Source: Siphonodentalium dalli (Eukaryota; Mollusca; Scaphopoda; Gadilida; Siphonodentaliidae). From it: DNA of 64,000 bases. Below the pieces are notes generated by a model. That model was not told the origin of the DNA, did not search any database, and saw nothing but the letters and a program-made list of their open reading frames with translations. Both the position numbers and the translations under genes were made by a program. Of this stretch, positions 1-64,000 are shown piece by piece; within the stretch, counting starts at the first letter, position 1, and the number at the start of each line of letters is the position of its first letter. The stretch spans positions 205,770,750 through 205,834,749 of the forward strand of contig CP136069.1 in NCBI GenBank assembly GCA_032622095.1, read 5' to 3'.

Positions 1-928
1 AGTACCCCTTTAAATTCATCCCACCGGAGAGGTGTCACAAACGACGAACAAAAACTGTTTGATATATCTTGGATGTTGACTATATGTTGAAAACGGCGGC
101 CATTTTGAAAAAGATGGCGTCAATTTTGAATCAGTCAACCATTTTATTGGTTTGTTAGAACTAAACATGTTCAGTACATTATATATACACTGATCGTTCA
201 CGCTAAACTCTATGCTTGCGTCACAAAGTGAACGATTCCGACACTGTGTAACACTTAGTCCAACTACTATTACCGCTGGGAGAGCTTGGACCTTGATTTG
301 GATTGCGTTGATGGCATCCTCATCATGCATAGCCAATATCGATTGACAGAATAGTTTTGTTTTGTTAAATTTTTAACATTCTGTCTCCAGCGATCCACCA
401 CATATGTTTATATTTCGCACAGCCCAGGTGTTGACTTTTAGCTCCAGCTCTGATGACCAACAGAGGTGTCCAACATGGACGTTCTCTGAGTGGATGCCAC
501 AACCACGTGTTTACCGCTGTCAAAACTTCTTGAAACTACTTCAAAAATCGGAATGGAAGTGGAATGTACTCGGAATAAAGTAGAATAAAAACACACAAGT
601 GATGAGTTCTGTAGGAGCAGTTAACCAGCAGTATACCCAGAGTCACGATCCACAGGTCTGGCAATTCCCAATTATAGCTACAATAGTAGGGCATGTATGT
701 TGTTATGCATTACATATGTACCTCTCATGCCATATGTACTGATTTCGCAGTAAAATGAGCCCATATACGTGCACACGTGGATGTGCGCTGCCAACTTGGA
801 ATCAACTACATTACGTGTAGTAAATTATGAAAATATTCCCCACTTTCATTATAACATATTATTATGCTTCATAACAGCGTCAATCACTTGGTTTCGTGTA
901 ATTATAAATAAGATAATAATTTATTTCC
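1..928. other. non-coding stretch, no gene recognised
   Basis: No open frame here resembles a known protein, and no RNA gene is visible. The segment about 340-650 is a diverged relative of sequence at about 1860-1960 and 2337-2480: they share a 'gatgaccaaca' stretch and a 'ggaatggaagtggaat' type stretch. It therefore looks like old dispersed-repeat material. Confidence 0.4.
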
Positions 929-1292
929 GCCAATGCATTGGCCCAACAATTTTATATATATATATTTTTTTATCAATTTTTCGTGCATTCTTTCACAATT
1001 TTTATTATTTTCTTTTATCATTTTTTATCATTTTTTTCCTACATTCTTAACAATTTTATCGTTTTTGATAATTTTTTCTGATATTATTTATCAATTTTTA
1101 TAATTTTTGATCATTATTTCTTACATCCTTTAACAATTTTGTATAATTTTCTTCATTTTGTTTACATTCTTTAACAATTATAAAAAATAATATAATTTTT
1201 TTTAGGCCAACGCATTCTCTTATACATGTATATGCGAGGCGACCTATGGTCGACCATATGGTCGACTCGCATATATAAGAGAATTCATTGGC
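929..1292. mobile_element. degenerate copy of the palindrome-ended MITE
   Basis: The right end (1206-1292) is an 87-bp version of the palindrome seen at ten other places in the window, with an extra duplicated centre. The left end (929-942) has shrunk to GCCAATGCATTGGC, which is the outer 7 bp of each arm joined directly. Between them lies the AT-rich core (CAATTTTTATAATTT-type sequence) typical of the intact copies. The CCCTGTGCC outer flank has been lost on the left and is mutated on the right. Confidence 0.7.
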
Positions 1293-2688
1293 ACATGGTA
1301 TTCGCAAACTCCGATAGAGTTTCCCATTTGCTACGCTATGAACGTTTCTGAGATCCTAACAATATCCGCCAATGTTGGGGTTTCATACATTTCCATATAG
1401 CTGCTTGGGTGTAGACTATACACAGTTTATATTCGATCACTTATTCGCCAATATTAAGTTATTTTAGTATTCTGTATTGATACGAATGGGTGAGAAGTGG
1501 AATCTGACCATCGATAAGAAGTGTCACAAAATTGGCCTATATGGCACATACATTGGAGAATCTACCACAAAACGATATTTATAAATCAATTTGGTTCTCT
1601 GGTACTGTTGACTCGTCCTTATACGAGGTGGCCCGGCCATGTTATGACCGAAAAGTATAAGGCGGATTCGGCCGGTCGATGGCGAATTCCGGATAACTTT
1701 CGGAGTGTAACGTTTATCTGCGTATAAATTAACATTTTTGAAGAGCCAGTTTCCTCACCATGTATCCAGTATAATCCAACGAACAAAAATGTACAGTTTA
1801 TCGATAAAATTACACTATTATTTATCAAACTTACCGCTTTTTTGCAACACGCTCCATTTTTGTTCTGGTGATTAATTAGGATGCCAACAAAAATCGCAAT
1901 GGAAGTGGAATAAAAACATGCAAAGGATGAGGAGCAGTTAACCAACAGTGACGGTGCATGGTGGAGCTTGTGTATGCAGTTGCATTGTGTCTGTGGGGGG
2001 GGGGGGGGGGGGGGGGGGTGAGGGCGTCTTGGTTACACTGGTGAACATATTTTCCAAAGGCCTCAGTGCAATCGTTTAGTGTTTACTGTTTACAATATAA
2101 TTCCTAGATCCAAAATTTTATTTAAATCTGAAAGCACAGCAATACATATTTTAGACCACACCAATCATAGGAAAGAAGTCATATATATGTTTTATGCTAA
2201 AAAAAACACTCACACTGCTATTGGCAATCAGGCTCCCGTGTCTATTTTATTCTCTACTATAATTCCGCCCGCATCCGCTAGATGTCACTCCGAACCATAT
2301 TTACACCAGTGTAACCTAACCAACCACACCTGATATGACAAATTATTTATTTTGTTCAATTTTTCACATTCTGCTTCTCGCAGCAGTCGAGAACCACCAA
2401 ATTGTTTAGCTTTTACACAGGTGCTAACATTTTTTTCTCTCGCTGCGATGACCAACATCTGATTGAGACGTGGATGGTCTCCAGGTGGTGCCGAAATAAC
2501 ACCTGCATGCAAGACATGTTATTCCACGCATTATAGATACCATGTTTTCTTCGGGAGAGATTAATTTATTTGACAATGGAAACATCTGAGTGCCAAACCA
2601 GATGCGAAACGCATGGATCAAGGGGAGTATTTGAATCAACACATCCATCCGGACTATAAGGACCACCAAGTAAGATGCCAGCAGGGAC
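1293..2688. other. non-coding stretch with a 24-bp poly-G tract
   Basis: No gene is recognised. There is an uninterrupted G run at 1995-2018. Segments at about 1860-1960 and 2337-2480 are diverged copies of sequence at 340-650. Confidence 0.4.
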
Positions 2689-2689
2689 G

Positions 2690-3110
2690 TGACTAGCCGG
2701 TCTACGATGGGTGGGGGTGTCCACTTTGAAATTTCCAACTGCACCTCCCTGAAATTTTACCATGCAGACTCAACTCTAAGGTTCGCGAAATTCCATTTGC
2801 GTCCCCCGCCTGGGTTAAAATTGACAATTGGTACCTCAAAATTTCCAACTGTATGTGGGCACTTTCCAACATGAAAACTCAAATTCATGACAATTTCAGT
2901 GCAAAATGTTGACCCAACATAGAACAACAGACTGTTTGTCTAAAATAAGATATTCTCAAATAATTAGTTGTTGGAAAATCAACAGTGAGAACAATTTCAA
3001 CCAATGTGTCGTGTAAAATTCTCAATTAATGTTGTGCCGGCATGAAAATTTCATCTGTTGAAAATTTGGAATAAAAATAATTTCGAGGGGGGGGGGGGGG
3101 GGGGGCACCA
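2690..3110. repeat. dispersed repeat rich in GGAAATTT/AAATTTCC, with poly-G
   Basis: Repeated 'aaatttccaac' and 'ttggaaa' motifs and a 19-bp poly-G tract (3087-3105) match a family also seen at about 10740-11050 and 29480-29780. In each case a G-run adjoins the motif-rich part. The class is unknown; no terminal repeats were identified. Confidence 0.45.
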
Positions 3111-3370
3111 CCAAACGCATCCTCCTGTCGCTGCGTCCCTGTTTGCCAGGTAGCATATAAGCCGAGTAGAGCTTCCATATCCACAATGCCCGACCTATTT
3201 GAGCCATCTAATAGCAAATGATGACCTCTATAAGTACTTTTGATTTCAATTATTTTCAATTAGTTTCAAGGTGGATACATTTCGCTTCCAGAATTTCAAC
3301 TTAAATTCTACAAGTTATGTCCATGCACGACTAACGCAAAACCCACCAGAATGTCCATATTGAGAAAACT

Positions 3371-3487
3371 ATATGGTAGGGGGCTAGGGGCACTTGGACT
3401 GATATAATTATATGGTAGGGGGCTAGGGGCACTTGGATTGATATAATTATATGGTAGGGGGCTAGGGGCACTTGGACTGATATTATA
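3371..3487. repeat. 39-bp tandem repeat, 3 copies
   Basis: The unit begins ATATGGTAGGGGGCTAGGGG and ends in GATATAATT. Three near-identical units are seen. Confidence 0.9.
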
Positions 3488-3563
3488 ATTATATGAACAG
3501 TTAAAGTCACGGAACATCATAATTCTCTTTGATTTGAGTAAATCGAGTCGTTGTTGACGAACT

Positions 3564-3670
3564 TTAAACCTTTCTGATGTACTATAAAGCATCATTGACG
3601 AGTAGTTATCTTATTAAACCTTTCTGATGTACTATAAAGCATCATTGACGTCTGTGACGAGTAGTTATCC
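3564..3670. repeat. ~50-bp direct duplication
   Basis: The segment starting TAAACCTTTCTGATGTACTA and running through AGTAGTTATC occurs twice in tandem (3564-3610 and 3614-3670). The second copy carries a small insertion. Confidence 0.85.
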
Positions 3671-3801
3671 CATAGGAAATGGTCAGATATATTAAGTTCA
3701 ACAAATGTTTTGTGGAACTTATTATCTAAGCATTTCACTCAATAAATAGTACTCCTCCTGTACTTTTATTTACCCAATCTGTCGACTGCTTAAATTTCCT
3801 G

Positions 3802-3892
3802 TACATTACCTCCCTGTACATTACGGTCATTACCTCCCTGTACATTACCTCCCTGTACATTACCTCCCTGTACATTACCTTACCTCCCTGCA
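3802..3892. repeat. 15-bp tandem repeat (CTCCCTGTACATTAC)
   Basis: About five irregular copies of CTCCCTGTACATTAC are interspersed with partial units. Confidence 0.8.
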
Positions 3893-4663
3893 AACAAATA
3901 ATAGACCATTCCTATCCACACTTATTAACTGACTGCGAGAATCCATTTAGTATAAAAATGGTTTTAAAAAACACGGCTAGCTAGCATTTTAACCTCCAAA
4001 TAATATAAATACGTAAATTAGAAGGTGGGATAAGAGATCGATAAATAAACGTATTAAATGTATTATGTTCTGAATACACTTTCATTATAGTCATGGTAAG
4101 TTTCCATGTTTTAATTTTTTCGCCACATACGAGATGAACGCTCTTTATTACACACTTAGCCGTGATTTATAAGGATTTCTTGGTGAATTAAAAGTGATAA
4201 TGTCACACCTGTGAATTACGTCACCGGTGAGAGCACGCGCTTTTTGACAGTTCCGCCCTAAGCCGGAACTATTTTCACTTTCTACGGCTCAAACATGGTT
4301 GAAATTGAACAGAAACGAACTGCCAACGATGACGCAGAAGCAGTTAATAAACCGGTCAAATGAAGAAGAATCTTACCGATTATCGACTCGGACGATGTCA
4401 TATTCCAGTCAAATGAACTATGAAAAATTCCATGTGAACAATAAATTTATACAGTTCCGAGCTGAATTTCCACGTGTTGCTCTTCGAGTGTTTGTTTACG
4501 TCGATGATTACCCTCTATTTATTTTAACCATATCGGAAATGACGAACATATGGATTACTCTTTGTAATATTGTTTCATGCTGAAGGAAATGTATTAATCT
4601 TATAACTTGAATAAGTCTTTATGTAGCATATGAAATCCATTAACTAGTATTTAGCACACATCA
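3893..4663. other. non-coding stretch, no supported gene
   Basis: There is no recognisable coding sequence. An ATG in good Kozak context at 4295 opens only 22 codons (see rejected items). Confidence 0.35.
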
Positions 4664-4948
4664 GACTAGCATCACCAAATTCACCCTCTGGGGACCTCAT
4701 TCTGCTTAGTTATCATGTTCTGGGAAGTATATATAGTCTCTAATTAACATTGTTTTTAGTTACTTTTTCCCTTGGAAGATTCTATATCCCCTAATTTGCA
4801 AAAGATAAAATGCATAATCGAAGTGACTAATGGGTGAACGCCACCGACTTCAACTGGGGAACTTCAATCTGGTCCAAAAGGTCTCCCATATAGCAGTTGA
4901 CGCCTAAGCAGAATGAGGTTCCCAGAGGGTGAATTTTGTGACGCTAGC
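4664..4948. mobile_element. small foldback element with ~46-bp inverted ends
   Basis: Sequence at 4664-4710 (through CCAAATTCACCCTCTGGGGA and CCTCATTCTGCTTAG) is repeated in inverted orientation at 4901-4948 with a few mismatches. The spacer is about 190 bp with no coding capacity. This is the form of a MITE. Target-site duplication is not clear. Confidence 0.55.
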
Positions 4949-5152
4949 CCGTCGTGCGGTGACGCTTCCACAATGTTCAGTCACGTAAGAACATTTCTGG
5001 TTACATTTCTGGTTATAAAATCTCACGGAATACGAAGAGTAACTTTGACGAAACGAAACGCCGTCTTGATGTCGCTCAGTGGCAACACAAAATCAACCAA
5101 TTTTGTGACAGCACCACCACGGAGAAAGTACAGGCGTATTTCTCTTTCAGAA

Positions 5153-5295
5153 TATAAAATCACACAGACCACTGGCCTATATAAAATCACACAGACCACT
5201 GGCCTATATAAAATCACACAGACCACTGGCCTATATAAAATCACACAGACCACTGGCCTATATAAAATCACACAGACCACTGGTCTATATAAATG
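5153..5295. repeat. 27-bp tandem repeat, 5 copies
   Basis: The unit is TATATAAAATCACACAGACC plus ACTGGCC. Because 27 is divisible by three, a short open frame crosses it on both strands. There is no evidence that it is coding. Confidence 0.95.
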
Positions 5296-5318
5296 GTGGG
5301 GGGTTCAGTTAGAGCATT

Positions 5319-5895
5319 ACAACCAGATGATGTGTCAGCTAGCGGGTGTAATTTAACATGTAACAACCAGATGATGTGTCAGCTAGCGGGTGTAATTTAA
5401 CATGTAACAACCAGATGATGTGTCAGCTAGCGGGTGTAATTTAACATGTAACAACCAGATGATGTGTCAGCTAGCGGGTGTAATTTAACATGTAACAACC
5501 AGATGATGTGTCAGCTAGCGGGTGTAATTTAACATGTAACAACCAGATGATGTGTCAGCTAGCGGGTGTAATTTAACATGTAACAACCAGATGATGTGTC
5601 AGCTAGCGGGTGTAATTTAACATGTAACAACCAGATGATGTGTCAGGTAGCGGGTGTAATTTAACATGTAACAACCAGATGATGTGTCAGCTAGCGGGTG
5701 TAATTTAACATGTAACAACCAGATGATGTGTCAGCTAGCGGGTGTAATTTAACATGTAACAACCAGATGATGTGTCAGCTAGCGGGTGTAATTTAACATG
5801 TAACAACCAGATGATGTGTCAGCTAGCGGGTGTAATTTAACATGTAACGACCAGATCATGTGTCCGCTAGCGGGTGTAATTAAAATGTAACAAGA
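5319..5895. repeat. 44-bp tandem repeat, ~13 copies
   Basis: The unit begins ACAACCAGATGATGTGTCAG and ends TTTAACATGTA, with a 44-bp period. The copies are almost identical until the last one or two, which carry several substitutions. That pattern suggests recent homogenisation with a decayed edge. Confidence 0.97.
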
Positions 5896-6935
5896 CATAG
5901 TCTATCAACGATTTGTTTAATGTTTTTGAAAACTTGCAAGAGTTAAAACGCCTGGAGAAATGTGGTGACAGTTTATTTATGGTTTTAATATGCACAAAGA
6001 TTAGGAATAATACGTCATTACTACACTAATTTCTAAGGTGTTATTATGTCGGAAATTAGCCAGTCGTGTGCGTCGTATTGTGTATAAATTTACCTTTGTT
6101 GTGGTAACGGGATACACCTTAATTTCAGGTGGCTTTGAAGATGCCGACTCGACTTATTTCAATAAATGATTAAGTCAAGTCAAGTCAAGTAAAATTGTTT
6201 ATTCACATAAACCACGATCGTGGTACAGATGGTGAAAACGAATTACAGAAATAAATTAAATTAGCGGCGTCTCTGCCTTATGTAGGTTGTATATAGATAA
6301 TTACGTAGTAAATAGATAAATTCGGCACAATTAGATGGAACTAACTGTAATTATACCGGTAAGTGTAAAAATAATGTCCATATAGCATTATATATGTGGT
6401 TGCATCGGTAGCCCAAACCGACACTTCAGAACGTATGTTCGTTATTACAAAAAAGACTATAGTTAGTTTTAAAGTATCTCAGTGTTGTGAATCGCTGGTG
6501 TCTTCTGAAGTCGATATATCCATATATACAGACTATAATTAATCAGCCCCACAAATGTAATATGTCACTTGAAAAAATCCGCATCGTTTTGTAAGATGAT
6601 ATATAGTTAAAGATGTCCTGTCCTATATATTTGACCCTAAACTTTTGTGAACGACAAACTATTTCAAGGATTGTCACCATACTCTTTGAGTCATACTATT
6701 TTTCGATCAGTTTTAAAATCGCGCACCGATGGGTGCGTGAAAAATAGTACAGTGCAAATGTAATACGAGTAAGGTGTGCTGAACGAGAATTTAAAATGAT
6801 GGGAATGACTGAAACCTTTCATCGGTTGTCATGGTTTTGTACGTTAATTTTCTGCTTACTATAGGCAAAAGCAAAACGAAAAAATACTTGCGATCACCAT
6901 CAATCTCATGGCGCAAACACCGCGAAAATACACAC
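5896..6935. other. non-coding stretch; possible inverted non-LTR 3' end near 6173-6300
   Basis: At 6173-6190 AAGTCAAGTCAAGTCAAG is followed by TAAAATTGTTTATTCACATA. This is how the reverse complement of a non-LTR 3' end with a short repetitive tail would read. No coding part of such an element is visible, so this is a suggestion only. The rest shows nothing recognisable. Confidence 0.3.
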
Positions 6936-7195
6936 TAGAATCCACCATTTAACACTGAAAATACACACTAGAATCCACCATTTAACGCTGAAAATACACA
7001 CTAGAATCCACCATTTAACGCTGAAAATACACACTAGAAGCCACCATTTAACGCTGAAAATACACACTAGAATCTACCATTTAACGCTGAAAATACACAC
7101 TAGAAGCCACCATTTAACGCTGAAAATACACACTAGAATCCATCATTTAACGCTGAAAATACACACTAGAATCCACCATTTAAAGCTGAAAACGA
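6936..7195. repeat. 33-bp tandem repeat, ~8 copies
   Basis: The unit is AAAATACACACTAGAATCCA plus CCATTTAACGCTG, with a few substitutions between copies. Confidence 0.95.
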
Positions 7196-8699
7196 GTTCA
7201 AATAATCTTTTTGGGGGACGGTTACCGTAGCATGACGCTCTTTATTGACAAAAATTCAAAACGTGTTAAACCTTCCTCTTTAGAAAGTTAATATTTGGCC
7301 ACCAACATATCATATTAATCGTCTCATTGGTCTCTTGGAGTTTATGGTATTGAAGACCTACACATGGTAGTTTTGTTGTGTCATATTGGAATGGTATTTC
7401 AGGCTCTAAATGTAACCATAAGTGCTAAAAGCAGGCAAAAAAAACAAAAAAACAAACAAAACAAAACAGAACAAAGGAATAAAAAAACTTTTAAAGGGAC
7501 CGCAACCCTTCGAAGTGGAGTTTAATATACGAAATAACATAACAGTCTGTACAAAACTATCATTAGATATTAGTCCAATAAGATACCAAAATTTAGAAGT
7601 AAATTTGGACGCTGAACATTGAAAAAAAAAGGTAATTGAATTGAACAATATTTTTAACATCATATTCAGACTAAAATGTTTGAACTTACTACACCATCAG
7701 CGATGAGGTCATTCGGCCAAAAAAACATGGCTGCCAGCGGCCATCTTGGATTTCAAAATTTGCATCAAAATACAACACGATAACTGCCTGCAGTCAGTTT
7801 ACCAGTTAGAATTACATTATTTCTCTCATTCAAACTGATTCAAAGTGGTTTTGAAGCCCAACTCATTGCCAAAACACTAAAAACAAGCAGGAATTTTTTT
7901 TTTTAGTTGCGGAAAAAATTGCTTGTTGGTGGCTTTGACCATCCACCCACCCCCCTGCACTGAGTCCCTTTAATAAAACTAAATTCTTTACTCACTTACG
8001 AGGAACAAATTCATACTAAACTAATTGTCCATGCATGGGTATTGGGTAGGTCCGGGATATCGACCGACGCCGACGCCATGTTTCGCACATCTGTGGGGAA
8101 TGCTAGTAATCAGCGCTATATACATAAATTATATATATTAATCCATATTATTTAATATATTCTATTCATTTATAGCTATTATACCGTTTATACTCGAAGT
8201 CGAGATATATTTTGTCCACAAGGACCGACGCATGCAATTGTTTATATTTGAACCGACCCCCACCTTTATTATGTTGTTCTATAAATGCATATACATGTCA
8301 TAATTATCCTTCAAAGTTCGTTGTAATGATTCAATGATTGTTTAGTTAAATGTGAACCAGGGGTCGGTCTGTCTATATATATATGTACTTTCTTTATGTC
8401 ATACAATGTATGATTTATAAGAAATAAACTATTGATTGATTGATTGACTAAACTACCAAAATTTATCCGAATTTCACTGCCCCCCCCTGCCACCCCTTCT
8501 TGATGGTGTCCCTGCATATATCGGGATTACCACAGCCTCGCAAAACCAACACTTCATCGCTTAATTTTGCAGATGTATCCATTATTTATAGTTTATTCAC
8601 AATTTTATAATCATTTCCCGACAATTATGATGTAAAATAATAGTGTTTAAAAAATATATATAATGCTGTTGTAATTCAGTATCTCAAACTCGACTACGT
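7196..8699. other. non-coding stretch, AT-rich, no gene recognised
   Basis: There are A-rich tracts near 7436-7490 and a stretch at 7680-7780 that recalls dispersed repeats containing 'catggctgcc' and 'catcttgga'. No protein similarity is recognised in any frame. Confidence 0.35.
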
Positions 8700-8933
8700 C
8701 TTTAAGGGTGGTCTATCTCTTCTGGGCCACAATGACAACAACAACAACAACAACAACAAAAACAACAACAACAACAACTAGAGGTGTGACTGTCCCAATG
8801 GGACTACGGATACCCCCCAGTAAGACAGTCTAGCCTGACTATGCCACCCCTCGAATATACAACATAATATTTGTCAAATGTATTATGCATTAATATGTGT
8901 ATATTTAAATAAAATATCCTATCCTATCGCCTG
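8700..8933 (+). mobile_element. truncated 3' end of a non-LTR retrotransposon
   Basis: The stretch from about 8812 (CCCCCAGTAAGACAGTCTAG), through CTATGCCACCCCTCGA, to the tail AAATAAAATATCCTATCCTA closely matches the 3' UTR and tail of the larger element ending near 36303. Upstream is an (AAC)n microsatellite at about 8729-8778. Only the 3' untranslated part survives, as expected from 5' truncation during target-primed reverse transcription. Confidence 0.7.
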
Positions 8934-8959
8934 TTTTTAAAATACTAAGATGTTTCACA

Positions 8960-9335
8960 TGTCAGTAAACATTTAGTCAAAATAATAAAATAACAGTTCC
9001 CATTGCAGGTGTACAACCATAACCCTAATCTTAAACCTATTGACCGAAAAATGTAGGAATAAAAGCTTGGACAAAATTATGCATGTTGCGAAAAAATTTC
9101 TAAGTCGAAAAAGGGGGGATAACTCCACCAAAAAAGGTCCGACAGACGTCATAATCACAGGTGCACAGGTTCCCATGGTGGTTGATGTCTGTGCCAAGTT
9201 TCAAGGAAATTGATAAAAAAAACGACTAAGAAAAACTCCGGACAAATTTGTGTCCACGGACGGACGGCACGACGGACGACGGACGGACAAGCTGACTCCA
9301 GTATACCCCCCTAACTTCGTTGCGGGGGTATAGCA
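8960..9335. repeat. dispersed ACGG-rich repeat
   Basis: The stretch contains 'ccaagtttcaaggaaattgat', then 'ggacggacggcacgacggac', and ends in a 'gcgggggtata' block. This is a dispersed-repeat signature known in marine invertebrate genomes (recalled, not searched). A looser ACGG-rich stretch lies at about 22555-22605. Confidence 0.5.
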
Positions 9336-9748
9336 ACAACAACATAATGTTTATAAATCGCGATTTGAAGACGATAAATAGCTATTTTGTGATAAAGTAC
9401 AGATACAACTGAAGACTGGGTTTATTATTTATCTATAAAGGCATAATAAAGTGGTTCATTTCGATCGTAAATCTATGGTTGATATACAATTTACCGTGAT
9501 GGAGGCTGGTAACAAGATAGAGTTGTCCTTCTTGCATGATACGCTTTTATTATGCTCTGAACGTTTTCGTGCGATTTGTTGTTCTAAAGCCCCTAAAACT
9601 ATCCCGCGGATGTGACAAGAAACTCTAAATAAATTTATAGTAATTGATAAAAGCAGGACTGGTGTCACCGATTCATATCTATTATTTTATAACTCGAAAT
9701 CTATATAAAACTTTCTGGAAATAGATAGACAATCTTTAAAGGCCCAAT
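9336..9748. other. non-coding stretch, nothing recognised
   Basis: No coding similarity, RNA gene or clear repeat was found. Confidence 0.3.
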
Positions 9749-10201
9749 TTAACCCTTTCAGTGCCAGGTCCGATTTTTGTATCAACCCCTATACCCTGTA
9801 CCAATGCATTCTCTTATATATGCGAGTCGACCATAAGTCGCCTCACATATATAAGAGAATGCATTGGCCTAAACAAATTTCATCAATTGTTATTATTTTT
9901 TACAATTTGTTACAATTTTAATATTTTTTTCTTATATTCTTTAACTCTTTCAGTATTTTGTAGGTTTAGTGCCAGGGAATCTTACGTTTTTCATGGGCAT
10001 CAGAATTATTACTATGAATACTTGGTGATAGTTTTGAGTTATAACATGCCGCTAAGGTTTTATCCAGTTTGTTTTTAAATTCGCTATAGCATGCTTAAGC
10101 ATACCCCAAAAAAATTCAACCCAAAAAAAAAAAAAAAAAAAAATTTTAAATATTTTTTAGGGCCGATTTACAGACCGTAAATTAGGCACTGAAAGGGTTA
10201 A
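9749..10201. mobile_element. piggyBac-like MITE, family B, copy 1
   Basis: The element is bounded by TTAA at both ends. Its terminal inverted repeats read TTAACCCTTTCAGTGCC and GGCACTGAAAGGGTTAA. A TTAA target site with ends beginning CCC is the hallmark of the piggyBac superfamily. The ~450-bp body has no transposase frame. Near its left end it carries one 69-bp palindrome (9800-9868) plus part of the AT-rich core of the palindrome-ended element. Copy 2 (37674-38137) has the same internal layout. Confidence 0.85.
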
Positions 10202-10204
10202 TGT

Positions 10205-10626
10205 TTGAGTCCCCGATTAGTTATATACATAGTCCGTGTCATTGACTATTGTTGGCATGAACTACAACCAAATATATATAACCAGTATACAGAACAGCTG
10301 TGGTCGAGGATTGTCCAACAAGTGATAGATTCCCAGATTCACCCAAGACTTCCCCCTTGATTTACCCAAAATGCATAACAATTCAAAGCTAGGAGATAGA
10401 GTTATTTCTCTTCCACCGAGAAGAACAAGCAGGCCGTACAGTCCAGATCAAAATTAAGCACAGAACCACCCAGAACACACATCGGTACCTCGACAAAAAC
10501 AACTTGTTCATAGTTTATTCGACATGATAAATTGATTATACAACAATATAAATGATATATTATATAGAATATATATGTTGTATATAATGGGATCTCGGTA
10601 ATCGAACATTAAGTGGGCCATTAATC
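10205..10626 (+). mobile_element. family-C TIR element, copy 1 (degenerate)
   Basis: It aligns by eye with the reverse complement of 37192-37650 and with about 21340-21770. Shared blocks include 'cagctgtgg..aggattgtcca', 'gtccagatcaaaattaagcac', 'cggtacctcgacaaaaacaac' and 'ttgtatataatgggatct'. It is non-coding. The termini are clearest in the 37-kb copy. Confidence 0.6.
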
Positions 10627-10627
10627 A

Positions 10628-10686
10628 TGTATCGACTAATGGGTATGTATCGACTAATGGGTATGCAGCGACTAACGGGTATGTAT
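10628..10686. repeat. 18-bp tandem repeat (GTATCGACTAATGGGTAT), ~3 copies
   Basis: Three consecutive units with small differences are visible. Confidence 0.8.
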
Positions 10687-10739
10687 CTGAGTTGATTTCA
10701 AACCTATATATAATATACGTCTACCGTGTACTTTGGTCA

Positions 10740-11050
10740 AACTATTCAAAAGTTGGAAATTGCATGCCTGACACAACATTATAGTTGGAAATTTTACACC
10801 ACATTATAGGTTGAAATTATTGATTCATATTCCAACCAGTAATTACTGGATAACTGGTTGTTTTTAGACTAAAAGTGACATATTTTCAACTTTTTGTCAA
10901 AATGTTGGTCTCAAATAGCCAACAGTTAGAAATCATTCAACCCCAGGAGGGAATGTCAGGTTGGAAATTTCAAACAGTTTGAATGCTTGAAGTACCATCC
11001 AGTCCGAGGGGGTGCATATGGCTTGTTATGGTTCAAGGGGGAGGGGGGTG
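10740..11050. repeat. dispersed repeat of the GGAAATTT type, copy 2
   Basis: It carries repeated 'agttggaaatt' and 'ggttggaaatttcaaac' motifs followed by a G-rich block, as at 2690-3110 and 29480-29780. Confidence 0.45.
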
Positions 11051-11354
11051 GACTGCAGTTTTAAAAATTCAAGGTTTACACCCCAACATAGACCAACTAG
11101 CCACACCCTGTGTACAATAAATTATTCACAGCAATGTGAGTTGGTATAAACATGACTGTCTTTTATATGGCGAATGTTACCCAAAGTTAGTGACCTTCAT
11201 ATTGTCAGTTGACATACATGGGCATCATTGGCATGCAGTCAGTTTCAATATTAAAATTAATTGTAATTCAATTGAGTATTTGTCACCAAAAACAAGCATT
11301 CTGATTGGTCGAGAGCGGCTAACTTTAGTTTTCGATTCACCGATATCGGCCGCT

Positions 11355-11540
11355 TCAGCGTGCAGCAAATCTGAATGTGCAGGGTAAAATTTCATCGGCG
11401 CAGAACGGAGTGGCGAAACGAGCACACTCGCGCGTTATTATCTATAGATACCGTTCACCGGTAGCTTCAACGTTCATCAAATCTGAATGTAGCACGGTAA
11501 AATTTCATCGGCGCAGAACGGAGTAGCGAAACGAGCCACC
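11355..11540. repeat. ~110-bp tandem duplication
   Basis: The block containing AAATCTGAATGT, GGTAAAATTTCATCGGCGCA and GAACGGAGTxGCGAAACGAG occurs at about 11355-11425 and again at about 11467-11540. Confidence 0.8.
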
Positions 11541-11720
11541 CGCCCCATAGGAAATTGTTACGGAGCAGTGTTCCGAGTAACGCAATGAACAAACCCAAAG
11601 ATTTGTGCACGGTGACAACGGCAAAATGAAAGTGTCGATTCGTGTCATGAAAATGACAAAATCATACTTTTTATACAGTTTTTTGTGTGCAAATTCCTTG
11701 CTAGATTGAATTACAATGGA

Positions 11721-11796
11721 TATAAACGTGCCTGTTTCGTTGTACATTCTGGGATTGTAGAATCCCATAATGTACAACGAAACGGGGTACGTTTAT
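11721..11796. repeat. 76-bp imperfect palindrome (hairpin)
   Basis: The left arm (ATAAACGTGCCTGTTTCGTT then GTACATTCTGGGATT) pairs with the right arm (AATCCCATAATGTACAACGA then AACGGGGTACGTTTAT) around a 4-bp loop. It is probably a collapsed foldback element. It lies just downstream of the 3' end of the six-exon gene. Confidence 0.75.
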
Positions 11797-11928
11797 CGCC
11801 TAAATATATAAGAATCAATTGTCTATACACTGACGTGTCTTTTTTTATGACTGACGTAATGCAATAGGTATACCCGTGATACTATTATTTTTAATTTACA
11901 CTTCCTGTGCGTGAAGACTTTATTTGAA

Positions 11929-11934
11929 AAAGAA
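11929..11934 (-). promoter_or_regulatory. poly(A) signal AATAAA of the six-exon gene
   Basis: On the minus strand AATAAA lies about 85 nt past the TGA stop at 12017-12019, in an AT-rich 3' UTR. This is a typical distance for the cleavage signal of an animal mRNA. Confidence 0.55.
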
Positions 11935-12016
11935 ATTTGAAACATCAGAAGTGATCAAGTTAATTAATAAAATAAATGTGGAGATGTTTAATTTGTTTCA
12001 ATGTCTTTTGCTGGAA

Positions 12017-12108
12017 TCAAAGCATTGAAAACCCTCCTTGGAATGTGATACTGGCATCCTTCCCTGTTGGCAGCAACTCCACCGCCCACAGACTCGCATC
12101 ATAGTACA
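12017..12108 (-). CDS. exon 6 (last) of JmjC/cupin_8-like membrane protein gene
   Basis: The acceptor is TTTTTCTTCAACAG at the 12109 boundary. The exon supplies two bases (TG) that complete a Leu codon with the last base of exon 5, then 29 codons and TGA (92 nt). It encodes residues 310-338, reading YYDASLWAVELL and then DASITFQGGFSML. After exon 5's L-N-A-G-D-A this gives AGDALYYDASLWAVELL. That corresponds to the cupin_8 pattern of a Gly-Asp turn, a short strand, a Trp-rich stretch and a last beta strand. The position where active JmjC/cupin_8 hydroxylases usually have the distal metal-binding His appears to be Ala here. This reading comes from motif comparison only. Confidence 0.8.
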
Positions 12109-12780
12109 CTGTTGAAGAAAAATATAAGCCATATGTGATAATTATACCGGTACAGAATAACCATATGCAATTTGGACACAAACCTTTCTCAACCAAATAA
12201 CGTTTAAGGCGACCACGATTCAACCGTAAGTAAGAAGTTTTCCGTCGTGGGTAGTTAGCTGAATATCAAGCACTGTTTGATTTCATCTGCGAAATCGTGC
12301 ATAGTGTATCCTTCGTTACACCAACTTGGGATGGAAATATCGTAGGGTTAACCATCGATTACGATTTCCTCACAAGCCACGAAATCGCAATCGTGTGAAC
12401 AGACTATCCACGTACTGTTGGGCCCGATACCTCCACATACGATTGAATCGTGGTCGTCTGAAAATTCACTAACCGCCTACATACACGTAGTCTCAATGGT
12501 TACATAAATATTCACTAACCGCCTATACATGCACGTAGTCTCAATGGCTACATAAATATTCATGCAAAACTTGTGTTTGGTGATTCTGAGGGGTGGGGGG
12601 TGCAGTTGGAATTTCCCAAACGGAGATCCTCTAGACTACGTCCCTGCATGCACGTAGTCTCCATGCATGGTTACATGAGGTGACTCCGTTGATATTGAAC
12701 ACACTTGGTGACAAAATTTGGTGACAAATCGGACTGTAGATCTTTAATATATTGTATTGGCCTTCAACCTAATATGATGT

Positions 12781-13500
12781 AACACTTACATGCATCTCCC
12801 GCATTCAACACGACTCGAAGCGATTGACATTCCCGGATACAGTTTTCTGGTACTCTGAGGAACACTTACATGCATCTCCCGCATTCAACACGACTCGAAG
12901 CGACTGACATTCCCGGATACAGTTTTCTGGTACTCTGAGGAACACTTACATGCATCTCCCGCATTCAACACGACTCGAAGCGACTGACATTCCCGGATAC
13001 AGTTTTCTGGTACTCTGAGGAACACTTACATGCATCTCCCGCATTCAACACGACTCGAAGCGACTGACATTCCCGGATACAGTTTTCTGGTACTCTGAGG
13101 AACACTTACATGCATCTCCCGCATTCAACACGACTCGAAGCGATTGACATTCCCGGATACAGTTTTCTGGTACTCTGAGGAACATTTACATGCATCTCCC
13201 GCATTCAACACGACTCGAAGCGATTGACATTCCCGGATACAGTTTTCTGGTACTCTGAGGAACACTTACATGCATCTCCCGCATTCAACACGACTCGAAG
13301 CGATTGACATTCCCGGATACAGTTTTCTGGTACTCTGAGGAACACTTACATGCATCTCCCGCATTCAACACGACTCGAAGCGACTGACATTCCCGGATAC
13401 AGTTTTCTGGTACTCTGAGGAACACTTACATGCATCTCCCGCATTCAACACGACTCGAAGCGATTGACATTCCCGGATACAGTTTTCTGGTACTCTGAGG
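12781..13500. repeat. 80-bp tandem array derived from exon 5 and its splice donor, 9 copies
   Basis: Units start at 12781, 12861, 12941, 13021, 13101, 13181, 13261, 13341 and 13421. On the minus strand each reads TTCCTCAGAGTACCAGAAAA, then the rest of exon 5, and ends GATGCATGTAAGTG. So each unit is the last ~72 bp of the exon plus an intact GTAAGT donor. Copies differ mainly by a C/T at one position. The junction at 13501-13532 repeats a little more of the exon (GGAAAGAGAACAGTG), which marks the duplication breakpoint. The array lies wholly inside intron 5. Reading through from the true exon hits a stop at the first copy. Confidence 0.95.
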
Positions 13501-13532
13501 AACACTGTTCTCTTTCCGTATATAAGACTTAC

Positions 13533-13662
13533 GTGCATCTCCCGCATTCAACACGACTCGAAGCGACTGACATTCCCGGATACAGTTTTCTGGTACTCTG
13601 AGGAACACTGTTCTCTTTCCATAACTCTGAATCAACCAGCTTCCTTCGAAGTGACCTTGCTT
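13533..13662 (-). CDS. exon 5 of JmjC/cupin_8-like membrane protein gene
   Basis: The acceptor is TTTTCTCAATCGTCTTCCAG at the 13663 boundary and the donor is GTAAGT (13532-13527). The exon is 130 nt, phase 0 in and phase 1 out, coding residues 266-308. It reads HFEGSWLIQSYGKRTVFLRV, then C-I-R-E-C, then LRVVLNAGDA. In cupin_8/JmjC proteins an H-x-D/E, a hydrophobic strand and G-x-K-R followed by a strand and Pro form the core. H269-F-E271 and G280-K-R282 fit this order. The two Cys (292 and 296) suggest a disulfide on the luminal side. The end of this exon and its donor have been copied nine times just downstream. Confidence 0.85.
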
Positions 13663-13851
13663 CTGGAAGACGATTGAGAAAATTATAAATACATTAACTC
13701 ATCAAACAATATTTTTACAACTAGAAATGTGATGTTCGCTTTGATTATATCAAGTGGACGAAGATGGGAGTCACACATAGATTAGGCGATCCTCCTAATC
13801 CAACTCCATGCAGGGTTTATCTCCCTTGTTCAATCGGTAAGACCGCTGCTA

Positions 13852-14621
13852 TGCCTGCGAAATTTCCCCCACATTCGGTGGACTTCCGTGATATTAATAT
13901 ATATACTAAGTGAACCATGATATTAAGATGTATACTGAGTGAACCATGATATTAATATATATACTGAGTGAACCATGATATTAATATATATACTGAGTGA
14001 ACCATGATATTAATATATATACTGAGTGAACCATGATATTAATATATATACTAAGTGAACCATGATATTAATATATATACTGAGTGAACCATGATATTAA
14101 TATATATACTGAGTGAACCATGATATTAATATATATACTGAGTGAACCATGATATTAATATATATACTGAGTGAACCATGATATTAATATATATACTGAG
14201 TGAACCATGATATTAATATATATACTGAGTGAACCATGATATTAATATATATACTGAGTGAACCATGATATTAATATATATACTGAGTGAACCATGATAT
14301 TAATATATATACTGAGTGAACCATGATATTAATATATATACTGAGTGAACCATGATATTAATATATATACTGAGTGAACCATGATATTAATATATATACT
14401 GAGTGAACCATGATATTAATATATATACTGAGTGAACCATGATATTAATATATATACTGAGTGAACCATGATATTAATATATATACTGAGTGAACCATGA
14501 TATTAATATATATACTGAGTGAACCATGATATTAATATATATACTGAGTGAACCATGATATACCTGCGAACTGTTCCCCACATTCGGTGGACTTCCGCGA
14601 TATTAATATATATACTAAGTC
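13852..14621. repeat. 29-bp tandem array (~23 copies) with a 60-bp flanking duplication
   Basis: The unit is GTGAACCATGATATTAATAT plus ATATACTGA, running from 13889 to 14560. The sequence just left (13852-13912, through CCCACATTCGGTGGACTTCC) is repeated just right (14559-14620). A larger block was thus duplicated and its edge then expanded. The array lies in intron 4 of the six-exon gene. Confidence 0.95.
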
Positions 14622-15591
14622 AACAGAGCAACACGTTGCCCTTATTGAGCTCACAATATAGAACACAATTCGTGTAATTTCGTACCTTAAGTTTGGAAAG
14701 TCCCAATAGAACCAAAGAACTGTATTGCAAAACGGTGTGATTTGGATCTCCAATTATTTTATCAACACAAAAATCTAAACGCACATGGACGACATTCTCA
14801 CGACAACACGCATGGCAAGTAAAAAACAATAGTTCTATTTGCTGCAATTGCAGTCGGTGACAGAATCAGAAAGGAAGTATGACTGGTGCGCTTTGTTAGA
14901 GATTGCCTCCTAAACATGATCACAGGCAATCCTTGAAATAGTGTGTCTGTCATTTGCTGAATTGTGGCCCCAGATGGTGAATGAGACACAAGCACGCACG
15001 CACGCAGCCACGCAGACACGAAGGCACGCACGCGAGTAGGCACACACACATTCGAATTTATATACAAGAAAACCATATAGTCAGAAATGGTAACGCTCTC
15101 ACGATCATATTATTAGGCATACATAAAATATATTGGTTTCATGACTGTACCACTTCAGAAGTCCGTTAAAACAATTAATCTTACAAACTATTATAACAAC
15201 TACGGCTTAACACCGACTGTTTCTCAGTCACCACACCAGAAAGCCTCTAAATGCGGACGAAAAATCTACTAATCGGATTAAATTCACCCACGATATTTCA
15301 ACTGAGACGTACGTCACCAGTAATGTTAGCTGTTATATTATGCGTTGTGTTCCCGCAATAAAATTGTCAAGATTGGCCCAGCCGTTGTTCACATCTAAAG
15401 GTCGAAAGCAATTAACGTGGTCATAAAAGTTTCATACTCCAATAATGAGACATCCGCGAAGATATACCCGCGAAGATACATTCGCGAATACATACATCCT
15501 GCAAAAAGTGTAACCGTTACGCAATATAGCCAGTATGTTTATAATCACAATCATTACATAGGTCCTATGACATAGCCAGATCAGCCTGTCA

Positions 15592-16306
15592 CAAGGCATC
15601 GATCACATTCGTAGCCAGCTTTTTAAATCGACCACAAATGTAGCCAGCTTTTCTGTGGTGATCACATTTGTAGCCAGCTTTTCATATTCATGCGAGCCTC
15701 AATGAACAAGATTATGTTAATCTCATTGTTCTGAGTTGATGGATGACAACCAACTTGAATTTTAATTTGATATTAGTTCATCTAGTAATCTAACGTTTCT
15801 GATCAATGTCGTTAGAATGCTCGAATTATATTCCAATATAAGTTTATTGTTAACCTCCTCAATTTAGGAGATTTAACGCTTTACCCAACATAATGGCCCC
15901 GTGCCAATGCATTCTCTTATATATGCGAGTCGACCATATGTCGCCTCGCATATATAAGAGAATGCATTGGCTTAACACATTAAAAATTATAAAATTGTTA
16001 AAGAATGTAAGAAAAAATGGTAAAAAGTGTTAAAAAAAGATTTTTTTTAGGCCAATGCATTCTCTTATATATGCGAGGCGACCTATGGTCGACTCGCATA
16101 TATAAGAAAATGCATTGGCACAGGGCATAACTGTAACTATCACAATGTGGTCAAGGAGCCGGTTCCAATGATATCCATATTTGTATGGTTCTATTGAGAC
16201 AGACCGAAGATATTTTAGGCTGTTGAAGCTTTATTTGGCCGGTTTTGGCCGTTTTGTTGGGTAAAGGGTTAAAAAGCTGGCTACGAATGTGACCGGAGCC
16301 TTGTGA
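15592..16306. mobile_element. outer foldback element split by a TTAA MITE
   Basis: The stretch at 15592-15632 (ACAAGGC, CACATTCGTAGCCAGCTTTT) recurs inverted at 16270-16306 (AAAAGCTGGCTACGAATGTG, GCCTTGTGAC). A family-A MITE (15873-16272) ends exactly beside the right arm. An older inverted-end element was thus apparently invaded by the MITE. More copies of 'gtagccagctttt' follow the left arm at about 15646-15682. Confidence 0.6.
15873..16272. mobile_element. piggyBac-like MITE, family A, copy 1
   Basis: It is bounded by TTAA, with ends TTAACGCTTTACCCAACA and TTGTTGGGTAAAGGGTTAA. The body has no transposase. It encloses both 69-bp palindromes of the palindrome-ended element (15903-15971 and 16051-16119). 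A specific right arm then runs CATAACTGTAACTATCACAA ... CCGTTTTGTTGGG. The same asymmetric layout is seen at 32937-33392, and inverted at 28373-28706. Position: intron 4. Confidence 0.9.
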
Positions 16307-16440
16307 CAATGACCCCATCGGCGTCAGTGCACACCCTAGAGGACGTAATTAAGATACTAGTATATATTATAAGCTGTACTCACGAGAGTTAAGTAGGGAG
16401 AGTTCGGACCGTCGATGATCAGTATCTTTTCTAGAGTTAC

Positions 16441-16519
16441 CTCCGATTGTTTGCGGATGAAGGTTGGTCGTGGATACAACATCCGCAAGGCGGCGCTGGT
16501 TGAAAGACGTTTGCTCTCC
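16441..16519 (-). CDS. exon 4 of JmjC/cupin_8-like membrane protein gene
   Basis: The acceptor is TTTAACTCCTCCTTATGCAG and the donor is GAG|GTAACT. The exon is 79 nt: one base completes the Trp codon begun in exon 3, then 26 codons follow, ending in phase 0. It encodes ESKRLSTSAALRMLYPRPTF, then IRKQSE (residues 240-265). The exon is too short to stand out as an open frame. It was found by looking for the sequence that restores phase between exons 3 and 5. The Y-P-R-P turn preceding the next strand is compatible with the cupin_8 fold. The exact phase fit on both sides is the main support. Confidence 0.75.
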
Positions 16520-16819
16520 CTGCATAAGGAGGAGTTAAATGCAATATACCAATGAGATTCAATGATTTATTCTAGATTGATCAATTATAAAATAAAGGTA
16601 AATAACACAACCACTAATATTTTATCTATAATTATCATTATAGCTAACCGTTGAATTCATTCAAAAACCTCAGAAACATGAAATTCAAGCAAAATTCTAA
16701 TTCCATTTTCTCTGTTAATAACGTGGCAATTTAAATTTTAACGGTGTTTAAAAAAAAAAAAAAGTTAGGTGTTTTAACTAAGCTAACTTAGTGATTTGAT
16801 GATAACGTGTACGTGTTTA

Positions 16820-17304
16820 AAGGTACTCAATCCGATAAAACTCCTCTCAATTACTATTTCAATGGCTTCGGGGGTCAAAAATATTTGATTCGAGTCGAGG
16901 AAGCCACCCATCAAAGCTCAGATTTTTTAGATATCGATTTTAGAAATCTATTATTTTTCATTATCGGGAATACTTTCTGGCCCAGAACACAGTCAAATTT
17001 GCGTTATTGTTACCACTTGATTTTAGAGTTATCCATCCTTGTCTGTTTGAATAGTGTTTTGGTGTACACAACTCGAGCAGGTTACGGCAGTTGAAGGCAA
17101 TTATTAGTACTCATCTCGAGAAAATAACAAATTTCAAAAATCAATATCTAATAACTCTGAGCTTTGTTTGATGGGTTCCTCGACTCAAATCAAATATTTT
17201 TTACCCCAAAAGCCAAAGAAATAGTAATATAGGACCCTCTGATCGGATTATTGTTGTTGGAATCTGTTGAGATGGGGACCCTCTGATCGGATTGAGTACC
17301 TTTA
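16820..17304. mobile_element. foldback MITE with ~150-bp inverted ends and TA target site
   Basis: The ends AAGGTACTCAATCCGAT and ATCGGATTGAGTACCTT are flanked by TA on both sides. The inverted arms, about 16820-16960 and 17138-17304, share long blocks (for example CAAATATTTGATTCGAGTCG against CGACTCAAATCAAATATTTT) with internal duplications in the right arm. It is non-coding and lies in intron 3. A TA target suggests a Tc1/mariner-type source, but the family is not identified. Confidence 0.7.
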
Positions 17305-17394
17305 ATTTATATATGAATTTGTTTACAGTCGGTCAAAAGCTTTCCAGAGGTTGTGTTTGTAAAATGTTGTTACTCCGACTTTAAAAAAATTATC

Positions 17395-18490
17395 TTATCT
17401 TATCCTATCTCATCTCATCTCACCTCACCTCACCTCACCTCACATCACCTCACGTCTTTGTCTATAATAGCAGATGAGGCCACGCAAAATGAGATCCTCA
17501 AAGGGTTGAAGTTGGTGATGCTAGCCCCTTATGCCCATATGACCTAAATTCTCCGCTTGTGGACCTCATTCTGCAAATGTTCTCAGGCCTGGTACCACCG
17601 ACCTCATGAGCCCCCCCCCCCCTGGTACCACAGACCTCATGAGCCCCCCCCCCTGGTACACACCGACCTCATTGAGGCCCCCCTGGTACACACCGATCTC
17701 ATTGAGCCCCCCCCCCGGTACCACCGAACCCATTGAGGCTCCCCCTGGTACCACCGACATCATTGAGGCCCCCCGGTACCACCGACCTCATTGAGGCCCC
17801 CCCTGGTACCGCCGAACTCATTGAGCCCCCCCCCCTGGTACCACCGAACTCATTGAGGCCCCCCCCCCCCGGTACCACCGACCTCATTGAGGCCCCCCTG
17901 GTACCCCCCGAACTCATTGAGCCCCCCCCCTGGTACCACCGAACTCATTGAGGCTCCTCATTCTGCAAATGTTCTCAGGCCTGGTACCACCGACCTCATG
18001 AGCGCCCCCTGGTACCACCGACCTCATGAGCCCCCCCCGGTACACACCGAACCCATTGAGGCTCCCCCTGGTACCACCGACATCATTGAGGCCCCCCTGG
18101 TACCGCCGAACTCATTGAGCCCCCCCCCCCCTGGTACCACCGAACTCATTGAGGCCCCCCGGTACCACCGACCTCATTGAGGCCCCCCTGGTACCCCCCG
18201 AACTCATTGAGCCCCCCCCCTGGTACCCACCGAACTCATTGAGGCTCTCCCTGGTACCACCGAACTCATTGAGGCCCCCCCCTGGTACACACCGACCTCA
18301 TTGAGGCCCCCCCTGGTACCACCGAACTCATTGAGGCCCCCCTGGTACCGCCGAACTCATTGAGGCCCCCCTGGTACCACCGAACTCATTGAGGCCCCCC
18401 CCCGGTACCACCGAACTCATTGAGCCCCCCCGGTACCACCGAACTCATTGAGCCCCCCCCCCCGGTACCACCGAACTCATTGAGGCACTT
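17395..18490. repeat. C-rich ~30-bp minisatellite (CCCCCTGGTACCACCGAACTCATTGAGG)
   Basis: About 30 variable units run from 17583. Each has a run of 5-12 C, GGTACCACC or GGTACACACC, then GACCTCATTGAG or GAACTCATTGAG. The variable C-run length changes the frame, so proline-rich open frames on either strand are artefacts. A (CTCAC)n-type tract precedes it at 17400-17452. The array lies in intron 3. Confidence 0.95.
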
Positions 18491-19059
18491 TAATCCTTTT
18501 TTTTATTATATAAAATACTCATAAGGCAGAAACCTGTTCAAAATTAGGCCGTAACAACGCTGAACAGATCTGACAATATTGTTGTTTGAAATGGTTAGAA
18601 GGAACTAAATAAGTAGAATTACGTCTCTTTCGTTTTTACAGGGATATCTCGAATACGAGTTAAAAAAATTCTGGCACGCGATTGGCGTATAATATTTCAA
18701 TAATATTTACAAATTTAAAAGATATAATACATATGGCATGTATAAATGTGGTTATCCCTAGTCTGAAGTGCGTTGACGGGAGAATAAGGCAGGGAATTTG
18801 TTTTCATCAGCAGTTCAAATTTTGTGCAAAAAGTGGGGTAGTGTGGAAAACGCCTGTTGTAAAATTGAAAAAGGCGTGGTCAGGATAGTACTCATACATG
18901 GAAAAGATGCGCGAAGGGTTGGGCTTCACGAAATTTACAATTTCGTGCAATTCGTATGTAGCAAATTTAGTGGGCGGGGCCAAACATTAACACTGAGGCC
19001 TAAGGAAAACATTTGGTTCCTTCTAACCAAATCGGCCCTCCTTTGTAACATCGATAACA
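18491..19059. other. intronic stretch, no exon recognised
   Basis: This lies inside intron 3 of the six-exon gene. Short plus-strand open frames here match nothing recognised. Parts resemble the ~215-bp repeat that follows. Confidence 0.35.
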
Positions 19060-20290
19060 ATGTTAGATCAAAGAGAAATAACTCTATTATATATAATGCT
19101 TGTAGATGCCAGGTAGATATAATTTGACTTTTTGAAGAAAATATTGGGTGCGAAGGGATTTGTTAAACTGATATTGGATAATATATTGTTGAATATATCC
19201 TAAACAGCGCTAAACAGATCTGATCGTTGTTTGAAATCGGCCATCCTTTCTGCAACAGCGCTAACATTGTTAGACCAAAGAGAAATAACTCTATAATATA
19301 TATTGTGTGTAGATGACGGGTTACAATACACCAAATGATTTAAATTGGCCTCAGTGTTAACAAATCTCGCTGGCCTGTATTCGCAGGAAAGATTTGACCC
19401 TGCACCAGTATTTAAAATTAAAGAACGTCATTTTAGACACACGGAAATGTGCCCAAAAGTACTTGTAAACGTGGTGGATCACACTGCAGCTTGACAAACG
19501 TCACACTACCCTTAAAATTGAGAAAATCACATCGAAAAAAACACAAACACCTCCCATAAATTATTCGCCATTTTCACAGCCATAACCGTTTACCATGTGG
19601 TTATATTTGATGTTTCTCGACGGGAAACACTTTTGTGCATTTTTTCGTGCACTTTTCATCCATGTATCATTGACCATTCAGCTGCCAGAATTATTTATGC
19701 TGATCCTAGCTTGGGGGTGCCAGGGGAAATCACTCTACTAATTTGTATTTGGTGTATAGAAACCTATGCCAGATAGATATAATTTGACTTTTTGGAGAAA
19801 ATATTGGGTGCGAAGGGATTTGTTAAACTGTATTGGCTAATGTATTGTTGAAAATATCCTAAACAGCGCTAAACAGACTTGATCGTTGTTTGAAATCGGC
19901 CCTCCCTTGAAGTCCCTTCTGCAACAGCGCTAACATTGTTAGACCAAAGAGAAATAACTCTATAATATATATTGTGTGTAGATGCCAGATAGATATAATT
20001 TGACTTTTTGGAGAAAATATTGGGTGCGAAGGGATTTGTTAAACTGTTATTGGATAATATATTGTTGAAAATATCCTAAACAGCGCTAAACAGATCTGAT
20101 CGTTGTTTGAAATCGGCCCTCCCTTGAAGTCCCTTCCGCAACAGAGCTAACATTGTTAGACCAAAGAGAAATAACTCTATAATATATAGTGTGTAGATGC
20201 CAGATAGATATAATTTGACTTTTTGGGGAAAATATTGGGTGCGAAGGGATTTATTAAAATGTCATTGGATAATATATTGTGGAATATATC
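19060..20290. repeat. ~215-bp tandem/interspersed repeat copied from the start of intron 3
   Basis: Anchor GATATAATTTGACTTTTTG occurs near 19114, 19776, 19991 and 20208. Anchor GACCAAAGAGAAATAACTCT occurs near 19270, 19942 and 20159, and a variant occurs near 19065. Spacing is about 214-217 bp in the right-hand part. The repeat's 'ttggataatatattgttgaaaatatcct' block matches the sequence directly after the exon-3 donor (20294 downwards). The array thus abuts the splice site. Confidence 0.85.
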
Positions 20291-20294
20291 CTAC

Positions 20295-20479
20295 CATTGC
20301 GAATGGAAACCGTTCGTCGATTTTATTTTGTCGAAGGATCCTTTCTGAAACATATCATTGAGGGTGCGTAGGGACTTGTTATTCGATTGGAAGTTGTATG
20401 TGTTGGAGTCGAATCGTTCTGGGTCGCCTTTGTACATCTCTATTAGGTCATCAAAGGTTACATTCTTCTTGGTGTAATT
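20295..20479 (-). CDS. exon 3 of JmjC/cupin_8-like membrane protein gene
   Basis: The acceptor is GCGGGTCTTATTTCAG at the 20480 boundary and the donor is GTAGGA (20294). The exon is 185 nt: phase 0 in, phase 2 out (61 codons plus TG, completed to Trp by exon 4). Residues 178-238 begin NYTKKNVTFDDLIEMYKGDP and end in FHSQ. Joined to exon 2 this gives RPGVIRNYT. That resembles the 'kPvVirn' strand that opens cupin_8/JmjC_2 domains, followed by helical segments. N-Y-T and N-K-S are possible N-glycosylation sites, in line with a luminal location. The palindrome-ended MITE at 20533-20920 sits about 50 bp upstream of the acceptor. Confidence 0.85.
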
Positions 20480-20532
20480 CTGAAATAAGACCCGCCATAT
20501 CAAATCCAGTCGTAAGTCGGGATTTTTTTTTA

Positions 20533-20920
20533 CCCTGTGCCAATGCATTCTCTTATATATGCGAGTCGACCATAGGTCGAGTCGACCATAGGTCGCCTCG
20601 CATATAGAAGAGAATGCATTGGCCTAACAATTTTTTTCATTTTTTAAAAATAAATGTTTCTTACAATTTTTAGGACATAAAATAAAAAAACACCCATTAC
20701 CCTGCAGGGAGCCCCACACATATATAGAAGCATATAGAAGAGTGTCGTCTGCTCATGTTTGTCTGGGGCTCTGTATGGGTGAAATTATAAAATTGTTAAA
20801 GAATACAAGACAAAATTATTAAAATTGTAAAAAATTGTTAGGCCGGCCAATGCATTCTCTTATATATGCGAGGCGACCTATGGTCGACTCGCATATATAA
20901 GAGAATGCATTGGCACAGGG
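20533..20920. mobile_element. palindrome-ended MITE, free-standing copy
   Basis: The ends are TACCCTGTGCC and GGCACAGGGTA, so the likely target is TA. Each end carries the palindrome: 20539-20623 (85 bp, with a 16-bp internal duplication at its centre) and 20846-20914 (69 bp), in inverted orientation. The AT-rich core (AACAATTTTT / AAAATTGTTA) contains a further nested foldback. There is no coding capacity. It lies in intron 2. Confidence 0.85.
20691..20781. mobile_element. 91-bp foldback nested in the MITE core
   Basis: CACCCATTACCCTGCAGGGA / GCCCCACAC pairs with GTCTGGGGCTCTGTATGGGTG across a short loop. It is absent from the cores of the other copies, so it is an insertion. Confidence 0.6.
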
Positions 20921-21339
20921 TAAATATGTCTATATCTTCCCATAACTAGTTTTACAATGTTTCCGGTGTTACAAAATAATAAATATATATCAACCGAAGA
21001 CACCTGTTCGGAAACGCTTCTATAAATTAATATTTATTTTATTTCGAATTTCCTGTACATGCATAATACATACAATGAATTGCGACATGTTTAGGGGCTA
21101 TTTTCTTTTTAGAATAGATCGGCCTTGAAACTTCCGGCGAAAGGCAGATAGAGATCGAGTTCTCTCTCCCCTTGCTATGCCCAAAAGGTTCCGCGGGCTT
21201 CAGAACGCATGGTCCCTGTATACTTGTATATTTTGAACCATCATTTATCAGAAAAAACTGCATTATTACATTAGTTTTATAACAGTTTAGAAAACAATCG
21301 ATTTAAATAAAATAATCTGAATAAATATTTTTAATTTAT

Positions 21340-21770
21340 TTATAATAATCCCCAAAAAAAAAATCCAAAAATCCAAACCCTGTTCACAAGATCCCTTAAA
21401 ATCCCATTTAATTTTCGAGTCACCGATTATGTATTTTATAATGCCTTAATATACGGTTTTAATAACAATCTATGGCATAAAATATGATTAAAATAATATA
21501 ATTCATCGCCGTTTGGAACGTCTGTCTCAGAAGGTGCCGAGAATACAACAAAATTCAAACTAAGATATAGAGTCAATCCCCTTTCCATTAAAAATAATAG
21601 ACTTTGCAGTACAGTCCAGATGAAACTTAAGCACATAAACACGTCGGTATCGCAACAAAAACATCATTGTTCACAGTTTATTACACCGGACAAGTTGATA
21701 ATATAATGTTTTGGAGCTTCATCTTTCAAATGGTATATAATATGGCATATAATTTACATAATGTGATACT
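21340..21770 (+). mobile_element. family-C TIR element, copy 2
   Basis: It shares 'cagtacagtccagatgaaacttaagcac', 'acatcattgttcacagttta' and 'atggtatataatatg' with 10205-10626 and with the reverse complement of 37192-37650. It is non-coding and lies in intron 2 just downstream of exon 2. Confidence 0.55.
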
Positions 21771-21788
21771 ATATGACTAGTTGCTCAC

Positions 21789-21937
21789 CCTGATGACACC
21801 GGGCCGGTCATCTCTCATTGGTCGAGTTGAGTTTGCTGGTTGTTCGATCACCTTCCTTATATGGTTGCACACCTGACAGTCCATGTCGCCAGGGTTGAAC
21901 ACTGGATTATCCACGAGGCATTCAGAATCATACAATT
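21789..21937 (-). CDS. exon 2 of JmjC/cupin_8-like membrane protein gene
   Basis: The acceptor is ATGTTTGGATTTCCAG and the donor is AGG|GTGAGC. The exon is 149 nt. Two bases (AA) complete a Glu codon with the final G of exon 1, then 49 codons follow, ending in phase 0. It encodes residues 128-177: ELYDSECLVDNPVFNPGDMD, then C-Q-V-C, then RDDRPGVIR. The Cys-rich start (C134, C148, C151) follows directly after the membrane-proximal segment of exon 1. The upstream in-frame TACLNYMxGF stretch is intronic repeat, not protein. Confidence 0.85.
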
Positions 21938-21943
21938 CTGGAA

Positions 21944-22042
21944 ATCCAAACATATAATTCAGGCATGCAGTGTGAAAACCAGACATATAATTCAGGCATG
22001 CAGTGTGAAAACCAAACATATAATTCAGACATGCAGTGTTCA
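21944..22042. repeat. 33-bp tandem repeat, 3 copies, at the 3' end of intron 1
   Basis: Units with CATATAATTCAGGCATGCAG start at 21951, 21984 and 22017. On the minus strand the array ends at the exon-2 acceptor, and each unit carries a decayed version of its pyrimidine stretch (TTTGGTTTTCAC against TTTGGATTTCCAG). Confidence 0.9.
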
Positions 22043-22836
22043 CATGGGTATTACACGCATGGTGAGTATATAATCGGGATTGTCATTTTAACCGAGAGAG
22101 TTGCTCGCTCTGGTCAGAGTGACACGGGTGGGAAGTCTTTGTTGCGGTGGGGGTATATCAAACGTTAAATTTTGTGAAAAATATTCGAATAAAAAGAAAT
22201 TAAAAAGAGAGAAAAAAGTCGTTTAAAAAGATATATTTTAAATCAATTCAACGAAGTCTCCTAGACGCCTACAAATGGTATTATGTCTTCTCTGATCACA
22301 TGAATTTCTGTTGACTTCTACTCAGAATTATTATATTTATCAAAATTCACGGAATACCACCTATTGATAAATTTTAAATAATGTCAGAGCTGTACATATA
22401 CGACAGTATAGTTGTACAATGATAAGAGTATTTCTGTATAGTTACAATATTACCAAGGTATTATTACAATATCACATAGGGAACATATCCATATACATAT
22501 ACAAAATATGAACCCATTCTGTATTATGGTTCTGGAGAAGAATTGTTAACGGATGGACGAGTAGACTGACGGTTAGACGGACGGGTGGACGGACGACCGT
22601 CGGTGAATGATGACTATAGCCCACCCTAGACTTCGTCTAAATAGACCAGGTTTTGAACTTGGGTTTAGATATTTTCAAACTTGTTTCGCTTTATCATAGC
22701 CATTTCCCCCAAACTTTGTGTTATTGCCTCGAAATCCAGCTGTGACCCTTCTAAAATTAATACAACAAAATAAAAATAAATGTTCCTGGACCCCTGTGGT
22801 TTAGTTGTTACATTTATTAATCAATTTGATTAGTTT
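22043..22836. other. intron 1 of the six-exon gene
   Basis: No exon was seen. An ACGG-type stretch lies at about 22555-22605. The intron as a whole spans 21938-22883. Confidence 0.5.
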
Positions 22837-22883
22837 TTACAATCCGTGATTTCTAGCAATTGTGATAATATATATATACGTAC

Positions 22884-23265
22884 CCGTGAACTGGAACCAT
22901 TTATGGAATGGTAACGCCGCCAGGCGGACATACCGGAATGCAGCATACCCGTAGGGCGCCGTTACCTTGTTAACATAATCATCCGCGGGCTCATAGAACA
23001 CCATCAGTAAGTAAATTCCAAGGAATAAAATCAGAATTGTTGCCGCAACGATGCACCATACTTTAAAAGCAAAGCGGATCGTTGACCAACATTTTCTGCT
23101 GAAGTGTTTTGATTCGTCGATTTTCTCCTTCCCTATGTCGACTTTGAGAGATCGTTCAATACACTGGTCGATTTCATCCTCCGTTAATCCCCATTCCTTC
23201 CCGAGATTCTTGATTTCAGAAACATTCTTTTTCAGGTACAGTAGAGCGTCTTGTTCAGAACCCAT
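22884..23265 (-). CDS. exon 1 of a 338-aa single-pass membrane protein with JmjC/cupin_8-like lumenal domain
   Basis: I place the start at the ATG at 23265 (context AAGATGG, A at -3 and G at +4), not at the in-frame ATG at 23370. The exon encodes 127 codons plus one base, ending at donor G|GTACGT (22883). Residues 1-60 are hydrophilic and helical (MGSEQDALLYLKKNVSEIKN; then WGLTEDEIDQCIERSL). Residues about 69-91 form one hydrophobic transmembrane segment (VWCIVAATILILFLGIYLLM). Then come YVNKVTAPYGYAAFRYVRLA and LPFHKWFQFT. No cleavable signal peptide is visible, so type II topology with a lumenal/extracellular C-terminus is inferred. The six exons (23265-22884, 21937-21789, 20479-20295, 16519-16441, 13662-13533, 12108-12017) total 1017 nt with phases 1,0,2,0,1. 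The C-terminal half (about 172-338) fits cupin_8/JmjC by order of motifs. I do not recognise a named orthologue. Role (for example a Golgi/ER hydroxylase-like protein or pseudoenzyme) is inference. Confidence 0.8.
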
Positions 23266-23552
23266 CTTCTTTGGCGATCCGTGTGTGAGACGTTGACGTG
23301 ATATATATCGTGTCGTGTTAGAAGCAGGATGTTTACTATAAGTTAGTATCCGCGTATCGCTTCGCTGCACCCAGATGTTAGGCCATATAATATAATAGTT
23401 CGTTTCTCAGGGAATATGCTATTACTCTAGATCATGCCATGAATATGTTTGCTAATACTGTGCAAAAAATATATATGGAACATATATATTGATTTCATAC
23501 ATTTGCTAATACACTTTAGAGCACAATCCCATTGTTGCAATCGTTCCCTGAT

Positions 23553-23955
23553 TTTTGGTAAAGCACACCGATTCCCAAGGCTGGCGAAGGAATAGTTCAA
23601 TGATTACCCCATTGTTAGGCACACGCAACTCACAACAGACAAATCGCACGGGCGCTTCGAAGTAGCTTCAATTACCAGACGCCACAGGGGCACGAACAGC
23701 GCTCTGCTTCCCCCAAACACACTGCCATTATACGCCGTTACTATTTATGCACCTCTAATATACTAAGCAGGCACATATATAGGGACGGCGTATAGGGGGA
23801 GTGCGGGTGGGGGATGCATGTCCTCTTGTATAATAACTGAAGCTACATTGAAACGACCGCGCGATTTGTTTGTTAAGAGTGGTGCGTGTCGAACAATGGG
23901 ATATCACTGAAATATTAGTTTGCCAGCCTTGGGAATTGGGTGTGATTTACCAAAA
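23553..23955. mobile_element. foldback element with ~125-bp inverted ends upstream of exon 1
   Basis: TTTTGGTAAAGCACACCGAT ... CCCAAGGCTGG ... CCCATTGTT ... AAATCGCACGGGCG at 23553-23680 is repeated inverted at about 23838-23955 (... CCTTGGGAATTGGGTGTGAT TTACCAAAA). The spacer is about 155 bp. It is non-coding, and lies about 290 bp upstream of the start codon of the six-exon gene, so it may sit in the promoter region. A (TA)n tract follows at 23961-23984. Confidence 0.7.
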
Positions 23956-23984
23956 TTACAATATATATATATATATATATATAT

Positions 23985-26261
23985 AATACATCAACAGGAC
24001 GAACGGGGGCGGGTGGCAATAGTAACACATGCATTGGTTGAATTATTTATTAACTAGTAGCATAATTACATTTATTATAATTATTCCACAAAACTAATCC
24101 AGTTCCGAAAATATTCTCAGGACCACTAATCCAACGATGAAACTAAACGAATTAACATTTACATTTAGAACCACTAAATATAGTGATAGATCCAATAATC
24201 CAACAGAATCACCACTTCACAATATAGCGCTCCACATATCCGATATAACTAACAACATAACTTGTATCTGGAGAATCTGGAGGAACCAATGGACTATTAT
24301 GGTAGTAATTTCGAAACAGTTTCTTGAAAAGGCGACACGTTTGTCACATAATAATGATGTGCAGCATTACCTTTGGCAAAAGTAGTTGGTTGTTGGTTAC
24401 AGGTCAAATTCCATGTCATCATTCTGGCAGACAGACTTCTTCGGAATTCATGATCCATTTATACAATCTATATAATAATAGTAAGACACAATCATGCGAC
24501 TTCCACATTTGACTTTCCAAACACATCTGCGAGTGACTTGGTTTGTGAAAACGGGTCACACGTTAATCCGTGTCGTTTCGGACATATTTATTCACATTCA
24601 ACGGCGATCACTGCATGGGTAATCACGATGATTGGTGTGGCTAACGGGTCATTGCGTTCATCTCGGCCAGCGCACGGATTGTACGTCGTGTTCAACGCAC
24701 GATCAATTTCGTATTTCGAGATAATCGCATTATGTGCGGTCAATTGTGCTCTAAGTCAGTCAGAGCACGCGAATAGTTCTTTACCAGAATAAATCTCGTC
24801 TCCGACTCGATTTATTCTGGTAAAGAACTATTCTTGTGCTCTAACCATTACTTAAAGTATTTGATATATACATGTAGTTTTATATAGCTGTAATCATATA
24901 TGACATTGTGCATGTGGACATTGAACTTGTAGAATACAATTTTAATATTATTTCGCAAATAAAAAAAATCACTTATGGAAAAAGATTCAGTGATCTAAAT
25001 GATTTATTAAGCTGACAACTTGCACCATTTTACATATTTCAATGTTATGCTACACTGAATAATTCTAACCAATATGAAATATTTAATAAATAATTCTAGT
25101 CATAACCACTAGATTTAATCTTGAACAAATGGATAAAAGAAGATGAAACCAGCTCTCACATGACGTCATTACCGGACTCATTGTTGAAAATATCAGTACC
25201 AATATCTATAATGTTAGGGTGGCGACAGGAAGACGACATGATAGGTCATGTCGCCTCCGCATGACTTATATCCCATTTTGTTTCTGTTTTTACACTTTAT
25301 GTATCATATATTATGATAATTGTGATGACTGGTAATGAAATACAAAAATATTCTGATTGTCATGTCGAGTTATCTGTGACTAAAATATACTCCCAGCACT
25401 AATGCAGGGGGCCTGGGTGTGAACCGCACTGGCTTTATACCATACAGTGACTCCAGCATACAACCAGTAAATAATTAGCTCTCCATATTCCTTTCATATC
25501 TCAGCCTGTGGGAGCATGGGCAGGGCACCCTGGCAAATTAATCACCGTTTATTATTCGATGTATAAAATGTTAAATTGTATTGTTATTTTTAAAGGAAAA
25601 ACAGAATTGCAATTAGCCAATAAAACGATAAAAACAATTATGACGCAGCAAAACAAAGTTATCAAACGAATTATATTTTTTAGAAAATCAGCAAAATATA
25701 ATTGAATTAGTTTCCAAAACGACAATTTAACGCTTTAGTTCGTTCAATGCAAACGGAACCCAAAACCATGTATTTCCTATAAACAATGCGAAATCGATCG
25801 TGCATGAACATGTTTTTATCGCTAATTGTATGAATTCAGTTCTTTCTAATTTCGGGTGTAGATTATATTTTTATTTATACATGCACATGGGTAATTTCCG
25901 TATTTATCAACGGATTCGAGCCATTGAAGTCTCAAACCACAACCGCGGATTCCAATTATACACTTGGTACATTTCGTTTTTGTCAAAAGCTGAAGTTAAA
26001 TGAAATAAAAAAAATGCGATATATAGTATCAGCTTATTTTTCGATGTGTCACATGATTACGTAACTTACCCACATGCCAGACAGCAGACTGCGGCGACAT
26101 AACCTTTGATCTACCGCCGACGGACTGGGCCTGATAAAGCTATTTGTAACATGGCGTAAGGTAATTAGCCTGTCACACAGACTTCTTTTTTAATGGAGCG
26201 AGAACGAAATGCTGGGTGTGGGTGTGGACAGACTTATTATACCAAAGGCTCGCGCGGCTGC
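23985..26261. other. non-coding stretch with one 63-bp hairpin
   Basis: No gene is recognised. At 24771-24833 GAATAGTTCTTTACCAGAAT plus AAATC pairs perfectly with its inverted copy around a 13-bp loop (TCGTCTCCGACTC). This is probably a collapsed foldback element. The rest is AT-rich with no recognised repeat. Confidence 0.45.
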
Positions 26262-26742
26262 CCAGAATGCTTCACTCCGAAACCGCTATATCGTGAAATA
26301 TTTAGTCAACCTATATGAATATCTTTATTGGATATTATAGAGCTATATTCTCCCGACATATAGCCGTTTTCCAATCGAAAATATATCCACGGGAACTTTG
26401 ATTTATTTTCAATTTACCAGACCTGGGTGTGGGTGCGGTTCGGATATTCACAGTCATCGGCAAACTATTTAATACTTCTTATACACAAGGCTCGCGTGGC
26501 TGTCGGAACGTTTCACTTTGAAACCGTTATATCTTGAAATATTAAGTCACAGCATATGATTCTATTTATTGGATATTATAGAGCTATATTCTCCCGACAT
26601 ATAGCCGTTTTCCAATCGAAAATATATCCACGGGAACTTTGATTTATTATCAATTTACCAGACCTGGGTGTGGGTGCGGTTCGGATATTCACAGTCATCG
26701 GCAAACTATTTAATACTTCTTATACTGGCACAGTATATTTGT
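26262..26742. repeat. ~241-bp tandem duplication
   Basis: The block containing CTATATTCTCCCGACATATA, GACCTGGGTGTGGGTGCGGT and TCACAGTCATCGGCAAACTA occurs twice with a 241-bp offset (for example 26341 and 26582) and only a few differences. Confidence 0.9.
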
Positions 26743-27228
26743 TTGGTTCCTATTTTGTCGGTTCATAGATGCCGACCAAAATATTATAGCTGAGTTTAGG
26801 CGGAGAAAACTAGTTTGCTACCAGTTACCATACCTAAAAAGAGTTTCTTGCTACCTGTCTTCCTTTTTAAATGTAAGTTAGGTTTTAAAACTTTTAATTT
26901 CGTTTATTTATCATTTCAGATTCAGGTTTTTTTTTAAATCATAAAAATTAAATTAAATTTTTTTTAAAGTTAAACTTTGAATTTAAAATTTAAAATTATA
27001 AACTTGCAATGAAAAAGACAGTTTTATGGTGTATATTAGGCTGGACTGAGGATCTAAAAATGTAAAAAAAAAAAAAAAAAAATTAAATTTTAAAATTAAA
27101 AAAATGAAATTTGAAACGGGATATACATTGCTTATGAAGACATATCTAAGCAGCTGACTGCAAATTAGTTAGTATAACAGGCCTTAAAGGGTAAACATAC
27201 GAGCTGTGTTGTCACTGTGATTACCGGC
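26743..27228. other. AT-rich non-coding stretch
   Basis: Homopolymer-rich A/T tracts at 26925-27110. No gene is recognised. Confidence 0.4.
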
Positions 27229-27290
27229 ACCGGCCGTCAGCGTTAGTTAATTAGACAGCGCTGTCTAATTAACTAACGCTAGCGGCCGGT
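27229..27290. repeat. 62-bp near-perfect palindrome
   Basis: ACCGGCCGTCAGCGTTAGTT plus AATTAGACAGC is followed directly by its inverted complement. The central 42 bp pair perfectly with no loop and only two bases mismatch near the ends. The centre lies between 27259 and 27260. Confidence 0.9.
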
Positions 27291-28372
27291 ATGCAATAAC
27301 CCAGTGCGGTTCAGATGGCTCTGGATTTAGTCACAGTTAACTCGACATGTACTCTGGCTACACCGATACGGGCGTTAACCAGAATAGAGATTCATGGCAT
27401 GATCTAACCCCACCAGTACAAAACCTGGGAACTTTTTGATGTGTTGACAGGGAAGTTTACAATATTGAGAAAAAAGAGCAGATAATATATTTCTGTGTTA
27501 CTATATGTTCCTGGATAAGGTAGTTTACTGTTATAAGTCGGTGAAGTTCCCAATACGAAATTGTATTATTTAAGTGAATTTGTGGTCGATTTTTCTTTGC
27601 GTCGCTTGCAATAATTTCTCCCGGCAATTAATTCAATGTTTTTATTTTTTGCGATATCGGCTCACTAAAGTCACTATTAAACATTTCGAGCGGCATGGGA
27701 TCAACCCATACTGCGAAGTGGATTATCGAGAAACAAATATAAACAAAGAAATATATTCCCTGCCTTGTTTGTTCAATGTCATAAAGTTCCCTGTCAGAAG
27801 GGGTCAGAAAAAAGAAAAAAAATCCTAGGTTATGTAATCTCGTTCTCCAAATGAGCACCATCATTACGTTTTATTCAACAGGGTCGGTATTTTATTCAAT
27901 AAACATAAATTGATATACATGTAAAAAACGATGACTTGTTAGATGCTGACTTAATTTTAAAGAAATTCATCTTGTGTCCGATGAATGGGGGATGGGCAGT
28001 ATTTATATATTTACTTATTTATGGCAGGTCATATAGAAATGCTTGATGAGAGGTTTTTGGAGCGCGGCTTACCTGAGAAACGAACTAATGTTTTTATCTG
28101 GCCTTATGTACGCCTCGAGCTATTTGTTAAACAATATATAGTACAGTGTATATACATAGAGTGTCTATTGTGTACGTCTGAATTCAAATGCATTTTGACT
28201 TACGAAAAGGTTTATTGATAACACTTACATGACGACTCGCTCGGTCTATTGAACACAGAGTTCTTTTAAGCAATCTTTGATATCTTTTGAGCTAATTGTG
28301 GCCCGCAAATTTAACTTACACAGCAATATTCGTGAGTGCTTTATATATATATATATAGTTTGTATCACAGAA
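27291..28372. other. non-coding stretch, nothing recognised
   Basis: No protein similarity or clear repeat. Short AT microsatellite at about 28345-28358. Confidence 0.35.
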
Positions 28373-28706
28373 TTAACCCTTTACCCAACAAACCGGCCAA
28401 AAACGCCCAAATAAAGCTGCAACAGCCTAAATTATCTTGGGTCTGTCTCAATAAAACCATACAAATATTGATATCATTGGAACCGGCTCATTGACGACAT
28501 TGTGATGGTTACAGTTATGCCCTGTGCCAATGCATTCTCTTATATATGCGAGTCGACCATAGGTCGCCTCGCATTCTTTAACAATTTTATAATTTTTAAT
28601 GTGTTAAGCCAATGCATTCTCTTATATATGCGAGGCGACCTATGGTCGACTCGCATATATAAGAGAATGCATTGGCACAGGGCCGTTCTGTTGGGTAAAG
28701 AGTTAA
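28373..28706. mobile_element. piggyBac-like MITE, family A, copy 2 (inverted)
   Basis: TTAACCCTTTACCCAACA and TGTTGGGTAAAGAGTTAA form the ends. The layout is the reverse of copies 1 and 3: the long specific arm (AAAGCTGCAACAGCCTAAAT ... GTTACAGTTATG) is on the left and the short arm on the right. The left palindrome (28526 to about 28574) is cut off after its centre by a deletion reaching into the AT-rich core. The right one (28608-28676) is complete. Confidence 0.9.
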
Positions 28707-28849
28707 CCCACAGGCCCCGTGGGAAGAATACCAGATATACCATTACAAATATAAACCAATTTCAGAAATGCTAACGCGCTCAAGATCATCTATATCTATA
28801 TTTGCGAATGTCTGCCTGCCTGTCTGTCTGTGTTCTATAGATATTCACA

Positions 28850-30180
28850 GGGGACCATCTAGATGGTACCAAAGGGGCCTACTAGGGGTAACTTTTTACG
28901 AGAAAGATAATGGCGCAGGTTAGAATTTTCTAAAGTGACGCCGTTATTGTCATGGGCAGAAAGGGGGGGGGGGGGGCAGAAATTTTTATGTCGCCGATTG
29001 CCACGAAACATATATACTCATCCCCATGATATTAGGAATGTAATGGTGCGGTTTAAATATGTCAAAAGTGGCGCCGTTCGAGTCAGGGATGCACGGAAGG
29101 GGAGAGGGGAACCAAAATTGATAAAACTAATTTTAGCGACGATGGACCATCTAGATGGCACCAAAGGGGTCTACTAGGGGTAACTTTTTACGAGAAAGAT
29201 AATGGTGCGGGTTAGAATTTTCTAAAGTGACGCCGTTGTTGTTAGGGGCAGAAAAGGAGGAGGGGCAGAACAAATTATTGTCGCCGATTGCCACGAAACT
29301 TTTATATAATAATTCCCATTATATGAGGAATCTAATGGTGTGGTTTTAATATGTCAAAAGTGGTGCCGTTCGCGTCAGGGATGCACGGAAGGGGGGAGTG
29401 GCACCAAAATTGATAAAACTAATTTTAGCGCCGATTTCCGCCAAATTGATATAATATTCTTCCCCATGATACAAGGAATCTAATTGTGCGTGTGGAAATT
29501 TCATACCTGCCAAATCATTAGTTGGAATGGTCATCAGTTGGAAATTTTCCAACCTAAGGGGGGGGGGGGGTGACAGGTTGGAAATTTCGAACACTTGGAA
29601 AGCTTGTGTCCTGGTCCTCCCCCGTGGCTAGTCAAAACTGCTACTAAATTTAAGAAAACAATATTGTCATACATTTGGTCAACATTGTCATTGGAATTGT
29701 CATCATTTGGAAATTTTCCAACCTAAGTGGGGGGGGGGGGGGGTGTCAGGTTTGAAATTTCCAACTCTAAGAAGACTTGAGGCTAGTCTAGATGCTAGGA
29801 TTTTGCGATTTTCTTGTTCAGATTTCAAAATTTTCGAACACCGGGCAAAATTTGTTTAGTAAGCCGATTAGCACCAAACTTATAAATAATCATCTACTTG
29901 ATATCAGGAGTCTAATTGTGTGGTTTAAGGATGTCACACGTGGGATCAATTGAGTCAGGGATGCAGAGGGTGAGAGGGGCACACAAGATATACAATATGT
30001 TTAGCGCTGATATCCACCAGATTGATACATATTCTTCTCCGTGGTACGAGGAATTTAATCGTGTGGTTTAGTCTGAAATAGGGACGGGATGGTCACCAAA
30101 ACTGATACAAAATATGTTTAGTTCCAATTACCATCAAATTCATACACGTTCTTCTCAAATGATACGAGGAATAAAATATT
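28850..30180. repeat. diverged tandem repeats (~290-bp unit) with poly-G tracts
   Basis: 'gaccatctagatgg.accaaaggggyctactaggggtaa' occurs at about 28854 and 29146. 'tgacgccgtt' and 'tgtcaaaagtggygccgttcg' blocks alternate at matching spacing, and weaker copies continue to about 30170. A GGAAATTT-type dispersed repeat with G-runs (29561-29572, 29730-29743) is interleaved at 29480-29780. The 'cgccgat..ccac.aa' blocks are degenerate. No coding frame is maintained. Confidence 0.7.
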
Positions 30181-31192
30181 GCATGTTAAAAAGTTATAAT
30201 GAGATAGCAAAACAAATACATAGAATAAAGCATTAAACGTCTATTTATCATATTATTTAAGAGATACACATATTCTTGAAAACTGAGAGACCTCGAACCG
30301 TCAGAAGATTGCATATTAGAATGGATCATGTATATATTATAACACAATTGAGTCTGTTCCATCCAATATAGTTTCCACACAAAAATTACAATAAACCACT
30401 CAAAATATCGCTCTATGGCAGGCACATGTAGCTGATATACTGCATAGCAACATTTCTTTTAAACTGAGAATACTTCGCCAATATATAGCGGCATGAACAT
30501 AGGAGCACCTGGACATTTCTTTGAAACATCTGTATTTTCATGGATATATGATAGCCAGGCGTCCTCAAAAACTTAGTATAACCCACTAGATTGATTGATA
30601 CATCTCTATATATGTAAAACCCAATTGTCGTCTTTTATTTTTTGCGATCTAATGTGTTATGATATTCATGTTTCATGTCGTAACGTCTGACTTTTACGCA
30701 GTTGTAAATAAATAAATACTTCTTTATTGGTGGAACGGATTAATTGCGATAAACAAAATGACAATTGACAATGTGGGCCACCACTTATATTCCATGTGTA
30801 AGAATAATGTTTTCTGATGCTATTTGGATATACAATTTATGAGAATACGTGTAACACTTTGAGCAAGAGAATTCTCTATTCCCACTAAATGTCCACGGCA
30901 TGCAGAGGGTTTCACATCACTTTAACATGGGCAACGCCGGGTAACCCTGCTATAGTATATTATATACCCATGCTTGTAATTACTTGTAATTGGCATATAA
31001 TTGGCATATATTGTCTTTCATCTATTGTATATTTTGGAACTTCTGTCTGTCTGTCTGTATGTATGTATGTGATATAGACTCGAAAACTGCTCGACCGATG
31101 CGACTCAAATTTGGTATGTAGGCCTACTTTGATCCCGGAAACACTAAGGATGGGTAGAATTTCACGTGCGACCGTGTAATTGACCTCGCTTG
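30181..31192. other. non-coding stretch with dispersed-repeat sequence
   Basis: A TCTG/TATG microsatellite (about 31040-31070) is followed by 'gaccgatgcgactcaaatttggtatgtagg', a phrase typical of dispersed repeats in invertebrates (recalled, not searched). No gene is recognised. Confidence 0.35.
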
Positions 31193-31665
31193 GTTTAACC
31201 CATTCTATGCTAAATGGAATCCCCCATTCAGTTATAAAAGTGTACATCGGAATGTTTAATATTCATTTGGAGGGATGTTAATTTCATAAAACCAAACGAC
31301 AGACAGACGAAAAGATGTTCGAACAATAAATTCAACAAACTTATTCAGTTATCTGAGCATTTCCCCGGGGAACTACTCGTCAATGAGTATTCAGTATAGA
31401 AGGAGTTATAAAAAGGAACTACTCACCAATGAGTATTTAGTATAGAAATGGTAAATGATTAACCCTTTCTATACTAAACGAACTCCCACACTCACTTATA
31501 AAGTGTACATCGGAATGGTTTATTATCCATTTGAAGGGGTGTTATGGTGACAAAGGCAGACGACAGATAAATAAAAGTGCAGAAGGAGCCCAATTTATTC
31601 AGGGAAATGTTCAGATAATAAGTTCAACAAACGACCCATGATACATATGGTTGTTTGTTGAACTT
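31193..31665. repeat. ~266-bp diverged direct duplication
   Basis: Blocks 'ttaaccc.ttctat.ctaaa', 'gtgtacatcggaatg.tt' and 'catttg.agg.gtgtta' at about 31195-31280 recur at about 31461-31545. Each is followed by 'acgacaga' and 'gttcaacaaac' segments. Confidence 0.65.
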
Positions 31666-32099
31666 ACTATCTAATCATTTCCTACGGTTAACTACTCAAC
31701 ATTGTGATTTACAGTATTGTCGTTAGTTTGTTAGACCCGGCATAAATTGGTTAAGAAGTCGTTTTGGTGTCAAAATGTGTAAACAACATATACAAAATCC
31801 GATAAAATCCGCTTTGGTGAAAATTCCCAATTCAACATGGCGTCCAAAATGGCAGTTGGTATGAGAACATGCTGAGTTTTTGCGGTAGGTGCATCAAATT
31901 TGTAATAAATTGAAATATACACTAGCAATGTTTAGTTGTAAACCATATTTGTAGAATGTTTGTCCCAAAATGGCCGAAAAAATGGACAAAATGGAATGGA
32001 TTTACATTTTGTGCAAAACTGAATAACTCGAATTATGCGAGAAACAATGATTGCAGAGTATAATAGAAACTTTTTTTTATCATAGATGTACGATTTCTC

Positions 32100-32170
32100 T
32101 CTAAGTATAGAGAGAGAACGAGAGAGAGAGAGAGACAGGGAGCGAGAGAGAGCGAGAGGGCAAGAGATAA

Positions 32171-32253
<83 letters not shown>

Positions 32254-32255
32254 AA
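32100..32255. repeat. (GA)n microsatellite
   Basis: Interrupted then pure GA repeat. The Leu/Ser- and Arg/Glu-rich open frames across it are artefacts. Confidence 0.98.
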
Positions 32256-32936
32256 GCGAAAGCAGGATATCATACAATGGTTAAAACTGGACTTTCGGGT
32301 GCCCAGAAACGGAAAAAAACAACGCAGTTTTATTAGTACTGTTTATCTTAAATCGTGTGATATATTTATAACAGTTTAGTGGGATTTAATAGGGACGTAT
32401 TGATTCTGTGACCTTTTTTAGAACCAGAGATTATGTAGTCTCACCTATCTGACCGATCATCATTTATTTTGATATCTGCCACACAAAACCTTTAAAACTC
32501 ACTGCTACAGAACAGTTTAAGAGCTATTCATAAAGTATTGGATAAAATATGTATATTCTATTTTCCGTGTCTTAAAGACATGTTACGTACTTGTTCTGGT
32601 GGGTGAAACTGATAAGTTAGTATCCAGGCACTATGCCAATTGGAGGAATGCATCATTCTACTAACATTGCCGAAAATCTGAAGCAAATGGACCGTACCAC
32701 TCCATATAAAACATCGTCTGCAATACGCTCAATTGTAAATAGTTACTACTCGATTCGGGACGCATCTATCGGCAATAAACTAACGAAAACGATTTCACCA
32801 TCGAGAGTCATTGCATTTAATTAATACATACCAATGACGGTGTGTGTTTAGATATAACATTTGAAAACATAACTTCTTTGAACACGATTATTCTCCATTT
32901 CTATTTGATCACCCTACCGGAGTGTTTCACTTCACT
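32256..32936. other. non-coding stretch, nothing recognised
   Basis: A 63-codon open frame at 32633-32824 (plus) matches nothing recognised and has no supporting splice or regulatory signals. Confidence 0.3.
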
Positions 32937-33392
32937 TTAACCCTTTACCCAACAGAACCGCCCTGTGCCAATGCATTCTCTTATATATGCGAGTCGACCA
33001 TGGGTCGCCTCGCATATATAAGAGAATGCATTGGCTTAACACATATTAAAAATGATAAAATTGTCAAAGAATGTAGAAAAATATTATAAAAATTGTTAAA
33101 AAATGTAAGAAAAATTTATAAAATTGTTAAAGAATGTAAGAAAAAATGGTAAAAAGTGTTAAAAAAAGAACTTTTTTTAGGCCAATGCATTCTCTTATAT
33201 ATGCGAGGCGACCTGTGGTCGGCTCGCATATATAAGAGAATGCATTGGCACAGGGCATAACTGTAACCATCACAATGTGGTCAATGAACCGGTTCCAATG
33301 ATATCCATATTTGTATGGTGTTATTGAGACAGACCGATGATATTTTAGGCCGTTGAAGCTTTATTTGGCCGTTTTGTTGGGTAAAGGGTTAA
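32937..33392. mobile_element. piggyBac-like MITE, family A, copy 3 (best preserved)
   Basis: TTAACCCTTTACCCAACA and TTGTTGGGTAAAGGGTTAA with TTAA at both ends. Both palindromes are full length (32967-33035 and 33181-33249). The AT-rich core is 145 bp. The long specific arm (CATAACTGTAACCATCACAA ... GGCCGTTTTGTTGGG) is on the right. Confidence 0.92.
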
Positions 33393-33449
33393 AAGACTAG
33401 TCAAAGTTTCCTCCTATCACGTGATGACACCCGAATATTTCACAAGAAT

Positions 33450-33555
33450 GCGTGGTGGTATACCATGGACGGAATGCGTGGTGGTATACCATGGACGGAA
33501 TGCGTGCTGGTATACCATGGACGGAATGCGTGGTGGTATACCATGGACGGAATTT
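33450..33555. repeat. 26-bp tandem repeat, 4 copies
   Basis: The unit is GGAATGCGTGGTGGTATACC plus ATGGAC; one copy has GTGCTGG. Confidence 0.95.
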
Positions 33556-34380
33556 ATCAAAAGACAAAGGAGTACCAAATAGTATCTTAAATTAATTTTA
33601 AACTTGAACAAAGGTGCCGACATAACATGTGGCATAGACTGTGTTTATACTCAGAAATTATATTTGGCTATAATCGCCAAGGCCACATATACGGGAAAAA
33701 TGTACTACGTTTTCTGCAACCGCATAACCGCATTTACCCATTCTCCATAATGTTACACATATCTGCTGCACACAATCATAAGTAGCAACATTGGGTGAAT
33801 GATCAATGCTGAAATAACAGTATTAAGGGCTGATAACCTGTTAGTTAGCACACGTTTGTGTGTGGTATAGGAAGATATTTTCAAACAATAAGACACAGGA
33901 CAATAGCATTGTGCATTACGTGATAGCATATTACAGTTATAAAGTGCCGACTGAAGTAATTTGAATACACGTGTCTATTAATAAACCTGTTTGATAGCAG
34001 CATGAAAATTACTCATAAACAAAACGTACAATGTACCGTCTTTTGATCTGGTGAGATGAGGTGCAATTCTATTGAAGTGATGAGTGTTTCTTTACAGTTT
34101 ACTTGTATGGTTTATTATCACGGAGAGTGTTGAAAAAATGCGGAAATTTTATTAGTATTTATACTGCAAGGGTTTGCACTTCAATTTCTGCGTTACATTC
34201 AATAATTTAATATCACGCCGAATGAAAGTGCCACACACTGTGTGGCGAAGGATTACTTCGTGTGTTGCATGCCCGTATTTTTGGCCCGACTTTCTGATGT
34301 ATTCTAAGCAGAAACTCTGAACTTTAAATACGTAAATCATTTTGTTTGACTTGCGTTGCAGTGACCGATAAATTCTTCAG
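33556..34380. other. non-coding stretch upstream of the retrotransposon
   Basis: No coding similarity. The 5' boundary of the adjoining non-LTR element is not sharp and may lie a little upstream of 34381. Confidence 0.35.
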
Positions 34381-35852
34381 ATGGATCTGTTTAAAGGGAT
34401 AACCACTAAACTCATGAAGGAAACAATTGAAACCATAGCTCCGGCATTGAAACATATATTTAACCTCTCATTTGAACAAGGAATTGTCCCAGAAAAGATG
34501 AAAATAGCAAAGGTTGTTCCAATACCAAAAAATAACAATGCACACGAAATTACAGACCAATCAGCATCCTACCTACTTTTTCCAAGCTATTAGAACGAAT
34601 AATGCAAAAACGCCTAATAGATTTTTTAACTGAGCACGATATTTTGTACAAGCACCAATATGGCTTCCGTCCAAACCACTCTACTTTTCATCCAATCGTA
34701 CATCTTCTCGACCAAATAGCCAATAACAATGATAAAACAACCAGGGATTCAACAATAGCACTATTCCTAGACCTCTCTAAAGCATTTGACACTATAAATC
34801 ATGATATATTAATTTCAAAATTATATCATTACGGGATAAGGGGTACTGCCCTATCTTGGTTCCAAAGCTATCTAGACAACAGACGACAATATGTTGAACT
34901 ACAGGGAAATAAATCCAAACTAATTGACATAACGTGCGGAGTCACTCAAGGCTCCATACTCGGCCCTATAATTTTTTTAATCTACGCTAACGATATGCCA
35001 AACGCGACAAGCATGAATATATTGTCTTACGCAGATGATACCACCTTAATGACTAGCGGGGATAACGGTACTCAAATTGAAAGCTATGTGAACAATGAAC
35101 TACGTAATATATACACCTGGTGTTGCTGCAATAAGCTTTCTATAAACTCAGAAAAGAGCAATTATATGCTCATGCACCCGGAAAATAACGACACCAAATG
35201 GAGCACTATGAAAATTCTCTTAAATAACACAGAATTGAAAAGTATTGGAAATCGTGAGCACGAAACCTCAACGAAATTTTTAGGCATTCACATAGATGAA
35301 AATCTATCATTTAAGAAACACATATCATCTGTCTGCTCCAAATTAGCGCACGCCATATATCATATAAACAAAGTCAAAAACTTTTTCCCAGGCATCGCCC
35401 TTAAAACGTTATATTATGCCCTAATCCAAAGTCACTTGGTATATGGAATCCAGATATGGGGCCATGTTCCCGAGGTAAAACGAGTTTTTTTACTACAAAA
35501 AAGAGCAATACGAATTGTGTGTAATAAAAAATACAGGAGCCATACCGAACCTTTGTTTAAAAAAGAGAATATCTTGAAAGTATGCGACCCCCACAAAGTC
35601 CATACTACCCTATTCATGCATGACTGGTATTACAACCGCCTGCCTGAATCCTTTTCCCAAATGTTCACTAAACGTATTGCCGGACCGGATACTAGACAAC
35701 AGCGCCCATTATTTCTCAAAACCCCGAGAACCTCCTTTTCTGAACAGCTACCATTTCATGCATTCCCAACCTCATGGAACAACTTAGATAACACTTTGAC
35801 TAAAAATCAAAGTAGGCACGTATTCAAAAACACATCACAGAGAAAACAATAA
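34381..35852 (+). pseudogene. reverse transcriptase of the non-LTR element, frameshifted
   Basis: The protein starts mid-domain (KGITTKLMKETIETIAPALK ... KVVPIPK). About 34548-34555 a one-base loss shifts frame: before it the frame ends HEI, and after it the reading continues NYRPISILPTFSKLLERIMQ in the frame of 34602-35852. Conserved RT blocks follow. These are YGFRPNHST, LFLDLSKAFDTINHDILISK, GVTQGSILGP (T replaces the usual P of GVPQGS), and SYADDTTL with the catalytic ADD. FLGIHIDENLSFKKHI then marks the thumb/post-RT region. The C-terminus (QIWGHVPE, LLQKRAIRI) is typical of Jockey/CR1-related proteins. 5' truncation and the frameshift mean it cannot move itself. The catalytic block itself looks intact, so the insertion is not very old. 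Confidence 0.9.
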
Positions 35853-36303
35853 GCGCATATTCTAACGATATCAAATGCAAGAATCGAGGATGTCCAGACT
35901 GCCCCAAGAACGTACCCCGTTAAGTATACATATAACACGTTCAACGTCAATCTATACGAATCAGTAGTCCCTGTAACCTCATCCGCCAAACATACTACCC
36001 GATCATCTGAATTTGAACCATATACACGGTATTGAACATCCCTCGGGTAGTATCCATTTTCACACACTCTTAAACTAAGCCCCAAACTCATAAATTACAT
36101 ATACACAATATGTGCACGGCTCACCCAAATGCCATCTTATTATAAGTTATTACTTTCTATATTTACCATACTGGGGATGGCAGGAAGACAGTCTTGCCAG
36201 ATTATGCCATCCCCCACAATATACGACAGAATAATCCATAATTGTTATCATTATTATGTAATATGTATGTGTATTGAAATAAAATATCCTATCCTATCCT
36301 ATC
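34381..36303 (+). mobile_element. 5'-truncated non-LTR retrotransposon (Jockey/CR1-like)
   Basis: It comprises a reverse-transcriptase region, a ~450-bp 3' UTR and a tail AAATAAAATATCCTATCCTA(TCCTA)n ending near 36303. The endonuclease region and first frame are absent, as in most 5'-truncated insertions. The 3' UTR block GGCAGGAAGACAGTCTTGCC ... CTATGCCA-like, and the (TATCC)n tail, match the short copy at 8812-8933. A repetitive rather than poly-A tail is known for CR1-type elements. Confidence 0.85.
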
Positions 36304-36534
36304 CTTAATTATATGTGTTTCTTTAAAGATATTTAACGACATACTTGTTTATTACCAATACCTATTTTCACTGCTTTGTGGTTATCTAATATGTTTCTTT
36401 CGTCGTGGCAAGGATAGAGTTGCGGCCATTTTGACAGCCATTTCATGTTCGCAATTGTATTATTTTCTGCCCATGTCACTCTATTTTGCTTCCGTACTCT
36501 AATTTCGCACAAACTGGCATAACATCATTCTGAT

Positions 36535-36972
36535 GCCACGATATATCGTATAATGACTTATTGCTGATGCCACGATATATCGTATAATGACTTATTTCTG
36601 ATGCCACGATATATCGTATAATGACTTATTGCTGATGCCACGATATATCGTATAATGACTTATTTCTGATGCCACGATATATCGTATAATGACTTATTTC
36701 TGATGACACGATATATCGTATAATGACTTATTTCTGATGCCACGATATATCGTATAATGACTTATTTCTGATGCCACGATATATCGTATAATGACTTATT
36801 TCTGATGCCACGATATATCGTATAATGACTTATTTCTGATGCCACGATATATCGTATAATGACTTATTTCTGATGCCACGATATATCGTATAATGACTTA
36901 TTTCTGATGCCACGATATATCGTATAGTGACTTATTTCTGATGCCACGATATATCGTATAATGACTTATTTC
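36535..36972. repeat. 34-bp tandem repeat, ~13 copies, with internal palindrome
   Basis: The unit is CTGATGCCACGATATATCGT plus ATAATGACTTATTT. Each unit contains the self-complementary ACGATATATCGT. Copies differ mainly by ATTT/ATTG at the unit end. Confidence 0.97.
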
Positions 36973-37191
36973 GAGAACTGGTGTCGCCCAAAAGATGTAT
37001 ATAACATAGAACGTTCTCTATTATGATAATTGTACTCGATTTAAACTTTAAAATGATGGATGTTTTTGTGTGGATTGTCACTATGCCCGTGCCATACAAA
37101 TGTTAGTAATTACAAATGTTTGTCATTTCTATTTGCCCGATAAGTTGAACATAACCTAAGGCAATTTGGACAAATTGTATGTCAAACCGAA

Positions 37192-37650
37192 AAGCGGATC
37201 TTTGAAGGCCCACTTAAATTTCAAATGCCCTGATCACATTATATACAACATATTCCATATTATGTACCGTTTGAAATGGAAGCTTCAAAACATTGTATTT
37301 TCAACGTATCCGGTCGAATAAACTGTGAAAATGTTGTTTTTGTCAAGGTACCGAACCTGTGATATGTGCTTAATTTCGATCTGATACTGCTAGTATATTA
37401 TTCTCAATGGAAGGGGAATAGCTATACCTCTTAGTTGTGAATTATGATGTATTCTGTGGTAATTGACGGGGGATACGTTGGTGTGAATCTGAGAATCTCG
37501 GTCACTTTGTGGACAATCCTAAGCCACAGCTGTTCAATATTCCGGTAGAATATATATATTTTTGGTTTCTCTTCCAAATGATATATAACATTGAATATGT
37601 TGTATATAATGTGATCTGACCATTCGAAGATTAAGAGGGCCTTTAATTAA
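37192..37650 (-). mobile_element. family-C TIR element, copy 3 (best preserved)
   Basis: The ends at about 37199-37280 and 37568-37645 are inverted repeats of about 75 bp. Both contain TGATCACATTATATACAACA-like sequence and an 'aaatg.tatataacat' block. The ~290-bp interior contains TTTTTGTCAAGGTACCGAAC and TGGACAATCCTAAGCCACAG, which are shared in inverse orientation with 10205-10626 and 21340-21770. It is non-coding, so non-autonomous. Confidence 0.7.
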
Positions 37651-37673
37651 ATGTTTAGATTAAACCTAGTAAA

Positions 37674-38137
37674 TTAACCCTTTCACTGCCAGGTCCGATT
37701 TTTGTATCAACCCATATACCCTGTGCCAATGCATTCTCTTATATATGCGAGTCGACCATAGGTCGCCTCGCATATATAAGAGAATGCATTGGCCTAACAA
37801 TTTTTCATCATTTGTTATTATGTTTTACAATTTTTCTTATATTCTTTAACAGACTTATTTTGTAGGTTTAGTGCCAGGGAATCTTACGTTTTTCATGGGC
37901 ATCAAAATTATTACTATGAATACTTGGTGATAGTTTTGAGTTATAACATACCCCTAAGGATTTATCCAGTTTGTTTTTAAATTCGCTATAGCATGCTTAA
38001 GCATACCCAAAAAAAATTCAACCCAAAAAAATCTAAACAAAAAAGATTTTTATAATTTTTTATATTTTTTTTAGGGCCGATTTTACAGACCGTAAATTAG
38101 GGCCGATGAGATCGGTTCCTGGCACTGAAAGGGTTAA
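37674..38137. mobile_element. piggyBac-like MITE, family B, copy 2
   Basis: TTAACCCTTTCACTGCC and GGCACTGAAAGGGTTAA with TTAA at both ends. It carries one 69-bp palindrome (37725-37793) preceded by TACCCTGTGCC and followed by part of the AT-rich core, with the same junction as in copy 1. It ends 30 bp before the 27-bp satellite. Confidence 0.9.
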
Positions 38138-38167
38138 TGCTGTTGTCAACAGCCGAGTCCATCGAAA

Positions 38168-41100
38168 CACCTGTATATCAGCTCATCTAATAAACACCTG
38201 TGTATCAGCTCATCTAATAAACACCTGTATATCAGCTCATCTAATAAACACATGTATATCAGCTCATCTAATAAACACCTGTATATCAGCTCATCTAATA
38301 AACACCTGTATATCAGCTCATCTAATAAACACCTGTATATCAGATCATCTAATAAACACCTGTATATCAGCTCATCTAATAAACACCTGTATATCATCTC
38401 ATCTAATAAACACCTGTATATCAGCTCATCTAATAAACACCTGTATATCAGCTCATCTAATAAACACCTGTATATCATCTCATCTAATAAACACCTGTAT
38501 ATCAGCTCATCTAATAAACACCTGTATATCAGCTTATCTAATAAAGACCTGTATATCAGCTCATCTAATAAACACCTGTATATCAGCTCATCTAATAAAC
38601 ACCTGTATATCAGCTCATCTAATAAACACCTGTATATCAGCTCATCTAATAAACACCTGTATATCAGCTCATCTAATAAACACCTGTATATCAGCTCATC
38701 TAATAAACACCTGTATATCAGCTCATCTAATAAACACCTGTATATCAGCCATCTAATAAACACCCGTCTATCAGCTCATCTAATAAACACCTGTATATCA
38801 GCTCATCTAATAAACACCTTTATATCAGCTCATTTAATAAACACCTGTATATCGGCTCATCTAATAAACAGCTATATATCAGCTCATCTAATAAACACCT
38901 GTATATCAGCTCATTTAATAAACACCTGTATATCAGCTCATCTAATAAACACCTGTATATCAGCTCATCTAATAAACACCTGTATATCAGCTCATCTAAT
39001 AAACACCTGTATATCAGCTCATCTAATAAACACCTGTATATCAGCTCATCTAATAAACACCTGTATATCAGCTCATCTAATAAACACCTGTATATCAGCT
39101 CATCTAATAAACACCTGTATATCAGCCATCTAATAAACACCTGTATATCAGCTCATCTAATAAACACCTGTATATCAGCTCATCTAATAAACACCTGTAT
39201 ATCAGCTCATTTAATAAACACCTGTATATCAGCTCATCTAATAAACACCCGTGTAAAAGCTCATCTAATAAACACCTGTATATCAGCTCATCTAATAAAC
39301 ACCTGTATATCAGCTCATCTAATAAACACCTGTAAATCAGCTCATCTAATAAACACATGTATATCAGCTCATCTAATAAATACCTCTATATCAGCTCATC
39401 TAATAAACACATGTATATCAGCTCATCTAATAAACACCTGTATATCAGCTCATCTAATAAACACCTGTATATCAGCTCATCTAATAAATACCTGTATATC
39501 AGCTCATATAATAAACACCTGTATATCAGCCATCTAATAAACACCTGTATATCAGCTCATCTAATAAACACCTGTATATCAGCTCATCTAATAAACACCT
39601 GTATATCAGCTCATCTAATAAACACCTGTATAGCAGCTCATCTAATAAACACCTGTATATCAGCTCATCTAATAAACACCTGTATATCAGCTCATCTAAT
39701 AAACACCTGTATATCAGCTCATCTAATAAACACCTGTATATCAGCTCATCTAATAAACACCTGTATATCAGCTCATCTAATAAACACCTGTATGTCAGCT
39801 CATCTAATAAACACCTGTATATCAGCTCATCTAATAAACACCTGTATATCAGCCATCTAATAAACACCTGTATATCAGCTCATCTAATAAACACCTGTAT
39901 ATCAGCTCATCTAATAAACACCTGTATATCAGATCATCTAATAAACACCTGTATATCAGCTCATCTAATAAACACCTGTATATCATCTCATCTAATAAAC
40001 ACCTGTATATCAGCTCATCTAATAAACACCTGTATATCAGCTCATCTAATAAACACCTGTATATCATCTCATCTAATAAACACCTGTATATCAGCTCATC
40101 TAATAAACACCTGTATATCAGCTTATCTAATAAAGACCTGTATATCAGCTCATCTAATAAACACCTGTATATCAGCTCATCTAATAAACACCTGTATATC
40201 AGCTCATCTAATAAACACCTGTATATCAGCTCATCTAATAAACACCTGTATATCAGCTCATCTAATAAACACCTGTATATCAGCTCATCTAATAAACACC
40301 TGTATATCAGCTCATCTAATAAACACCTGTATATCAGCTCATCTAATAAACACCTGTATATCAGCCATCTAATAAACACCCGTCTATCAGCTCATCTAAT
40401 AAACACCTGTATATCAGCTCATCTAATAAACACCTTTATATCAGCTCATTTAATAAACACCTGTATATCGGCTCATCTAATAAACAGATATATATCAGCT
40501 CATCTAATAAACACCTGTATATCAGCTCATTTAATAAACACCTGTATATCAGCTCATCTAATAAACACCTGTATATCAGCTCATCTAATAAACACCTGTA
40601 TATCAGCTCATCTAATAAACACCTGTATATCAGCTCATCTAATAAACACCTGTATATCAGCTCATCTAATAAACACCTGTATATCAGCTCATCTAATAAA
40701 CACCTGTATATCAGCTCATCTAATAAACACCTGTATATCAGCCATCTAATAAACACCTGTATATCAGCTCATCTAATAAACACCTGTATATCAGCTCATC
40801 TAATAAACACCTGTATATCAGCTCATTTAATAAACACCTGTATATCAGCTCATCTAATAAACACCCGTGTAAAAGCTCATCTAATAAACACCTGTATATC
40901 AGCTCATCTAATAAACACCTGTATATCAGCTCATCTAATAAACACCTGTAAATCAGCTCATCTAATAAACACATGTATATCAGCTCATCTAATAAATACC
41001 TCTATATCAGCTCATCTAATAAACACATGTATATCAGCTCATCTAATAAACACCTGTATATCAGCTCATCTAATAAACACCTGTATATCAGCTCATCTAA

Positions 41101-44100
41101 TAAATACCTGTATATCAGCTCATATAATAAACACCTGTATATCAGCCATCTAATAAACACCTGTATATCAGCTCATCTAATAAACACCTGTATATCAGCT
41201 CATCTAATAAACACCTGTATATCAGCTCATCTAATAAACACCTGTATAGCAGCTCATCTAATAAACACCTGTATATCAGCTCATCTAATAAACACCTGTA
41301 TATCAGCTCATCTAATAAACACCTGTATATCAGCTCATCTAATAAACACCTGTATATCAGCTCATCTAATAAACACCTGTATATCAGCTCATCTAATAAA
41401 CACCTGTATGTCAGCTCATCTAATAAACACCTGTATATCAGCTCATTTAATAAACACCTGTATAGCAGCTCATCTAATAAACACCTGTATATCAGCTCAT
41501 CTAATAAACACCTGTGTATCAGCTCATCTAATAAACACCTGTATGTCAGCTCATCTAATAAACACCTGTATATCAGCTCATCTAATAAACACCTGTATAT
41601 CAGCTCATCTAATAAACACCTGTATATCAGCTCATCTAATAAACACCTGTATATCAGCTTATATAATAAACACCTGTATATCAGCTCATCTAATAAACAC
41701 CTGTATATCAGCTCATTTAATAAACACCTGTATATCAGATCATCTAATAAACACCTGTATATCATCTCATCTAATAAACACCTGTATATCATCTCATCTA
41801 ATAAACACCTGTATATCAGCTCATCTAATAAACACCTGTATATCAGCTCATCTAATAAACACCTGTATATCATCTCATCTAATAAAAACCTGTATATCAG
41901 CTCATCTAATAAACACCTGTATATCAGCTTATCTAATAAAGATCTGTATATCAGCTCATCTAATAAACACCTGTATATCAGCTCATCTAATAAACACCTG
42001 TATATCAGCTCATCTAATAAACACCTGTATATCAGCTCATCTAATAAACACCTGTATATCAGCTCATCTAATAAACACCTGTATATCAGCTCATCTAATA
42101 AACACCTGTATATCAGCTCATCTAATAAACACCTGTATATCAGCTCATCTAATAAACACCTGTATATCAGCCATCTAATAAACACCCGTCTATCAGCTCA
42201 TCTAATAAACACCTGTATATCAGCTCATCTAATAAACACCTGTATATCAGCTCATTTAATAAACACCTGTATATCGGCTCATCTAATAAACAGCTATATA
42301 TCAACTAATCTAATAAACACCTGCATATCAGCTCATCTAATAAACACCTGTATATCAGATCATCTAATAAACACCTGTATATCAGCTTATCTAATAAACA
42401 CCTGTGTATCAGCTCATCTAATAAACACCTGTATATCAGCTCATCTAATAAACACCTGTATATCAGCTTATCTAATAAACACCTGTGTATCAGCTCATCT
42501 AATAAACACCTGTATATCAGCTAATCTAATAAACACCTGTATATCAGCTAATCTAATAAACACCTGTATATCAGCTCATCTAATAAACACCTGTATATCA
42601 GCTCATCTAATAAACACCTGTATATCAGCTCATCTAATAAACACATGTATATCAGCTTATCTAATAAACACCTGTGTATCAGCTCATCTAATAAACACCT
42701 GTGTATCAGCTCATCTAATAAACACCTGTATATCAGCTCATCTAATAAACACCTGTATATCAGCTCATCTAATAAACACCCGTGTATCAGCTCATCTAAT
42801 AAACACCTGTATATCAGCTCATCTAATAAACACCTGTATATCAGCTCATCTAATAAACACCTGTATATCAGCTCATCTAATAAACACATGTATATCAGCT
42901 CATCTAATAAATACCTCTATATCAGCTCATCTAATAAACACATGTATATCAGCTCATATAATAACACCTGTATATCAGCTCATCTAATAAACACCTGTAT
43001 ATCAGCTCATCTAATAAATACCTGTATATCAGCTCATATAATAAACACCTGTATATCAGCCATCTAATAAAGACCTGTATATCAGCTCATCTAATAAACA
43101 CCTGTATATCAGCTCATCTAATAAACACCTGTATATCAGCTCATCTAATAAACACCTGTATATCAGCCATCTAATAAACACCCGTCTATCAGCTCATCTA
43201 ATAAACACCTGTATATCAGCTCATCTAATAAACACCTTTATATCAGCTCATTTAATAAACACCTGTATATCGGCTCATCTAATAAACAGCTATATATCAG
43301 CTCATCTAATAAACACCTGTATATCAGCTCATTTAATAAACACCTGTATATCAGCTCATCTAATAAACACCTGTATATCAGCTCATCTAATAAACACCTG
43401 TATATCAGCTCATCTAATAAACACCTGTATATCAGCTCATCTAATAAACACCTGTATATCAGCTCATCTAATAAACACCTGTATATCAGCTCATCTAATA
43501 AACACCTGTATATCAGCTCATCTAATAAACACCTGTATATCAGCCATCTAATAAACACCTGTATATCAGCTCATCTAATAAACACCTGTATATCAGCTCA
43601 TCTAATAAACACCTGTATATCAGCTCATTTAATAAACACCTGTATATCAGCTCATCTAATAAACACCCGTGTAAAAGCTCATCTAATAAACACCTGTATA
43701 TCAGCTCATCTAATAAACACCTGTATATCAGCTCATCTAATAAACACCTGTAAATCAGCTCATCTAATAAACACATGTATATCAGCTCATCTAATAAATA
43801 CCTCTATATCAGCTCATCTAATAAACACATGTATATCAGCTCATCTAATAAACACCTGTATATCAGCTCATCTAATAAACACCTGTATATCAGCTCATCT
43901 AATAAATACCTGTATATCAGCTCATATAATAAACACCTGTATATCAGCCATCTAATAAACACCTGTATATCAGCTCATCTAATAAACACCTGTATATCAG
44001 CTCATCTAATAAACACCTGTATATCAGCTCATCTAATAAACACCTGTATAGCAGCTCATCTAATAAACACCTGTATATCAGCTCATCTAATAAACACCTG

Positions 44101-47100
44101 TATATCAGCTCATCTAATAAACACCTGTATATCAGCTCATCTAATAAACACCTGTATATCAGCTCATCTAATAAACACCTGTATATCAGCTCATCTAATA
44201 AACACCTGTATGTCAGCTCATCTAATAAACACCTGTATATCAGCTCATCTAATAAACACCTGTATATCAGCCATCTAATAAACACCTGTATATCAGCTCA
44301 TCTAATAAACACCTGTATATCAGCTCATCTAATAAACACCTGTATATCAGATCATCTAATAAACACCTGTATATCAGCTCATCTAATAAACACCTGTATA
44401 TCATCTCATCTAATAAACACCTGTATATCAGCTCATCTAATAAACACCTGTATATCAGCTCATCTAATAAACACCTGTATATCATCTCATCTAATAAACA
44501 CCTGTATATCAGCTCATCTAATAAACACCTGTATATCAGCTTATCTAATAAAGACCTGTATATCAGCTCATCTAATAAACACCTGTATATCAGCTCATCT
44601 AATAAACACCTGTATATCAGCTCATCTAATAAACACCTGTATATCAGCTCATCTAATAAACACCTGTATATCAGCTCATCTAATAAACACCTGTATATCA
44701 GCTCATCTAATAAACACCTGTATATCAGCTCATCTAATAAACACCTGTATATCAGCTCATCTAATAAACACCTGTATATCAGACATCTAATAAACACCCG
44801 TCTATCAGCTCATCTAATAAACACCTGTATATCAGCTCATCTAATAAACACCTTTATATCAGCTCATTTAATAAACACCTGTATATCGGCTCATCTAATA
44901 AACAGCTATATATCAGCTCATCTAATAAACACCTGTATATCAGCTCATTTAATAAACACCTGTATATCAGCTCATCTAATAAACACCTGTATATCAGCTC
45001 ATCTAATAAACACCTGTATATCAGCTCATCTAATAAACACCTGTATATCAGCTCATCTAATAAACACCTGTATATCAGCTCATCTAATAAACACCTGTAT
45101 ATCAGCTCATCTAATAAACACCTGTATATCAGCTCATCTAATAAACACCTGTATATCAGCCATCTAATAAACACCTGTATATCAGCTCATCTAATAAACA
45201 CCTGTATATCAGCTCATCTAATAAACACCTGTATATCAGCTCATTTAATAAACACCTGTATATCAGCTCATCTAATAAACACCCGTGTAAAAGCTCATCT
45301 AATAAACACCTGTATATCAGCTCATCTAATAAACACCTGTATATCAGCTCATCTAATAAACACCTGTAAATCAGCTCATCTAATAAACACATGTATATCA
45401 GCTCATCTAATAAATACCTCTATATCAGCTCATCTAATAAACACATGTATATCAGCTCATCTAATAAACACCTGTATATCAGCTCATCTAATAAACACCT
45501 GTATATCAGCTCATCTAATAAATACCTGTATATCAGCTCATATAATAAACACCTGTATATCAGCCATCTAATAAACACCTGTATATCAGCTCATCTAATA
45601 AACACCTGTATATCAGCTCATCTAATAAACACCTGTATATCAGCTCATCTAATAAACACCTGTATAGCAGCTCATCTAATAAACACCTGTATATCAGCTC
45701 ATCTAATAAACACCTGTATATCAGCTCATCTAATAAACACCTGTATATCAGCTCATCTAATAAACACCTGTATATCAGCTCATCTAATAAACACCTGTAT
45801 ATCAGCTCATCTAATAAACACCTGTATGTCAGCTCATCTAATAAACACCTGTATATCAGCTCATTTAATAAACACCTGTATAGCAGCTCATCTAATAAAC
45901 ACCTGTATATCAGCTCATCTAATAAACACCTGTGTATCAGCTCATCTAATAAACACCTGTATGTCAGCTCATCTAATAAACACCTGTATATCAGCTCATC
46001 TAATAAACACCTGTATATCAGCTCATCTAATAAACACCTGTATATCAGCTCATCTAATAAACACCTGTATATCAGCTTATATAATAAACACCTGTATATC
46101 AGCTCATCTAATAAACACCTGTATATCAGCTCATTTAATAAACACCTGTATATCAGATCATCTAATAAACACCTGTATATCATCTCATCTAATAAACACC
46201 TGTATATCATCTCATCTAATAAACACCTGTATATCAGCTCATCTAATAAACACCTGTATATCAGCTCATCTAATAAACACCTGTATATCATCTCATCTAA
46301 TAAACACCTGTATATCAGCTCATCTAATAAACACCTGTATATCAGCTCATCTAATAAACACCTGTATATCAGCTCATCTAATAAACACCTGTATATCAGC
46401 TCATCTAATAAACACCTGTATATCAGCTCATCTAATAAACACCTGTATATCAGCTCATCTAATAAACACCTGTATATCAGCTCATCTAATAAACACCTGT
46501 ATATCAGCCATCTAATAAACACCCGTCTATCAGCTCATCTAATAAACACCTGTATATCAGCTCATCTAATAAACACCTGTATATCAGCTCATTTAATAAA
46601 CACCTGTATATCGGCTCATCTAATAAACAGCTATATATCAACTAATCTAATAAACACCTGCATATCAGCTCATCTAATAAACACCTGTATATCAGATCAT
46701 CTAATAAACACCTGTATATCAGCTTATCTAATAAACACCTGTGTATCAGCTCATCTAATAAACACCTGTATATCAGCTCATCTAATAAACACCTGTATAT
46801 CAGCTTATCTAATAAACACCTGTGTATCAGCTCATCTAATAAACACCTGTATATCAGCTAATCTAATAAACACCTGTATATCAGCTAATCTAATAAACAC
46901 CTGTATATCAGCTCATCTAATAAACACCTGTATATCAGCTCATCTAATAAACACCTGTATATCAGCTCATCTAATAAACACATGTATATCAGCTTATCTA
47001 ATAAACACCTGTGTATCAGCTCATCTAATAAACACCTGTGTATCAGCTCATCTAATAAACACCTGTATATCAGCTCATCTAATAAACACCTGTATATCAG

Positions 47101-48811
47101 CTCATCTAATAAACACCCGTGTATCAGCTCATCTAATAAACACCTGTATATCAGCTCATCTAATAAACACCTGTATATCAGCTCATCTAATAAACACCTG
47201 TATATCAGCTCATCTAATAAACACATGTATATCAGCTCATCTAATAAATACCTCTATATCAGCTCATCTAATAAACACATGTATATCAGCTCATATAATA
47301 ACACCTGTATATCAGCTCATCTAATAAACACCTGTATATCAGCTCATCTAATAAATACCTGTATATCAGCTCATATAATAAACACCTGTATATCAGCCAT
47401 CTAATAAAGACCTGTATATCAGCTCATCTAATAAACACCTGTATATCAGCTCATCTAATAAACACCTGTATATCAGCTCATCTAATAAACACCTGTAAAG
47501 CAGCTCATCTAATAAACACCTGTATATCAGCTCATCTAATAAACACCTGTATATCAGCTCATCTAATAAACACCTGTATATCAGCTCATCTAATAAACAC
47601 CTGTATATCAGCTCATCTAATAAACACCTGTATATCAGCTCATCTAATAAACACCTGTATGTCAGCTCATCTAATAAACACCTGTATATCAGCTCATTTA
47701 ATAAACACCTGTATAGCAGCTCATCTAATAATCACCTGTATATCAGCTCATCTAATAAACACCTGTATATCAGCTCATCTAATAAACACCTGTATGTCAG
47801 CTCATCTAATAAACACCTGTATATCAGCTCATCTAATAAACACCTGTATATCAGCTCATCTAATAAACACCTGTATATCAGCTCATCTAATAAACACCTG
47901 TATATCAGCTATCTAATAAACACCTGTATATCAGCTTATATAATAAACACCTGTATATCAGCTCATCTAATAAACACCTGTATATCAGCTCATTTAATAA
48001 ACACCTGTATATCAGATCATCTAATAAACACCTGTATATCATCTCATCTAATAAACACCTGTATATCGGCTCATCTAATAAACAGCTATATATCAGCTCA
48101 TCTAATAAACACCTGTATATCAGCTCATCTAATAAACACCTGTATATCAGATCATCTAATAAACACCTGTATATCAGCTTATATAATAAACACCTGTGTA
48201 TCAGCTCATCTAATAAACACCTGTATATCAGCTCATTTAATAAACACCTGTATATCAGATCATCTAATAAACACCTGTATATCATCTCATCTAATAAACA
48301 CCTGTATATCGGCTCATCTAATAAACACCTGTATATCAGCTCATCTAATAAACACCTGTATATCAGCTCATCTAATAGACACCTGTATATCAGCTCATCT
48401 AATAAACACCTGTATATCAGCTTATATAATAAACACCTGTATGTCAGTTCATCTAATAAACACCTGTATATCAGCTCATCTAATAAACACCTGTATATCA
48501 GCTCATCTAATAAACACCTGTATATCAGGTCATCTAATAAACACCCGTGTATCAGCTCATCTAATAACCACCTGTATATCAGCTCATTTAATAAACACCT
48601 GTATATCAGCTCATATAATAAACACATGTATATCAGCTCATCTAATAAACACCTGTATATCAGCTCATATAATAAACACCTGTATATCAGCTCATCTAAT
48701 AAACACCTGTATATCATCTCATCTAATAAACACCTGTATATCAGCTCATCTAATAAACACCTGTATATCATCTCATCTAATAAACACCTGTATATCAGCT
48801 TATCTAATATA
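38168..48811. repeat. 27-bp satellite, ~394 units, with nested higher-order repeats
   Basis: The consensus is CACCTGTATATCAGCTCATC plus TAATAAA. Single-base deletions (CAGCCATCT for CAGCTCATCT) act as landmarks. The same landmark pattern recurs at offsets of 1,616 bp (38748 and 40364; 43166 and about 44783), equal to 60 units minus four bases. It also recurs at 4,418 bp (38748 and 43166), or 4,337 bp (42170 and 46507), which is exactly three units shorter. Because 27 is divisible by three, frames stay open on both strands (INTCISAHL / YRCLLDELI). No start, splice or conservation signal supports protein coding. The last ~1 kb (47.9-48.8 kb) is the most variable. Confidence 0.98.
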
Positions 48812-49362
48812 CAACAAGTATAATCTTCAAACCAGAGTGGAAAATCACACTTTAATTCACTGAACATTGATATTGAACATACATGTAAAGTTAAATTGGA
48901 CTTCATTGCAAAAAAGTTGACTCCACCCTCAGTAATAATCAATCCTATATAGAAAGGTGGCCAAATTGACCGGGCCTGCATTTTTTTAATTTTTAACGCA
49001 CACAAACTGGTTCAAAATAGACAATGTGATGTTGTGTTGAGAAGTAAACAGCACAATATGTCTACCACATGTATAACACAGAACTATAGATAATTGTCAT
49101 CTTACATTTTCAAACCGAGAGTACCTGCTTTCCGGGATGCATGTCACAAAGCGACTTGTTTGATTCAAATCAAATAAATGACTTGTCTGTTCCGGTAAAT
49201 GTAGCAATTGTATTCCTGCGTCTTGTAATTCAAACCCTGTTTTATCTCAAAACAATGTTCACATGCAGTGCCCATGTTGTTTGGATGACACATGTATGGG
49301 TGGTCTTGTCTTATGTAGTTGTTCATGGTCTACATGTATGAACTTACAAAGTCTTGCCTTAT
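48812..49362. other. stretch between satellite and lectin gene
   Basis: Includes the likely 3' UTR of the minus-strand lectin gene (below 49363). No AATAAA was identified confidently on that strand. Confidence 0.4.
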
Positions 49363-50115
49363 TCAAAACAGTCGCCATTCGCATACGAATCCTCTAATCT
49401 CCATGCATTGTTGGGCATTCATCCTGTAATTGTTTTCCTGTTTTATCTCAACACAATTTTCATTTGCTGTGTTGCTTGGGGGCTTTACTCTCCAATCACA
49501 GTGAGGCACCGGATTCCCTGATGACGTCACGAATTCTCCTTCATTCTGGATGTCGTTGCCATTTATCCAGAACCCAGAGATGACCTTCAGTACGTCATCA
49601 TCCAATATGTAACCAATCAGCGAATCCCACTGATCATGGGCTTCGACGATGAAGAGTTGTCCACCTTGATTTTCGCAGATTTCTTGAGCGTCGTCGAATA
49701 TAATCGGCGTCGTGTATATGTGGAATCGTTTTGATCCGATGACGTCAACGCTCTTCAATCCCTGACATCGGTATCCGGGTCCCATTCCGGGTCCAGTGTT
49801 TCCCGTCGGAACACATATATCATCGCCACACACACCGGTCTTGCAGTTATTATCTGAAGATTCTGGTTTGTGAACAACGTCGCCATGTAGACTGCTGGCG
49901 TCAATTATGAGCAGACATTCTTTGTTCTTAAAATGAACTTTCACGCATGCGTGATGATACGTGCACAATTTGCGGCATCGTATGTAATTTTCAGTTCTGA
50001 TAACGAATACTTTATCTGCTGCACAAATCATGGCCAGTTCAAGAAGTACACAAGAAAATAAAACAGTCAGTATTATAAAGACAACACGAGTCATATATCC
50101 ATGGTAAGCACTCAT
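49363..50115 (-). CDS. secreted or membrane-anchored PAN/apple-like plus C-type lectin domain protein
   Basis: This is a single unspliced frame. I prefer the ATG at 50115 (A at -3), giving about 250 aa; ATGs at 50166 and 50094 are in frame. A hydrophobic N-terminal stretch (VVFIILTVLFSCVLLELAMI) is a signal peptide or anchor. Next comes RCRKLCTYHHACVKVHFKNK-E-C, which has the Cys spacing of a PAN/apple-like module. A short Cys-rich linker (NNCKTGVCGDDICVPTGN ... YRC) follows, then a C-type lectin domain. The lectin domain has FDDAQEICENQGGQLFIVEA, FWINGND (the WIGxxD position), ENCVEI, QQC and a final GFVCEW. All four core Cys are present. The usual EPN/QPD and WND calcium-sugar motifs are replaced (KPPSN; YRMNAQQC), so calcium-dependent sugar binding is doubtful. 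Such proteins act extracellularly in recognition or adhesion. The partner is unknown. Confidence 0.85.
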   Translation of the reverse strand: MSAYHGYMTRVVFIILTVLFSCVLLELAMICAADKVFVIRTENYIRCRKLCTYHHACVKVHFKNKECLLIIDASSLHGDVVHKPESSDNNCKTGVCGDDICVPTGNTGPGMGPGYRCQGLKSVDVIGSKRFHIYTTPIIFDDAQEICENQGGQLFIVEAHDQWDSLIGYILDDDVLKVISGFWINGNDIQNEGEFVTSSGNPVPHCDWRVKPPSNTANENCVEIKQENNYRMNAQQCMEIRGFVCEWRLF

Positions 50116-50166
50116 AATTGGCAACTGATTGTGTGTCATTCGATGCATGTGTGGCGTACAGTTCAA

Positions 50167-50614
50167 GAATCATGTAAAAAAATAAGTTAGGAATACACAT
50201 CGATTCACTCCCCTAGGTCACATCGCATCTGTGGTCGTTGTACATATGTGGTCGTTGTATGTGCCAGCAGACTGTTAGAATATTAGCTCGCAAAGATTCT
50301 TCTATAGTATCACGCATGCGCAATGTATACACGATGGCAGTTTTAATCTGGAGAAGTTAGCACTGGTTAACTAATCTTTAAATTAAATTACCCTTATATA
50401 TTCAGACTCACACGCAACCGCACAATGTACTTTCCACGACACGGGCCACAAGTGTGCTTCACACTGTAACTGTTCGATTTTTATCATTAATTTAGTTTCA
50501 ACATGATGACAATGTACGAAGAAATCGAAACTTGTATAAGATAAAATAATAAGGGATGTTGAGTCTATGCTGTTATGTTATAATATAACTCGAGTTGAAC
50601 ATTTCATAATGAAA
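50167..50614. other. 5' flank of the lectin gene
   Basis: No further exon is recognised. The presumed promoter of the minus-strand lectin gene lies here; no convincing TATA box was fixed. Confidence 0.35.
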
Positions 50615-53600
50615 AGCGCTTCATCGTACCTGATCTAGTCAATGGGGTTAGTGCTTGAGAAGGCAGATGACAATATAAGCGCTTCATCGTACCTGATCTA
50701 GTCAATGGGGTTAGTGCTTGAGAAGGCAGGTGACAATATAAGCGCGTCATCGTACCTGATCTAGTCAATGGGGTTAGTGCTTGAGAAGGCAGGTGACAAT
50801 ATAAGCGCGTCATCGTACCTGATCTAGTCAATGGGGTTAGTGCTTGAGAAGGCAGATGACAATATAAGCGCGTCATCGTACCTGATCTAGTCAATGGGGT
50901 TAGTGCTTGAGAAGGCAGGTGACAATATAAGCGCGTCATCGTACCTGATCTAGTCAATGGGGTTAGTGCTTGAGAAGGCAGGTGACAATATAAGAGCGTC
51001 ATCGTACCTGATCTAGTCAATGGGGTTAGTGCTTGAGAAGGCAGGTGACAATATAAGAGCGTCATCGTACCTGATCTAGTCAATGGGGTTAGTGCTTGAG
51101 AAGGCAGGTGACAATATAAGCGCGTCATCGTACCTGATCTAGTCAATGGGGTTAGTGCTTGAGAAGGCAGGTGACAATATAAGCGCGTCATCGTACATGA
51201 TCTAGTCAATGGGGTTAGTGCTTGAGAAGGCAGGTGACAATATAAGCGCGTCATCGTACCTGATCTAGTCAATGGGGTTAGTGCTTGAGAAGGCAGGTGA
51301 CAATATAAGCGCGTCATCGTACATGATCTAGTCAATGGGGTTAGTGCTTGAGAAGGCAGGTGACAATATAAGCGCGTCATCGTACATGATCTAGTCAATG
51401 GGGTTAGTGCTTGAGAAGGCAGGTGACAATATAAGCGCGTCATCGTACCTGATCTAGTCAATGGGGTTAGTGCTTGAGAAGGCAGGTGACAATATAAGCG
51501 CGTCATCGTACCTGATCTAGTCAATGGGGTTAGGGCAGGTGACAATATAAGCGCGTCATCGTACCTGATCTAGTCAATGGGGTTAGTGCTTGAGAAGGCA
51601 GGTGACAATATAAGCGCGTCATCGTATCTGATCTAGTCAATGGGGTTAGTGCTTGAGAAGGCAGGTGACAATATAAGCGCTTCATCGTACCTGATCTAGT
51701 CAATGGGGTTAGTGCTTGAGAAGGCAGGTGACAATATAAGAGCTTCATCGTACCTGATCTAGTCAATGGGGTTAGTGCTTGAGAAGGCAGGTGACAATAT
51801 AAGCGCTTCATCGTACCTGATCTAGTCAATGGGGTTAGTGCTTGAGAAGGCAGGTGACAATATAAGCGCTTCATCGTACCTGATCTAGTCAATGGGGTTA
51901 GTGCTTGAGAAGGCAGGTGACAATATAAGCGCGTCATCGTACATGATCTAGTCAATGGGGTTAGTGCTTGAGAAGGCAGGTGACAATATAAGCGCGTCAT
52001 CGTACCTGATCTAGTCAATGGGGTTAGTGCTTGAGAAGGCAGGTGACAATATAAGCGCTTCATCGTACCTGATCTAGTCAATGGGGTTAGTGCTTGAGAA
52101 GGCAGGTGACAATATAAGCGCGTCATCGTACCTGATCTAGCCAATGGGGTTAGTGCTTGAGAAGGCAGGTGACAATATAAGCGCTTCATCGTACCTGATC
52201 TAGTCAATGGGGTTAGTGCTTGAGAAGGCAGGTGACAATATAAGCGCGTCATCGTACCTGATCTAGTCAATGGGGTTAGTGCTTGAGAAGGCAGGTGACA
52301 ATATAAGAGCGTCATCGTACCTGATCTAGTCAATGGGGTTAGTGCTTGAGAAGGCAGGTGACAATATAAGCGCGTCATCGAACCTGATCTAGTCAATGGG
52401 GTTAGTGCTTGAGAAGGCAGGTGACAATATAAGCGCTTCATCGTACCTGATCTAGTCAATGGGGTTAGTGCTTGAGAAGGCAGGTGACAATATAAGCGCG
52501 TCATCGTACATGATCTAGTCAATGGGGTTAGTGCTTGAGAAGGCAGGTGACAATATAAGCGCGTCATCGTACCTGATCTAGTCAATGGGGTTAGTGCTTG
52601 AGAAGGCAGGTGACAATATAAGCGCTTCATCGTACCTGATCTAGTCAATGGGGTTAGTGCTTGAGAAGGCAGGTGACAATATAAGCGCTTCATCGTACCT
52701 GATCTAGTCAATGGGGTTAGTGCTTGAGAAGGCAGGTGACAATATAAGCGCGTCATCGTACATGATCTAGTCAATGGGGTTAGTGCTTGAGAAGGCAGGT
52801 GACAATATAAGCGCTTCATCGTACCTGATCTAGTCAATGGGGTTAGTGCTTGAGAAGGCAGATGACAATATAAACGCGTCATCGTACCTGATCTAGTCAA
52901 TGGGGTTAGTGCTTGAGAAGGCAGATGACAATATAAGCGCGTCATCGTACCTGATCTAGTCAGTGGGGTTAGTGCTTGAGAAGGCAGGTGACAATATAAG
53001 CGCGTCATCATACCTGATCTAGTCAATGGGGTTAGTGCTTGAGAAGGCAGGTGACAATATAAGCGCTTCATCGTACCTGATCTAGTCAATGGGGTTAGTG
53101 CTTGAGAAGGCAGGTGACAATATAAGCGCGTCATCGTACATGATCTAGTCAATGGGGTTAGTGCTTGAGAAGGCAGGTGACAATATAAGCGCTTCATCGT
53201 ACCTGATCTAGTCAATGGGGTTAGTGCTTGAGAAGGCAGATGACAATATAAACGCGTCATCGTACCTGATCTAGTCAATGGGGTTAGTGCTTGAGAAGGC
53301 AGATGACAATATAAGCGCGTCATCGTACCTGATCTAGTCAGTGGGGTTAGTGCTTGAGAAGGCAGGTGACAATATAAGCGCGTCATCATACCTGATCTAG
53401 TCAATGGGGTTAGTGCTTGAGAAGGTAGGTGACAATATAAGCGCGTCATCGTACCTGATCTAGTCGATGGGGTTAGTGCTTGAGAAGGCAGGTGACAATA
53501 TAAGCGCGTCCTCGTACCTGATCTAGTCAATGGGGTTAGTGCTTGAGAAGGCAGGTGACAATATAAGCGCGTCACCGTACCTGATCTAGTCAATGGGGTT

Positions 53601-56600
53601 AGTGCTTGAGAAGGCAGGTGACAATATAAGCGCGTCATCGTACCTGATCTAGTGAATGGGGTTAGTGCTTGAGAAGGCAGGTGACAATATAAGCGCGTCC
53701 TCGTACCTGATCTAGTCAATGGGGTTAGTGCTTGAGAAGGCAGGTGACAATATAAGCGCGTCGTCGTACCTGATCTAGTCAATGGGGTTAGTGCTTGAGA
53801 AGGCAGGTGACAATATAAGCGCGTCACCGTACCTGATCTAGTCAATGGGGTTAGTGCTTGAGAAGGCAGGTGACAATATAAGCGCTTCGTCGTACCTGAT
53901 CTAGTCAATGGGGTTAGTGCTTGAGAAGGCAGGTGACAATATAAGCGCGTCATCGTACCTGATCTAGTCAATGGGGTTAGTGCTTGAGAAGGCAGGTGAC
54001 AATATAAGCGCTTCGTCGTACCTGATCTAGTCAATGGGGTTAGTGCTTGAGAAGGCAGGTGACAATATAAGCGCGTCATCGTACCTGATCTAGTCAATGG
54101 GGTTAGTGCTTGAGAAGGCAGGTGACAATATAAGCGCGTCATCGTACCTGATCAGGGGTTAGTGCTTGAGAAGGTAGGTGACAATATAAGCGCGTCATCA
54201 TACCTGATCTAGTCAATGGGGTTAGTGCTTGAGAAGGCAGGTGACAATATAAGCGCGTCATCATACCTGATCTAGTTAATGGGGTTAGTGCATGAGAAGG
54301 CAGGTGACAAAATAAGCGCGTCATCGTACCTGATCTAGTCAATGGGGTTAGTGCTTGAGAAGGCAGGTGACAATATAAGCGCGTCATCATACCTGATCTA
54401 GTCAATGGGGTTAGTGCTTGAGAAGGTAGGTGACAATATAAGCGCGTCATCGTACCTGATCTAGTCAGTGGGGTTAGTGGTTGAGAAGGCAGATGACAAT
54501 ATAAGCGCGTCATCGTACCTGATCTGGGGTTAGTGCTTGAGAAGGCAGGTGACAATATAAGCGCGTCATCATACCTGATCTAGTCAATGGGGTTAGTGCT
54601 TGAGAAGGCAGGTGACAATATAAGCGCTTCATCGTACCTGATCTAGTCAATGGGGTTAGTGCTTGAGAAGGCAGGTGACAATATAAGCGCGTCATCGTAC
54701 CTGATCTAGTCAATGGGGTTAGTGCTTGAGAAGGCAGGTGACAATATAAGCGCTTCATCGTACCTGATCTAGTCAATGGGGTTAGTGCTTGAGAAGGCAG
54801 GTGACAATATAAGCGCGTCCTCGTACCTGATCTAGTCAATGGGGTTAATGCTTGAGAAGGCAGGTGACAATATAAGCGCGTCATCGTACCTGATCTAGTC
54901 AATGGGGTTAGTGCTTGAGAAGGCAGGTGACAATATAAGCGCGTCCTCGTACCTGATCTAGTCAATGGGGTTAGTGCTTGAGAAGGCAGGTGACAATATA
55001 AGCGCTTCATCGTACCTGATCTAGTCAATGGGGTTAGTGCTTGAGAAGGCAGGTGACAATATAAGCGCTTCATCGTACCTGATCTAGTCAATGGGGTTAG
55101 TGCTTGAGAAGGCAGGTGACAATATAAGCGCTTCATCGTACCTGATCTAGTCAATGGGGTTAGTGCTTGAGAAGGCAGGTGACAATATAAGCGCATCATG
55201 GTACCTGATCTAGTCAATGGGGTTAGTGCTTGAGAAGGCAGGTGACAATATAAGCGCGTCATCGTACCTGATCTAGTCAATGGTGTTAGTGCTTGAGAAG
55301 GCAGGTGACAATATAAGCGCGTCATCGTACCTGATCTAGTCAATGGGGTTAGTGCTTGAGAAGGCAGGTGACAATATAAGCGCGTCGTCGTACCTGATCT
55401 AGTCAATGGGGTTAGTGCTTGAGAAGGCAGGTGACAATATAAGCGCGTCATCGTACCTGATCTAGTCAATGGGGTTAGTGCTTGAGAAGGCAGGTGACAA
55501 TATAAGCGCGGCATCATACCTGATCTAGTCAATGGGGTTAGTGCTTGAGAAGGCAGGTGACAATATAAGCGCGTCACCGTACCTGATCTAGTCAATGGGG
55601 TTAGTGCTTGAGAAGGCAGGTGACAATATAAGCGCGTCATCGTACCTGATCTAGTCAATGGGGTTAGTGCTTGAGAAGGCAGGTGACAATATAAGCGCGT
55701 CATCGTACCTGATCTAGTCAATGGGGTTAGTGCTTGAGAAGGCAGGTGACAATATAAGCGCGTCATCGTACCTGATCTAGTCAATGGGGTTAGTGCTTGA
55801 GAAGGCAGATGACAATATAAGCGCGTCATCGTACCTGATCTAGGCAATGGGGTTAGTGCTTGAGAAGGCAGATGACAATATAAGCGCGTCATCGTACCTG
55901 ATCTAGTCAATGGGGTTAGTGCTTGAGAAGGCAGATGACAATATAAGCGCTTCATCGTACCTGATCTAGTCAATGGGGTTAGTGCTTGAGAAGGCAGGTG
56001 ACAATATAAGCGCTTCATCGTACCTGATTTAGTCAATGAGGTTAGTGCTTGAGAAGGCAGATGACAATATAAGCGCGTCATCGTACCTGATCTAGTCAAT
56101 GGGGTTAGTGCTTGAGAGGGCAGATGACAATATAAGCGCTTCATCGTACCTGATCTAGTCAATGCGGTTAGTGCTTGAGAAGGCAGATGACAATATAAGC
56201 GGGTCATCGTACCTGATCTAGTCAATGGGGTTAGTGCTTGAGAAGGCAGATGACAATATAAGCGCTTCATCGTACCTGATCTAGTCAATGAGGTTAGTGC
56301 TTGAGAAGGCAGATGACAATATAAGCGCGTCCTCGTACCTGATCTAGTCAATGGGGTTATTGCTTGAGAAGGCAGGTGACAATATAAGCGCGTCATCGTA
56401 CCTGATCTGGGGTTAGTGCTTGAGAAGGTAGGTGACAATATAAGCGCGTCATCATACCTGATCTAGTCAATGGGGTTAGTGCTTGAGAAGGCAGGTGACA
56501 ATATAAGCGCGTCATCATACCTGATCTAGTCAATGGGGTTAGTGCATGAGAAGGCAGGTGACAAAATAAGCGCGTCATCGTACCTGATCTAGTCAATGGG

Positions 56601-59600
56601 GTTAGTGCATGAGAAGGCAGGTGACAAAATAAGCGCGTCCTCGTACCTGATCTAGGCAATGGGGTTAGTGCTTGAGAAGGCAGGTGACAATATAAGCGCG
56701 TCATCATACCTGATCTAGTCAATGGGGTTAGTGCTTGAGAAGGTAGGTGACAATATAAGCGCGTCATCGTACCTGATCTAGTCAGTGGGGTTAGTGGTTG
56801 AGAAGGCAGATGACAATATAAGCGCGTCATCATACCTGATCTAGTCAATGGGGTTAGTGCTTGAGAAGGCAGGTGACAATATAAGCGCGTCATCATACCT
56901 GATCTAGTCAATGGGGTTAGTGCTTGAGAAGGCAGGTGACAATATAAGCGCTTCATCGTACCTGATCTAGTCAATGGGGTTAGTGCTTGAGAAGGCAGGT
57001 GACAATATAAGCGCGTCATCGTACCTGATCTAGTCAATGGGGTTAGTGCTTGAGAAGGCAGGTGACAATATAAGCGCTTCATCGTACCTGATCTAGTCAA
57101 TGGGGTTAGTGCTTGAGAAGGCAGGTGACAATATAAGCGCGTCCTCGTACCTGATCTAGTCAATGGGGTTAATGCTTGAGAAGGCAGGTGACAATATAAG
57201 CGCGTCATCGTACCTGATCTAGTCAATGGGGTTAGTGCTTGAGAAGGCAGGTGACAATATAAGCGCGTCCTCGTACCTGATCTAGTCAATGGGGTTAGTG
57301 CTTGAGAAGGCAGGTGACAATATAAGCGCTTCATCGTACCTGATCTAGTCAATGGGGTTAGTGCTTGAGAAGGCAGGTGACAATATAAGCGCTTCATCGT
57401 ACCTGATCTAGTCAATGGGGTTAGTGCTTGAGAAGGCAGGTGACAATATAAGCGCTTCATCGTACCTGATCTAGTCAATGGGGTTAGTGCTTGAGAAGGC
57501 AGGTGACAATATATGCGCATCATGGTACCTGATCTAGTCAATGGGGTTAGTGCTTGAGAAGGCAGGTGACAATATAAGCGCGTCATCGTACCTGATCTAG
57601 TCGATGGGGTTAGTGCTTGAGAAGGCAGGTGACAATATAAGCGCGTCATCGTACCTGATCTAGTCAATGGTGTTAGTGCTTGAGAAGGCAGGTGACAATA
57701 TAAGCGCGTCATCGTACCTGATCTAGTCAATGGGGTTAGTGCTTGAGAAGGCAGGTGACAATATAAGCGCGTCGTCGTACCTGATCTAGTCAATGGGGTT
57801 AGTGCTTGAGAAGGCAGGTGACAATATAAGCGCGTCATCGTACCTGATCTAGTCAATGGGGTTAGTGCTTGAGAAGGCAGGTGACAATATAAGCGCGGCA
57901 TCATACCTGATCTAGTCAATGGGGTTAGTGCTTGAGAAGGCAGGTGACAATATAAGCGCGTCACCGTACCTGATCTAGTCAATGGGGTTAGTGCTTGAGA
58001 AGGCAGGTGACAATATAAGCGCGTCATCGTACCTGATCTAGTCAATGGGGTTAGTGCTTGAGAAGGCAGGTGACAATATAAGCGCGTCATCGTACCTGAT
58101 CTAGTCAATGGGGTTAGTGCTTGAGAAGGCAGGTGACAATATAAGCGCGTCATCGTACCTGATCTAGTCAATGGGGTTAGTGCTTGAGAAGGCAGATGAC
58201 AATATAAGCGCGTCCTCGTACCTGATCTGGGCAATGGGGTTAGTGCTTGAGAAGGCAGATGACAATATAAGCGCGTCATCGTACCTGATCTAGTCAATGG
58301 GGTTAGTGCTTGAGAAGGCAGATGACAATATAAGCGCTTCATCGTACCTGATCTAGTCAATGGGGTTAGTGCTTGAGAAGGCAGGTGACAATATAAGCGC
58401 TTCATCGTACCTGATTTAGTCAATGAGGTTAGTGCTTGAGAAGGCAGATGACAATATAAGCGCGTCATCGTACCTGATCTAGTCAATGGGGTTAGTGCTT
58501 GAGAGGGCAGATGACAATATAAGCGCTTCATCGTACCTGATCTAGTCAATGAGGTTAGTGCTTGAGAAGGCAGATGACAATATAAGCGGGTCATCGTACC
58601 TGATCTAGTCAATGGGGTTAGTGCTTGAGAAGGCAGATGACAATATAAGCGCTTCATCGTACCTGATCTAGTCAATGAGGTTAGTGCTTGAGAAGGCAGA
58701 TGACAATATAAGCGCGTCCTCGTACCTGATCTAGTCAATGGGGTTATTGCTTGAGAAGGCAGATGACAATATAAGCGCTTCATCGTACCTGATCTAGTCA
58801 ATGGGGTTAGTGCTTGAGAAGGCAGGTGACAATATAAGCGCGTCATCGTACCTGATCTAGTCAATGAGGTTAGTGCTTGAGAAGGCAGATGGCAATATAA
58901 GCGCTTCATCGTACCTGATCTAGTCAATGAGGTTAGTGCTTGAGAAGGCAGATGACAATATAAGCGCGTCCTCGTACCTGATCTAGTCAATGGGGTTAGT
59001 GCTTGAGAAGGCAGGTGACAATATAAGCGCTTCATCGTACCTGATCTAGTCAATGGGGTTAGTGCTTGAGAAGGCAGGTGACAATATAAGCGCGTCATCG
59101 TACCTGATCTAGTCAATGAGGTTAGTGCTTGAGAAGGCAGATGACAATATAAGCGCTTCATCGTACCTGATCTAGTCAATGAGGTTAGTGCTTGAGAAGA
59201 CAGATGACAATATAAGCGCGTCCTCGTACCTGATCTAGTCAATGAGGTTAGTGCTTGAGAAGGCAGATGACAATATAAGCGCTTCATCGTACCTGATCTA
59301 GTCAATGAGGTTAGTGCTTGAGAAGGCAGATGACAATATAAGCGCTTCATCGTACCTGATCTATTCAATGAGGTTAGTGCTTGAGAAGGCAGATGACAAT
59401 ATAAGCGCTTCATCGTACCTGATCTAGTCAATGAGGTTAGTGCTTGAGAAGGCATATGACAATATAAGCGCTTCATCGTACCTGATCTAGTCAATGAGGT
59501 TAGTGCTTGAGAAGGCAGATGACAATATAAGCGCGTCATCGTACCTGATCTAGTCAATGAGGTTAGTGCTTGAGAAGGCAGATGACAATATAAGCGCTTC

Positions 59601-60482
59601 ATCGTACCTGATCTAGTCAATGAGGTTAGTGCTTGAGAAGGCAGATGACAATATAAGCGCGTCCTCGTACCTGATCTAGTCAATGAGGTTAGTGCTTGAG
59701 AAGGCAGATGACAATATAAGCGCTTCATCGTACCTGATCTAGTCAATGAGGTTAGTGCTTTAGAAGGCAGATGACAATATAAGCGCTTCATCGTACCTGA
59801 TCTAGTCAATGAGGTTAGTGCTTGAGAAGGCAGATGACAATATAAGCGCTTCATCGTACCTGATCTAGTCAATGAGGTTAGTGCTTGAGAAGGCAGATGA
59901 CAATATAAGCGCTTCATCGTACCTGATCTAGTCAATGAGGTTAGTGCTTGAGAAGGCAGATGACAATATAAACGCTTCATCGTACCTGATCTAGTCAATG
60001 AGGTTAGTGCTTGAGAAGGCAGATGACAATATAAGCGCGTCCTCGTACGTGATCTAGTCAATGAGGTTAGTGCTTGAGAAGGCAGATGACAATATAAGCG
60101 CTTCATCGTACCTGATCTAGTCAATGGGGTTAGTGCTTGAGAAGGCAGATGACAATATAAGCGCTTCATCGTACCTGATCTAGTCAATGAGGTTAGTGCT
60201 TGAGAAGGCAGATGACAATATAAGCGCGTCCTCGTACCTGATCTAGTCAATGAGGTTAGTGCTTGAGAAGGCAGATGACAATATAAGCGCTTCATCGTAC
60301 CTGATCTAGTCAATGAGGTTAGTGCTTGAGAAGGCAGATGACAATATAAGCGCGTCCTCGTACCTGATCTAGTCAATGGGGTTAGTGCTTGAGAAGGCAG
60401 GTGATAATATAAGCGCTTCATCGTACCTGATCTAGTCAATGGGGTTAGTGCTTGAGAAGGCAGGTGACAATATAGGCGCTTC
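50615..60482. repeat. 63-bp satellite, ~157 units, with 2,324-bp higher-order repeat
   Basis: The consensus unit begins GCGCGTCATCGTACCTGATC and continues TAGTCAATGGGGTTAGTGCT, then TGAGAAGGCAGGTGACAATATAA. Variants co-vary in blocks. A rare GCGCATCATGG variant at 55191 recurs at 57515, 2,324 bp away; that is 37 units minus one 7-bp deletion (CTGATCTGGGGTTAG junctions near 54521 and 56405). A TGGTGTTAG variant recurs at 55281 and 57668 (one unit more). A six-unit (378-bp) block repeats at about 52.76 and 53.14 kb. The right end (58.8-60.4 kb) is enriched for CAATGAGG and GCAGATGAC variants. Minus-strand frames of up to 1348 codons result from the 63-bp length. Confidence 0.98.
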
Positions 60483-60598
60483 TATAGAGAATGCTCGCTG
60501 AAGTTATACATCCATAAACTGTATGTGAGATATCGCCGGGGGGGGGGGTAACCCGGCACTGTATGTGAGATATCGGGCGTCTTTTATGTTTGCAGCAC

Positions 60599-62340
60599 AT
60601 TATATTAACAATATATTAATGCCTATTTACAAACGACAACCTATTCTATATATACATTGAAAAAGTTGTTTTGTTAACGATAACCTATTAATACCTATTC
60701 ACAAACAACATTGTATTTGCTTTATTAGGATTCATAGTCGTTCTAGCCACTGGGCCACGCGCGACATTGTCAATTTTAAGGGTGGAGGAAAGACCGCGTG
60801 GGTCTTGATTTCGCCTAGATATATAGTCCCGCTGCGTATGGGGGCCGCCGATCCCCGGAAAGCAACTCACAAACTTGCTCAGCAATATACCGACTGGACC
60901 ACGGGGGGGGGGGGGAACTCCAACAAACGACAACCTATCTTATATATACATTTAAAAAATTGTTTCATTACTCTATATATTGCATATTTCAAATATCTAT
61001 ATATTACCCTGTTCCAATAAGAAACTGTTGACTATGATTATCTAATTTACGATACTATATCCACAACCACCCCACCCCACCCGGGTATTACCCACTGTCC
61101 GCGTTTCATATACTTTAAAAAAGCTTTCTATGATATATTCACGGCACATGACGTGTTCAAATTATAAACATTTCTTTGCTGACTTTCGTGTCTATACTCA
61201 TCGTGACATCAATTACTATTCCTTGGTTTGATATTTGAGTCAGGACTGGTGTGGAAATTTTAGCTACCCCCTCCTGTTTCATAACTCGTACCATGACAGT
61301 ACAGTCATGGTACCATGCTTGCTATGCATAATATTACTGTTGAAACGATAATATTTTATATCAATCATGATCTAAGCGTCATGATACCTATCAGATTATA
61401 AAGAAATTAATTGTGTTTGTAACACGTTATATTAACAATATATTAATGCCTATTTACAAACGACAACCTATTCTATATATACATTGAAAAAGTTGTTTTG
61501 TTAACGATAACCTATTAATACCTATTCACAAACAACATTGTATTTGCTTTATTAGGATTCATAGTCGTTCTAGCCACTGGGCCACGCGCGACATTGTCAA
61601 TTTTAAGGGTGGAGGAAAGACCGCGCGGGTCTTGATCTCGCCTAGATATATAGTCCCACTGCGTATGGGGGCCGCCGATCCCCGGAAAGCAACTCACAAA
61701 CTTGCTCAGCAATATACCGACTGGACCACGGGGGGGGGGGGGGTTCCAACAAACGACAACCTATTTTATATATACTGTACATTTAAAAAATTGTTTCATT
61801 ACTCTATATATTGCCTATTTCAAATATATATATATTACCCTGTTCCAATAAGAAACTGTTGACTATTATTATCTAATTAACGATACTATATCCACAGCCA
61901 CCCCCACCCCACCCGGATATTACCCACTGTCCGCGTTTCATAAACCTTTAACAAACTTTCTATGATATATTCACGGCACATGACATGTTCAAATTTTAAA
62001 CATTTCTTTGCTTACTTTCGTGTCTACACTCATCATGACATCAATTACTATTCCTTGGTTTGGTGTTTGAGTCAGGACTGATGTGGAAATTTTAGCTACC
62101 CCCTCCTGTTTCATAACTCGTACCACGACAGTTCAGTCATGGTACCATGCTATGCCATACATGCATAATATTACTGTTGAAACGATAATATTTTATATCA
62201 ATCATGATCTAAACGTCATGATACCTATCAGATTATAAAGAAATTTTAGCTACCCCTCCCGTTTCAGAACTATTACCACGACAATACAGTCATGGTACCA
62301 TGCATTTAATGCCATGCATGCATAATAGTACTGTTGACCA
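60599..62340. repeat. ~0.82-kb tandem segmental duplication plus partial third copy
   Basis: 60601-61409 and 61428-62244 are near-identical (offset 827 bp, starting TATATTAACAATATATTAAT). A short third piece (about 62245-62340: AGCTACCCCTCCCGTTTCA ... CAGTCATGGTACCATGC) repeats the end. Each copy contains a block (about 60720-60905 and 61550-61730) that reads on the minus strand TGGTCCAGTCGGTATATTGC ... GTGGCCCAGTGGCTAGAACG. It recalls tRNA-derived SINE A-box sequence but is not proven. Poly-G runs differ in length between copies (60905-60914; 61730-61743). Confidence 0.9.
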
Positions 62341-63482
62341 GACAAATTATATCAATCATGGATATCTATCCTTGCTGAAGCCCCCTATGACCCCCCTCCC
62401 CACAGGCATATGTATACAGCCCTGCCACGCCAAGCACCTGTTGACTATGACGTCATTCAATCGCGCGACTTGCTTTACGTTTAACTACGTCATTACGTGC
62501 GTCAACAAGTATCGTTTGAAATCATTTGCTGCCATGGATCCGCGGAGTTGGGCTGCGTGTGTTCGTTGATGTCTGAATATTGTGCACATGTATATAAGAT
62601 AGATACACAGAAATAATTCGAATGACAGGGATGACGGAATCTACATTGTCTATATAATACTATGGCATGCATTCACATAAGGTAACTTAGAATTAGATTT
62701 ATTCAATATCGCAATTTACACTTAAATTTCATTCATATATGAGATACCATCGTCTACATCGGTTCTATTAAACGAGTAAACCTAAGTAACTATATATAGT
62801 TATTATTAACATTTGAGAGACCATTTGATTGAATGTACACCGCATTCAACGCAAATTACATGGAAATCAATACTAATCCACGGCCCTTCCATAACCCATC
62901 CCACCCTTATCCCCACTGTATAGTTATGTATATTTACCTAAGCTTTTCGTGACAGTATAGTTGCGTTTAATAACATGTATATATTATTGTTGCATATCCA
63001 TATCTGATCAATAATTGTAATTCCATACCATATAAACTGGTACCAAATTGCCAACTTAGTTATCTGGTTGGCTACAACCCCCCCCCCCCCCCATTCAGGA
63101 TTTTACAACATTACCGCGACAGTGTATAGCCACGTTTACGACATATATCCTTACTTCGTTACCACCACTCCAATAATGGTCATACCATCGGCATTACTGT
63201 TACAGTTAATTGTTTACATGGACACCACTGGCTTCTAAATATAACAAATGATTTGATTGACTGCCCTTTGCCCCCCCCCCGTTCTGATTTTCATAGCATA
63301 ACCACGTGTTACGACATATGTTGTTACTTGATTACCACCACTCTAATAATGGTCTTGTCATAGACATATTGCCCACCCATATCTTCGCCCATGATGGCAC
63401 AATGACTACATGTAAAAATATCTCCACTTCACTGACTTCACTTTATTTAATTATATTTATGTATGTGTATTACGTCTGTTTT
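62341..63482. other. non-coding stretch, nothing firmly recognised
   Basis: Poly-C tracts at about 63079-63092 and 63271-63280. Two sections (about 62985-63170 and 63180-63360) share 'cacgt.tacgacatat..tt' and 'accaccactc.aataatggtc' blocks, an old direct duplication. Short ATG frames lack support. Confidence 0.4.
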
Positions 63483-63733
63483 TTAATCGCGCATCGGCCT
63501 ACATCGCGTGCATATTCTGATCTGGTTGTCCTCAGCATAGAGTTGATTTTGGCCTGTTTTTGGGCTTGGTGGACGGGAAGGTGACTGGTCGTAATCACCT
63601 TTTCGTGACGAGTCATGAGGACCTAGGGTCAGGCGCTTACTCGTCGAAACCATATCATATAATAATGGACTCATTTCGTTCATTATACAACTCATGTGCG
63701 CTCCCGATGACCACCGTAGCCTACTGTTATTTT
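63483..63733 (-). CDS. candidate terminal coding exon, unknown protein
   Basis: On the minus strand a possible acceptor (AAGTTTGGTATGCCAG at the 63734 boundary) is followed by two bases and 83 codons ending in TAA. The frame reads LYDMVSTSKRLTLGPHDSSR, then KGDYDQSPSRPPSPKTGQNQ, then C-T-R-C-R-P. It is Ser/Pro/Arg-rich and low in hydrophobic residues, like a disordered C-terminal tail. No family is recognised, and upstream exons would lie beyond the window's right edge. The open frame could be chance. Confidence 0.25.
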
Positions 63734-64000
63734 CTGGCATACCAAACTTTGTAATTGTGACATATTTCGGCCTGGTCGTAGTAAATCTCTCTATGAAACA
63801 TTTCACTGTGCGCTCTCAAAATGCTTAGCGACATTCACAGATCAGAATCACTGTAATTTTACTTTTATTTAAACAATAAACCATATATATATCTGTACCT
63901 ATTGTTGACTACTATATATCATTGACTGTTATCACCCTATGTTAGTATAGCCAGCTCCCCTCATTAGCGGGAACTCAGGGACTACTATATACACTATAAA
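63734..64000. other. window end, nothing recognised
   Basis: Short AT-rich stretch without recognisable features. Confidence 0.3.

Follow-up and report, generated by a model that had tools for sequence, protein, structure and literature searches.

Introduction

The closest precedent for the DNA described here is the CMITEs of Acropora corals, a group of TTAA piggyBac MITEs whose families differ in their TIRs and share a conserved internal region, to which the authors ascribe a proposed role in transposition (PMC2872659). As far as that source describes them, CMITEs are about 100 bp long, contain a 75-bp internal region and number about 1,600 copies in A. millepora (PMC2872659). No earlier report of the palindrome cassette that is the subject of this work was found in the literature searched (subscription papers and Repbase were outside its scope), and CMITEs alone came close. 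Foldback elements such as Galileo have large, self-folding inverted repeats, the TIRs there being terminal and long, and in rice Stowaway MITEs internal sequence alters transposition. Internal, non-terminal sequence also alters the transposition of mPing (PMC9921582). As far as they have been described, the internal sequences of mPing and Stowaway are not palindromes common to several families. Among TTAA elements, subterminal palindromes are known from the autonomous piggyBac (19 bp) and piggyBat (P3LE, 14 bp), and in piggyBac two CRDs of the dimeric transposase bind to the palindrome (PMC11707139). Kolobok elements also duplicate TTAA, and their termini are given as 5'-RR...YY-3' (PMC9587614).

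We analysed a stretch of 64,000 nucleotides (the window) from the scaphopod Siphonodentalium dalli (assembly GCA_032622095.1, contig CP136069.1, positions 205,770,750 to 205,834,749). In it a preliminary description had pointed out, at 32961-33255, a unit that starts CCCTGTGCC, ends GGCACAGGG and encloses an AT-rich core between two near-perfect 69-bp palindromes. The unit had been taken for a MITE with palindromic termini, of a design not recognised as that of a named family.

A TTAA-flanked element surrounds the palindromes

The unit has the composition just given, and each palindrome is an inverted copy of its partner. We searched the genome (2.23 Gb, nine contigs) with all 295 bp of it and found matches of nearly full length, at 94-100% identity, in the 40 candidates scored. 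The best 20 of these, the window's own copy included, were aligned to locate the boundaries. The outer sequence continues past the unit on the left in 20/20 copies and on the right in 19/20, so that CCCTGTGCC and GGCACAGGG are not the element's termini; in the one exception, locus L014, the right outer sequence departs after about 13 bases. Identity stops at TTAA on both sides of the alignment, 20 bp left of the unit in the window copy and a further 130-150 bp or so to its right. Because identity ends at TTAA and the window copy has TTAA at both ends, the real element is 32941-33388, a TTAA-flanked sequence of 448 bp with the ends CCCTTTACCC...GGGTAAAGGG. It is a piggyBac-type MITE, the first of the families described below (family A), and the 295-bp unit is its inner cassette, which stops 20 bp short of the true left end and 133 bp short of the true right end (Table 1). 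This outer sequence rules out a MITE with palindromes at its true ends. The palindromic design is real and belongs to a MITE, as had been proposed, and the palindromes are subterminal or internal to it.

Table 1. Parts of the family A element and further cassette copies in the window (positions count from the first base of the window).
Feature	Position	Strand	Basis
TTAA, left target-site duplication of outer family A element	32937..32940	+	TTAA on both sides in 43/51 A elements
Left outer end, family A, CCCTTTACCCAACAGAACCG	32941..32960	+	flank identity ends at TTAA, 20 copies
Palindrome cassette CCCTGT...ACAGGG, 295 bp	32961..33255	+	
Left 69-bp palindrome, T/C mispair at pair 28, 3-nt loop	32967..33035	+	
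AT-rich core, degenerate tandem unit of ~32 bp, related to C, D2 and B cores	33036..33180	+	
Right 69-bp palindrome, inverted copy of left, mispair here G/G	33181..33249	+	
Right outer part, family A, ending TTTTGTTGGGTAAAGGG	33256..33388	+	
TTAA, right target-site duplication	33389..33392	+	
Second family A element, including its TTAAs; cassette about 15897-16125	15873..16272	+	
Third family A element; palindrome at 28526 truncated	28373..28706	-	
Family B element (TTAACCCTTTCACTGCCAGG...), single palindrome 37725-37793	37674..38137	+	
Family B element, left part, palindrome 9800-9868; right end not located	9749..9868	+	
Family C left end and cassette 20533-20920; right C end missing	20487..20920	+	
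Degenerate cassette end, enlarged palindrome centre, jacket not recognised	1206..1298	-	

The palindrome arm, GCCAATGCATTCTCTTATAT, occurs 21 times in the window at up to three mismatches, against 0.01 expected from shuffles. Folded as single-stranded DNA, each 69-mer gives a hairpin whose 32-bp stem contains one mispair and is closed by a 3-nt loop, and which is far more stable than shuffles (z of -14 to -19). The count of eleven palindromes in the window is right if the truncated unit at 28526 is included. The single T/C mispair attributed to all eleven is less uniform than that: the right palindrome of this element has G/G, and the centres at 1206 and 20539 are enlarged or duplicated.

One cassette lies within at least four MITE families

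We found the cassette, CCCTGT-palindrome-AT-rich core-palindrome-ACAGGG, inside MITEs of at least four families, whose outer parts we call jackets A, B, C and D. The two strands hold 62,118 and 61,903 copies of its exact 33-base end, a total of 124,021 in 2.2 Gb, and a reversed control sequence was found 0 times. To assign ends to jackets we took 60 loci (L021-L080, some of them duplicates of each other) around the first 100 matches listed, none of which lies further than 6 Mb into contig 1. These loci hold 83 exact ends, 78 of them in jackets (A 40, C 19, B 15, D 4); the other five come from four loci, two of them being copies of a single duplicated sequence.

Elements of families A, B and D have TTAA on both sides in 43/51, 5/6 and 20/31 cases, respectively, and their ends (CCCTTTACCC, CCCTTTGAGTG and CCCTTTCATGAC) agree with the CC[C/T]T terminal motif as defined in the CMITE source (PMC2872659). 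These ends begin CCC, which rules out Kolobok as its termini are described (PMC9587614). The ends of family C are long and inverted, GTGACCCGCCATATCAAATCC..., and 17/19 elements in which both are intact have the same 4 bp on either side (ATAT 14, ATTT 2, AAAT 1); C is therefore not a TTAA element. Because the loci are partly duplicated and ATAT reads identically on both strands, the evidence for a length of 4 bp comes chiefly from the few ATTT and AAAT cases. The target-site duplication is a property of the outer elements, being TTAA in A, B and D and apparently 4 bp, mostly ATAT, in C.

The families also differ in length and content. Units of A measure mostly 349-451 bp and those of C 435-471 bp; B (259 bp, one copy) has one palindrome and part of the core, followed by its own end. 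Family D, which is older (its parts diverge from consensus by 3-12% on average), comes in two forms with consensus lengths of about 255 bp (D1) and 485 bp (D2). The palindrome centre is CTCCC/GGGAG in D1, and D2 shares the centre CGACC/GGTCG with the other three families. All four jacket consensuses place the start of the cassette at CCCTGT, and in A, C and D the same boundary is found on both sides. Freely varying boundaries, the pattern that the preliminary description had named as contrary to its reading, were thus not what we found. Every pairing of the cores of A, C, D2 and B scores above all shuffled controls; the short core of D1 compared with the others was indistinguishable from shuffles.

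A and C jackets without the cassette are nearly absent as exact patterns: the search returned only two sites for A, both resembling internal deletions, and only one for C. Read by eye, the junctions contain no consistent target duplication that would mark the cassette's own entry into the A, C or D jackets. The exact 27-base arm is absent from IMG/VR viral contigs and GTDB genome contigs.

The design had not been recognised as that of a named family; a described design, the CMITE, resembles it. The likeness is one of design: a TTAA duplication, CCCT ends, families that differ in their TIRs and have an internal region in common, and piggyBac-like full elements in the same genome (PMC2872659). 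The left TIR of CMITE family VI, CCCTTTCACTGCCA, is identical to the first 14 bases past the TTAA of the window B copy at 37674 (PMC2872659). In contrast to the roughly 100-bp length given for CMITEs, the elements here span about 250-490 bp; they contain two long mispaired palindromes (one in B), are represented by more than 120,000 exact ends and include one family that is not TTAA-flanked. Judged by what is described of them, CMITEs are the closest precedent for these cassette-sharing MITEs, from which they differ in size, palindromic design, copy number and the presence of a non-TTAA family. The Galileo foldbacks, too, have self-folding inverted repeats, whereas the palindromes here are internal to short elements.

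Several copies depart from these patterns. L014 is an A-like element whose right part changes from CATAACTGTAACC to TATCATATTGGGGG... at the departure point and is perhaps a diverged sister family. Six of 20 fetched C-type cassettes (L084, L086, L089, L092, L095 and L099), as well as the window copy at 20533-20920, have lost one jacket, and in such copies unique sequence starts at a T/A run beside the cassette. The C core (for example window 20533-20920, L034 and L069) contains a second hairpin-like insert, GGGAGCCCC...GGGGCTC; in L069 a sequence similar to this insert sits directly after TTAA and may represent a further TTAA MITE family. Between about 735 and 926 kb of contig 1 (L030, 779.0-789.0 kb, lies there), cassette ends are spaced about 14.56 kb apart and then 11.17 kb, so family A elements there ride in a long-unit tandem array.

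The mispair is rarely replaced by a matched pair

We examined the mispair at 123,399 centres in the genome whose 22 flanking bases are intact. Perfectly paired centres number 776 (562 T-A and 214 G-C), or 0.63%, and T/C is kept in all but one of the centre matches listed. The surroundings of 40 of the 562 T-A centres were A in 27, C in 8, B in 3 and unrecognised in 2, by an automatic call that is doubtful in two or three cases; since T-A centres occur in A, C and B surroundings, they represent separate events rather than one lineage. In ten of the 40 a lone palindrome is bordered by an outer end on either side, and these look like core-deletion hybrids, such as would be left if both palindromes of an element recombined with each other. 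Hairpin-templated repair of the mispair was rejected as an account of these numbers, as perfect centres are rare, ten of the 40 inspected are recombination-like and the rest can be explained without repair; it could operate at that low level.

A further 4,221 centres combine the neighbouring pairs of D1 with the same T.C mispair. The D1 and D2 consensuses differ, in both arms, at two adjacent pairs of the stem, which stay paired, and they have the T.C mispair in common. The right palindrome of D1 has one further paired difference, and its left palindrome one extra unpaired position.

Shared variants are depleted in palindromes

Total divergence is lower in the palindromes than in the jackets. 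We considered gene conversion of the arms after insertion and rejected it, because the difference vanished in A and C once singletons alone were counted (palindrome against jacket bases: A 13/1518 vs 14/2299, p 0.43; C 10/1173 vs 6/930, p 0.62). Substitutions in the arms are mostly one-sided. The A and C sets contain no double arm changes at all, and the D1 and D2 copies together have 16 double changes (7 paired, or 6 without the near-duplicate L114) against 230 one-sided ones, with about 6.9 doubles expected. The D1/D2 double changes are too few to argue from and cannot be separated from clustered mutation or a shift in the alignment. It follows that an inserted copy at best rarely has one arm corrected to match its partner, and that the arms mutate mostly independently once inserted.

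Variants shared by at least two copies are distributed differently. In A they occupy 0/138 palindrome sites and 13/165 jacket sites, and in C 3/138 and 9/85, so that A and C combined have 3/276 in palindromes against 22/250 in jackets; private variants are about equally frequent in the two parts in these families. The samples are small, some loci are duplicated and the copies were chosen through palindrome sequence (a 33-mer or a 25-mer centre) or whole-element similarity, so that lineages with altered palindromes are under-sampled. When we counted only palindrome positions largely outside the sampling 33-mer, A and C still gave 2/168 against 22/250 (p 9e-4). A second sample, of copies picked for their repaired centre at places throughout 12-118 Mb of contig 1, gave 0/176 shared-variant sites in the palindromes of A and C against 12/251 in their jackets (p 0.002). 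Ten of these twelve sites were in A, and family C alone showed little effect (0/88 vs 2/86); private variants were also somewhat rarer in the arms of this sample (13 vs 30). The corresponding values for family D are 24/138 vs 38/78 in D2, where the palindromes have fewer private variants too, and 25/138 vs 24/78 in D1. A, C and D2 show a clear depletion and D1 a weak one; the short core of D1 varies even less (2/27 sites).

Because singletons in A and C do not differ in rate between palindromes and jackets and shared variants are depleted in the palindromes, mutations in dead copies appear to be tolerated, and those that are transmitted avoid the palindromes. The depletion fits purifying constraint in amplifying lineages, as selection between element copies predicts.

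piggyBac transposases in the same genome

The genome contains 128 matches to PF13843, a number in which one gene may be counted in several pieces, and many of them fall in frames open for 500-700 aa. We inspected 40 piggyBac loci, half of them with about 4 kb and the other half with 1.3 kb of upstream sequence (20 of the 40 were viewed on the 5' side only), and found the palindromes with a transposase-bearing element in none of them. The 69-bp palindromes are in this respect unlike the short ones of autonomous piggyBac and piggyBat (PMC11707139). When ends were compared from the TTAA inward, D matched L177 at 19/22 bases and B matched L141, L148 and L153 at 15/17, and A agreed over 11 bp only; E values were 0.03-0.8, none of them significant singly.

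What the cassette may do

We give about even chances to the reading in which the 295-bp unit is the inner cassette of a piggyBac-type MITE, shared by at least four families, and its palindromes are a putative cis-acting aid to amplification. Under this proposal, which is drawn from sequence comparisons, copies with damaged palindromes would leave few descendants. The palindromes would most likely act as symmetric binding sites for a dimer, or as extruded hairpins near the ends, and so assist synapsis or excision by piggyBac-type transposases that full-length elements in the same genome would supply in trans. Since the subterminal palindromes of piggyBac and piggyBat are bound by a dimer, a binding-site role would be natural for A, B and D, and C would need another factor or a common one. 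Family C has other ends and the same palindromes, and because of this the helper may be something other than one single transposase. A bolder extension, which we think rather doubtful, is that the portable hairpin cassette is an amplification module not tied to one transposase, that its palindromes and mispair are kept by between-copy selection, and that three TTAA families and one other, with unrelated ends, reached tens of thousands of copies together after acquiring it. Few MITE families reach such numbers and others stay rare; here one internal module in four families with different ends accompanies high copy number. The comparison of private with shared variants offers a measurable signature of selection between element copies, and the role of internal palindromes becomes directly testable. 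The coral CMITE observation, unexplained by its authors, is extended to a far larger and structurally clear case.

Alternatively, the cassette could be a neutral passenger, captured a few times by the founders of successful MITEs and carried along by hitch-hiking, with a conservation that is only apparent because the copies are young. We regard this as possible but on the whole unlikely. Singletons in A and C fall on palindromes as they do on jackets, arm changes are mostly one-sided, and the frequency of perfect pairing is of the order expected from point mutation, all of which a passenger would show; a passenger would not be expected to be depleted of shared variants in its palindromes (A, C, D2 and the second sample), to change in pairs between D1 and D2, or to be present in four families. 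Less probable again is that the cassette is or was a MITE in its own right, with CCCTGT/ACAGGG ends, which entered the founders of A, B, C and D by separate insertions. Such an origin would account for a boundary at the same base in all four consensuses, and on both sides in A, C and D, as well as for the TA at both junctions in C and in one jacket-less copy (L072). It is hard to square with the small number of ends outside known jackets (5/83), with the near absence of cassette-free A and C jackets, and with junctions that by eye have no common target duplication (A imperfect at about 6/8 bases, C TA, D none). The flanks give no support to independent mobility of the cassette. The hallmarks of hAT elements are an 8-bp duplication and a CAGNG-type start; a hAT MITE was rejected for the cassette, which has the ends CCCTGT...ACAGGG and whose junctions, by eye, agree at about 6/8 bases in A and disagree in C and D. 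Finally, the palindromes might act as RNA, their transcribed hairpins giving rise to small RNAs that feed or blunt the silencing of the elements. MITE-derived small RNAs have precedents, and the fold of each palindrome, calculated as DNA, would suit this role, but neither the window nor locus L030 has an Rfam match at gathering score, and we consider it very improbable. The reading of the palindromes as a putative cis-acting aid remains the one we prefer.

Other features of the window

Two satellites occupy much of the second half of the window. One, of 27 bp, extends over 38165-48813 in about 395 copies with a strong C/G strand skew and begins 28 bp past the point at which the family B element (37674-38137) stops. 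The other, of 63 bp, extends over 50614-60479 in about 157 copies, and one of its frames is open over long stretches. Pfam matches identify an RVT_1 (reverse-transcriptase) frame at 34536-35852 and a minus-strand frame with a C-type lectin domain at 49363-50169.
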